From Heterotrichella gracilis (Eukaryota > Sar > Xanthophyceae > Tribonematales > Xanthonemataceae), in contig JAULBX010028824.1 in assembly GCA_032358255.1 (NCBI GenBank), positions 124,001 to 188,000 of the forward strand: a stretch of DNA of 64,000 nucleotides. Direction: 5' to 3'. Under the pieces are notes generated by a model that made no database searches, was not told the DNA's origin, and saw only the letters and a program-made list of their open reading frames with translations. Made by a program: the position numbers and the translations under genes. Below are positions 1 to 64,000 of the stretch, in pieces. How positions within the stretch are numbered: the first letter of the stretch is position 1; each line of letters starts with the position of its first letter.

Positions 1-244
1 TACGAGATAGGTGGCTGGCCCTGGTGAGTTGGGAGCACGCGGCTCTGCACACATTATGCCCATGCACGCTGGTTCAGCACAGTATGCATTTGCCACTATG
101 GCGTTGGCGACACAATACGGTAGCCGTCAATGGTAATGTTAAAAACAATGTTAATGTCGATGTTAACGTGGTGAGCGTAGTGTGCGCTTTGGCCCAAACC
201 CTCACAAGGGTGTGTGTGTGTGATATGCAACCTGCTGCCTGCAG

Positions 245-3200
245 GCGCCTGGTCCTGCGTGAGCATGACCGGGACAGCTTCCACTGGCTGGTCACGCTGC
301 GGGCTGTGGGCGACTCGCGGGACGTGCGGTGGCACCGCCAGGTCAGCGTCATGCTGTCCATCATCAACCAGAAGTTTGGCGGGGAGTACGTGGTTGTAGG
401 TGGGTGGGAGAAGCAACTGCCACCATGCTGGAAGCCCACTTGCTCCAAGCCCTGGTTGCAGTATGTCAGTGTCACCGTTGCATCCATCCATTTTAGCCAA
501 TGCCCATCTGTGCGGCATGTCATGCCTGTGGGGTCCCATGTATACTCCTGATTATCACAGCGGTTGTTAATAGTGGACATGCTGTGGCTGTGCAGAGCGC
601 GAGTACCACTTCAACGGGACCTACCTGGAGACAGACATGTACCACCTGATGCTCAGCCAGATGCCTGAGGGATACGTAGTCGGTAAGCTCTCCTGCCGGT
701 TGTCCCGCGTTTAAGCAGATGTCCCCGATAATTCACCGATAAATCTCTGCGAATTTCAGCTGCCACAGCACAGCATCCCGGCTTGCAACCTTGGGATATT
801 GATTGATCCTGGCCATTGCAACTCAAAAATGGTTTCTAAGCCGAAAGGATAATGTTTATCGTGTCATAAATAATTCATAGAGAAGAAAGAATAAGTCATT
901 TCTTATTATTCTATATCACGGTGGGGCTGACAGTGGCGGCGGGGTGTGTTGCAGGCGGCAAGATGCTCCTCTCGGTGCGCATTTCCACCGACACGCGGGG
1001 CCCGCTGTACCACCACCTCTTCCCCCAGGACCTGCCCGCGCACCAGGCGCTGTCACAGGCGGTGACCGTGCTTGAGAAGTTCAAGCAGGTCACCTCCTGG
1101 CTGCAGTGGCTGGTGGCCCCTGTTGCCTACTCGGTGCGCGTCTACCTGCTGGGCTCGGTGCTGTGGCTGCACGACACCGTCAGCTGCCCGGTGGACTGGC
1201 TGCTGGGGACGCTTGAGCGGGTGGGGCTGTATGAGTGGGACGAGGGCCACGCGTCCACCATCACCACCATGAAGATGCTGCTGGAGGTGGTGTACATGCT
1301 GGTGGTGGCGCAGGCGGTGCCGATGGCACTGCACCTGGCGACGCACCCGCGCCAGGTGGCGGCGGCGGTGGCGGCGGCGGTGACGGGCTGGGCAGGGGAG
1401 GTGGCGCAGCAGTGCAGGGGGGCGGTGTGGGGGAGGCAGGACGTGGCGGCTGCCAGGGAGAGCGAGGCAATCAGGGCCAGCGGGGACGCCAAAGGGGGGA
1501 AGCACAAGAAAGCGCAGCCCCGGGCGAAGCACCGGCGCCCGCAGGCGCACCTGGAGAACCCACACCACTGGAATGCGGCCACAAAGCGCGGCAGCTCGGA
1601 GCGGGGCACGCCTCCTGCCAAGTCATCGGGCGTCGCCGCGCCCACCACTCCCCCCTCCCCCCACAGCGACGGGGAAGGGGAAGGCGACAGCTACGATGAT
1701 GCACAGCTGGAGTCTCCTACAGCAGAAGCAGGCGATGCCTCGCCTCGCAGCCCATCGCCGCCACCACTACCGCCGCCACTACCAGCACCAGCACCCGAGC
1801 CAGTTGCACCGCAATCCAAGCCAGCTGGGCAGCCGGAGAAAGCCGCAGCCACGCCAGTGCCGAGAGTGGCGCCAGTGCAGGAGGTGGCGCCCCCGCCGGC
1901 GCCCGCCATCACCGCACCCAAGCGCCTGCTGCGCGAGGACAGCCAGTCACAGCCCTCCTCACCCAGCATCGCCGACAGTGCAGCCGAGATGTGCAACGAC
2001 ACCGAGCTCCGCACCCGCTCCACCCCCGATGGCCCCGGGCGCCTCAAGCTCACGGTGTCCGAACCCATCACGCGGCCAGCGGCCGCCAAGCCCGGCGTGC
2101 CTCGCACCACCTCAGCGCCAGCTGGTTCCCCGACTGGGCTGCCAGCCCTCGCAGCCTCAGCGGCCCCTGCATCGCCCAGGCGAGTCCCCAGCGGTGCGCC
2201 TCCGGCAGCGGCGACCGCGGCGCCCTCCCGCCTGCGAGCAGTCGCCTCTCCATGGGTTGGGTCCGGCACACAATCCCCACGCGCCGCTGCGCCGGTACCC
2301 ACCAGCCCCTTGGGCCGCAGCGCCCACCCGCCCCAGCCGCCCAGCTACGCGCGCATGCAGCACCTGCAGGCGCAGTCCAGCATGATGGGCAACCCCACGC
2401 TGCCCCGCCGCACCTCGCCCAGGCAGGAGAACATCCAGCAGCAGGTGAGCGCGGCCATCCAGGGCATCAACATCCGCCCCGCCCCAAAGCCCTTCCCCAC
2501 CCACTCCTCAGACCCCACCAATGCTGCGCTGGCGGCCTCGGTGGAGATCCTACAGCAGCTGAGCCCCCGCACGGTGGCGCACAGCCCCCGCGGCCCGCCA
2601 AGCCGCAGCCCCTTCGCGCCAGGGCCCATCCCCATGCCAGGCTCTGCCCCCCCATTGGACAGCGAAGCCGACAACCACATCAGCGAAAAGGTGGCCGCCT
2701 TTGTGCTGGATTTGGATGACCTCATGGACGACCCTGCCGAGGGTTTGGAGCACGTGCAGGGCGTGCAGATGTGCACGGCGTGCAGGCTGGCGCCCCACCA
2801 CGTGCGCTTTGCGCCATGTGGCCATGTGTGCTTGTGCTCCGCCTGCGCACAGAGGGTTGGCCCGCGGCTGCTGTGCCCGGAGTGCGGTCTGCAGGTGAGC
2901 GTTGATTGGTAGCATGGGATGGGAACATGCACAGCTTCACATGTGACAGGGCTAGGGAGCTTGGTGACACAATAATCGTGCTCCTGTTTGGGTGTTTTCT
3001 GCCTCCACAGGGAATTGGCCATCACACAAGCACCATTGACCCTTGGATTGGTGCTAATCACTGTGTGTTACATGCATGCCAGCAGTACAATCAGATTGCA
3101 AATAGGGCATAGGCATGCCTGGAGATGTGTGCATGCAGCAGGGTGTGTTGTAGGGTCTGGGTCGCAATCGCCCTGCCATGCTTATCGGCATGGAGGTAAT

Positions 3201-3300
3201 TCACCTGCAGATGGATTTGTGTTGCATTTCTCAGTGCTGGGTTGCCTCCTTTTGCAGGTGCAAGGTGCAGCCCTTCCGCAGTGGCTGCCCTCGTCGTTGA
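245..3300 (+). CDS. RING-finger protein, 5' end beyond window
   Basis: Visible exons are 245-399, 596-682, 955-2894 and probably 3271-3300; earlier exons lie left of the window. Phases agree (1, 1, 0) and join into one frame. The N-terminal part is a conserved-looking globular region (around FNGTYLETDMYHLML), then a segment with hydrophobic stretches (VAPVAYSVRVYLLGSVLWL; VVYMLVVAQAVPMAL). About 400 residues rich in Pro, Ala and Ser follow, with no evident fold. The C-terminus is a complete C3HC4 RING: CTAC, then CGHVCLCSAC, then CPEC. RING domains of this sort usually recruit E2 enzymes, so a ubiquitin-ligase role is inferred. The last exon is uncertain: reading through the donor at 2895 gives a stop at 2910-2912, whereas splicing to 3271 adds nine residues ending in Pro-Arg-Arg. 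I do not recognise the N-terminal domain. Confidence 0.8.
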
Positions 3301-5112
3301 GCCTGTGAGCTGCCTGCGCTGGTCACCTGGGGCGGGGCTGATCACTTGCATTGGCCAGGTGCATGGGGAAATCGTCACAGGTGTTTAGGGTTCAGGGTCT
3401 AGGGTTGCAACCTTGGTGGTCACATTGGATGCCAGGGAAGCTGACGCCAGCACTCGCACATAGAGTGCGGACACGGAAGCCCTTCTGCTTTTGCCTGTAC
3501 AGTATTCCATGCCCGTTCTCTGTGATAAGTTTGCATGTGGTCACTGCGTTTTCAACACCCCCAGCAGAACGTACAGCTTAGCATAGAATGCCATTGAGGC
3601 CATCACCACCATTCCCAGCTTCCGTCGTGATTTCTCTGCCTTTTTGTGAATAATATCTTATGTTGCATGCCAAATCTAGGACGAGGCTTGTTGCCTGATC
3701 AGATGTGTTATTTTCCTGGTTGACATGCATTCTAGACGTCTTCCTTGCATGTCGAATTATGAGTGATATTATACCTGAGTGGATGTTACTAAGAGTGGCC
3801 ATTGTGCATAGCGTGAACCCCTGTGTGCACAGTGGATAATGATTATCGTGATGATTGGTCTTTGCAATAGCCTCAGGGCATTTGCGGTTGGTGGTCTCAG
3901 CATGGATGGTTTGCCTTCCTGCTTTTCTTTTAAGAGCTTTTGATGCACAACTTGGTCATGAGCGAAGGGCCATGCGGCCCTCAGGCTGAACATAATAACT
4001 GCATCCCTTTTTTTCAGGTGAATTTTTGCAGCCTGGTACCCCTTGCTGAGAGGGCATTAGCTATCATAGTGAAAATTTGTCGGGCTTGGGGTTGGAGCTT
4101 TGGTCTAGGACAGTAGCGAGTACTGGAATTATGATGGATTTGGGTCTGCAATTTATGGCAGCCAGCAGTCGCAACAGGCAAGCAGCTGGCTACCGCTTTG
4201 CGCCACATGTGCACGTGGTTGATGTACACGCGTACATCCATGTGCCATTGGCTCAATGAGAGCATTTCTCAACAGTTGCAGACGATTGCCTCTGCCACTG
4301 ACTGCTTTGACGTTAAATTAACCCATTGATTTCTCTGTGAGCTGGTTGAACCACCAGCTCAGGAGGTGCCTGGGCTTTGAATGCATACATGATGCAGTTG
4401 TCCTGTGTGGCACCTGGTCGTCACATGATCATCGTATTGGCCACCCCTTTATAAACTATAGTAACTCCGCCTTTGTGCGTCCCCTTTCTTTGTTTCTTCT
4501 AAGGGCCTCAGCTGGCTGGCACATGTGGCACACACTTTGTGCTCCAGAGCCGCTCATTGAAGGTCAAGATCCTTCTGATCAGGTCAAAATCCTTCATGAA
4601 GGTGGTGCACCATAATAATTACACATGGTTGGCAAGTGATACTTGCAACATTTGAAGCACGAGGAGAGCCCCCCAAGTGCATGCACATGTGTACCATTCA
4701 TCCAACTTCCAACTCCAACTGATTCAGAAGTCTACCTTGCATCTACCTAACCAATGCGGAAAGAGCAATCATTGATGCTGTTTCCCCACGACGTTGTGTG
4801 CAATGCATTTGCCCACTCAGCCCAGTGTGTGCGTATGAAAGTCAATACTGCTGCAGCGCTCCACATCCTGCACGGCATGCTACTGCTATGCCAATGGAAA
4901 CATGGCTGCTGGGATGCCCCTGAAGGTTTGTGCATAAATTATTCCACCCCAGCGACGCCTTGCAGGCTCCCAAAAGAGTATTTTCACATGCTCTCGCTGC
5001 CACTGCTGCCAAATGCCACTGCCCACTCCACACCCTGCCCCTCATCCCCACCACCCCATCCTTGCGCAAGTTGCTTAGAAATGATCAAAACCAATAGCAG
5101 CATTGCTGTTGC
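3301..5112. other. Intergenic region between converging genes
   Basis: This stretch separates the 3' end of the RING gene from the 3' end of enolase, so it should hold two 3' untranslated regions. I see no coding exon with family similarity. It contains a degenerate TTTAGGG-like run at 3383-3406, and TTACA (TGTAA on the minus strand) at 4619-4623, about 490 bases past the enolase stop, a possible enolase polyadenylation signal. Confidence 0.6.
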
Positions 5113-7316
<2,204 letters not shown>

Positions 7317-8035
7317 CTTGGCGATAATGCGGTGAGGGGTTAGGGTTGCTGGGCGACAATATGCAAAGGAGGCAGGCTTTCTCAGCAACGCAGGTGAACG
7401 ACTAGCGAGGTTGCGATCAGGCTTTAGTAAACAGCTGCTGGCTGCAACGTGCATCGGGCTTTGTCCTTGCACACTTGGGTGCTGCACGTTGTGTGCATCG
7501 ATGCTCCCGCTAGAATTCTTGGCACAGGAAAATTGGTCAAGGGGGCGACAATGGACCCCAAAACGGGGAAGGGGAAAGGCATGCATGGCGCCAGCAGCAA
7601 AAAGACCAGCTGAACATTAGTAGCTTTTGCACAGCCCACTTGCCTCCGTTGCTCTTTTATTGCTGAAACTGATGCTGCTGGCAACTGACACAGGTTCCTG
7701 GCGAGGCCACTTTGGTATCCGTGGGGTGCCCCATGCTTTTTCAAACCAGCGTGCACGGAAGTGAGGAACCCTGCCACTTAGGGTTGTTTGGTTGGTTTGA
7801 CGCTGTGATACTTACTCATTCGTCCTGCCAAACATGAGCCATCTACGGCCACGATTGGAACTCCAGATAAACATGCCGAAGCATGTGAAAGCTGCCAGCG
7901 GACACAGTATTTCAAGTTGGAAACGTCCTGGAGTTTTTAAAACTGAGCAACGATGTCCTGCGAGTGTTGCCATTAATAATTTGACATATTCACAGACAAG
8001 ACGCCGCAGCTGCGCCTGGATCCCCTTCCATATCA
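7317..8035. promoter_or_regulatory. Divergent promoter region, enolase and the 8036 gene
   Basis: About 720 bases lie between two head-to-head start codons, so this interval must hold both promoters and 5' leaders. A short TTAGGGTT element occurs at 7339-7346 close to the enolase start. I see no clear TATA box or coding exon here. Confidence 0.6.
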
Positions 8036-10643
8036 ATGAGCACGATGGCCGCTGATGGCTTCTACAGCAGAATGCACGCAGCCTCCACCATTGCACAGCA
8101 GTACATGACCTTGGGAATTCAGCCTGAATTCATGCTGAGGCAAGAACAGAACAGTAAGTTGGCCTCACAACATCAAGCAGCGCCAGCGCAATACCATGGG
8201 AGGAGAGGAGAGCAGGATGCGCAGGTGAATGCTGCTTGAGGCACCCCCCTTGCTTGCCACAACGTGTAAAGCTCTTATAACCCACCCATAGTGCATATTG
8301 GGAGAAAAATGGTTTGCACCAATTTGTGCTTGGATATGTTGCTACAGGTCGAGCACTACCAAGTGAAGCACGTAGACCGCCTACCAGCACTCGTACCGCC
8401 ATTAACCACACACAAGAACGCTTCAGCGAGCAAGCAGCCTCCTTCCAGGGACTCAGCTCACCAGCCAACGGCAGTGTGTTCGCTTTCGTCTAAAGGGTCA
8501 GGTGCACACAGTGCAACCCAGCTGAGGTGGTCAGTAGTGCAGCGGTTGCAAGCTGAACAAGGCCATCTACAAAGCAGGGGCAGCCAGCAAGGGGGAGGTC
8601 CAAGCGCGCAGTTTGAAGCCCACGACCATGGGTCTGTGAGGTTCTGTGAGGCTGCCAGACAGTCCAATGTGGCAGCCCAAAAGGACCCGCTACCTGCTGC
8701 GAATGTGAAGCCACTAGTGGGGGCTGTCAGGAGCCAATCGCAGCAGCGCAGTGGAGCTGCTCAAGTGGGGAGCACACACGATACCATAGGCTTGGGACCT
8801 GTGACAGTTATGGGCCAGAGTAATAAGGCCAACTACTCACATAGGCCACCAGCTGCAACGAAACAGCCGCAAGTATGGTCCCAGCGAAAAGTGCAGCCAG
8901 CAGAAAGCAAGAGGCAGAAGGAAAAGCCCGGTTGGGATGACACCACTGTCATCCAGCATCTAAACCCCAAGCTGGCGCATCGTCTTGACAAGCTTCACAC
9001 AATGCCACCAAAGACCAGCCGTAAACCGCCGCCTGCTACCAAAAAGCCCAAGAATGCCAGGAAGCTCCCAGCTCACCTGGCCAAAGTCGGGTCCAGATAC
9101 CTCACTCCTGCAAAGCTACCCAGGCCAATGTCTGCAGGCAAAGACAGCCCTGGAAAAACAGCGGAGAGGCAGGTGGCATCAAAACTTCCACAAGAGGTTG
9201 ACCTGGCACATGGCGCACTCAAAATGGCTGGCAATCAGAATGCGCAAAACCTAGAGAAGGACCCTGCAATGTCAGGCACACCAGCAGCATCACGTGCAGC
9301 TCAGCAGGATCACATGCAGCTTGAAGGCGCCGCAAACCACGCTCTGAGGCCAAACCAAAGCCCTGCAAAACCTAGCCCAGATGGCAACAACGCGGGACAT
9401 TGCCAGTCACATATACAGGGTGGTGATTTGGTACAGGAGCAGGATCGGCATCATCCTGGAGAGCTTCCATTTGAAGCCAGCTCCACTGGCGCAGGCCAAG
9501 TGCAGCAGCGCTCTACCCCACCTGTGGAAGCGGGAGCATCTGGGCATTGCACAGGGCGCGGTGAGTCCCTGTTACGCTATAAAACATATGGAAAGCGTCG
9601 CTGTCACTTACTTTTACGTAATATTTGTTACCCATGATTTCATCACATGTTGCCACAGGATTGAGTCTTCCTGGCATCCCAGCAGACCAAACACGGCACC
9701 ATGCAAAACACCTAAACCAAGCTGCGCCAAAGAGCGTGCGATGGTTGACCCGTTCTCTACAACAGAAACAAGATACCAAAGGGGGGAAAGAATTCATAAC
9801 AAATGCTCAGCAAGTTGCTAAGGTATGATTCTGCATGTCTACTAGAGTGACTTAAGGGCATGGCATGCACTGCAAAGTACATCCGCCCTGATGAGTCCCA
9901 CAAAATTGGCCAAATATTGGCCAAATATTTGCCGGCCATGCACAATCACCTTGAAGTTCACTGATCAGTTCCAAGCGCCACAACATAGTAAATCACTTGC
10001 ATGAATCATTGAATTGAATAAATTGCATCAGTATTATAAATCGAATATATCGCATGTCATTAAATCCGCTTGAATCCTGCATGCTTTGGATGCGCATGCG
10101 CAAACGAAGTGCGCACTTCGTTTGCGCACTTCATTTTGTTGCAAAACGCATTCCAGCAGTGGAAATTCCAGCAAGTGGTGTTGCTTGCTCTGTGCACAGG
10201 CAATTGAAGAGGTTGCTAATGAGATTTTGGACACTGTTTTGGACGACGTATCATCAGGTAACTGCATGTGGATCGATTTACACCAGCGCTTGGCCATGGT
10301 CTTAGTATATTCCTTTCTGTGTGACCATTTCTGGGTGAACACTTTCTATGCGAGCAGTGTTGCGACGGTGGTGAAGAACAATGCCTGTACTCGTGCCAAG
10401 GGAGGAATATAGGATAAATTTTCCTACCTATAGCTGTGGCGATTGCTTGGCTGTGGGTGCACGCATGCGTGTTTGTGTAATGCACCAGTGAGGAACATGT
10501 CCAACAGTGCGTTTTCAGTTTTTTTTAATGTGTGAACCTGAAGGTTAACTTTTTGTCTCTATGCAGATTTGGCTGGCTTCTGTGACACGCTCTGCGAGCA
10601 ACTTTTTGATGCGGAGTTTGCAGATAAACCCATCGTTGTCTAA
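8036..10643 (+). CDS. Basic low-complexity protein with helical C-terminus
   Basis: Five exons (8036-8224, 8348-9560, 9659-9822, 10200-10257, 10567-10643) join in phase to give 566 residues. The N-terminus is a short helical segment (SRMHAASTIAQQYMTLGI). The middle is about 400 residues rich in Gln, Pro, Ser and Lys, basic and probably disordered, with one more conserved-looking patch (WDDTTVIQHLNPKLAHRLDKLH). The C-terminus is an acidic amphipathic helix (IEEVANEILDTVLDDV, then CEQLFDAEF). I do not recognise the family. The layout (basic disordered body, short acidic helical tail) is seen in some centriole and microtubule scaffolds, but that is speculation. The intron before the fourth exon carries a perfect 32-bp palindrome. 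Confidence 0.75.
10097..10128. repeat. Perfect 32-bp palindrome in an intron
   Basis: The 16-base left half, starting TGCGCAAACG, is followed directly by its exact reverse complement with no spacer. It sits in the intron 9823-10199 of the 8036 gene. A few hundred bases upstream, at 9906-9933, is a near-palindromic duplication around TTGGCCAAATA. Confidence 0.95.
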
Positions 10644-10767
10644 TGCAATGTTTGTATTTCACATTACCCAAAATTTGTGGTGCGTCCCACCGTGCAATGG
10701 TTAAAAGAACAAGGCTGGTTCAGTTTGGAAAGTAACTCATTGGGCTGCTTCCATTGTCCCCAATGGG

Positions 10768-10830
10768 CATACATTTCCATTTTTATGGCATACATTTCCA
10801 TTTTTATGGCATATATTTCCAATTTTAGGA
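10768..10830. repeat. Three tandem 21-base units
   Basis: Two exact copies of a unit beginning CATACATTTCC are followed by a third copy with a few changes. The repeat falls in the probable 3' untranslated region of the 8036 gene. Confidence 0.95.
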
Positions 10831-11098
10831 TGAACTGCATTGGATACTGCTCACACGCTCGGCTTCCCCGGGGTTGGGCTGGTTTTGCCAACATGCGCAT
10901 TGGTGTCTCTAATAGTATGCTACTGATGGAAAGACTTTCCCAAGAATTTTCACTCGCTGATTTACAAACATCTGCAGACTGGATGTCCAGTGTCATGCAC
11001 AGTGCGCTCACAAAGGGCAACAAGCTGACCACTGGGGATGGTTTTCACAACACTTAGTGTACACTACAGATACGTCCAACTCCCCACCTCCCCCTATC

Positions 11099-11103
11099 TG
11101 TAA
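11099..11103 (+). terminator. Possible TGTAA polyadenylation signal
   Basis: TGTAA lies 456 bases past the stop of the 8036 gene. TGTAA is the usual chlorophyte polyadenylation signal. The distance is plausible but a five-base motif is weak evidence by itself. Confidence 0.4.
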
Positions 11104-11224
11104 TTGCTACTTAACCGTGGCATGCAATACCGTTTGCATTGCTGTGCAGATGTCAGCTTTGATAAGTTTGCTTGTAGATGTGACTAAGGGAGCCAAAATG
11201 GCAGCTTCAATGTCAGGATTGATA

Positions 11225-14200
11225 TCAGGGGTCTGCAGGTTTTTCCTCTGCCGTCATGCTGAGCATTGGTTCCAAGAGTTTTTGGCTCATATCTCGTGCA
11301 TAATGCCATATGTCGCTGTAACTCCTGAGTAGCTGAGATGTGTGTTCCACCCGTTGCTGCAACTTGCTAATATTCTGCACAAAAGAAATTCAGTGATTTA
11401 ATTCATTTTATTGGAGTGCGTACAAAGCCAATCACATTGTATGCATTGGATGACAAAATATGGTATCATGACAAACAAACAGATCAGATGGCCGGTAATG
11501 ATGGCAATTTTTTTTTGTCATTAATGTCTTTTAAAGACATAAATTATTGCTAAATGCGTGGGCTTTTAATCACCATTGATATTTTATCGCAACGTCAACC
11601 GCACGCCACGAAGTCAATCTTTACAGTCCGAGGATATTGCAATAAATGCACGTACATTGCTAGGAGCCAGTTTACAGCAATGCAAAGTTCAACTCACATT
11701 GAGCAGAGGGAGAACCTTTGACTCCAGGTCTGAAAAGTCCACAGCTGTGCTGATCACTGACTCAGTAGGATCATAGACATTGGGGTAGGCGACCATGTGC
11801 TCTGCCAATGGCTTGACCACCACGCAGCCTGCCAGCATGGCTTCAAAATCTTTGTGAGACCACTCCCCTGCTCCGTATGGGCTCACAAAAACCTGGAATG
11901 GGTAGGCATGGGTGGGGTGAGAGGTGGCAACGTTGCAAGGCACTGATTATCAGAGTTCATATCATGATTGCAAAATTACATTCCACTGGAGGTTCTCAGC
12001 CGTTATGAGTGTCAAGTGTTTTTACGCTGCAGACGGGGTGCAGCGCTGCATTTGGGTTTTGGCAAGGGTAATGCGGCCCCCCTATGGTGGTTTAGGGTTT
12101 TGGGCAACTTGAAGGGAAATGGACCTTCCTGAGGCGCCGGGGAAGGGCAACATCAGGGTATGGCAGGGGGTGGGAAGGTTGCGATTAACTCTCTTGCAAA
12201 GGGGTGCATGGCAATAATCTATATCGCCTGCACCCTTGCCCCAAACCTTTGTGCCGCACTCTTGTTGGCAGCCTGCTGCCGCACTGCACCCTAGTTCAGA
12301 TGCATTGCCCTTGGCTGAGTCAAATAATGTTGCGCTTTGACAACCCTTTACCGTAAATGATTTACAATGCTGGTTGATGTCCAACTTGGCAAACAGTGAT
12401 GGGCAGTCAAGTGGCCACAATGATACATGGGTACATACAGTCCACATACCTTCACATCTTGCAATGCAGCCAGATACTGCTGGTAGTCATGGTAAAAAAC
12501 ATCCGCTGCCCGCACCACCAGGTGCGGGTGTGCGTCCCGCACCCGCTTGATGGCATTCACTGCATGGCTGCGGTGCAGGCCGAGCAGCGACATGTTTGCG
12601 TACATTTTGACGTTAACCTGCACCATCCAATACCGGCTCAATTACGACATATCAATCTCGGCAATGGCCATGCTCTTGCAAAGGGCCCACCAGGGTCCGT
12701 TGCAATCCATTCAATGCATTGGCAATCCATTCTATGCACGCATGGAGTGATGATTCAATGATTGCGCTGCTGCGGCAGCCAACAGGAGCAACCAGGTGTT
12801 AGCTTGTTGTGTGCACACCTTGCCAAAGAAGGCCAGGTCAACCTTCCGATCTTGCAGCTGCGGCGCATTGTACATGTCAAGGTTGTAGATGAAAAACCCA
12901 TGGTACCGGGCATATTCAAAGCGGCCCCCACAGTCAAAAGGGTACCGGAACCTGCGATCACCAACATGTCAAGTAAGTGCGCGACAAACATTCTGAAGCC
13001 ACAATAATGAGCTGCTTTGTTGCAAGATTGTATTTTGCAGAATAGCAAAGCCCCTGCATAATCTTGGCCATGCATGGTAATTGCTCTCTGAGTTGCTCTC
13101 TGGATTGCATTGCATTATAACATGATTATAACGGCACCTCACGACTATTATAGCGCAAAATATTCAATATTGCTTCATTGAAACGGCAGTTGTACACCAA
13201 ATCATGCTTTGAACGGTGTTTAGCCCAGGCAATACAACAACTGTAACCACCTTTATGAATTAAGAATTGGGTTACCTGTATGCATGTAGTGCCAGCGGAT
13301 GGATCTTGGACAGCGACTGGGCACTGATGTAGGGCTGGCGGTACCTGCGGTGTGCCGCAAGCAAAAGCTGTGAGGACATGCATTTGACAAGGAAAATTAA
13401 ATATTCAGTCTTCGCAATATTCCTAATACTCCTTCAGCTTTGCAACTGGACAACATGACGTCATGTTTTGAACACTGGGGTTTTTACTTGGAACATTCAT
13501 TTGATGAAAACTCACTTGATGGTCGACCTTGCTGCCTCTGGTGTCCTGTTTGCAATGAGCGTTTTGTGCAGCGCCCCTTCAATGAAGGGGCCATTTTGCA
13601 TCTCTTGGGGCCATACCGTGTTGGGCTTCAGCACAGCAAGCACACTTTCATGATCCAGTAAGTCCCTACCATCCTGCACAGCATCAACAGATATATCGCT
13701 GCCAAATGACAAAGTGTGCTACTCATTTATGCACATGCTGACACCACCCCAATCTAGTGCAATGTTGGCTACAATGTATGTCACAGGATAAAACTGCACT
13801 AAACGATGGTGCATCTATTGATTATCCCTGGCAGGACTATTTGCATCAGTACAAGGATCACAATTACAAAAAAGAGGGGAGGGTACATTGTTGTGCCAAA
13901 CTGCAGCGTGATATCAGGACTGCACCAGTACTGCTGTCACCTAATCACTGTACGTGGGCGGTGCTGCATGCTGGTCTCACCCATTGTTGGGGCCGCACAA
14001 TGGACCCGTCCAATGTGTCCAACAGTATCAGCTTCTTTCCTGGCCAACCCTTGAGCAGTGCGCTTGCTGTGCGGTACTCAGCAAAGACAACATCAGCCCA
14101 CTGCAGCACTCCACGGCTGCGGCGCTTATCTGCGGGTTGCTTGAAGCAGTCCTGACTGGCCACAAGCCGGTCTCCTGCCTCCCCATACGGGTTGGTTGCC

Positions 14201-14813
14201 ACCTCTATGTTCTTCCACCCAGCTTGTTTGAGGTGTGGTATTGCCCTCACAACAGCGGTCATGAACCTGTACACGGTTCAGGGTTTAGGGTTTAGGGCTT
14301 AGGGCTTAGGTAGGAATACAGTGGTTTCGAGGGGTTGGATAACAGAGTGGCCACGGCATGTACCGAGAACAGCAGCAAGCAGTGGGTGCCTATATATGCT
14401 TGTCGAATGGTGTGCAGTGCTTTCAAAGTGCGAAATAGGTAGAATGTTCTCCGAGCCCATGCATGCATATGTGTGCGAGCTTACGAGAGCTTGTACGCCC
14501 GGTGCCTGCAGTGGTCGATGCACGACGCATTCTTGGCCGCTTCCACGAAGCAAGAGCTGTTAGCCATGCTGTTGCAAGCCTTTGAGACCAGGTGCAGACA
14601 CTCATCTCGCTTTGCAAAGTTATCCAGGTCTACGTCACAGCATCGATGAACCAGGACGGCGATCTTTGCTGCCTTAGTTTGTGGTTCCTGCCTCCAGTAT
14701 CGAATGCTGAGCTTATAGGGCCACTGTTTACTTCTCTTGCTCCTAGAGGCAGCTGTTGAAGGAAAGCGGAAAGCACAGCTAGCAACCAGGATGAGGATGA
14801 AGTGGTTTACCAT
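11225..14813 (-). CDS. Secretory-pathway GT-B type glycosyltransferase
   Basis: Eight exons (14485-14813, 13981-14266, 13516-13673, 13276-13344, 12819-12951, 12450-12617, 11698-11892, 11225-11374) join in phase into 495 residues. The ATG at 14813 starts a hydrophobic signal peptide (FILILVASCAF). A Cys-rich luminal segment follows, then GEAGDRL, DTLDGS and a Tyr-rich region. The C-terminal nucleotide-sugar-binding fold contains SPYGAGEWSHKDFEAML then AGCVVVKP, as in glycosyltransferase 1-type C-terminal domains (Glyco_trans_1_2-like). The final helix is amphipathic. Function is inferred: transfer of a sugar to an acceptor in the ER or Golgi. Donor and acceptor cannot be read from the sequence. 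The intron 14267-14484 opens with TTTAGGG-like repeats next to its splice acceptor. Confidence 0.86.
14277..14310. repeat. Degenerate telomere-like TTTAGGG run
   Basis: Five consecutive seven-base units of the form TTCAGGG, TTTAGGG or CTTAGGG lie about ten bases inside the first intron of the glycosyltransferase, beside its splice acceptor. The unit matches the plant/Chlorella telomere repeat but the copies are imperfect. Confidence 0.85.
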
Positions 14814-14902
14814 GGCTACCCCCAAACGTCACAATGGCGCGCGAGTCACACTGCGGGGTGGAATCTGGCCCATGTGGGCGATATGAGATTGGATGTTAGA
14901 CG

Positions 14903-14911
14903 TTATAAATA
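14903..14911 (-). promoter_or_regulatory. TATA-like element upstream of the glycosyltransferase
   Basis: On the minus strand the bases read ATTTATAAC, about 90 bases upstream of the start codon. Position and composition fit a TATA box, but no transcription start is known. Confidence 0.3.
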
Positions 14912-15489
14912 ACTGTTCCACTGCGAGTACCGGATGCGTGTGGCTCAGAACAACTCTCTATCCGGGTTGCGGGGCGCGGAGCAAATGTCATGGCATGCAT
15001 GCATGTGAAGGTCTCCGCAGGAAACAAAGGACGGAACGTATGGCCTCCTCGGATTCCTAGTGAAGTGGGTTATACGTTTCAAGTTGCAACACAGCGATGC
15101 ACTTTGCTCCTGGTCGTGTGTTGGTATGAGGCGCGACAGGCCAGGCCACTCCTGAGAGGGTGTTTGACAAGGGGTGTGCAGCCTGCCCCGGGGAGGTGAC
15201 CACAGCTAGTATGTTGTTGCTGCCCACACGACAACCCCTTGTGCCACTGGTCGCCTTACTGATAGACGCAAGGTGCCACACATATTGGGCACCCCTGTAG
15301 CGCGTCACCTCATACATGAAATACTGCAGCCACTCGTATTGCTGGTAGCCAGGGGCAGTGGTTGGTGGTGGATCATTGCATTTTGGGCATTGCTGTCGGT
15401 TGCCAACCTGGAAATTGTACCCTGTGGCTGGCAGTCCCAGCAGAGAATAACAACTGAAATAGAATAGGAGAGCGATAATGCTGTGTCAG

Positions 15490-15494
15490 TTACA
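15490..15494 (-). terminator. Possible TGTAA polyadenylation signal of RF3
   Basis: TGTAA on the minus strand lies 312 bases past the RF3 stop codon, a normal distance for a chlorophyte 3' untranslated region. Confidence 0.45.
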
Positions 15495-15805
15495 TGCATC
15501 GAACAAACAAGCTGGCCACAAACACACGGCGTTCAAAACAATAGTGAACTCCAACGAACTACCTGCCACTGGCAGGCATACCAGAAATGACAAAGCATCC
15601 AGCCACATTGAAAAACCACTTTTTGTTGTCAGCCATGTCAAAAGCAAATAGTCCATAGCAATGAAAAAATCCCATTTCAGTGTTGCTGCCACCGCCAGCA
15701 GCATTGCGCTGCACAGCAAACCACCGCCTGTGCAATGCACAAAAGCAGATCATGCATATGCCACCTTTCCTGCCCAGTTGCTTGACTGAATGCACCCTTC
15801 ACTGC

Positions 15806-18800
15806 CTATGTATCCGGTGGCAGTGCATATGGCGCTAGCTCCCCCAGCTCCCGACAGTCGCCCTGCACCTGCATGAGGGCAAAGGAGTTTCGGAAGAGCA
15901 GCACAGGGCGGCCCCATTGGTCCTTGGCAACCGACGTGCTGAACATCCTCCCGGCTTTCTCCACCGCAGGCCAGCCCCCTTGTGACCACCTGCACAGGCA
16001 AAACATGTGGTGGGTCACATGCAGCTTGCATGCCTTTACGCCATGGAGCATGGATACCTGGTGGCTGTAGCATGTGGATGGCCATGTGCAGTGTTCCATA
16101 TGGAACAGTGACGGCAGGTGATGCAGAAAAATCGATGTGGGCGACATTTCCACATGTGATTGTGCAATCTTGCGCCGCAGCACCGTGGTCTGTTGCAGTT
16201 CATCAGTGCTATGCAGCAAGCATTGTCTAATCCTCAAAAGTGGCTGAAGCGGTGGACCCAACATGCCCCATTTCTTCCCTGCCCTTCACTTTGCCATCAA
16301 ATACCCCCTTTGCCTCCACCCAACATCAATACCCATACCCCCACCGCAAACGCCACCCACCTTGCAATGGCGTATGGCAGCGGCTCCAGGGTAGTGTCCA
16401 CCCCATACTCTGCCTTCATGCGGTACTGCACCACCTCAAACTGAAGCTGCCCCACCGCCGCCAAAATTGGGTCTTGGCGGAAGTCGTCATTGGACCAAAG
16501 CACCTGCACCGCACCCTCGCCCAGCATGCCTGTGCACGGGGAAAGAAACCCTGTCACATTTCATGTTTGTCTAGTGATGCTTCCCTAGACAGGCAACAGA
16601 TGAAACATTGATACCAAAAGTATTCTTTTGAACATGTTCAGCAACATATGAGGTGACAGCCAAGCATTGGTATCAGGCTTGGCAACCAAATGCTTACAAT
16701 AACAGGTAGGAGCACTTATCCTTTACATCAAAACATATATTTTTAATAAATGCAGCACACATGTGTGACAACAGTGTGCATTGGCCTAACGGGCAGCCCG
16801 ATAATGCATGTTGCCCAGGGATGAAGGCAGTTCCCAGTGGACGATGAGGACGCACCATCCAGCCCTTTTTGGAAGGCCTTTCTCTGGCCTGGCGCACACT
16901 TAAGGTAGGCAAAGAGCTCAGGAGAGAAAGAAGGGATGGGTGGGTAGCGCACAGTAGGGCCCACAAACACTGTGTCCCCAATGGCGAATGCGCCGGGATT
17001 GTTGAGGCCAATCACATCCCCGGCAAAGCCCTCTTGCACTGTGGACCTGTCTTGTGCGAACATCTTCTGCGGCCTCGCCAATGTGACCGTTTTGCCTGAA
17101 AGAGAGCGGAGCATGCATGCTCAGACACAGCAGCAACTTTACATATGTATTGCCACCTTTACATATGTATTGCAGGCAGTGCCAACCCGACTGATCGCAT
17201 GAACACACAATAAAATTCTTACCATCACAAGCAAGATGCATCCTGACAAAGTGTATGTCATGCACCATGTTGACCTTTGCACACGGCCAGGATTTGCATG
17301 GGACATGGCGAACAGGCAAACACCCTCCCCTTTCGATGAGCCAAAGCCCCATCACCGGTGCGCACCCCACAGCGCTGTGATATCATGTATCGAGAAGAAG
17401 TAATACACCGTACACACCTGCTACACCCTGTCACTCACCTGTGCGCGCCACCTTCACTTTCATTCCCTTCTCAAACTTGCCCGAGCACACGCGCACAAAG
17501 GCCACCTTGTCGCGGTGCCTGGGGTCCATATTGGCCTGCAGCTTGAAGATGAGGCCGGAGAAATGTTCGCCATCCGGGTTCACATCCAAGCCGGCTGACG
17601 TGGATTGGATACCTGCGGGTGGAATTGAATATGGCATCAAATTGGAAGACAGGGATATATTACAGGAGCTACACCAACCAGCAGGCATTGTATACATCGC
17701 AGTAATATGCTATAATATATCGCCATTGGCCTTAAGACACAACATTCAACCCAGAGCAATGTGCTGTGAGAGACCTTATAAGCAACAAACAAAACTTTCC
17801 TGTATGCATGGCTAAATTGTGAACAGGGAAAGCTGCCAGTTGTACAAATTTATGTCATTCATTAGCCAGGTAAGCTCCCCAGAGAAGTACACAAGATGCG
17901 GAACGGAGATTTCATTTACACATGAAAAGGCAGCGGCTCACCTGGTGAGTGCGCCAAGCCCACAAATGAGTTGAGGAACAGCTCCACTCCAAAGTTCGAC
18001 ATGGCTGATCCAAAGAATAGCGGTGTCAGCTGGCCAGTGGCCACCAGGTCCATGTCCAGTGTCTCGCCCACCTGGATAGGAACAGGGAGGCAATCATTAT
18101 ACCGCATCTGCATGAACACGCCTCTGCATGCGACATCACGATCATGCTGTGTTGCGGCAAGTGATGCATATGGGTAGACACAGGCGCATCACTTGTCAGC
18201 AGGCGGAAAAAAAGGAACCTATTGAGAAGGTAACATGGGGCTGGCAATCGACAGCGGCTTGTGAAAGACTTGGACACATGTGTGTGACCACTGTTCATGT
18301 ACGCATCCCACCCACGGCACACGTGTACCTGTTAGTGAGCAATGCACTGTAAAAACTCCCACCGAACACCCACCACAACAACTACCCACACACTGCCACA
18401 TAAATCTAAAAACCCTGCAGCGCACCTCCTCCACCAGCTCAATCTCCTCCTTGACCTGCTCCCACAGCGCAGGGTCAATGAGTTCATCCAGCACCGGGTC
18501 ATCCATTTGGAACACCGTCCCCTTCAGGCCCTTCACGCGCCCTATCCTCCCCTGCTTCTCAAACAAGTGCACCTCCCTTGTGGGCCGGTGGTACACCCCC
18601 ACAAACTGGTCCCCTGACCCGATGGGCCAGTTGACTGGGTACGATTTGAGGCCGAACTCGGTTTCCAGCTGGTCCATGATTTCGAGGGGTTCCAGGGCAG
18701 GGCGGTCCATCTTGTTCACGAATGTGAAAATGGGCAACTCCCTGCACAAGGACATGTGATGTGAGGATAGATCACCCTAACGCTTGTTCTTGCATACCGT

Positions 18801-20553
18801 GATCGGCGGTTCTTGTATATAACGCCCAAGATCCATGCATGTACATCACCAATGCAATCTGGTGTCATCCAAAGTACCCCCCCTTGTACGACATTTTCAT
18901 CAGCCCTCTTACAACAAAATACATCACCCATGCAACAGTGTACCTCATGCGTGCCACCTCAAACAGCTTGCGCGTCTGCGGCTCAATGCCCTTGGCGCCG
19001 TCCACCAGCATGACGGCATTGTCTGCAGCTGCCAGGGTGCGGTAGGTGTCCTCACTGAAGTCCTGGTGACCCTGTGGGGTGGGGCCCAACAGGCATGCTA
19101 AGGGGTCCAATTTTGGCGTTCAAGAATAGGAGGCAAGGTGGGTGCACACCCTCTTGCCATGTGCAAGGGCTGGATGGTCAACACAGAGGGTATGTGTGCC
19201 AGAGTGATGTTGGAAAAAAGAGCAAGAAGGGCAAGGAGAACAATGCACACAGGATTGTTGCTATGTTTACTAATGGTGTCCATGTGGATCATCAAAGAGT
19301 TTATGCCGCCTCCGTGAATATCCCCAATAATACTGAACAGTGCGCCTACCAGCAGTGCAAGCGCATTCTGGGGTTAGGGTTTAGGGTTCACACCGGCGTG
19401 TCCAGCAGGTTCATCTGGTACTCCCCAAACTGGAAGGTCATTGCGGTACTGGTGATGGAGATACCCCTCTGCTTCTCAAGCTCCATCCAGTCACTGGTGG
19501 CGTGGCGGTCGGTGCGCCGGGCCTTCACCGCACCCGCCTCGTGGATGGCGCCGCCATACAGGAGCAGCTTCTCGGTCTGTGGGGTTACGATCACGCGGGG
19601 GGGTTATGAGGGTAGGTGTAGTGGCAGGGAGTGATAAATATGCAGGAAGGCCCATGGAAAGATGGGTATGCATCCAAGGAGGGAGTATCATGCAGTGCTG
19701 GGGCGGAAGGGTTGCAGGAACCAACGAGCAGGCATGCCATTGGTTATGGGCTAACGCACACTGAGGATGCTGCACGCCACGCTCAGTCATAGTGCAACAC
19801 AAATAAACAGACGTGTGCTGCACATACCAGTGTGGTTTTCCCTGCATCTGGATGCGATATGATGGCGAAGTTGCGCCTCCTTGCCACTTCCCGCTTCAGA
19901 ACCCTAGGGTCTACCTTCCCCTCACCCTCCTGCATGCAACAGCACCAGACACCCAGTCAGCTTCCCAAGGACGTAGGCGCATTGACACAGGTATTATTTT
20001 CTACGCCAAAGTGGGTATACAAGCTGTGGGTGGGTGGGCAAGACAGGCCATGCATAGTGTGTGCGCGGCATGCTCCTACAGGTGGATGCAAACCCCCGTC
20101 AATAGGAGCACCCATTCAGGTGTCCCACCACCACCATCAGGGTCACTTGCAGCTATGTTCACGCGCCTGCTGGTCAATGGCAGAATCCCCACTGCTGCTG
20201 GGCCCCGGTGCACCACCATCCCCTTCTGTGTCCACCACCCCCTCCTCCTCCTCCTCCTCCTCCTCTCCTGCCACCTCGGCTTCAGTCACTTGCGCAGCAC
20301 GAGCACACGTGGAGCCAAACGCCTGCACCCGCCTGCCTGCACAGAGAACCCCAGCCAAGGCTCCTGTCCTTGGCTGTGCCTGGGCTGGTGAGCATGCCAC
20401 TGAAGGGTGGCCAAGGCGTAGGGCGGAGCTGACTTGTTGCTGCTGCTGGGGAAGGGCACGTGGTGCATGGTGGCTCGCAGCTGTTTGTAGACTGCAAGCA
20501 ACGGGGTGGCTGTGCATGGTTGCCCTGTGCAGCTTGTGGAACAGCCTACGCAT
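15806..20553 (-). CDS. prfC: Peptide chain release factor 3, plastid-type
   Basis: RF3 is the GTPase that removes RF1/RF2 from bacterial-type ribosomes after termination. Core exons: 19828-19929, 19394-19576, 18944-19071, 18426-18741, 17942-18071, 17439-17612, 16856-17095, 16361-16529, 15806-15989, giving 541 residues, close to the E. coli length. GTPase motifs are intact: [10 protein letters not shown] (G1), RGISITS (G2), DTPGHQDF (G3), NKMDR (G4). The C-terminal domain has [11 protein letters not shown] and [12 protein letters not shown]. An upstream exon from the ATG at 20553 encodes a basic, hydroxylated, Ala-rich leader like a plastid transit peptide. It probably ends near 20275, where GAG is followed by GTGGCA in the right phase, but a second donor near 20294 also fits. 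Plastid location is inferred from this leader. Confidence 0.92.
17135..17171. repeat. Tandem duplication in an RF3 intron
   Basis: A 17-base unit, CTTTACATATGTATTGC, occurs twice with a 20-base period in the intron between the RF3 exons 17439-17612 and 16856-17095. Confidence 0.9.
19371..19389. repeat. TTTAGGG-like run beside an RF3 splice donor
   Basis: Three imperfect TTTAGGG-like units lie within five bases of the 5' splice site at 19393 of the RF3 intron. Confidence 0.75.
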
Positions 20554-21987
20554 GCATCACTATGTGGCGGCAACGGTGGGTTGCTGCGGGCGGGGTTCAA
20601 GGTGCTGTTGTCACATACTCCTGAACCACAGCGAAGTGAAGCGTCCGAGAGGTGAGGAAGCACTGCACTCTGACAGGTGTAGCGAGCTCCCTTTAAGGGA
20701 TAATATCGTTCCTTCACAGCAAGTTTTGAGGCTGCGCAAAAAAGATAGCAATGTGGGACCATGTGCACACGTGGCACGACCTCAGTGCAACCAGTTGACA
20801 CGCTGTCACCACAGGGCAAGTGCACATGTCACCACCTGCAGAAGAAAACCGTTGTACTTTGCAACGGCAGCACTGCATGGCTCACTCAACCTTCAGGACC
20901 AGGGTCTTGAGGTATGGCGTCCCATGGCCACCAAGAGGTTCTGGAACAGGCGTCATGCTTGCTGGCTGATGCAGCTGGCCCATGGCATGCTGCACATCGG
21001 GGTGCAAAGCCAGTACTAAGCCATTGAGACAAGTTCAGACACTCACAGAAGCAGCAGTGGGCCACAGTGTATGGTAACTCTGGTGATCACATGGCCAATA
21101 CCCTAAACATGGTCAATACGCTATGCGTACAACTCATAATATTAAATTTTGAATCAAACACAAAAATAGTATCTGCTGATATTTGCTGGTCACAGTGAAC
21201 ATTGCTATTATTTATAGTGTGTGGACATACCACTGGCCAATGCCATGCGGAATGGCAAGCTGGAAACCAGTTGCAACATGTCTGGCAATATGCTACTGTA
21301 GCACGCCGTGGCACGTTGGCTTCCGCAATTGGCCTATACACTGAACTCACGAAGGAAGGGCACTAACTGCACTGTACAGTGTGTCAGAAATTCTTGATGC
21401 CGTTTGCAGGCTTACTGATAATATAAGGGTACTAATGGGGTGGGCAGTGTTTCTCACTGGAACAGATTCCATGCCAAGAGTAGCGCCTGACATGCAACCC
21501 AACTCCTCCTATGACTTCAAGGTTAATCAGAAGGATTGCGCCACCAACGCTTGTGCTCGCACAGTTGCAAAAAGAAAACAGCTGTGCCTGTAAACACGCT
21601 GCCTGGTGCATGTGCCGCCAAAAAATGGCTGTCAGACTGGGCAACATGCTGGTACGCTCAGCAGGCAGCATCTGCTGCACATAAAAAAGGCTTGCTTCTG
21701 TGTTGCATGCATGCCAAAAATCTCTGCTGTAATGCCAAAATGCATTGACATGCCAGAGGACACCCGGTCTAGCTAAAATTGTATCACTAGAATATCTTTA
21801 CTCAAATCTCCACTCCAACTCAGCACTCACAGAGCCAGATTTTATAAAAGGTATGGCCATGCCATGCTTGCCCCTTCCCCTCTCCTCCTCGTACTGATAC
21901 TAATCCAGAACCCCCAACCCGCTTGTGTGTTGCCACATCACACGGCCACACATCGCTCACATCCTCGCAAAAAATAAAACCCCCTCC
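20554..21987. other. Intergenic region: RF3 promoter and reductase 3' flank
   Basis: About 1.4 kb between the RF3 start and the stop of the diflavin reductase; both genes read leftward. I find no exon with family motifs. A long open plus-strand frame overlaps its left part but looks like a by-product of composition (see rejected items). Confidence 0.6.
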
Positions 21988-24900
21988 TCATGACCAGATG
22001 TCCCTCACGTATCTGCCCTGGCGCTGCAGGTCTGCCAGCATTGCCTCCGCTGCCTGCTGCTCCATGGGCCCATGCGCCACCAGCAGCTCCAGGAGGCACT
22101 GGTGCACATCCTTGGCCATGCGCGCGCCATCCCCGCACACATACACGTATCCCCCTTGCGCCAGGATCAGCTCGCTCAGGGCTGCTCCATGCTCCCGCAT
22201 GCGGTCCTGCACATACACCTTGTGCTCCTGCAAACCCATACAGAGGGGTAAGCATGAGCATTTCCGAAGTGCAGTTGGATGCACCCCCAAGTGGAACAGT
22301 TTCAATACTAATTTCCAAAGCTATGGGTGCTCGACTCAAATTGGCTACAATGTTATCTGCTTGCTCGACCACATATACACCATGCGCACAAGCAACGCAT
22401 TCCACGGTGGATGACATTCATTTCGGATTTGAGACCTACCTGCGCTCTGGAGAATGCTGTCTCCAGCTTGTCTAGTACGCCCTGCTGCACAAACTGCTCC
22501 AGGTCGGTGCGGTACAGGTAGTCGTCCTGGGGGGAGCGGCAGCCAAAAAACAGCCAGGCTGGAGCCGCGGGGGTGGCGGTGTCTTTCAGCTGCTGGCGCC
22601 GGTGCTGAAGGAAGCCTCTGTGCATGGGGAGACGGCGCGTTTGAGAGGTGTAGACATGCAGGGTGTGCACAAGTATGTACGACCAAAGATCAGAGCGTCA
22701 TAAATAGTCCATCAACAGCTGCATTGGTTGCGAAAAAGATATAAAGATGAGGGCAATGCCCTCATACTCCTGTCCCACCATGTGCGCATGTATATACTAC
22801 CGCCCTAGACTGACCCAAGAAGGGGTGGCAAAACATGTCCCTCAATCAGAGCAGCGTTTGAGCAGCGTTCTCCTGACCCCGTTACCTGAATGGCGCCACG
22901 CCTGTGCCTGGTCCCACCATGATGATGGGCTTTAACAGGTCCTGAGGGGGCTTGAAGGCGCCGCCACCACGCAGGTAGATGGGCACGCGCAGCTGGAGGC
23001 AAGGGGAGCAGAGCTTAGGAGCTAGCGAAGCATTCAGCAGGACACTGCTTGTATGGTGCTGGCACTCAATGGCTTGTGAATGACTAGAGTGCATGGCGTG
23101 TGGCCGCTGTTGGCGGATGCATCCCACTTGGAGCACATATGTCTCTGTCACAGTCACCATTCAAAAGGAGGGCTACCCTAGGAGGGTTTCTGCGGAATGG
23201 ATGTACAGGGCTGGGAGCCGCGCACATCTTGATTAAAACCACATAAATATTAACTGCGGGCGCAATGTCGGTTAAGGCACACCGCTGCAGTGCTTGCACA
23301 CCGAGTCGCATGCAGCTGACACAGACCAGGGTGCCCTCTGTGGTGATACCTACATCCTCGCTATGCGAAGCAGGTAATTCCCTCTATGCATCTTCATTTC
23401 CCAACGCCCCCCTTCCCTGCTCACCTGCGCCTCTTCTGGTGTCTTGCCCCCCTGGGTGATTGGCGCGCACAGGCGGTCCAGCCACGTCGATGCCACCCCG
23501 TTCTTCATGCCATAGGGGGTTATGTAGGACACAACGGACAACGCCACGTCCACCTGCAAGCGACCACGCAATGTTCCATGAATGCAGGCAGACAGCATGG
23601 CCAATTTGCCTCCACCAAACCAATGGGGAGCAGCCATTGCTGAACCTGCTTGATGGCAAGCGCGCACACACACAGAGCCTAGTGCACCCCCACACCATAA
23701 CCTGCACGAATGTGCACCCCCCATTGCATGCACACATAAACTACTAGTGTACCCACTACGTGCGCCCCCCACCCCCCACCCCACGCACCTCCTCCGGCAG
23801 CTCCAGCGGGGAGGTGGTGATGGAGTACATGCGGGGGGCCAGCGGCGGCAGCGCGTCCAGCAGCGCATCCAGCGGCGGCTGCGCAGACTTCCACTTGCGC
23901 AGGATGTAGGTGAGGGGCGGCTGGCCCGCACACAGCTCCTTGTACGCCTCCCTCCCGTCGCGGCTCACCAGGGCCAGCAGCTGCAGACGCTCGATTGGGT
24001 CTGTGCAGTGCTCGGCCAGCAGGCGGAGCAGAGACTTGCGGGGGGGCGAGGCAACGTCGCAGCCGGCCTGCGGGCGGAGGGTGAGTTAAGGGGGGGGATC
24101 TGAGGGGGGGCTGTATGTGAATGAGGCACATTGGGCGTGCCGGTTATGCGATATGGGGCACCCTGCACAAGTGCTGGATCAGGCAACAATATCAATCCAT
24201 CCCACACCCTCCCCACTCCCACTGTCATGAAACACGACCACCACCCCACCCGCCGCCACTTACCTCCAGCGCGTTGCGCACAGTGCATGGCGTCCCCAGG
24301 TGCTGCAGCAGCTGCTGCCCCGACCCATCCAGCGCCTCAACCGAAAACACCCGCGAGCCATCCAGGCCCAGCCGCGTCAACAGGAGGTCCACCATGACAG
24401 GGTCATTGCGCGCAACCACACCAATGGAGTCGCCCGGGTGGTAGCCCATGTTGCTGCCGGCGGTGCCCAGCGCCAAGTGCAGCACCTGCGGGCGGGTGGG
24501 CTGAGGATTACGTTTAGGGTTTTGGATCTAGGGTTCAGGGATGCGTGCGTGCCCAAGTGTGAGGGTGGGTGTGCAGCTGCAACAAGCCGCATTTTGACAT
24601 ATCACCCCCAGTAGAGCGCAACATTGGTATAGCCGAAGGGGCTTACATTCAACCAGACATCCACTAACAGCCCCTGATGGTCCAACATCCCCCCTCCCCA
24701 GCCCCTCACCCATCCAGCACACGCACCTTCCTACCAGACCCCTTCCCAGTCAGGTACCTCGCACCCACAACGGGGGCCCAGAAGGGCTGATCGTGGCTGT
24801 ACACCCCCGCAGGGTCCCGGTGCGCCAGCGCAGCAGCAGAGGGCCCCTCTGCCTCGCGCAACGCCACCCCCCTTGCCACCTCAGCGCTTTCCTCCCATAC

Positions 24901-27714
24901 CAGGCGCACGCGGTTGGCCGACAGCGCGGGCACACCCTGCGCCAGGTAGTGGTTTACGCACAGTATTGATACAAAGCATATCGAGTGTACAAGACCCTAT
25001 GGTGGCAATGGTGGAGTCACATGGTGCGGATGGCGGGGTGCGGCACACAGGCTCAACAGGCGCTGTGGGGTGCAGATGTTTTAGGTTTCCGCGGGTTGTG
25101 GGTCAACTGAGGGTGCAGAGACTTGGTGGGTCCCAGGTGGTGAATGGTTTTCTGATTTTTGGTGCAGCGGAGGCATGGGAGGTGATGCACACATGAACCC
25201 CACAGGCAGCCCGCTCCATTTATAGCCGCCACCCTACCTTGAGCTTGGACTCATCCAGTGCGGAGAAGCCATTGGCCAGCTGTTCCTTGCTGGGTAGCGC
25301 TGGCGCCTTGGCGCCATTCTGCTTGCCTGCTGCTTCCTCTCCCTGAGGCGCCACACAGCCGTTGGATGCCATGCACAGTGCCAGGGTGAACACTCAATCA
25401 TGCGCCATGTCCTTGCACCAATTGACCGCATTAAATAGACCACAGCGTGGCGCAAAGTACAACTGGCGGTCACGTTTGCAGCTGAAGAGCACCACCTAAC
25501 ACATACAACATTGGCGCACTGCCAACATCATAAGACACATGCCCTCACCACCAGCTGGGATCGTCCACTATATCCTTCCAGCCAATGCACATGCCCTCCT
25601 TGCAAATCCCCATTTGCAACCTGCCGCACATGGCACACAAGCGCCCACCGCCCCACCCATCCCACCACCCCCTCACCTGTTCCCCCACCGCCACCGCCCG
25701 CTGCAGCCGCGGCCACAGCTCATCCGTCCAGCTCTCCACGATGCTCTGAATGCCATCCACCTCGTCTGCCTCCACACAGGGGTAGAAGCAGGTTGCGCCC
25801 AGGTCGGTGAACCGGGTGCGCATCTGGCGGGGCACGTGCATGAAGCGCGTGTAGTTGGAGTCCCCCAGGCCAAGCATGGTGAACTGGACCCCTTTCAGCA
25901 GCGAGGAGGAAAGGGAGCGCTTCCTGTGGGTAGAAGAAGCCATGTGGGTAGGCGTGGCGTGTGTTTGCTCATCAAAGGCCGATAAACAATTGCCAAGTGA
26001 GGGCATGTGGAGATGGTGGCTTTGTCGATGCTGCGCTGCTTAAGGGCACGGGGGGTTTTGTATGCTTGCCTGATTTGCAGGAAGAATTTGGCTGAGTTGT
26101 CGGGCGGGTCGCCATCGCCTGTGCTTGAGGCTACCACCACCACCACGGGGGTCTTGTCGGGCCGCAGGTCGTCAAACCCCAGCTCGTTGCAGGACATGGC
26201 CTGGTGGCACAAACAGGGGCAGTATCAGGCACAGGTCAGACAGTCATGCATGCAGTAAATAAAGACAGCCACTTGTGCCAATGCTTGCATTACCCACAAT
26301 GTATTATTAGGATTTTAAGCAGGTGCAATTACGGCTGCACATTCAAGAAGTGTGAAATGATAGCCGCCATGTATACGTTTGTACTTTGTGCCTAAGGAGC
26401 GAAGCACCAAGGCATTCCAGGCTGACAGGCGTTAATACAGAATCACCCTTGCTGGCAACAGGGCCAAGCAGCCTCAAGGCGCACATGCGAGCAAGCTGGG
26501 TCGTGTTTGGAAGTACCCATACAAACCCCACCTTGGCCTTGATATTGTGGCTGGCCGCCTCCGCTGCGATGCTGCGCGCGATCTCCTGTGCGGTGCCCGT
26601 CTGCGAGGCGTACAGCACCACCACCTCCTTCTGCAGGGCGTGCGCCTCCTTGGCTGCGGCAGACGCCTGCGCACTGCGCTCGCGCTGCTGCCTGCAGGGG
26701 TGCAGGTGAGGGGCAGGATGTATCATTGCATGGTGGCGATTGGTGGGGGGCCGGACAGTGGTTGCGGCACACCGAGGCTTGTGGTTACTTCAATAATTTA
26801 AAAGGGAAAAGAAAAAACTAAGAAAATACTCATGGCGCGAGTGGGGCAGGCCCCTGCCGGAAGAGTGAGCAGCCAAGAATCTCAGGTTTGCCCTCAACAA
26901 GCGAGCGCCAGGACTATGGTGCTGACGTTGTGGTCATCACGCAGCCTTGGCAGGACCTGCTGAGATGCTGTTATTGGCACCACAGGGTTGAGCCGGCGGC
27001 ACTTCCCCACCTGAACTTTGCTAGGATGGCAGCGCTCCCTGTTGCCACCGCCGGCTGGTTTGTCACTGGTGAGGCTGTGGCAGTGGCAGTGGCAGAGGGT
27101 GTGGCTGCAGGTTGCACAGTTGCTGCAGCGGCTGCTGTTTTGGGTGCTGGTGCTGCTGCGGCTGCTGGAGCATTGTGTGCTGGTGCTGGTGCTGGCGCTG
27201 GTGCAGCTGTCACTGGTGTCACCACTGCTGCAATCTTCTCAGGTGCAGGAGTGGCTGCTTGTCGTTCCACAGCAGCAGCAGAGCCATTCTCAGAGGGAAC
27301 TGCACGCTGTCCGTCCTGCAGGCACAATCCAGCTCGATGCCTCACAGCCACCAACAGCTCCAGAGCCAAGTGCACCATACCAAAACGTTGGTATGCTTCC
27401 AATACAAAACCAGTATGACCCAACGCACGACCAAGACAGCCTGCTCGGTGCACAGTTCACAGTGCTCAGCATGCATGCATTTGGCGTACCGGTTGCCCAA
27501 AAGCCTGCTTCGCTGCGGGACCGGTCAACGGCTCCAGCTGCACTTCGACAGCGCCCTGTTCACCTTTTCTTGGGACGAACACCAGGGCTACCACTACCAC
27601 AACCAACAGCGGGACCAAAATGAACGCGAACGGCAGCAGGAATGGAATAACGATGACTAACCCTGCCAATAGCCAAGGCCGGGGGATCTGACTCTGGCCC
27701 GAGGATGGCTCCAT
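21988..27714 (-). CDS. Membrane-anchored diflavin NADPH reductase (P450 reductase / methionine synthase reductase group)
   Basis: Thirteen exons: 27490-27714, 27011-27315, 26532-26691, 26070-26200, 25677-25923, 25238-25342, 24727-24936, 24264-24485, 23789-24067, 23425-23553, 22886-22992, 22440-22617, 21988-22227; 845 residues. Residues ~14-48 are a strong membrane anchor. An Ala/Pro/Thr-rich linker of ~100 residues follows. FMN domain: [35 protein letters not shown] domain: [20 protein letters not shown] domain: [40 protein letters not shown]. The C-terminus is DIWS. The enzyme passes electrons from NADPH through FAD and FMN to a partner such as a P450. The anchor favours P450 reductase; FLQHR and the DIWS end resemble methionine synthase reductase. 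The intron after 26070 starts with GC, not GT. Confidence 0.93.
23090..23148 (+). repeat. Dispersed intronic repeat, copy 1
   Basis: The stretch around GTGCATGGCGTGTGGCC and GGATGCATCCCAC recurs in imperfect form at 45077-45134 (inverted) and 54699-54755. This copy lies in an intron of the diflavin reductase. Confidence 0.75.
24512..24540. repeat. TTTAGGG-like run near a reductase splice acceptor
   Basis: Three degenerate units (TTTAGGG, TCTAGGG, TTCAGGG) lie about 25 bases from the splice acceptor of the exon 24264-24485. Confidence 0.7.
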
Positions 27715-28330
27715 AGTTGTTTCCCTTTCGTCAACACGTTATCTAGCTTGTGTGAAACTGCACTGTTCCCACCCTCACAGTGGAACAGCATGCATGGTGG
27801 GCGGCACTGCAACCAAGGAATTGCTTCTTGGCGATGCCAGGAAATGGGGCAGCAGGTTACACCCAACCCTTCTCAAACCTTTCACACCAAAATAAACGCC
27901 ATCTGTGGTCGATCTACAGAGCTTTTGAGGTCGTTCACCGAGTCGACTTTGAGGTAACCCGAAGATGGGGATGTAATCATTGCGGTAGGGATTGTGGTTG
28001 TTTATTCCAGACCCTGGGCCAGACGTCCCACGGGGCTTAAGCCGAGAAGATGGGGATGCAACTGTTGACCCAGGGATTACGAATGTTCCTGGGCCAGGGA
28101 TCCTGACGCAAGTACGGGAATTCAAAAAATGGAGTGAGTCAACAAAAAGTCAAACCGTCCCTGAAAACGGCAAAGTGGTGCACCTAGCTTGTTTTTGCCA
28201 CTTGTTTGCACTAAACGGAAGGTTTGGAGTATATACTGTATATTGCACGCCTGCTCCCCACTAGAGTCACCTTGCCTGGTTTGGAACCACAACCCAAGGG
28301 TCAGCTGTCGTCAGTTACAGTTTGGCAACC
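27715..28330. promoter_or_regulatory. Divergent promoter with duplicated elements
   Basis: This 616-base interval separates the head-to-head starts of the diflavin reductase and the KEN-box gene. Two elements occur twice: GAAGATGGGGATG at 27961 and 28046, and CCTGGGCCAG at 28013 and 28088, in the same order with spacings of 85 and 75 bases. I see no coding exon. Confidence 0.6.
28229..28244 (+). promoter_or_regulatory. TATA-like element upstream of the KEN-box gene
   Basis: GTATATACTGTATAT lies about 90-100 bases upstream of the ATG at 28331. Position and composition suit a core promoter, but the transcription start is unknown. Confidence 0.3.
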
Positions 28331-30528
28331 ATGGGCCGGGGGCTGCGAGTCCGCAACCCCGTGGATTACGACGAGAAGGCAGCTCATGTGGACATCCAGC
28401 CAGCTTGGTACACGACAGCCAAAGCTTCCACGTCGAACGGTGCCCCGGCTGCAGCAAAATCCGCTCCCTCTAAAGGGGACAAGGAGAATGCAGCACCCAA
28501 GGCACAGCAGCTGGCCAAGGCTGCGAAAAAGAACAGCAAGGAGGCTCAGCCAGTGCCAACCAAGCAGAAGCAACCCACGAAACAGCCGCAACCGGAGACC
28601 TCAAAGTCTTCTGGCTCAAAGGGGACGGAACGGCTGAAAACCTCGCCAGACATCGTTCCCAGCAAGTCCCAGGCCAAACCCCTTCCCAGCAAGCGAAGCA
28701 AAGTCGCAGCCAGGTCCAGCTTGCCTACCCGTGGCAGGAACGCTGGTTTGGTTGTGATGGAGGTGGATCCTGCAGCCGACAAGGCCTACCAGGCTGCAAG
28801 CTGCCCCGAGACATCCGCTGTGGAGCTGTGTGCCAAACGCACGTTGCCTCAGGCGGTTGACAAGGCTGCTGTCACCAAGAAGCAGAAGCACACCAAAACG
28901 GAGACAGCCAAGCCCCTACCAGTCGTGCTGAAGCAGATACCAGGGCTACCGCAGGTTACCCAGCGGGTCTTGGTGCAGCAGCAACCACCTGCATCCACAC
29001 AGGGGGCTGGCACCAGCACAGCTCCCCAGCCTGACGCTGAGGTGCTGGCGGGAAGCAGCTCCAACTTCCAGAAGCTGCAGGTATGGGTATAAAGTTTTGG
29101 GGTTATTTGGATTTGCCTGTCACAGGTTATGTTTTGGTGAAGTAGCTCTGATGACGTGTAATGTGGTGCAGGGGCAGTACGATGCGCTGCAGAAGAAGTA
29201 CCAGGAGCTGAAGACCTCCAAAATCGAGGAGCTGGAGCAGCTTTTGGAGGAGCAGAACCATCACATCCAGGTGCACAGCGACACTGCAGCCAAGTTGGCA
29301 GACCACTGGAAGAAGGAGGCAGAGCGGCAGGCGGCCCTTGCAGATGCTGCCGGTTCCCAGCAGCTCCAGGCCAAGTACAACAAGTTGAAGCTGCAGCTGC
29401 TGGAAGCCCACCGCGAGCACCTCAAGCTCGGTGAGCAGCTGGCTGAGAAAGACAGCACCATTGCTGAGAAAGACAGCACCATCGCCAAGCTGCAGGCGCA
29501 GCTCGCACAGCGCCCCGCCACAGCTGATGTGGGCGTGCAGGCGGGTCCATCCACCCACAGCAACTCCACCTCCCATGGCTTGTCAGACCGTGAGGCGCGC
29601 CGTGCCAGCCTTGTGCTGCCCCAGGGCCAGGTGCTAAGGGTGCACCTTCAGGAGTGCAAGGAGATGTGCCCAGAGGGGGCAGACCTGTCGGAGCAATACG
29701 AGTGCATCCTGCCTGTCAGGGTTGTGGCAGAGTCCTCCAGCGTGGAGGTCAGCACCACTGAGGTGGCCAGCCAGGAGGCAGCAGCAGGGCAACCATGTGG
29801 CACCCAGCAGGTCCCCGCCCCAGTGGACATGGAGGTGGATGCTCCAGCCGGTTCTGCATCCCTTGCAGCAGACCAAGTGCTGCAGCAGCAACCTGCACCG
29901 ACCACAGCTGCAGCACCAGAAGCCCATCAAAGCTTTGAGCTTTCTGGCAACCAGATATCTGCAGCAGCCCCCTTGCAGCAGACACCAGCAGCTGCCACAG
30001 TTGCGGTGAACCTGGCGCTCACCAACTCCCCAGAGAAGCCAATTGCACTCACCATGACACCCAGTCCCAGTGCAACAGACGACACCCCAGCCTTGGCACT
30101 GTCCACCCTGACTGACTTCCACGCCAAGAGCAACAACACTGGAGGGTACACGTTCTCACACCGGCCCTCTGGGTACAGGTAAGCAGCTGCTAAGCGCCTC
30201 TCATATCTTCCCTGTTCAAAAGCGCAGTTACTGTGCATTCACACACCCTTTTGCAGTACAAACCCCGCTGACTTGTGGCATGTGCTGTGCCAGGTTTGAG
30301 CTCTCATTGGTACCCAAGGCAGCCCAACCCGCCCAGAGCCCCGTGAGCCTGGCAAGCTCTTTTGACATCCTGTACGAGCCCCTGGACCTGGGCGCCATGG
30401 CAGAGGCGCTGCCGGTGTACCTCAAGGACAGCATCGAGTTTGCAGCAGTATACAAGCCGCAGTTCCTCAAGCGGGTCATGGACTCCCTCAGCAGGTGGAA
30501 GAGGGCAAAGACAGCAGGGAACGCCTAA
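28331..30528 (+). CDS. Coiled-coil protein with KEN-box-like motif
   Basis: Three exons (28331-29080, 29172-30178, 30294-30528) give 663 residues. Residues 1-250 are basic and Lys/Pro/Ser-rich, with DKENAAP at residues 50-56, a KEN-box-like degron candidate. Residues ~251-365 are a heptad-rich coiled coil (QKKYQELKTSKIEELEQLL) ending with a duplicated seven-residue unit, AEKDSTI. A Pro/Ala/Thr-rich stretch follows, then a compact C-terminal domain of ~100 residues (GYTFSHRPSGYRFELSLV, then LYEPLDLGAMAEALPVYL). That domain looks conserved but I cannot name it. The degron and coiled coil suggest a cell-cycle or structural protein removed by the anaphase-promoting complex; this is inference. The ATG at 28331 is the first on this frame. 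Confidence 0.86.
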
Positions 30529-31052
30529 AACATCAGCCATTTGTACGGGTGTACCAAGCTACAGCCGGTGTGCAATGTCCAGCACATTGTTGTGTGCCTG
30601 CCTCAACGTCATTGGACATTTGCCTGTATTGGAAAGCAACCTGAAATGTATTTAACCCCTGGTCTTTTTCAGCTGTTGACACCAACGTGCTTTTCTTCTG
30701 CATTTTCAGTAACGAACTGCTGAACCTTCAAGTAACTGAGTAAGACCAATATTTGAGCAGGCGCAGCTGCGTTTCACATTTCAATCAGAGTCTCACTGAA
30801 ACAGGGTGGACACTGATGAACACCGGAATTGTCTGTCTGCTGTAACCCCATATATGTACTACTTCGAATCCTGACTTGCGGGTGCCGTTAAAAGAATGGG
30901 AAAATTTAGTGTTAAAGCATGGCCCAAGAGCTCGGTCAAAATGTGTACATCAAGGCACCTATCATAGTGGCCATATATTAATGCCCCACTAAAAAGCACG
31001 ACCAGGCTTTGACCATGACCAGAACTTAACCCTTGAAGAGTTGATTTTATCA
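30529..31052. other. Convergent 3' flanks
   Basis: Shared 3' region of the KEN-box gene (+) and the RH58-like helicase (-). TGTAA occurs at 30841-30845. I see no coding exon. Confidence 0.6.
30841..30845 (+). terminator. Possible TGTAA polyadenylation signal
   Basis: TGTAA lies 313 bases past the stop codon of the KEN-box gene, as expected for a chlorophyte polyadenylation signal. Confidence 0.45.
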
Positions 31053-34000
31053 TCAGAACAGGTTGAACAGGTCCTCCAGCCCCTTCTTGGCTGCCTCCAG
31101 GTCCTCCTCTGGCTGATCCTCCAGCTCTGGCGCTGCCATTTGATGCAGCTGTATCCCTAGCTCCTCGGCAATGCGCAGCAGCTCCCCCACTTGCTCAGGC
31201 GCAACCAGTGTCGTGATGGTGCCTGCAGCAGATGACACAGGTACAGTGAGCAAGGCATGGCGTGCACTCCGCACCTGCTGACGGGAGCTAGTTTCTATTT
31301 CAGCTGTATTGTACAACGCTCAAGAGCCATTGCGTCTCCAGGGATCGGATCAGCCTGAGGCACACTGGCACCACCATCAAGGTCATGCTAGGGTTGCACC
31401 CCCCAGAGCCAACCTGTGCGCACCTTGCACTGGTGAGCCAATTCGCCCCGCCCGCCCCGCCCTGTGCAGGTAGTCTGCAACATCATTTGGCACATCCAGG
31501 TTGTACACGTGGCTGACCGCAGGCAGGTCCAGCCCACGCGCGGCAGCAGGAGTGGCCAGCAGCAGCGTGGTCTTGTTGTCCCGGAAAGAGTGCAGGGCCT
31601 GGAGTAGGGTTAGGTCACCATCAGGGTTAACGCCCGTGTGCTATGGTCAAATACTTTCATGTTGATGTAGCCGTGGGTAAAAAAAGCCATGCTTTGACAC
31701 AGCATGCAGATTGTGATGGAATGCAGGCACCTGGGCACCACCGATGCTCCAACAATGCATCTTGTAAACGCCAAGCCAAGATAATAAAAGACGGTAATCC
31801 AATAAATCACCACGCCCCATCAAACTGCTGCGCACATGAAACTGCACAGCCCGGACACCTGGCAGCACCATGGACAACTACACTTTCCCGTTGTTACCCA
31901 CCTTGATCGGCTCCTCCCCCCCTGGGAGCAGCACAGAAATTTTGTGATCCCCCCATAGCACGTTGCGCAGTGGCGAGGTCATTTGGCGCGCCTCGTCCTC
32001 GCTGCGAGCAAACACCATCACCCGCGCAGGGGCGCTGTCATCTCCCTGCCTGCACAGGTGGCATACAGGGGTGAGGGAAAGCGCCGGCTGCTGTGCAACC
32101 ACCGCATTGTCCACAACCATGTTTAACAGTGTTTCTGCCTAGGTATGCACTAGGATGCGTTCGCTGGTGAGCAAGGGCTATCGGAGTGCAATCGCAATGA
32201 TGCAGCGGCATAGCTATCTAGCAGCAGGGCTTTCACAGCAGCACAGGCAGGACACCCCACGGCATGGGCATAGGCACTCCTCGTCTACAGTCAAAGCCTT
32301 TGCCTTTGCCCTAGCTAGCCACATTCTCATCCAATAACCCTTCAGAAGGGTGCATTTGGCATATATTGTAATGGATATCATTGCAGTGCAGAACATATGC
32401 ACATGAACCAGTTCGCATGAACTTGCGATGATCCAGCATCGTTCCGCCACCACCACTCACTCTTTGAGGTCCTGGCGCAGCTGCCGAGCCAGTGCGGCTA
32501 GCCGGTGGAAGTCATCGACCACGATGTAGCGGTTCTCAAGGCCAGAGGGGACCTGCAGGGGGGAGTGACAGTGGCGATGATATTGCCCGCACTATGCCCA
32601 TAGGCTGCATGATGCGCTCTGGAGGCAGCTTTATTGTGGTTTACCATCAGAATCCTCTTATCTGGGTGGCATTCAACAGGTCGCCAGTGCATGGTAATTG
32701 TCAGCAATAACTTCCATGCATGTGACCAAGTTAGTGGATGTAGTTGCATGGTGCAATATTCCCACAAGCAATCCAGTGACCAGTGGCGCAGAAATTGAAG
32801 CACATCCCAACGGATCAAAGCACTGTGCATGCCCTTGTGCCAAAGGCCTGCGCAAAAAACGCAGCCAGGATAAATGCATTGCCCTGAGTTCTAATTACCT
32901 AAGGGGCTCAAAAAAGCACGCTCCGTACCTGCAGAGCATCGCCAACAGCAATCCTGATTGGGTCTCGTAGCCAGCCCCTGCTGACTGCGGTCTCCAGCAG
33001 TGCATCTCCTGTGGTGGCACCGATAAACCCTATTACAGGTTTTTGCGCTTGCTTACAGGCAGCCTCCATAATTATCTCCATAGCATCCCCATGCTCCTGC
33101 ATACCAAGCAGCATACGAGTAAAACATATCTGATGGATTATTCACAGTGTTGATGCAGGAAGACAAATGATCTTTTGCGTAATGCATAAGCCCTCCTAAT
33201 TAGTGCTCACAGAGGCAAAACCATGATCACATCCATCCAACGATTTTCCATACACTGTAACAATTTGCTGCCGGAACTTCACATGTAATGAAAAAGGCCC
33301 GAATGGGAATTGGAGCACATATGACTTGAGCTTGAGCAACAGGATGACTCATAAATGGCAGCACAAGCCAACCCCCCATATTGAACTGCCTCCATGCATA
33401 CAACGCTTGTACATCGGCACACAAGTCACTTAATGTTCAACGGCCCCATGCGCATTTTTGCACAAGGCACACAATCCACAGGGCGCAATACCCCATGCAC
33501 CTCCCATGCCACCAAGCACTGGACAGTACCAATGCCCACCTTGAAGCACGCGTCCACCTCGTCTATCATCACCCCCTTGCAGTGGCTCATCAGCGGCAGC
33601 GCCATGGGCTCCATCAGCACCTCAACCAGGGCCTCCGGGGTGGCCACCACCACATGCGTCTCAGCCAGGTAGCTTTGGTTCTTGGCCAGAATGACCTCCT
33701 CCTTTTGAAGGAGGCCACGCACCTGAGGATGTGGCAGATTTCTATAAAACTCCATTCATAGCACCATAACTTGTGACAAGAATCATTCCTTTGGAGTGAA
33801 GGCATGCAGCACCCTTGGTGGGCGGCGTTTGAGCCATGGCGTTCATGTTTGCAGAGTATGGGACTGGTAGGAATGGAGTGCAGGCACCCCTCACGTGCAT
33901 GCAAATTGGAGCCGCTGCTGGCCAGTGACCACCTTGCTGGTTCACACATGTTTATGCCTCTAAGAATTCCCATACACGAGTTGTGTGCCCCTGAGATTTC

Positions 34001-35364
34001 CCATACACGAGTTGTGTGTATGTATGGACTGTGTGTGTCTACGGGACCGTGCATTTGTATGGTGGGCTGTGCTGCATGCACGGTCGTACCTTAATCCCCC
34101 GGGGCCCGTTGTAGTTGTACATGTTGCCAGCGGCGCCGGGTATGCCTGCGTTCACGCTGCCTCCGAACAGGCGGTAGATGAGCATGACCACTTGCACCCC
34201 TAGCTCCCTGGTGGGGACGATTATCACCCCCTGCGGCCCCTGCACCAGTGGACACATGGATGACATCCGTGCGGATCATGCCCTGTAATGCCGCTCCAAA
34301 AAATCATAATTTAGAAGTTCAGCATGACTGTACACAGTGATTCTGTTTAACGCAGAGTCTGACGGCGCTCACTAGGCATTAGGACACGCCATGCCTTGCT
34401 AATCCCACGTTGAATGCATGACAACACCTTTTAATCGCACAAATCCTGACCTCTACCAACTCACCACGTGCCTGGCTTAAGACATCATAAAAATCAACCT
34501 TTGAGCCATACTGTGCAAGGGAGATGCCTCACCTTGAGGTCATCTGGGTACAAGTCCGGAGGGTAGTCCAGGATAGAGAGCAGCGGAATAAGAAAGGCTA
34601 GCGTCTTCCCAGAGCCTGTCTGTGACTTGATGATGACGTCGTTCATCTCCTCAATGAGGGGTGCGGTGCGCCGCTGGACCTCTGCAGGTGGGAGCGCAGT
34701 GCAGTGGTGGGTGCACGCAGGCAGACAGCATGCCAACATGGGTATGGGCGTGCATGGACAAGAAAAGCACTACCTGGCAAGAGGAATAGACTGCAAGTAC
34801 GCTGTGACATTTTAGGCTCCCAGCGCAACACAGAAACACCCAATGCAGCAGACATGCCACCCTGGCCTTGGGTGGCATAGTGCTTAGTTCTTGGAGTGAC
34901 TACAGTGAGACCACGCAATCCAAGGTCCTACCTGTGGGAAGCAAGTACCCCAGCTTATCTGCTCGTTCTGCCAGCCATGGCGGTACGCCCAGGTCTAACC
35001 AGTTGTTTGGCAAGCTGAGGTCTTGGGCCCCCACAGCCTGCCTCAGCTGGTCCCGCACTGCTGCTGCCAAACCATAGTCTTCGGCTGCGATGGCTTTGTT
35101 CAATGCCGTTTGCAGCTGGTTGGCGTCCAGACCCACGAGGCTCCCGCTTGTTGAAGGCTCATCGTCACTGCTGGCCTGTATGTGGTGGAGCCGCTGGCCA
35201 CTCGAATGCTGTGAGGTGTGTGGCCACCGCCTCGAAGGGTTTGCTTTCCATGCTTGCCGTACAGAAGCGCACTGTAAAGAGTGCGGAAGCCTGGCTTGGG
35301 GCGGCTTCGCTTGGAGTGATTGGCGGGTGCACGCCAATGCCGCCCGGGCATGCATTGCATGCAT
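31053..35364 (-). CDS. RH58: Chloroplast DEAD-box RNA helicase, RH58-like, with UVR motif
   Basis: Nine exons (34932-35364, 34533-34681, 34090-34239, 33540-33722, 32929-33096, 32461-32552, 31902-32049, 31424-31598, 31053-31222) give 555 residues. Residues 1-~60 are basic and look like a plastid transit peptide. A UVR-type helical motif follows (LQTALNKAIAAEDYGLAAAVR). Helicase motifs: GYLLPTEVQ, SQTGSGKT (I), PTRELGVQV (Ia), ATPEALVEVL, DEVD in place of DEAD (II), GATTGD (III region), VMVFARS (IV), AARGLDLP (V), HRAGRAGR (VI). DEVD and the overall order match plant RH58. The enzyme unwinds or remodels RNA using ATP; its targets are unknown. All introns are GT-AG and in phase. Confidence 0.9.
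33967..34018. repeat. Tandem 31-base duplication in a helicase intron
   Basis: A 21-base core beginning TTCCCATACACGAG occurs twice with a 31-base period, in the intron between the helicase exons 34090-34239 and 33540-33722. Confidence 0.9.
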
Positions 35365-36136
35365 GTGGGGTGCTTGCAGGAATGAGGGCCACTTTCAACC
35401 GAGAAGCTATATAGAGGGCAAGCCAATGTGTTTGTATGGTCAAGTAAGTTGCTAGCTGCCTGGTTTCGTAGACAGTCCTTATCTCGATGGTTTGGGCAGC
35501 CCTGGTACACATAAGCTAGACTAGATGTGAGATGTAGCGAGTAATGTACCGGTATACACCTTTCTCACTGCGTAAGAATGGAGACCAACCACTTGAAGCT
35601 GTCTTGATAACGAGGAATACCGCCAACACGATAAAGGAAGGCCCTCAAACCCTAGCTAAGGGTCTACGGTCGACCAAACGCATGCATATGCAAAGTTTGC
35701 ATGCATAAAGATGTACTCGTTAGCTATTGAAAGCTAACCGGACTAACAGTATTGGGAGTTGTAAGCGCATCAACCTATGCTTCGGTGTCCACTGTACAAA
35801 CCTGCCGTCTTCCTTTGTGCGATTGAAGGTTGCAAAGACGTGCTTTCTTCCCTTTGTGTAATAGCGAGCGTTGAAGCGAAGTGTTTTGTTGTCCCAACGC
35901 GCACCATACCAGACTGCTTTGCGTTCAGGTAATCACAAATTGTGCAGTCGGTGGATACAGGGTAGCCATCACTGTCTGCATTCTCAAACATGGTATTTTA
36001 TATGTCCCATATATGGGAGCGCACCGCATTTCTATCGGTCTCCTGCACTTTCTTCTTTCACAGCCTCTCTCCCTGTCAGCACGCCGCGGTCTGACTCTTT
36101 CCCTGCTTGCAGTGCAGCAGGCAGTAGCAGTCAACC
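35365..36136. promoter_or_regulatory. Divergent promoter region, helicase and F-box gene
   Basis: Head-to-head starts of the RH58-like helicase and the F-box/LRR gene lie 772 bases apart. A minus-strand frame starting with ATG at 35991 is open for 73 codons but shows no recognisable domain, so I leave it unannotated. No clear TATA box was found. Confidence 0.5.
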
Positions 36137-38614
36137 ATGGTTCGGCACGACAGGCTGCTAAACCTGCCCCACGAGATCGTTCTGGATATTCTTCAACGGG
36201 TTCCTCTGTCAACACGGTGAGCGTTTGCATCACATAGACGCTATTTGTGCCCCTTTTGGATGTGCAAAGTATTGTTGCAGTGGGTGACATGCCACTCCCC
36301 AAGTAGTATTCAACGCCTCCCTTTGTCCGCACACAACCCCTCTTTGAGCCTGTATAGGGTGTTGCAGATATTTCGCCACAACAGCTGCTTATTGTTGCAC
36401 CTCTCATACCTCAACTACCTGTGTGAGAGTGCCAATGTGGTTGGTGCAGGTACACAGCAATGCCACTCCTGAACAAGGCGTGGTATGCCCTGCTGTGTGG
36501 GCTGGTGGAGCAAGAGCAGGTGGCATCGTTTACCCTGGTGCCACACAGGAAATCACTGCACCACGAGGTTGTCCAGGCTACTTGCGAAACGCAGCTATCG
36601 CCATGTGCGGCAAGGCACGACACGCATCAGTTCATTGCCCACTGGTCTGCGCCTCAGATGGCAACAAACTACTGGCAGAGTGTACTATCCACCGAAGAAG
36701 CGCTGCAAGCAACCATTGTGGGCATCAGCTTAGACAGCCAATTCCAGAGTGGTGCGTCTTCCTCCACCACACTAAGTTGCCAACATTGCGACAAGGTTTG
36801 GCGTGCCAAGCGTTCCCTGTGGCTGCTGCAGGGGTTGTGCTGGACAGCGCAGCGTGCAACACCTTGCTGGCGCACACTGGCTTGCGTGTACTGGACCTGT
36901 CCAATTTGTGCTTGCCCAAGCTCCCGGTATATACTGACCAGCAGCTCCTGCTGTTGGCACCAGACCATGAGTTGGTGGAGCCAGGTAGGAATGAGTGCAG
37001 ATAGGGTTTGCCAACCGCCCTGCATACATTTAGACATGCCATAACACAACTTTCTTGCACCATGACATCACAAAGAGGGTCCTCTGTACTGGGGACGCCC
37101 TCGGCACGCTCAACACACCCCGCAAACAGTATCGGGACAGCCACTGTGTTTGCTGCACATGCACCACCCCCAGCAGACAGCGCTGCACGTCATGCACCCC
37201 TTGTTGTTTTTTTGCAGATGATAACCTTTTGGCTGCGTCTCCCTTGGTAGCAAAGAGGAGGCTGCGCCATGCTGCTATTAAGCAAGCGGAGTCACTCGCA
37301 TGCTTGGCATCGCTGTCCACCCTTTCCAAGCTTGAAAGCCTTTCGCTGACGTCATACGATGAGGATTTTCCAAGTGCGCCTGGCCACCACCATGACACCC
37401 GGCATTCTGCAACTGCACCTGCACGCCAGCGTACCTGCTATGTCCACATGCTCTACGCCATGCAAGGCATGGCGCAAAATAAACATATAGAAGTACACAG
37501 CCTGTCCTTGACGGAGCACAGGAGGATTTAGCAACGAGAATGGCATTGCCCTCCTGTCCACAGTTTCCCATGTAGGTAGGTGCAGATGCCTCACTCCCAT
37601 CCCCAACCGCAGGGTCCCTCCCCACCCAGCTGGCTGCCCTCACCAACCTCCACACCCTCCACCTGCAAGGCATGAAGCTGGGGCCGTTGGCCTCCTGGCT
37701 GACAGACCTCCCCTTCCTCTCCCGCCTCAGTTTCAAGCACGTAGGGCTTACATTGGGCTCACTCACCCGCCTGCGCCACATGGCCGCCCTGCGCGTGCTG
37801 CATGTTGAGTCCTGCACTGGAGCAGGCTGCTGGGAGTGCTCTGAGGTGGCCATGATGCCCGCCATGCGCAGCCTGTGCCTGAGCGATGTGGACCTGATTT
37901 CCCAGCCGGTCCAGTACGGAGCCGCCCTCACCCACCTGGATCTCAGCTACAACCACCGCCTAGGCCACTATGGTGGCGTGCTGTCGTCGGCCTGCTTCAA
38001 TATGCCGGGTGAGCATGGAATGCGCTGCATGTGCTCATGTGCCACCAGCATGGATGCAGGAAATGACATGCATGGACTGGGGTACTATGCTGCAAGCTGG
38101 TGCTGGATGCAGGGTCGGCCGGGCTGCTGTCGCTCCCCAAGCTCCAGTGAGTGAATCTGCCACCATGCATATTATGCTGTCCTGTGTTTTTCCCAAGCTC
38201 AAAATTGCCAATCCTCCAGACAAAGAGGCACCCAAGGTTGCATGCAGGTTAGGCATCTATGCATGTACATGCTAACCGCTGCCCGGGACAAGTTGTCTTT
38301 GCAATGGACTTTTCATGTATCCAAGCTTGGTTGCTTGTAGGTGTCTTACGCTTTACAAGTCTGAAGGAGACAACATTGGCCAGTGGGACGTCTCCTCGCT
38401 CGCCACTGCGTTCTGTGGTGAGCTGTGCGGCTTGCAGTGTGCCATGCAGTGGTGCATAAACCCGCACACCGAGAAGCTGCGGGTGGTGCGGGAGCCGGAT
38501 AGACAGCTGGTGGCAGAGGGCACATGGGAGTCGCTGGATGTGGCTGAAAATGTGGCGGCGTGGATGGCTGGTGGGGCTGGGGATGTGGAGGCATGGCAAC
38601 AAGGTGCCTACTAG
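36137..38614 (+). CDS. F-box / leucine-rich repeat protein
   Basis: Seven exons (36137-36216, 36450-36751, 36832-36984, 37218-37373, 37613-38008, 38113-38146, 38341-38614) join in phase to give 464 residues. The F-box is split by the first intron: LLNLPHEIVLDILQRVPLST, then RYTAMPLLNKAWYALL. Leucine-rich repeats follow: LRVLDLSNLCLPKL, LSKLESLSL, LTNLHTLHLQGMKL, LRVLHVESC, LTHLDLSYN, LLSLPKLQCLTLY. Such proteins are usually the substrate-recognition part of SCF (Skp1-Cul1-F-box) ubiquitin ligases, the LRR region binding the target. The target is unknown. The second intron is only 80 bases, the shortest in the gene; its donor (GTGCGT) and acceptor are good. Confidence 0.88.
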
Positions 38615-39690
38615 CAGCAAGCGCTTGTGGGAGTGCGGACCTGTGGTGGCACTTGTTTTGCAATGTCAAGGGGCAGAAATGTCCAGTCTTTCGATTTGTA
38701 GCTGAATTTCAATGGTTTGCAGACCACTTTGTTAACGCCAGGTGCGCTTGCTAGTGTGTTGCCCAAGCGTACTTACAGTGCTTGTTGACTAGAATGACTT
38801 TGCAATGACGCCGTTTACGCCACATGGCTATTTTTAGAGGATATCCACACAAACGGCCATAAAAGCAGGATAGCAGCATATTGTAGATATCATTTTCATG
38901 CATACCGAAACTGGTTAGGTTTTAGCATGAACCCGGGCACTGTCTCCAGGGTAAGGTCTTTCGGGTTTAAAAGTTGTCCACACTCGCGCTTCTGTGTGTA
39001 ATTAGAGGGCCAGTTTTGGTATGACATGCTGTGCACATCATTGACGTTCACTTGCTGTGCTTGTGAGCAAAGCTGCTTGCACGAGCCTTGTTACCGTGTT
39101 GAGGTGTATACGTAAGAAGCATGGCCCACGGTGGTATGTTTTCAGGGTGCCTCTCACTCCAGATCATAAAATTTGCTATTCCTCCTTTAGCCACACTGCC
39201 ATTGGATTTCCTTCACTACTCATTGGCGAGCAGTTCTTCTCATCGACGAGCAACGTACAATTTTTATTGGTTCCTATCACAGTTGGTAAAATGAATGCAC
39301 CTTGCATGCATGCATTTCTACGCCATGCCATTGCAATTTCTACGCCATGCCATGGCTTGGCATTGGAGTTAGTGGGAGTACTCAGATAACTGCGCAAACA
39401 ATGTTGGCCTACCCTGCCGCTGCTTGCAAGGCATGTCAACAGCAAATGAATAGGTTACACCAGGGGTTCTTCTGTGCATCTTTTCCGCTTGATTTCAGAA
39501 AAAAAGAGCACGATTTCCAAAGATACGAAAATCCAAAATTTCCTCGGAAGGTTCGCAGAAGCACCTCGTTGCGGAAAGTTTCGGAGCCCGACTTTAAAGA
39601 GGCAGCTTGAAGGGCATTGGTATCAGTGGCACTCGTGCAATAGTTTGTCGTGGCCATAGTCTCCGCACCCTCCTCCTCTGCTACAGCAAC
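38615..39690. other. Intergenic region between two plus-strand genes
   Basis: It should hold the F-box gene 3' untranslated region and the promoter of the next gene. A short tandem duplication (TTTCTACGCCATGCCAT, twice) lies at about 39314-39352. I see no coding exon with family similarity. Confidence 0.6.
38997..39001 (+). terminator. Possible TGTAA polyadenylation signal of the F-box gene
   Basis: TGTAA lies 383 bases past the F-box/LRR stop codon. Confidence 0.4.
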
Positions 39691-40642
39691 ATGGCGCACT
39701 CAGCGGTGCTGTCAGCGATGTTTTGCCCAAGTAAGGTGTCCCAGCCCTCGCGGAGGTCAAGGTCACTGTGTGTGGTCACACGAGCACAGAGATCCAACCA
39801 GAATACCAACCGAACTGTGTTTCAACTGAGCCCACCTCGTGGCGAAGTCACATTGAGTGACGTAGAGTAAGTTTGTGCCATCAGCCCATGTCGGAAAGCT
39901 ATGACTCACTTGCCCTGCCAACCGGTAGTTGCCTCGGTGCATTGTCCAGGCTCGTTACAGCTGGCACATGCTGTATATGCGGTAAATTGTGCTGTATCTC
40001 AGTGTGTAACTTGTCTTTGGCGTTCAGCAGTGTAGCACACCTCCCTGACTGTGGTGCATGCCAGCCTGTGACTCACTGAGATGCCCTCACTTCTTCCTTT
40101 GTTTCGGAACGGATATGTAGACACCCGTTGCTCCAGTTAGTCGTTGGATTTACACTCCACTATCAAATAGGTGTTTTAAAATGCTTTGGGCGTTCTGTTT
40201 GCTTGTGCTCTGCCGTTTAGTCTTCCTGATGTCTCTTGAAATTCCCATTTGGACATGCCTGACCTGGGCCTTCCAGAGGCCTTTCTGACGCTATCTGTCT
40301 GTCTTTTTGCAGAGACGCAATGGAGGCATGCAGCACGGGTTCAGGGGAGCTGGCAAGGGCATGCTATGCCACCTTTGGTGTGGACTATGACAGGGCGCGC
40401 CTGTACTACTGCACTGTCAAAGCCCTGGAGGATGTTATCTCGCAAGAAGCACTGGGTGAGTATTAAAATGCACAGTGTTGAAAAGTGTGTTGGGTAGTAG
40501 AGCCCAAGTTCTTTCTGTAGTGTAAGCCCTGTGCTCTTGCAACACTATATCCACGACATGGGTCTTACTTCTGGTCCACTCGGGTGCAGTGAACAAGGAC
40601 GTGCTCCGAAAGAAGGAGCAGAGGCGCCGCAGGTTTGCTTGA
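39691..40642 (+). CDS. Small plastid-targeted protein of unknown function
   Basis: Three exons (39691-39866, 40313-40455, 40590-40642) give 123 residues with agreeing phases. The first ~35 residues are Ser/Arg-rich with no acidic residue (MAHSAVLSAMFCPSKV, then RRSRSLCVVTRAQ), typical of a chloroplast transit peptide. The mature part has a helical segment (ELARACYATFGVDYDRARLYYC, split here as ELARACYATFG and VDYDRARLYYC) and ends in a very basic tail (LRKKEQRRRRFA). I do not recognise the family. A basic tail on a small plastid protein could bind RNA or ribosomes, but nothing in the sequence proves it. Confidence 0.75.
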
Positions 40643-42210
40643 GGCCGCAACAACGCCATCCTCTAAAGGCTTGAAGCCACTATGCAGTAGTAGATACTGG
40701 GGATTTGACCATATGCCTGGACCATTCCAAGAGCTGGCTTGGACCCCAGGGTGGCCCTCAAGAGCAGAGGTAGCACGTTGGAATGAGAGAGAGAAGAGAT
40801 TTTCAAAGTTGTTTTGGGTCCTCTTTTTTGTTGACAGTCTTATCCAATCATGGTGGATTGCAATGTATGTTTTCAGTCTGTTTTATAGTTTAATAATGTA
40901 CCCTGTCAAGCAGCATTGCACGAAATTTTTAGGCCGAGTTTGTCGCATACGCCACAGCGGTCTGTGCTTGGTTTTGGTGTGCTGACCCACGTTTTGGGAG
41001 TGTACAATAAATAAGTGGGGCTCAGGCAAAAACATTGGCTGTCCGTGAGTTACGTGAATAAACTTGTGTGGTGTGGCCTCAAGACTAGGTGTCCAGTACT
41101 TATTGATGCCAAGATAACAGTTGCGGACACACCTTTGGCCGCCTTTGAAATGCTTCTCAGAATTGGATCATATTGACAAGATGAACTGGCAATTAAAGAT
41201 TGGGCGTGTAGTGCGTGCCATGCTCTCCACACAATAACTTCGAAAGAATGAAAGGGAATTCCTTAACGCACAAAGGCGGAGTTGGGGGGCGCCACTGGCT
41301 AGCATCATAGGACCACAATAATATGCGTTCCAGTGTACAGCCAGATTAGCCCAATTACCTATCATGATGTAATACTAATGTACCAGGCTGAGCTGCTTGC
41401 TGTTAATGGAAATCCTGTGTCAGTGACACTGCCAGGCAGGGACTCTCAAGTCACGGGGCAGTCGCTGTGGCAACTTGAGGATGTTGTGCAAAGTTTGATC
41501 GAGCTTGAGATTTTAGGCCGGACTGCAGTTGGGCCATGGCCAGCGGCTGATTACTGCACATTTCCCCCGCTCGAGCATTTCCACATTTGACACGTCAAAT
41601 CAGTGATCCAGCTACAGCAAGCTCCATTGTTCCCTACTAGGATGATGAGCAGCTGCTGCTCCCTCCCCCACGTGGCATTTTGTTAAAATTCTCTCTTTCA
41701 TACCTTCCTAATGGCAGCCTCACCGTGCCCAATTATGATGATGCAAGTGCGGCCTTGCCAAGCCATATGGGGCGCCGCCGGGCTGAGCCAGGCAGCCATT
41801 GACAAATGGATACCGGTTAAATTAAATGGGAAATTTCCATGGAATACTAATTTGCCTTACAAGAGTTAGAAAAAATCCCTTTCGGTGCCAGGTTTATTTG
41901 CAACAATATCAGTGATTCACACCCTATGCCCAGTTCGAAATTGACATGGCGGTACCTATGGTACCTATTATGCGGACAGTCACTGTTGTACACTGGTACA
42001 TTATGTGATGCAACTACCAGCACTAATTACCTCAAAATTGTTGGTGGAAACACTGGCCTTCTTGCGTTGGCCCAAGCCGGTTGTAGTGCATGCACCAGGA
42101 ATAAAGGAACATGTCATTGACCCCACTTTCACTACTGCATTGCCAGCATGGTGCTGCTGGTGCTTGCTAAAACACCAGAATTGCATGCAAGCCCTGACAG
42201 GGCTAATGCT
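40643..42210. other. Intergenic region between converging genes
   Basis: About 1.6 kb between the small plastid protein gene and the 3' end of the ARID gene. Short open frames at 41333-41590 (+) and 41168-41365 (-) have no recognisable motifs and no partner exons that I could find. The sequence is more AT-rich than the flanking exons. Confidence 0.5.
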
Positions 42211-45200
42211 CTACTCAGATCCTCCCACACTGTCACCCTCATCCCCCGAACCCATGTCAAAATCGAAGTCAAAAGCCATGCCAGCGCCACCACCCTCCCC
42301 ATCACCAGACGCCTCTTGATCCCCATCACCGTCCCCATCATCCCCACTCCCTTCCTCCTCCTCTTCCTCCCCCTCTTCCTCCCCTTCCTCTTCCTCTTCC
42401 TCTTCCTCTTCCTCCCCTTCCTCCTCGCTCCCTTCCTCCAGCGCATCTGCCAGCTCCTCCTCCAGCGCCCTCCCCTCAGCATCGTCATCCGACGCCTCCC
42501 CTTCACTCCCCTCGTCTTCCGAGCTGCCTTGCGTGTACCCACCCGCATCCCCACCTCCAGGACTGCCTTCCAAATCCCCAACTGTACTCCCCAACCCACC
42601 TCCACCCAGTGATACCTCGGCAGCGGGGACTACACCAGCAGACCCGGTGCCCCCCCCAGCATCCACCGCCGCAGCCGCCACCGCCCCGCTGGCGGGGTAG
42701 CTGGCCTGCACACCAACAATCAAGGCCCTGGGCTGCTCTGTGCTGCCACCTGGCTCCAGCTTCTGGCGCTTGGCGGGCGTGTCTGGCTCCAAGGGCTGGA
42801 CCGCAAAGGCCCACACGTGCGTGATGGAGGTAGGGGTCTCGTCGATGGCGGCATCCAGCGGGGCGGTCAGCAGGCTTTGGAGGCTTTCTTTCTGCTTCAC
42901 GGGCGGCTGCAGGCAGGCAGCAGAGTGAAGCAAGCTCCAGGTATAGCATGCATGCATTGGGCATGGCGCCAGTTTCAGTGGAAAATAAACATCTTCCTAT
43001 AACTTTTTTATACCATGCATGGCCGTATAGCAGGGTGCCTCCCAGCTGTGTCATCCCCCTACACCATAGTTTGGCAACAACACCCTGCCCACAAGGCCTA
43101 CAGCTAGCATGGCCCTCCTCTGCTCTCCTCGCCCATGCCTCAACCAACACCCCCGTGTATGCTCCAATTTTGTTCAATTTAAATTCAATTTTGGTTAATC
43201 CCTTCCGCATTGGAAGAGGCTCAGTAGCACACCCCGCAAGGCGCACCTGCCACGGCGCGCGCCCCGCCCCCGCCGCCGCTGCCGCCGCCAGCGCCTCCTC
43301 GGGAATGGGCAGCTCCGCGGCATGCTGCAGGGTGGCGGGCACCGCCATGGTCCCTGCCTGCAGCCTGTGCTTCACGGAGGAGTGGTAGCGCTTCTTGACC
43401 TGCTGCGCGGCGCGCCAGGGGAGCAGGGTCTGCACCGACGCCCTGTGGGAGGGGAGGGAACCGGGCATTAGGAATCAGGGTCTGCACCAATGCCCAGTGG
43501 GACGGGGAGGGAACGGGGGATCAGGGATAAGGGTATGTACTCATGCCCTGTGCGAGGGGGAGGGACCCGTGGGTCGATGCGCGGCGAGGCTGGAATGGCA
43601 AGCGCATGCATGCCTCCTGCAGAGGTTACAAGCTGAGCATTACTTGAAGATCTGGACCTTCAATCGCAGCAGGGAGTTGGGCAGAAAAACCCAAGCCGTG
43701 CTGGACATACAATGCGTCACGTGTAGCCCTACTATTACATGCCAGCCACCCGCACACACACCACCCCCGCAACAGCGCAACCCATGCATACCATTTTGCG
43801 CCAAACACGTAGTGTCCATACGCAATCACGGTGTCCTCCACTTCAGTGAACTTGCGCGACGCCATGGCTTGATAGGTGGCAGGCAACGGCGCGGGCGAGG
43901 GGTTGGCGGCTGTGGGCGCAGGGGCCGCCACGGGAGGGGTGGGCGGGTGCGCAGCGGTGGGGGGTGCTGAGGAGGCAGGCATCCCCTGCAGCAACGGACG
44001 CGCAGCTAATTTACCTCATGCGTGTATAGCTTGTCGTTTTGCAACATAGTTTCGCTCAAGCAGGGGCTGGCACGATGCCTTGACGGCAATCGCTTCTGGC
44101 ATGTACACTTTACTACAACCAGCCCTGAACAGCTGCCCTGGATCGGGCAGCCACTTCCCTTCCCCCGTGGCCATCATGCCTGCCATGGATGTAGACAATG
44201 CCCATAAATGGATAAAGCAATGGGTGTGATGCAGTAGGGCACACCGTGGACGAGGCCGCTGGCGGCCGCATGGCGGGGACGGGCTGTGGCCCATTCCCCC
44301 TTGGCGCCGCACCCGCCCCACTTAGGTGCGACACAGGCAATGACGTCTGTGACGGCCGCACAGCCTGGCCCCCGTGCTGGTTAAACGCCACATGAGGGCT
44401 GCTGGTGTGCAACGCCAGTGGCTGTGAGGTGGCGGCATGCGTGGCGGCGCCACTTGGCGCGCTCCCAGGCACTGCCCCCGCCCGGAAGAAGTGGTGCTCG
44501 TAGTCCGCAAGGAACTTTGCATATGCGCCCTTGATGGTGTTGCTTGCGCTGGTGAGGGAGGAGGGGACCTCCATCTGTGGGCACAGTGGCGAGCAGCTTT
44601 CAGTAAACATACCCTACAATTTAAGCTATATTTAAAGTTAGATGTAATGGGACAGCCTAATGAGCCTAAATTGGACTCTACCCCACGACTGTCTCAAAAA
44701 CTAATGTACAAATAAGATGTAATTTTGATTTTGTTTGTACTCAAAGTATTCTCTACGATTTATACGATTTATATTTTGTGTCAAATACAACATTTAACTA
44801 GATTTGATCTGCTGCAGTAAATTACCTTGTCGCCGATGGAGCGCCAGTGCTTTGAGTCGTTCACCGCCCGCATGCCGCCCCTCGTGGTGACCTCGCTGTA
44901 TAGCTGATGCAGGTTCATCTTCTTGCCTGTGAGGGTGCAAAGGGGCTGCTTGGAACATGCAGGAGGATGTGATTGCAGCACTGAATCAAGCGGGTTTACA
45001 TGCCTAACATTGAAGGCAAATGATGCGTAAGGTTGAGGGCGTCATGGGCCATGCTGAGAGTACAGCTGCAGCCAAAGATACACGTGTGCCAATGGGATGC
45101 ATCCGCCAGTAGTGGCCACACGCCATGTGCTCCTGCCGTTCACAACCCGCTGCCTGGTGCCACCCTAAATAATCCTCTGAAACAAAAATCATATGATATA

Positions 45201-47149
45201 GATAGACCACTGAGTCGGAAGGACTTCAATACCACATTATAGTCCTTCTGGCTGGGTGCCCAGACTTCCCATGCATTGACCACTACGCCCGGCCACCCAC
45301 CTGCCAGCACCGGTACCCGCCACCCCGTGCCCCCCTCCACCGTCGCGCCCTTGGTCTGCATCAAAAACTCCCCCAGGTGCTGCATGAACTGCTGCTCGGT
45401 CGCCTTGTGCACGTCGATGGGGGCAAGGTTGAGGTGCACGCCGGGCTGCGGCCTGGCCCCCGGGAACGGCGAAGTGGCTGGGGATGAAGCGGCGATCCCC
45501 TGGGACGCCGAATGCGGGCCGGGCACGGCTGGCGTGCTGGCTGGCGGGAACGGCGCAGGCGCCGAATGCTGCACCTGCGTGTGCGCATGTGCATGCGCCA
45601 GCTGTGCCGCTTGCAGCTGCGCCAACTGTTGTTGGGTGAGCTGCTGGAGGGCCGCTTGTTGGAGCTGTGCTGCCGCGGCATGCTTCTGCATCATGTTGAC
45701 GGGCGCAAGGAGTTGATGCGCCCCCGCCCGCTGTGCCGCTTCGGCGAGCTGCGCCTGGAGGGCGCTGAGCGTGGCCGCAGTGGCGGCGCTCGCCTGGGCA
45801 AAGGCCGGCGGCGGCTGCAGCGCCAGCGGCACCGGCCCCGAGGGCTGCGGCAGCGCGGGCGGGCCGGTGGGTTGCGCTGGTTTTTGCGTGTGCGGCGTGT
45901 GCAGCCCTTCTTTGGAGAGGTGGTTCAGCACGTGCTGCGCCAGGCGGGGGTAGTGGAGGGCCAGCAGGCACAGCGCCACCTGCTTGCTGACGGTGTGGTT
46001 GCCGGGGGTGCATACTGTGGTGCCGATGCACAGCTTGAGCTGTGCTTGGATGAGCGGGAACCCGGTCGCGTCCCTGATGGCCTGCTCAATCGTCGACCTG
46101 GGGCAGGGACATGAAATGCATTGGGCTAAAGCAGAGTGCAGATCAGGTTAATTTCTGCTGGAAATTCGGCGCAGATTGGTTATCGGCATGGCGATCACCA
46201 TGTGGCCTTGAGAATTGTAACAATGCATAAAATGCGCGCTGCGCACCGTATATTCTGGCCATTGTGCGTGGAGGAGGCCAGCGTGGCGATAGTTTCCATC
46301 CACTTCTGTTTGTGGACATTGGCGAGAATGGCGGTGTTAGCGGGTGGCACTAGGAGGGTGTCCCTGGGTGACAGCGCAGTGTCGATGATGTAATCTGGGG
46401 GCTTCTTTTGCTGCTGCAGGTAGGCAAGCACAAGAAAATGCGACTGCAAGCGGCGGGTGCAGGTGCATCGTCAGCGCTCGGTGGGCATGAGGGGGTTGGT
46501 GAGGCATGTGTCAGTGACCCAGAGTCACAGGCATTTAGTTGCCTAGTGGGCAGTATATTCTGCAGCTCCAGTGTCACTAGGTCTGAATTGATGCAAATGA
46601 AATTGGCAGCACTTTGCGGTGTACAAGGTGGAAGGGAGCAGTACTGAGGTCTGCCTGCTGTGGGTAATGGTGCATGGCATTGCTTTTTGTCATATTGAGT
46701 TGATTGAAAATTACCCCGCCAAGACTATGGAAGTGTCATGACACTTGCAGCAGCTGAGGCGGTCGAGGAGAGCCCCGCCACTCAAGAGCACACGCCTGGC
46801 CCAATGCATGTATACACATGGGTGCATGCAGTGTGTACCCACCCACCTGTAACCTTGCGAGGCTGAACACGTCAAACACAGTACCGGAAGGCCTGCATTG
46901 GCATAAAATATTCAGTGTAATTCTTGTCCATTCAGCGCACCGACAACAGGCAGGAGCTGCGAACGGGGCCTGGTTGCGTACGTACGTATTTGAACTGCTA
47001 GCGTCAGCTGCAGCGTGTGGAGCCAGGTAGAGCAGTTGGTTCTGCCCATTGTGCAGGATAACGAATGGCTGCGCTCCTGCTGGCACCGAGGTCGAAGCCG
47101 CTACCGCTTGCTGGTTAGGGTGCAGGCCTCGTTGATACGGCGGGTCCAT
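42211..47149 (-). CDS. ARID and Myb/SANT domain protein with acidic tail
   Basis: Nine exons (46986-47149, 46847-46892, 46247-46413, 45301-46097, 44826-44926, 44245-44574, 43792-43985, 43247-43442, 42211-42906) give 896 residues. The ATG at 47149 (MDPPYQRGLHPNQQ) is the most protein-like start. A Gln/Ala/Pro-rich region precedes an ARID DNA-binding domain: FMQHLGEFLMQTKG, KKMNLHQLYSEVTTRGGM, HWRSIGDK, KFLADYEHHFF. A Myb/SANT-like repeat follows: KFTEVEDTVIAYGHYVFGAKW, WRAAQQVKKRYHSSVKHR. The C-terminal 231 residues end in a long Glu/Asp run and FDFDFDMGSGDEGD. ARID plus SANT architecture indicates a chromatin or transcription factor in the nucleus; target genes are unknown. The intron after 43442 carries tandem copies of its exon boundary. 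Confidence 0.88.
42351..42430 (-). repeat. Simple repeat encoding poly-glutamate
   Basis: CTTCC/CTCCTC-type repeats on the plus strand encode the long Glu run near the C-terminus of the ARID protein. Such runs change length easily between strains. Confidence 0.9.
43424..43580. repeat. Three tandem ~52-base copies of an exon-intron boundary
   Basis: Units start at 43424, 43476 and 43529. The first covers the true splice acceptor at 43443 and the start of the ARID gene exon 43247-43442; the other two lie in the intron. Shared words include CAGGGTCTGCACC and GGGGAGGGAA. Confidence 0.9.
45077..45134 (-). repeat. Dispersed intronic repeat, copy 2 (inverted)
   Basis: The reverse complement reads AGCACATGGCGTGTGGCC, then GGCGGATGCATCCCA, matching the copy at 23090-23148. 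It lies in an intron of the ARID gene. Confidence 0.75.
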
Positions 47150-47853
47150 CCAATGCCTAATCAGCATGCATGTGGAGTACAATATGTCGTGGCATGCAGT
47201 TCCTCTGGGTCAAGTATCCACCTAGTGCTTCGAGTTGTTGACTGGAAAAGGAGGCTAGGATGGGTTCTGTCCGTTGCGTACCAGTGAGTTGGCCACACGC
47301 AGCAAGCGAACTGCTTTCAAGGTCGCAGACTTCAGTGAGTTTTCAAGTTGGTGCTGGCAGGGGGAAATTGCAAAGCGACGGGGAGGCAAATTAAATTTTA
47401 ATTTGTTTTTTGTACAACATTACTTTTAAGTTTCACATTCATGTGCATGTACCAGTCCACATTCAGATTGCACACCGCTGGCCCAGGGTCCTATATGTGG
47501 ACACACCCTTGATGTATAGCATAAATTGCTGTAAATGGTCAGTCAGTGCACCAAAACAGCCAGCTGGGGTTTGCGTGTGTTGTCAAGGCGGGTTGTTAAA
47601 GAGGATCCTGCACACAGTTTGTCATTCAGCAGCCATGCGGGCTACTCATCCAATGTCAGCATTGGTCCATGAAGCATGCAGCCCCCGATATGAACCCTAA
47701 ACATTCCCGGCTGCATGTGACAGTCCAACTCGCCAAGGCTGCCTTCCCTCGAAGCAGTGCCTGGATCCAGCATCGCGTTCCACACAAACCAAATCCACTT
47801 CCTCTCCGCAACAGCCCCCTGACCAAAACCCCCATCCACACCCGCCTCCCATC
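47150..47853. other. Intergenic region: ARID promoter and RPF2 3' flank
   Basis: Both neighbours read leftward. This 704-base interval should hold the ARID promoter and the RPF2 3' untranslated region. I see no coding exon or clear motif. Confidence 0.55.
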
Positions 47854-50851
47854 TCACTCCTGCGCAGCGACGCCCGCGCTCTTTGCCTTCTTGGCCGCCG
47901 CCGCCTCCTGGCGCCCCTCGCGCCGCTCCCGCTTGAGCCCCTTCATCTTGTTCAGCGCCATGGAGTCCACCTCCTGGCGCGGCATGTAGATGCGGCCCAC
48001 CTTGCCGTCAAGCACGTCGGTGCCCACGTTCTTGACCTGCGGGGAGGGTAATGGGGGTGCTCGTGGGGGTGCACTACAAATTCTGGTGGCCACCATAAAT
48101 CGGTGCCTCTCAAGGGGCACTCCTGTGCAGATCTTTTGTGTGCACAGTCGCCTTGCATGTGGGCTAGACTGTGCATGGTGCAATGGTGCATGCCGCCGCA
48201 CCAACGCGTGCGTCGCGCATGCTTTGGGGCTGCATGCCTGTGCATGCTAGGAGAAGCTGGCCCTAGGCAACGAGGTCACACAGCATTGCTGGTGCGTGTG
48301 AAGCCACACCACCAACATCACCCACCAGGGGCCACCAGTTCCGCATTTCAACCAGACTTGACCCCATGACAAATAACCCCAATGAACCCCTCCCATGACC
48401 ACCCACCTCCATAAATCCACCCTTGTAGTAACTACAATTGCATCGCAGGCGCGCACGAGAAGCACCCGATCGCGGCTGCCTCCCTGCGCCACCCCGTCCA
48501 TAACCCCAAAACCCTAACTCATCTGACATCTGATCTAACTCATCTGGCCTAACTCATCTGACCCCTTAAACCTAGATGTGCTGACCACATACCTTCTTGG
48601 GGTCCACCTTTGGCTTCTTCATGGCTTCCTGCTCCAGGTCCGAGGGAGGGGCGCGCGTGCGGCGCAGGGTGAGGTCCATGCTGGGGCCCATCTCGGTCAG
48701 CTCAGCCCGAGGAACCTGGTGATAGGGTAAACGGCTTAGGGTTTTGGGGTACAGGGTTTAAGGTTTAGGGTCAGTTCCAGGCTAGGGCGCATCTCAATGC
48801 GCCCAGCCTAGGGGGCCTGGTGATGGGGTGCAGGGCTTAGGGTTTACGGCACGGGGTTTAGGGTTCAGGGTCAGGTCGAATCTGTGGCTTAGGGTTTATG
48901 GTGCTGAGTGTGTGGCTGTGTGTGCAGTCAACAGGCAGCCATGTGTCTGTGGCGAGATTGCCAGCTGGGACTGGGCCAAGGTGCCGATATGGGCTCACCC
49001 CTTGATGACCCATGCATCACATGGGCCACGCGTCATGCATGTGATGCAGTTTGCGATGTGCACGTGGCTGACTGTGGCCTCCACATGCGATGATTGTCAT
49101 TTGCGTAATGCAGTTTCAACCCACTTCACTGTATGGCACGTTGGTTCATGCCGTGCTGCATGCAGGACATACCTTGGTCCCAGATTTCTTGAACTTGATG
49201 GCATACTGCCTGAAGAGCAGCTTGCCATCGACAGCAGTCACAAAGATTGCCCTGTCCACGCCCTGCATGCAAAACCATGTGCAATAATGTTTATCACTAC
49301 TTACTATCAGTAGAACTTGGTGCATTCGCAACGCCCGGTGCCCGTTGGGAGTGCTAGGATGCATGCCATGCTGGATGCACATGCCTGCAAAAATACCCAT
49401 AGAACACGCCGGTACCTGGGATCTAGGGTAAACACGATGACTATCACTCACCGCCAGGTTAATTGCATCCACCTCCATTCCCCGGAACAAGTCCAGCAGC
49501 ATGCTCTTGGCAAGCTTGAAGTCTGGGTTGTTTTCAAACAGCTCGCCGGCAAAGGCCATGCAGGGCTGCAGGTGAGAGCGGGTGGCGTCAGTGGCGATAC
49601 CAAACCCTTGTCTGCATGCAGGTGTGCCACAGCCCACGAGCATGGAAGGAGGAAAACATTACCAATTAAGGAAAAGCACCGTTTGCCCAATCCACAAGCA
49701 TCGATGTACAATCTATGCCCAGCTGGTGGTGCCAGAGGGCATTTGCACAGGCCATATGCATGGAAGGAACGGAAATCTGGCAGTGTTGTACCATGCACTC
49801 TGTGTGAGACAGTTTTGCAGGGCGCCATACCCTGCTTGCCAATTAAGACTCAGGCTGATAGGGTTTGAGGGGCTTAGGGCTTGTGATCCCGTTGTCCAAC
49901 CCGGACGAGGCTGTTTAGGGTTTAGGGTTCATCATGCCGCTGTCCAATCGTCGGGAGGCTGTCTAGGCTTTAGGGCTGGGGTATCTCACCTTGTTGCCCA
50001 GTTGTGACGAGGCTGCCGCGCTCTTGAAGTGCTGGATGCCCTTGCACTGGTCCACGCCCACCTCCAGCAGGTCGTACAACCGGAAGTCAAACATGCGCCC
50101 TAGCACCAGGTTGTGCGGCCGCTTCTTGCTGTGCGTGGCCAGGATGAACTGGCTGCAGTCGGTTTTTCTGCAGTTGTGCTCCAGGAACGTCTCGCCACCC
50201 ACCTCAAAGGGCCGCACGTCGTCGTTCTTCCGGGAGTATTTTATGCTCTCCGACTGGAAAAATGAAAATGGCATACATTCAGGGGATGGGGCAGGGGATG
50301 GGCAGGATGTTCCCTCAGGAAGGGTTGCAATAGGAGCTTACGCAATATGCAGTGTGGGACTGGCTGTGACTCTATTTTTGGTGGTCGCAGTGCTAGCCTC
50401 CGCCAAGGCCCTGTGCAATGCCTTGTAAGTGCCCTGTGCCACGTGCACGACGCGTGCATTGCAGCCCATTGTGACTGTCACTGTATTGATGGGCACACAC
50501 CTATCCTCAGACGTATTTTGTTATGCATTGTGCAAGTGCTCTGTGCAAGCACCAGCCATGCATGCATGCATGGCAAACTCACCCCCTTAAGCTTGTGGAT
50601 ATCTGTGAGTACATCCTTCACCACCTGGCTCGTCTTGTTCCCATAGAGCAGAAGGACCTTTTTAGGGTTCTCAACCTGCACACAGGGTCCAGTAGTCAGC
50701 ACGTTCATCTCCTTGCCGCTGACATATGGTGGGCTGTACAGTGCGTAAAAATGCATGCACGCACGATTTTTGGAGCTTTCTTCTCGAGGACGCGCTTTCC
50801 CTTTTTCGTTTTTGCTGTTACTATCTTGTGTTGTTGCTTCTTCTCAGCCAT
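47854..50851 (-). CDS. RPF2: Ribosome biogenesis factor RPF2 (Brix domain)
   Basis: Seven exons (50765-50851, 50583-50675, 49990-50253, 49452-49565, 49173-49262, 48593-48715, 47854-48036) give 317 residues, near the size of human and yeast RPF2. RPF2 with RRS1 brings 5S RNP to pre-60S ribosomes in the nucleolus. Brix-family segments are intact: ENPKKVLLLYGNKTSQ, DDVRPFE, THSKKRPHNLVLGRMFDFRLYD, FAGELFENNPDFKLAKSM, LLDLFRGMEVDAINL, LLFRQYAIKFKKSGT, RAELTEMGPSMDLTLRR. Both ends are Lys-rich, as in the family. Two of its introns contain degenerate tandem copies of an adjacent exon boundary together with TTTAGGG-like runs, and the intron 48037-48592 has a ~20-base tandem repeat at 48515-48568. 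Confidence 0.96.
48515..48568. repeat. Short tandem CTAACTCATCTG repeat
   Basis: Three imperfect copies of a unit built on CTAACTCATCTG lie in the intron between the last two RPF2 exons. Confidence 0.85.
48668..48860. repeat. Tandem copy of an RPF2 exon start inside its intron
   Basis: Bases 48668-48760, which span the start of exon 48593-48715 and its splice acceptor, recur in degenerate form at 48768-48860. Both copies contain CCTGGTGAT at the splice junction and end in TTTAGGG-like sequence. On the minus strand the copy keeps an ATCACCAG acceptor but has an in-frame TAG three codons in. Confidence 0.88.
48837..48900. repeat. Degenerate TTTAGGG-like cluster
   Basis: Several imperfect units (CTTAGGG, TTTAGGG, TTCAGGG) continue from the exon-edge duplication into the RPF2 intron. 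Confidence 0.75.
49891..50020. repeat. Tandem copies of an RPF2 exon end inside its intron
   Basis: The end of exon 49990-50253 (GTTGCCCAGTTGTGACGAGG on the plus strand) has degenerate copies at about 49891-49921 and 49935-49965, each with the words GTCCAA and GAGGCTGT and each followed by TTTAGGG-like sequence. Confidence 0.75.
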
Positions 50852-51932
50852 CGCACTGGGGTGCTGCCGTTCAGCGCTTGGTTGAACCTATCGTCGGTCG
50901 TTTCGTCAGCAGAAATGCATGCATATACAGGGCGGCGGCCACAGTACCCCGAATTACGCTTCCAAGGCAAGCGAGACCACGATACCCAGAAAATACGTAT
51001 GGGTGAAGTATTTACCAACAATGAATAGAGTACTATGCAGCTTGTGGTAGCAGGTAGCCTGACAATAGGGAACCAGGTGGCCGAAACAGCGGCATGCACA
51101 ACCCAAAAACGGCGTAACAACTCGAAAGTTGTGCAAGTAAGGGCGTATGAAAGCCAAGCAGTGAAATGAGCAAGGTTCAAACGCTACGGGTCGTCAAGTG
51201 TGCTTCTGCTGAAGTGCTGCTGAGTGCTATTAGTGCTGCTGCGCGCTGGGCAGGCTATACTCGTGGGTGGGTGTTCCCGCCAAAACTGGTGTGGGACCGG
51301 GGAAGGGGGTTTGGGGCCGGCCGGCCAGCCAGAATATTAATTCACACGTGGCAACCATACACTGTCAGTCTGCTTCCACCTTTACATCTTACGGCATATT
51401 TTAAATCTTTGGAGGGCTGCACAACGGTACACAGCCGGTTGGTGTACCATCCCAAGGGTTTATTGTATTTGGCGCTGCTACCAAGGACAGATCCCAAACT
51501 CCAACAGCGCAACACCAACAGGACATCGAGGTTCGTGACTAAAGTCTTTCGGTGACAAAGTACTCCATAATTCAGCACTACTCCTACTCCAGCAATAAAA
51601 CTTGTTTGTTGGCACCCCTGGCGTATACCCATGTTTGCAAACAGTAGTACTTCTGTTCATAACCCAAGATGATAGGCAAATAAAATAACTTCTGTCTCCT
51701 GATACCGCATCATATGATGCTCAAGACTGACACCATACACTCAACACATAACCTGTTTAGAATTAACATGAGAGCATTCCGCTCAGTGGCACACAAGCAC
51801 CAAGCTGAACCCAGCCAGGCTGGCCAGCTAGCAAATACATACAGAAAATGGAACTGCTAATCCATCCACACACGCAACAGGGTGCCCATCCAACCCAGAT
51901 ATTGCTGCAGCGTGCGTCAAGCACTTCCCCGC
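50852..51932. other. Intergenic region: RPF2 promoter and acyl-CoA synthetase 3' flank
   Basis: Both neighbours read leftward. A plus-strand open frame at 51166-51555 (129 codons, ATG start) has no recognisable domain and no partner exons. TTACA at 51382-51386 could be the TGTAA signal of the synthetase, 547 bases past its stop. Confidence 0.5.
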
Positions 51933-54900
51933 TCAGTCCCTGGGTGGTGGTGCGTTTGCCTTGAGCTCTGCATACAGCTTGTCCACCTGGGCCTGGTAGT
52001 GCTTGAGCAGCTGTGGCCTCTTGAGCTTGAAGGTAGGCGTGAGCAGGTCGTTCTCCACGCCAAAGTGCTCAGACTCCAGGTAGATGGCCTTCATCAGCTC
52101 GAAACCCTGAAGGGATGTGGAGCAAGGGTTTAATTTTTATCAAATAAAATAAAATCCCCCACTGCAAGGCTCACTGTGCTCACACCCTTCAAAGGTTGTT
52201 GAGGCAAGGGTTCAGGGATTAGGGTATGCTCAGGTAAAATTTCTGCAAGAATTGTAGTGCACCAGCAAAAACATCTTCTCCACAGAGGTATGCCATGGTG
52301 TTTTGCTGACAGGAGCATGCATGCATCGCATCAACCCCATGAGGTCCACTATACTGTTGCATTTATATGGTGTGTGGGGGGGACGCGTATGCATGCTTCA
52401 TGTACTCATTTCCAGATGTGCATAGAGAGCCATTATTAGAGCAGTCTGCGCATAACAAGCAGAAAACTCATTTCCATGCACGACCCTGCGGCCTATGCAC
52501 ATGGCAAACCACTCCCTCCCCTCAACCCCTTCCCCATCATTCTCACCTTGAGCTTCTGCCCCTTGCCAGTCTTGGTGAGCTCGCCCAGCACGTACTGGTT
52601 GGCCTTGGGGGATTTGCACACCTCGGCGTACGTCCCTGGGACCCCGTTGCTCTTGGCCCACGCCATGATTTTGTCCTCAAAGGGCACCACCACGCCCACC
52701 AGTTGGCTCTCAAAGCTGTTGCCATACACCCACAGCTGCTCCACGATGGTGTCCATCTTGTACACCGACTCAATCTTCTCCACGGCAATGTACTCGCCTG
52801 CAGGCAGGCAAAGGTGTAGGGTAGGATAGCTGGAGAGGGGTGGGGTGGTGGGGGGGGGTTAACCCCTGAAGGGCACCCCGCCCCTTGTACGAGTGTGGTA
52901 TGGTAGGGGCAGATATAGGGCGGGCAAGTTTGCCAACTTTGCCATGGGTGTTAATGCCGTGTCTTTGGCAAGTTGATAATAATATATGTTTTGCCGTTTA
53001 CATTCTGTGGGATTGTTCTCACCAGGTGCGGCATGCCTGGCACATGTTGGGGTGATAATGCATTGGCATGCACATGCGGTGCAAGCTTGGCGGCAGCCGC
53101 TGAAGCTGGGCGGAGCTGACCATGCTACATCCCCCCCATCTGCTTAGCGACCCAGTCGCTGCCAGCACAGAAGCCCACATGCACGTGCCCAAAAGAAGCT
53201 ACGGCAGTCTATTTCCCCTCCCCTCCCCCCGGCACCTTCGCCCACTACGCCCCCATGCGCAACACCATCCGGCCCCGCACCTTGCGACAGCTTGAAGATG
53301 TTCTTCTTCCTGTCAACAATGCGCAGCGCACCGCTGGGCGTCAGCTCACCCACGTCGCCCGTGTGGAACCAGCCGTCCGCCTCCAGCACCTGGGGAAATA
53401 TGCATTGTTATTATCATTATGACAAGCGCATGTTTTTAAATGATAAGTTTTATTCATGAATTTAATTCAAGGTGAAAATGAGGTCATTGTGTTCGGCCTG
53501 GGGCCTTCCTAATGTAGAAGTAGAGGGGGTGAGAGTGATCTACAAGAAACTGCAAGAAGCAGATGAGCCAAAGCACAGAAGGGAACAGGCACTACTAATT
53601 GCTACTTGCAATTTCCAACAGAACGAGGGCAGGTTGTATTATCACATACAGCAGTACCTCCGCGGTCTTGTCGTCCGCCTTGTAGTAGCCCTTGAACATC
53701 TGCGGGGAGCGCACCACCACCTCCCCGCGGGGAGGATCAGCGGTGGGGTCGTAGTTCATCTCCGGCACAGCCTCCAGCCGGAACTCAGTGCAGGGCAGGG
53801 GGGGACCCACGGTGGCCGTTTGGTCCTGTACGTGTAGCAAAGCGAGGTGATGGGAGGAATTCACAGCAGCGCCGTCACTGCGGCGCAGATGAGCACCCGG
53901 GAAAAGTTGTACACAACTTGATCCTTGGCATAATAACTTGGTGTAGTAATATAATATTGATGATAATGAAAATGATAATAATATATATATATGATAGGTA
54001 TATTATCATCATATTATTATGGTATGATAATCGGCACACGATTGAGCATGCCGTAATCAATCGCCGGCTCATTGATTGCGGCATGCTTCTAAAGCAGTCC
54101 GTGGCATTGGTACCATGGTTTACGGTGCGCAGTGCCCTACCCATTTCTCGGGGACGGCGATGAAGGAGCCTGCGCATGTCTCTGTGAGGCCATAGCCCTG
54201 CACCACCGGGCAGCACATGGCCACCTTGAGGAACTCCTCGGTGTGCTTGGCAAGGGGGGCGCCACCCGACACGATCAGGCGCACCTGGCCACCCAGGCGC
54301 GCCTTGATCTTGCTGAACACAAGCCTGTCGAAGAAGGGTGAGGCCTGTGCACAGAAAATGTGAAGGGAGATGAGCATGTGCATGTGGCATGTTCACAAGT
54401 GCCAGGACCACACTGCTTGGCGCCGCATGTGCAAGACAGTCTGGTGATCTGGCTGTTGCTGGAATGCATATACTGACTATGGACATGTAGTGTGGATGAA
54501 TGCGTTGGCACATGATGTTGCCGCACTGGAGCTGTCCATCCGCATGCAACACATTTGAATTCCAGCAGATGTTCAGTGGCAAGGGTAATGATAGCGTGGG
54601 CGGAACCCTTGCGCCTACTGGCATACTTGCATCAAGAAGGATCTCATTGCCAGAGGTTTAGATGGGACTGGCACCTGGCAGCGGCTTTCGAAGTAGAAGA
54701 GTGCATGGTGTGTGGCCACGAGAGGTAGATGCATCCCACCTGGGTCATGCATGTACATGTCACTATTAGGGTTGCAGTGCCTGGCCGCGCCCTACCCCAC
54801 CTTGCTTGACTTCAAGCCCTGCTTGAGGAAGTGGGTCTTGCGGTTGTAGGCGTAGTTGTAGAGCGTCTTGGTGATGAACCCTGCCCCGCCCATCTTGGCG

Positions 54901-56888
54901 TTCACCGCGGTGTAGATGCGGTCAAAGATGCGCGGCACACCAATGAACAGGGTGGGCTTCAGCGCACCGATGTCGTCCACCAGCCCCGTAATCGATCCGC
55001 GCCAGAAGCCGATCCTGGCCCCAAGGGCAATGAACATCTCCTCGCCCACCCTGCAGTATGCGTGGGGAGCTTGTTCAGGGTTTAGGGTTGTGGCAAACCA
55101 AATTTGTGCCCCAGCAGGACTTGGCTTATTTAGAATGCACCTATGCATTAATTTGGTGCGGAGATCGCAGGTCCAGACCGAGTGCTTTGCGGTGGTATGA
55201 CCCAGTGGGCGTCTGTATAGTGGCGGCTAAAAGCAGCTCCTTTTGGACCTCAGAGCCTGGCCAAGGTAGACAAGTTCTTGGCAAGACTCGTCATGACGAT
55301 CACCATTCCCTGCTTTACCCGTGCATCCCATATATTTGAGGTTCCTCGTAATCTTAATAGCACTGCACACCTGTCGAAAATATGCGCCAGTGGCAGGTAG
55401 GACATGTATCTGTCGTTGTCGTCCAAGTCCTCGTCCACCACGTTGTTGACAAAGGTCCTCAGGGAGGCGATGGTGGACAGCACAGCATTGTGGGTGAGCA
55501 GCACGCCCTGGTGTGGAACAAGGAAAGGTGTCAGTAAGAGCATTCCCCCAGGTACCCTGCCAAGCGTAGCATATTGGGTGAGATACAGACGCCAACAGGT
55601 CTGTCAGGTAAGGATACCGTGGCGTTGCTACATGGTGTGCATGATAGGACATTGGTGCCGTGGTGGGACAACACATTAGGGTCGCCAGGGGTGCCAGGGG
55701 TGTGCATGGTGATGCACAAGATGGCGCACAGGTGGCATATAGGGCAATACCTTGGGGTCGCCAGTGGTGCCACTGGTGTACATGATGGTGCACAGGTCGT
55801 CAGCGGCTGCGGGCACGGGTGGCGCTGGGTTGGCCTTGCCGAGGTCAGAGAACGCGGCCCAGGTGTACACAGTGATGCCCAGCCCCTTCACAGTCTGCGG
55901 GGACCAAGCAGGCTGTCAGATCACAGCTACTCGCAAAGCACGCAGATCGAGCATAGGGAGGTTTAGAAAGGGGTGGGGCTATTCAAGCAGAGGCGAGCGT
56001 CTACACCCAACTTGGCTTCCACTACTTATATAACAGTACTTTTCTTGACAACCATACAGTAAGTGGCCATGCACTGGCACAGGGATGGGGGTCACGCCTA
56101 GTTTTGAGTACTGAGCCACTGCCACTCACCTCCACCACAGCCGCATCGGCTTTCCCCCACACCACCACGGTCTTGACCTGAGAGGCCACCTTGGGCAGAG
56201 CTTTGGCAAGCTCTGCGAGCTTGTCAGCCGCAGCAAACACCAGCGTTGCCTCCGAGTGGTTGATAATATACTCGATGGCGTTGTCACCAAGGGAGTCGTA
56301 CACTGGCACGCAGTACACGGACATCCTGTTGCATGCCTGCAGATGGCATCAGGTGACTGATCTGAAAACAGGTGCACCAGCGCAAGTCGCCGTGGGTGCA
56401 ACCACACACACGTCTCGTTGGGTTATTGCACAGTGCAGCAATACCCGCAGGAAAAGGGGTGGGTGTGTCTGCAATGGCTGATAAGGGTGTACAAAATGCA
56501 CAGTGACAAAATGCACTGTGCACACCTGCATTGCCATCATCCACTCGGGGCTGTTTGTGCCGTACACTCCTGCGCGGCCCGTGGCCTTCAAACCAACGTA
56601 CGCCATGGCAGAGCCTATCTTGTCCACGATCTCCGAGGTCTGCTTGTAGGTGAGCCACTCATAGTCCCCAACCTTGCCATCAACCTCTGGGCGTGTGCCC
56701 AGGCAGGGGTTGTTTGGGAACTTCTTCACACTGTTCTGGAACATATCGTACAGCGAGGTGGCATCTTGCATCTGTGGGAACCCATCCTTGGCCAACACGC
56801 TCCTGTAGGTGGGTCCCGCAGCGGGCTTGTCTGCAGTGGCTGGAACGGCATCCGCCACCTTCAGCAGGAACTCATTGCTCACAGGCAT
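51933..56888 (-). CDS. LACS: Long-chain acyl-CoA synthetase
   Basis: Ten exons (56526-56888, 56130-56336, 55751-55894, 55371-55507, 54801-55050, 54141-54344, 53658-53825, 53281-53389, 52547-52797, 51933-52106) give 668 residues, the usual LACS length. The enzyme activates fatty acids to acyl-CoA using ATP. Motifs: [12 protein letters not shown] joined to GVLLTHNAV across the third intron (AMP-binding P-loop), [64 protein letters not shown]. No N-terminal membrane segment or obvious targeting peptide is present, and the C-terminus (NAPPPRD) has no PTS1 signal. Fatty-acid preference cannot be read from sequence. The third intron contains degenerate copies of the end of exon 55751-55894; another intron holds a 17-base-arm hairpin. 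Confidence 0.96.
54045..54087. repeat. Inverted repeat (hairpin) in an acyl-CoA synthetase intron
   Basis: Arms 54045-54061 and 54071-54087 match at 16 of 17 positions around a nine-base loop. Just to the left, 53945-54025, is a very AT-rich tract of ATTAT and ATAT units. Confidence 0.9.
54699..54755 (+). repeat. Dispersed intronic repeat, copy 3
   Basis: GAGTGCATGGTGTGTGGCC and GATGCATCCCACC match the copies at 23090-23148 and 45077-45134 (inverted). It lies in an acyl-CoA synthetase intron. Confidence 0.75.
55077..55088. repeat. TTTAGGG-like unit near a splice acceptor
   Basis: CAGGGTTTAGGG lies about 27 bases from the splice acceptor of exon 54801-55050. Confidence 0.6.
55619..55810. repeat. 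Tandem copies of a LACS exon end inside its intron
   Basis: The end of exon 55751-55894 (GGGGTCGCCAGTGGTGCC) recurs at 55675-55740 (AGGGTCGCCAGGGGTGCC) and, more weakly, at about 55619-55660. On the minus strand the nearer copy still reads [11 protein letters not shown], a decayed version of the real [11 protein letters not shown]. Confidence 0.85.
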
Positions 56889-57638
56889 CGTTGTTGCTAT
56901 GCAACACACGATAAGCTTCTGTCAAAGAACAGTATTGCAGTGACCAGTCCGAGATCAGTGCCCACAAAAGCAGTAGAGGATAATCGAGTATACTGTCAAA
57001 GGGCGTCCTGCCAGCGTCCTGCAGTCCCGCAAACGCAGGTTGTAGGATTCTCTAAAAGCGTGCGGTTAGCCGTGAGCAGCGCGCAACCTCAGCCTAAGTA
57101 TGCTCTTGAATAGCACAGGTCTGTTCGAGGGTGGTTATGCAAACCATTTCACATGAGGATGCCAGGTGGATGTGATTTTTATCAGGTCCAATCCTTCAAC
57201 ATCCCTGGTGAATATCCCTGGGATACAAAATCAAAGAATTTCAAGAAAATATACAAAAATATCAATATCAATTATACAAAATTTATATTGATATACCACT
57301 TTGATACAGATAAAATACCACACAGGCACAGCTGTGCATAAATTAGGGTTCAATGAACTACAGTGGCGTATCGCAACTTGAAAGCAATCAAAGATCTGCA
57401 AATCACCATATGGGAAAGCAACACCAGGACCCATCAGGAATGGGAAGTATTGCAGGAATACCCATCAGAGTCTGTATGGAGAAAGCTGATAACACTTCAG
57501 ATGTCAGCTGGTGACAGTGCACATCCTGACTGCATATAACTAAAATGCTATTGGCCAGACACTCCATACGGTCAGCATCGTTGCCAATTGTACCACATGG
57601 CGCTGTACTGTATTTTGTTTTCACTGGCAGCAAACATC
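56889..57638. other. Intergenic region: LACS promoter and kinesin 3' flank
   Basis: Both neighbours read leftward. The right half, about 57230-57340, is AT-rich with ATACAAAAAT-like words, which suits a 3' untranslated or spacer region. I see no coding exon. Confidence 0.55.
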
Positions 57639-60600
57639 TTAGACGCCCGAAGCTGTTATGCCATCAGTTGCAATTTGCTGCATGTAGTTACCAGCAAATG
57701 CAGCATATCGGATGGACCATGACAGATCGTCCTCCTCCTGGCAGTGTTGCAAGATCAAGGCTTGATGTTCCTCAGGGATGTAATGTGCAATCACCAAATC
57801 CAGCATCATTATGTCTCGCTGCAATTGCGCTATGCTACGCTGGGCGTCCATGGTCTTTAGGCGATATGATTCCTCCAAGTCAGCCATTTCTGCCTTTTGC
57901 CTCTCGTGATGCTTGCTCAGCATGTCGTAGTCTGCAACTTTCTTCCGGTACAGTTCCTGCAACAAGCACCATGTTGCATGGCATGAGAGGTGTTAACTTG
58001 AATGAAAGTGCTTATACAGAGGGGATGACTTTGTCAGCATCTTGAAACTATGACGGTGCTCCTAATACCAAAGATGCAACATGGGGGGATAATTTGCGTA
58101 TGCGCAGCCGATGCTGTATCTTATGATTGGTGAGTGCCAATAACCCCTGACATATTGCTTACCTGCTTGCTGTTAACCTCCTGCGCCAGCGCTGCCTCTG
58201 CTGCCTTCAGCTCTGCCATGCGTGCAAGTTGTTGTTCCTCATGCCTGCGCTCCTTCTCCAGCGCCTCCCGCTGTGCCTGGCTTTCGGCATCTAGCGCATC
58301 CACTATCTCTAACAAATTCTTTCCCCCTTGGAGTACCTGATGCATAGCGGCTAGATTTACTCACTGTAATTGCTTTTCAACAGATATAATACGGAAGCAT
58401 GCATGGAGATTGCACGCCATCATCCAACATGCGGCTGTGTGATATCCTCTGCAACGCAATGTGTTCAATCTGGAACAGCACTGCTTTTCAATTGCCACAC
58501 TCCTGAACAGGTTTATCGTGATGGATTGCATAGCTTACCTTGCCCTGCAGCTCGTTCATCTTTGCCTTGAGGGCAATGCGCTCAGCTTCCTCCCGCTGTA
58601 CCTCGGCTAAACATGCCTGCAAACTGGCCTCCTCCCTTTGCCATGCGTCCCTGAACAATCCAATGTCATTGAATTATAATTGCACCAGGTACTGTGATAT
58701 GAATTAAACTGACATGCCTCGCATGGTGCACACTTCATGCCTGGGCTTGATATCAAAATTGTTTATAAGTGGGTGAATAATCACAGGTTTAGGTAGATAG
58801 TCCATGCTAGCAGCAATGCAGCAAGTACAGCACACGAAAGTGGCTGGACCTCAAACGATGTCTACCTGATACGTTCTTTTTCTTCCTCTGTGGCATCTTT
58901 CTCAGCGATAAGTTGGGCAATGATAGCCTGTGCACGCTCTGCTGCAATAGCTTGGTGTTGAGCTAGTGCCTCCAGAGTGTTGGCTTGCCGCATACTGGAT
59001 TCTACCTCTGCTCGAATAGTCTCCCGCAGGGAAGCCATGCGTGACACCTGGTTGCAACAAGGACCTGTCTGTAAAAATTTGATGGCTGCACTGGTCAGTT
59101 GAACACTGAATGCACATGTTATTTGGCAGCACTGCAGGGACAACACCAGTGCAAAATGGAGTCTATGCACCAGGCACTGATGGCCATGACTGCCCTGCAA
59201 ACCAGAATTGTGGCACACCTTTGAAAGGCTGGGCTTTGTGGGACTGCGCTGCACTCTGCTTTGCAATTGAGCTTTGAGCTGCGCAATCTCGTCTTGGTAC
59301 TGTTTCAGCAGTGCATCTTTGGGATCCTGGTTTACACAAGGCTTGTTCTGGATGTGTTTTGCACAACTGGCAAACCGCAGAGTAGTCAGCGTTTCCTCAC
59401 AGTTGTAGTCTGCAGGCCCCACGTGTGCTATCATCACAGTTTTGCTGTTGCCGCCCAGAGAATCCTGCAGCAATCTAGTGAGCTTGCTATCTCGGTACGG
59501 GATGTGCCCATTCCTGCCATCAGCCAGTGCAGAGATGACATTGCCCAACGCTGACAGGGAGAGGTTGATTTTGGTGGCCTCCTTCAACCGGTCTCCAGTG
59601 GCGCCTGTTTTGGCCAACCTCTCACTGCCTGCTAAGTCCACCAGATTGAACTTGCCAACCCGCACTGTTGAATCCATTTGTCCAGGTTCAGTGGATTCCA
59701 CCGTGATGGTGAATACTGAGTGGGATCGAGATGAGTCTGCGTTCATCAGAGTAGCCCCCACTGACCTGTTTTCTTGGCCTACCTGTTAGCAAAAAAGCAA
59801 CAAGTAGGGTTGGTGTCCAATATTGTTCTGGCAGGACATGTTAACAGAGCTGCATCCTTGATAGCCACTTGTTTGATTTTAAGCCAAGACATCATAATGC
59901 ACAGCACCAGATTGCACCCATGCCAAGCATGCAGCTGTACCCGAAGGAGGTGCTTCATCTCTCCTATGCCGTTAACCACCACTTGGGTGAGACCACGCAC
60001 ATACACGCTTCGGTCACTACCCTCCTTCAGTTCCAAACCCTTGCCAGCCCCAGTACTGACGACCAGGAGGTCTCGAATCTCTTCATTGTAGATTTCCAGA
60101 ACAGATACCCGCACCAAATACTGGATGCCAGTGCCTGCAAAGGTGTGCATCTCGTGGGCATGGAATTAACGTGCAGTGCCACCACTCAAACACGTGGAGG
60201 TGATATATTCACACCATCTGCAACGCAAATTCCGCGTCATTGCCAAAGGAAATAGATGGGGATAGTGCAAGGTGGGATGGGGGAAGATCCAGCAACCTGG
60301 CGTCAGGTTGCCATGCGAGCAGTGGAGACTCTGTCATGAGCAATAGTGGCCATGCAGCTTCACCTTCTGAGATGCGACTGAACAGGTGCTCTATTGCCCT
60401 GGGGATGACCCCACACAGCTCTGCAGACTCCTCGACGCCCTCCATGGTGTAGGTTTTGCCGCAACCAGTCTGACCATATGCAAAAACAGTCCCTGTAGGC
60501 GGACCATACACTTTGAAACCATATGCAGCTGGGCAATTGTTCTCTGTGCCAGCAAATTTCAAGACAAATGCAAAGTGGGCGGCATACATACATCAGACAG

Positions 60601-61350
60601 ACTGCAGCAGCGAATTGCGCGGTCCTACCGTTGTAACCTTGCAGCACTGCTTCCAAGAGTGGCTGCACTGTTTGGACATAGATTGCTGCTTGCAACGACT
60701 GTGGTCCGTACACCTGTAAGGTTGCAAACCTATGAGGTGTGTCATAAAACACCAAGTATAGAACAAGATTCTACGCGTGTCACAGTGCGGGGGTTTGAAG
60801 CAATACGCAATGCACACTGTGTGGCTTGCCTTGTCAAAAGCAAACGTCCTTGTTGCATCTTGAGCTGCGTGCCTGCCACCAACAACCTGCACAGTGTGTC
60901 CAACCAAGTTGTGCATCTAGGTATGTTCCTGATATTAGGTTGTTTGTGGCATTGCAGTTGCGGGCACCTCTGTGCGTTCACTTAAAACAGCAGACTGGTG
61001 AGGATGAAAGCTTCAAGCTATTTCCTACCTTCACTTCGTTGGACCCCTCGCTTACTGAAACTGCCTCCCTGCGGTTCTCTGCCACCTCTTTAGAGTTCAG
61101 GGGGCGACACCGTACAACGACCTGCAGAAAGTTTGAACACATGTGGTACCCACACATCAGGGTGTAAATCTTGCTCTTTAGCCTGTTAAGAGTGCCAAGA
61201 GCTTGTCCCATGGGAACCTTATCCATGCTCCGAACCCTTGCACAGCATAGCCCAGGTTTTTTCAACCCAAAACAAATGGGCTTTGTCATAATTGACAACG
61301 CGCACCTTCACACATTCGGATGCCCCGGAAACCACTTGCTCCACCGCCAT
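57639..61350 (-). CDS. Kinesin-2 family motor (intraflagellar transport type)
   Basis: Eleven exons (61306-61350, 61029-61121, 60830-60886, 60629-60713, 60364-60492, 59941-60134, 59219-59782, 58866-59047, 58539-58650, 58163-58336, 57639-57956) give 650 residues. The N-terminal motor has [26 protein letters not shown] (P-loop), [26 protein letters not shown] (switch I), [11 protein letters not shown] (switch II) and [12 protein letters not shown]. The neck [21 protein letters not shown]-type segment (here [11 protein letters not shown] then [10 protein letters not shown]) is diagnostic of kinesin-2. A coiled coil follows. The tail ([12 protein letters not shown] ... AFAGNYMQ) resembles KIF3/FLA8/FLA10 tails. 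These motors move intraflagellar transport trains toward the flagellar tip. The intron after 60830 starts with GC. The intron 59048-59218 is a multiple of three with no in-frame stop. Confidence 0.94.
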
Positions 61351-62484
61351 GGCCGGATACCTTCGTCCTAGTCTGTTGTCAGTGAGCACGCAACATGGCT
61401 GTAGAGCTCCTTTTCAATGACATCAAACGCCCACCTCATACACTCAAGCATGGCTGCAACGTTCGCCTGCTCCAGACTTCTGCTTATCATACCAGTAATG
61501 AAGTCGTATTGCAAAGCACACCGAAGTGCACCTGACCTGTCCAAAGCAGATTTTGACAGCGTCGAATATGCATGCCTATTAAAGCGGTGCCGTGCCTTCA
61601 CGTAGGCAAGTGGACGAAACCGTCGAATCTGCTTAATTATGTCCTAAGGATTAAGGCTTAAGGGTACACGTTACGGTTCCTTTGCCTGGATTCTCGTCTA
61701 CCCAAGAGTTTGTCGCAACGTGTTATGCATGCATATTCAGCGAAACCCTAAACCCTTCCCTGGACCCTAAAAATTACCCAAAGAGTTTTCACTGCAGTGA
61801 CAATCCTTCGCTGGGCCATCGATAAAAGTTTGCACCTCGCTGAGGCTCCTAGCCAGGTGTGCCTTACCTTGCCATAGGTGTCTTGTCATACATGAGGTTA
61901 AATCGTGCTCGAGATGTCTTTTTTGCAATGGATCCGGGCCTAGGGTAACATACCAATTTCTGTTCAAAACATTTCCTGTCAAAAATATTCTCAATAACAC
62001 TGCACTTTGCTAACATTGTTACAGAAATACGTCAATGCCATTGAAGCCGAAAATTATAACAAGCCTCAAGCACACATCAACCCAGACTTTACAACGGTCA
62101 TCGACTCAGTAGTTGTCTGGCTCAGCCTGATCAGTACTGTCGAGGTTGTGAAGTAAGAATTCCAACCGGGGTGCACCTCGAACGTCCTTGGACAATGCAG
62201 ACCCATTTGTACGAGGCGACCCCAAGCTCATGTATGCACCATCCAAATGCATTTGAACAGTAAATCATGCTGAATAAGTAGTACGTTTGCAGCCCATGTC
62301 AAACAACCTATGCCACAAGGTGCCATGGGCCCACTGGTGCTGCCAACAGACCCTGAACGCGTTGAACCTTCATCCTGACCTAGGCTGCCACATTCATGCA
62401 GCACTTTACAGGGAGCTGTAGTCTCCCTGTCCCTTCACTCCAAAAATTGTTGCTAGAATAGCCAGTGCTCTGCTTGCACCCTGC
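61351..62484. other. Intergenic region: kinesin promoter and TRP channel 3' flank
   Basis: Both neighbours read leftward. A minus-strand open frame at 61368-61601 has a helical look but no ATG at its beginning and no recognisable family. Reverse TTTAGGG-like units (AACCCTAAACCC) occur at 61743-61754. TTACA at 62406-62410 may be the channel's polyadenylation signal. Confidence 0.5.
62406..62410 (-). terminator. Possible TGTAA polyadenylation signal of the channel gene
   Basis: TGTAA on the minus strand lies 75 bases past the stop codon of the TRP-like gene. Confidence 0.4.
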
Positions 62485-63969
62485 TCACCGGCTGCTTGCA
62501 CCATGTGAAGCATGGCTCATCAGCCCATTTGCCTGCTGCTGCAAAAGCTTTTGGAGCATCCCCTTGATCTCATCAAGATCGCCTTGCATGTTTTCCAAAG
62601 TGATTGCAGCCTCATCATCCTTGTCAATCAGCTTGTCAGACTCCGACAGACCCATGTTAGCCCAAGATTTGTCAATGCGCACAGTCTCAACGCGGTCATT
62701 GTTCACCTGCACAAACCGGACCAGTGCTGAAAAGGGACCAGGGGAGTGCTGACAACGAACCAGTGTTGGAATGGGACCAAGGGTTACAAGGGTGCTTTAT
62801 CTATTGTAACTGATTGATGAGGGCACCTGGTAACCCAGACAAATGGAGCTTGCAGCACATCATTTAGGCATGGCATGCCCACTGCATTCTCAAACTGCAG
62901 TAGTTCTTGACGGTGACCTCAAAAATTGCAAACAATTGCAGACGTATGCGTATGCAACCATGGTGACGTAATCTTCACCAGCCAAGGTTCTCTGCTGCCG
63001 TCACGTGGGGCTTCCCCTACTCTAACAGTGCACAGGACGCAATCACGCTGTGATGGCAATGCATGGATGTGCAGCAGATGCCAACCCACGTGCACCAGGT
63101 CCACCCCCTCCAGGAAACCCCTCCAGGATCGCCCCAGCTACGCCCCTGCAGACGTGCCTATAATGACTTACCCTCAGGATGTGTACATAGGCTGGATACC
63201 ACTGGCGGAACAATGTGCGCTCCAGCCAGGGTGGAAAGGTGGCCTCCAGCTCATCGATGACGGTTGCTTTGCTGTACAAGAACCTGAGACCTGCGTTCTG
63301 TGTCACCTGGAGCAAACAAAATTCCGTTCACACTTCTGTGCTTTTTTAGTGCAGAAAGCTGACGACATATGCTTTCTTACGCACTGCGCTTCAGATGCAA
63401 AATCTAATGCCGACCGTTACCGTAACGGTGGCGTGACCCATTATGCAATTTTCAAGTCACCAGCATGTTATTTGGACAGGAGGGTGCTAATGACTATTAG
63501 CCCTAGCCGTAGTGGGATATTAGCGTTGTACGAAGACGTAAAATTAGCGCGAACATAGTCGTAAACAGTTCCCTATCGATCGATTTGACTTTGGATAGGC
63601 TTAATTTTGCTAATTCGGACGTCGAGCGGTGAATTAGCGCAATTAGCGGAGTCAATGAAAAGTTAATTTTGGGCGCGGAATTACCACTGCGGCTACGGCT
63701 AATGGCACAACTGTACATTATCAATTTTTTGCTGACATGTCACCCCGCATCATGGCGTGATGCATTGCACGAGTGCTTACCTTGTCAAGGGAGTTTGTGA
63801 GCAGCGCAATGAGGAGGTTAAGCAGCACGCCACTCATCACAAACATGAAGAGAAGGAGGAAGATGATGCTGACACTGGGGTTGTGATTGGTGAAGAAGAC
63901 CTCGCTTTCAAAGTTGCCGGACAGCATGGCCACCACCGTCACCAGGGAGTGTATCCACGTCTTGAACTC
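62485..63969 (-). CDS. TRP-like cation channel, C-terminal part (5' end beyond window)
   Basis: Three exons are visible: 63781-63969, 63172-63306 and 62485-62706, about 181 residues; the rest lies right of the window. The first holds a pore-like segment (HSLVTVVAMLSGNFES) and a last transmembrane helix (IIFLLLFMFVMSGVLLNLL) ending in IALLTNSLDKV, the post-S6 pattern of TRP/ion-transport channels. A cytoplasmic helix follows (KATVIDELEATF). The C-terminus is an acidic coiled coil (LENMQGDLDEIKGMLQKLLQ). The channel likely passes cations across a membrane; which TRP subfamily, and which membrane, cannot be settled from this fragment. An extra small exon between the second and third is possible. 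The intron 63307-63780 contains the inverted-repeat element described separately. Confidence 0.85.
63496..63703. mobile_element. Possible small terminal-inverted-repeat element
   Basis: The ends of this 208-base stretch are inverted repeats: 63496-63518 against 63681-63703, 19 of 23 positions matching (ATTAGCC, TAGCCG, AGTGG shared). The interior has several more ATTAGCG words in both orientations. It sits in an intron of the TRP-like gene. I see no clear target-site duplication, so a miniature transposon is possible but not proven. Confidence 0.4.
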
Positions 63970-64000
63970 CTGCGATCACCAGTCGTTGCTTACATGAGCG

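Follow-up and report, generated by a model that had tools for sequence, protein, structure and literature searches.

Introns hold decayed copies of their own exons' edges, often flanking a stray stretch of telomere repeat

Short interstitial telomeric sequences in mammals are put in at double-strand breaks; few of their sites show duplications (6 of 130 in rodents, 4 of 25 in primates, 3 of 66 in horse), and the 31% share of human runs found in introns equals the chance expectation (PMC2246262, PMC7215372). The genome studied here likewise carries short runs of its own telomere repeat inside chromosomes. In contrast to those mammalian figures, 13 of 20 tested runs have flanking repeats of 24-104 nt, and the runs are denser in introns than in intergenic DNA, the duplicated target (T) often being an exon edge. 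Land-plant telo boxes, telomere-type motifs near genes for which an origin by telomerase acting at free 3' ends has been proposed, are short, cluster in 5' regions and are scarcer in the introns of Arabidopsis (PMC3022908), whereas the present runs concentrate in predicted introns and have flanking duplicates.

Duplications of similar shape are also on record, some tied to CST, which serves telomeres too. At breaks that bear 3' overhangs, CST-guided Pol alpha fill-in produces small tandem duplications; the duplicates here, if they are break flanks, would have the same general form, but the abstract of that work describes no telomere insert (PMC8355091). Young Daphnia introns show direct repeats at exon ends together with internal repeats, read as staggered breaks, and the authors propose intron expansion via break repair; those exon repeats measure 4-12 bp and the main text nowhere mentions a telomere repeat (PMC4202315). 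Direct repeats near intron borders (mean 11.4 bp) have been read as break footprints in a study that compares the two ends of one intron (PMC11782384), whereas in the present genome a longer stretch, the edge of an exon, recurs in the adjacent intron. Known intron gain by duplication also involves a segment across an intron-exon boundary, but there a new intron arose, while no clean in-register birth was found here. Introner elements are many dispersed copies of one insert with its own splice sites; the insert shared between sites here is the telomere repeat alone.

The window, the whole 64,000-nt stretch that was analysed, had been predicted to hold four boundaries in three genes at which a unit including the splice site repeats outward into the intron while decaying. 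All four were located and aligned, and cases 1, 2 and 4 are solid while case 3 is weak. Significance was calculated for exon edge versus intron using 2000 dinucleotide shuffles of the intron with strict and lenient scoring. Case 1 (p = 0.0020 strict, 0.0055 lenient) is an acceptor in a minus-strand ARID/Myb-type gene with a ca. 53 nt unit present three times within 43424-43581. Copy 1 (43424-43475) comprises the edge of exon 43247-43442, the acceptor and the start of intron 43443-43791; copies 2 and 3 (43476-43581, minus strand) are intronic, copy 2 lacking the acceptor dinucleotide. A genome-wide search placed this unit at one site only. Case 2 (p = 0.0005 under both scorings), an acceptor in RPF2, contains a ca. 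100 nt unit twice within 48666-48864 on the minus strand: the exonic copy (48666-48764) includes the edge of exon 48593-48715, the acceptor and the intron end, and the intronic copy occupies 48767-48864. A plus-strand TTTAGGG-like tract (48733-48771) lies between the copies, separated by 4 and 1 nt from the repeat detected in its masked flanks, and more such tracts lie past the intronic copy within 48832-48902 (48832-48871 and 48886-48902, plus strand). Case 4 (p = 0.0005 under both scorings) concerns a donor site of a gene resembling long-chain acyl-CoA synthetase, where the edge of exon 55751-55894 (copy at 55742-55794, minus strand) recurs in the intron at 55666-55718 (minus strand) without a strict telomere-like tract. 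In case 3 (p = 0.044 strict, 0.11 lenient), three weak copies within 49851-50022 on the minus strand consist of a unit at the donor edge of RPF2 exon 49990-50253 (49963-50022) and two intronic copies (49851-49962) that match the exon poorly and are separated by TTTAGGG-like tracts; one tract is at 49912-49931 and another at 49964-49975. Another predicted intron of the window holds a plus-strand TTTAGGG-like array (14275-14310) with no flanking repeat pair listed. The exon edges of all four cases come from ab initio gene models; Pfam matches (Brix, ARID, AMP-binding) back the case genes, and the alignment of RPF2 to solved homologues is continuous through the junctions of cases 2 and 3.

On a wider scale, exon edges were compared with their own and with mismatched introns in 292 kb of the 68.5 Mb genome, a non-random sample with 184 kb from one contig. 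After dropping boundaries with an exon below 25 nt or an intron below 60 nt, 706 of 774 remained. This shuffled-pairing comparison, set beforehand, gave own-intron matches at 33 of 706 boundaries versus 40 of 155,928 mismatched pairs (donors 19/349 versus 17/76,820; acceptors 14/357 versus 23/79,108). The original prediction of a general process is thus borne out, true pairs standing about two orders of magnitude above shuffled ones in a sample of at most 4% of the genome. Intron totals, with short or edge introns excluded, were 387 for the exon-edge test, 445 for the telomere 10-mer work and 431 for the in-register birth test. Introns bearing duplications are longer (median 318.5 versus 227 nt, p 0.004).

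All duplicate pairs were then taken from a gapped finder that replaced a first, ungapped one, with low-complexity seeds dropped. Only 20 of 83 pairs are head-to-tail (at most 10 nt between copies). The other 63 are spaced more widely, often with a telomere-type tract in between, and one pair identical at 62/62 bases encloses a 153-nt spacer that is itself not duplicated; simple head-to-tail slippage is therefore rejected as the whole story. Replication slippage or repair at TTTAGGG-like sequence had been suggested, of which the link to TTTAGGG stands while plain slippage is insufficient. What speaks for the expansion being ongoing, as had been supposed, is near-identical copies such as those at L020 (62/62 bases). 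Outward decay is an impression in case 1 and no rule elsewhere: at 11 other boundaries with at least two intronic copies, the nearest scored above the farthest in 4 and below it in 7. With tract purity likewise 9 for and 12 against, the idea that the nearest copy is the youngest was rejected. Exon-edge pairs number 41 versus 25.8 expected by random placement, intron-internal pairs 20 versus 21.7 and intergenic pairs 3 versus 13.3. This boundary excess for all duplications is modest, part of it arising because the exon copy does not decay, and is clearer for pairs flanking telomere tracts. Duplications are unevenly spread: C629 has 1.4 per 10 kb, L014 and L016 have none, and L017-L020 and L022 have 6-15.5, as scored in tiles that overlap and are not independent. 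Selection against decoy splice sites in copies left no sign, the dinucleotide being intact in 25 of 30 versus 20.5 expected from ordinary decay. Scores of at least 32 for a donor region repeating the acceptor region occurred in 12 of 431 introns versus 5 of 12,900 shuffled ones. Of the 14 best listed, no more than two were within 2 nt of splice register, a pair of adjacent L019 introns around a predicted 3-nt exon. In-register intron birth on the AGGT model was therefore rejected, nothing beyond apparent model artefacts having been found.

The tie between the telomere repeat and exon-edge duplications is new relative to the original prediction, whose hunch about TTTAGGG-like sequence proved right in the 10-mer excess, the direct repeats flanking tracts and the arrays found on follow-up. 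Runs of TTTAGGG open six contigs as telomeres do, each of six units, starting within the first 10 bases and with the G strand outward, and the internal runs match this telomere repeat of the organism. A telomerase RNA-binding domain is encoded at C626. Matches to GUN4, heme oxygenase and peroxidase, together with a TTTAGGG telomere, would fit a photosynthetic alga or plant. The 292 kb contain 381 TTTAGGG 10-mers versus at most 17 for each of 19 control repeats of the same composition, at densities per 10 kb of 25.9 in introns, 8.5 in intergenic DNA and 0.4 in coding sequence (in models without annotated untranslated regions); 5,629 exact two-unit matches occur genome-wide. A tract is present in 26 of 64 introns with duplications versus 33 of 381 without, and in 17 of 38 versus 13 of 151 among introns of 250-600 nt. 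Tracts make up 4.9% of intronic bases in duplication zones versus 0.5%, about a tenfold difference, and tract density follows duplicate density (Spearman 0.65 over 31 tiles).

With telomere letters masked, the flanks of 36 of 118 tracts (one of 119 near a locus end was dropped) are direct repeats of each other, versus 437 of 4461 same-class positions at the same loci, while inverted repeats at the same score numbered 0 for the 118 tracts. Of the 31 pairs that flank a tract, 26 have a T that reaches into an exon, versus 15.1 expected, and tracts lie nearer splice sites (median 26 versus 61 nt). Among 81 pairs (two of 83 spaced beyond 300 nt were dropped), 51 lack a strict tract within 60 nt; hidden telomere likeness in 45 duplicate zones without one was borderline (p 0.055). 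Orientation depends on position within the intron: 72 of 105 tracts point away from whichever exon is closer (p 0.0002), and 19 of 21 tracts in the last fifth of introns read CCCTAAA in sense. If telomerase were the source, one tract side should abut more closely, but a hand count shows no such polarity (15 for, 14 against, 2 ties).

Perfect arrays elsewhere in the genome provided a follow-up set, made up of the first site on each contig in a listing of about 100 of the 834 perfect 21-mer matches. Direct-repeat flanks of 24-104 nt were found at 13 of 20 sites versus 98 of 4000 random positions, a control from the earlier sample that is mostly the duplicate-poor C629. Together with its flanking repeats, a tract thus often forms the unit T-(TTTAGGG)n-T, in which T is commonly the edge of an exon including the splice site; the repeats may represent a target duplication at the insertion point. 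Copies abut the tract without a gap at L034, L035 and L040. At 4 of 13 sites one tract is bordered by a T on either side, with no tract outside; at 9 of 13 tracts also lie outside the pair (at a loose threshold), as would follow if arrays had grown or tracts had been there already. L039 and L040 are examples of arrays in this set.

These patterns suggest that break repair near exon borders may be one way in which introns grow. A staggered break would leave T, some tens of bases that span exon edge, splice site and intron start, on both ends, which would be filled in and joined, duplicating T. In many events a short telomere-repeat run would come to lie between the copies, supplied at that moment either by telomerase or from captured telomeric DNA. 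The outer copy would go on coding and splicing while the run and the inner copy joined the intron and degenerated, and some sites would grow further into arrays, (T + run)n. We give about even credence to the view that repair of DNA breaks within genes lengthens the introns here, most visibly where exon meets intron and often with a telomere-type insert. Against it can be set the pairs without a tract, the borderline hidden telomere likeness of such zones, the tracts outside the pair at follow-up sites, the absent polarity, the lack of general decay with depth, the lack of a clean intron birth and the uneven loci. A bolder version, held more tentatively and somewhat short of even, is that telomerase or captured telomeric DNA at staggered genic breaks would be a main, still active source of new intron sequence, preferring borders and duplicating the splice site. 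Inserted repeats would be splice-compatible, TTTAG|G resembling an acceptor and CCCTAAAC a branch point with pyrimidine tract, so that, with the splice site duplicated, genes would survive the hit.

Reversing the order of events, telomere-like tracts may have come first, with breakage or slippage at these fragile G-rich stretches duplicating their flanks and building arrays of T plus tract. Outside-pair tracts (9 of 13 sites), arrays such as L039 and L040, the lack of telomerase polarity and the correlation of tract with duplicate density all fit this reading. It is nevertheless rather unlikely, since at the four sites with a single tract and one T per side a copy must cross the tract, and the tracts would still need their own source, other repeats of the same composition being absent. 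Errors of replication or repair that simply duplicate DNA in tandem or nearly so, and that introns tolerate, with telomere repeats incidental, would explain the 51 of 81 pairs without a strict tract, the 20 head-to-tail pairs and the random-placement rate of intron-internal pairs. We consider it improbable given the tenfold tract enrichment in duplication zones and a follow-up that began from tracts and yielded duplicates at 13 of 20 sites.

Very little weight is given to the possibility that TTTAGGG/CCCTAAA tracts persist because they act as telo boxes, signals for splicing or expression, with duplicates as a side effect: the dependence of orientation on intron position and the closeness to splice sites agree with it, but flanking direct repeats are left unexplained and most introns (386 of 445) hold no 10-mer at all. 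An artefact of gene models or assembly is the least credible reading. Models are ab initio, some copies are called as exons (L017, L020, L022), RPF2 is merged with its neighbour, and duplicates are more frequent on shorter contigs. However, the tract-centred follow-up is independent of gene models and draws on contigs of 145 to 457 kb, copies diverge by substitutions and small gaps, and real exons are supported by protein alignments.

How introns come by new sequence has long been asked, and few of the sources can be traced. In this genome, a source and its footprint would be legible in the sequence itself as a recognisable telomere-repeat insert and a duplicated exon edge. With thousands of two-unit matches in one genome, rates, ages and splice effects become measurable, and the process would tie telomere maintenance to gene structure.

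The original prediction, drawn from four cases, was that introns grow by tandem duplication of exon-intron boundaries. Local alignments recovered arrays in all four. The acceptors of an ARID/Myb-type gene and RPF2 and the donor of an acyl-CoA synthetase-like gene exceeded 2000 dinucleotide shuffles of their introns, while the RPF2 donor did not clearly do so. The window (C629:124001-188000, in a genome of 68.5 Mb in 903 contigs) is eukaryotic, intron-rich DNA; a self-trained gene finder, run over 247,865 bases, yielded 44 genes with 387 introns whose splice motifs are clean. The three genes, all on the minus strand, were assigned by gene model and Pfam (ARID/Myb-type, the Myb match being under the Pfam cut-off), by a Brix domain and alignment with human and yeast RPF2, and by an AMP-binding domain, respectively. 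RPF2 and the ARID-type gene were returned as a single model and split by eye. A CTCCTCTTCCTC-type repeat (window 42347-42439) falls within what is predicted to be the final coding exon of the ARID-type gene and encodes an acidic-residue run.

Up to 60 exon-edge bases were aligned to the adjoining 250 bases of their own intron, with the same side of other introns as control. Exon edges matched their own intron above shuffled pairs, as anticipated, for both donors (19/349 compared with 17/76,820) and acceptors (14/357 compared with 23/79,108) at a score of at least 30. Reverse-complemented edges gave 0 donor and 2 acceptor matches at the same boundaries and score, and other introns of the same gene were matched at a rate like that of shuffled pairs. 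The 35 matches scoring at least 28 were unevenly distributed: 21 in sampled loci L017, L019 and L020 (24 kb), 12 in contig C629 (184 kb), 2 in L018 and none in L014-L016.

When 292 kb (C629 and L014-L025) were searched with gaps allowed, 83 local pairs of direct duplicates emerged, with alignments spanning 16-105 columns. Compared with random placement, 41 joined exon edge and intron (25.8 expected), 20 lay inside introns (21.7), 3 were intergenic (13.3), 18 had both copies labelled at least partly coding (19.6) and 1 was of mixed class (2.6). Inverted similarity was rare (7 tiles against 107 direct among 2847 overlapping tiles, score at least 36). Density per 10 kb was 6-15.5 in L017-L020 and L022, 1.4 in C629 and 0 in L014, L016 and L025. 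Within the window, we also noted a near-tandem duplicate of about 38 nt wholly within an intron (62707-62783) and two short tandem repeats whose consensus lacks TTTAGGG (33955-34018, 31 nt x 2.1; 10766-10827, 21 nt x 3.0, predicted intergenic).

Six contigs (C70, C140, C526, C609, C717 and C770) open with a six-unit TTTAGGG run that starts no later than base 10, G strand outward; further such runs occur at other places. Genome-wide, two-unit matches numbered 5,629 versus 5 for the reversed control, and three-unit matches 834 versus 0. In the sample, 381 telomere 10-mers were counted, densest in introns; none of 19 control repeats with the same base composition exceeded 17. Telomere-like sequence made up 4.9% of intronic bases in duplication zones versus 0.5% elsewhere (about tenfold), and TTTAGGG-like tracts were present in 26/64 introns with duplications versus 33/381 without. 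Tract and duplicate density correlated (Spearman 0.65, 31 tiles). In diagrams of 81 pairs, tracts lay between, within or adjoining the copies in 30, and no such tract appeared in 51. A 35-nt intergenic head-to-head array (L021:472-506), in which TTTAGGG units run into CCCTAAA units, looks as though two telomere-bearing ends had joined.

Starting from telomere arrays, we used 20 contigs (C2-C27), with the perfect three-unit match that was listed first for each and 700 nt of sequence apiece, and asked whether the flanks, telomere letters masked, were direct repeats of each other. This was so at 13/20 sites (score 28; 10/20 at the stricter score 32) compared with 98/4000 random positions of the earlier sample, mostly from duplicate-poor C629; 13/20 was also far above 522/4461 same-class positions within tract-holding loci. 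Inverted flank repeats were found at 0/20 sites. With T denoting a duplicated stretch, gapless T-telomere-T was seen at follow-up sites L034, L035 and L040. By eye, in unannotated sequence, a donor- or acceptor-like site stood beside coding-looking sequence in at least 7/13 T copies (L028, L032, L038-L041, L044). Relaxing the threshold revealed telomere-like tracts beyond the pair as well, at 9/13 sites.

A T pair accompanied 31 separate intronic tracts. In 26 of these, T overlapped an exon of the gene models (uniform placement predicts 15.1, p 6e-5); T came within 12 nt of the tract at both of its ends in 8 and at one end in 14. The median distance from tract to splice site was 26 nt versus 61. 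The G strand pointed outward from the nearer exon in 72/105 tracts (p 2e-4), most strongly near acceptors, and in 39/62 outside duplication zones (p 0.056). This pattern could be produced by splicing tolerance; we take TTTAG|G to be acceptor-like and CCCTAAAC branch-point-like.

The duplicates, their telomere association, their layout and their location are established. For their origin, we prefer, at about an even chance, break repair in which the ends were staggered and telomere-type DNA was inserted, with the array growing afterwards in many introns. The stagger, the single-step insertion and the enzyme at work are inferred. C626 encodes a telomerase RNA-binding domain, but the polarity expected of telomerase priming was absent in the 31 tracts with a T pair (15 for, 14 against, 2 ties), and therefore captured telomeric DNA could be the source of the insert, or fragile tracts could lie behind the duplicates. 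Telomere insertions with target duplications are already published for mammals (PMC2246262, PMC7215372) and break-driven intron growth for Daphnia (PMC4202315), and a telomerase origin has been proposed for plant telo boxes (PMC3022908). Telomere repeats together with duplicated exon edges in introns appeared in none of the titles or abstract openings among the open-literature matches listed.

The 2-isopropylmalate synthase gene in L020 carries six listed duplicate pairs and a seventh found in the sequence and in the donor/acceptor comparison; two copies modelled as exons appear as insertions relative to a solved homologue. Certain exon copies in L017 (e.g. in an SNF2-type gene), L020 and L022 are intact enough to be called exons by the gene finder, and therefore in-frame exon duplication may also happen in these loci. 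Further, where splice sites were aligned between copies (C629 and L017-L024), 25/30 intronic copies have retained the splice dinucleotide versus 20.5 expected, and such copies could be usable as alternative splice sites.
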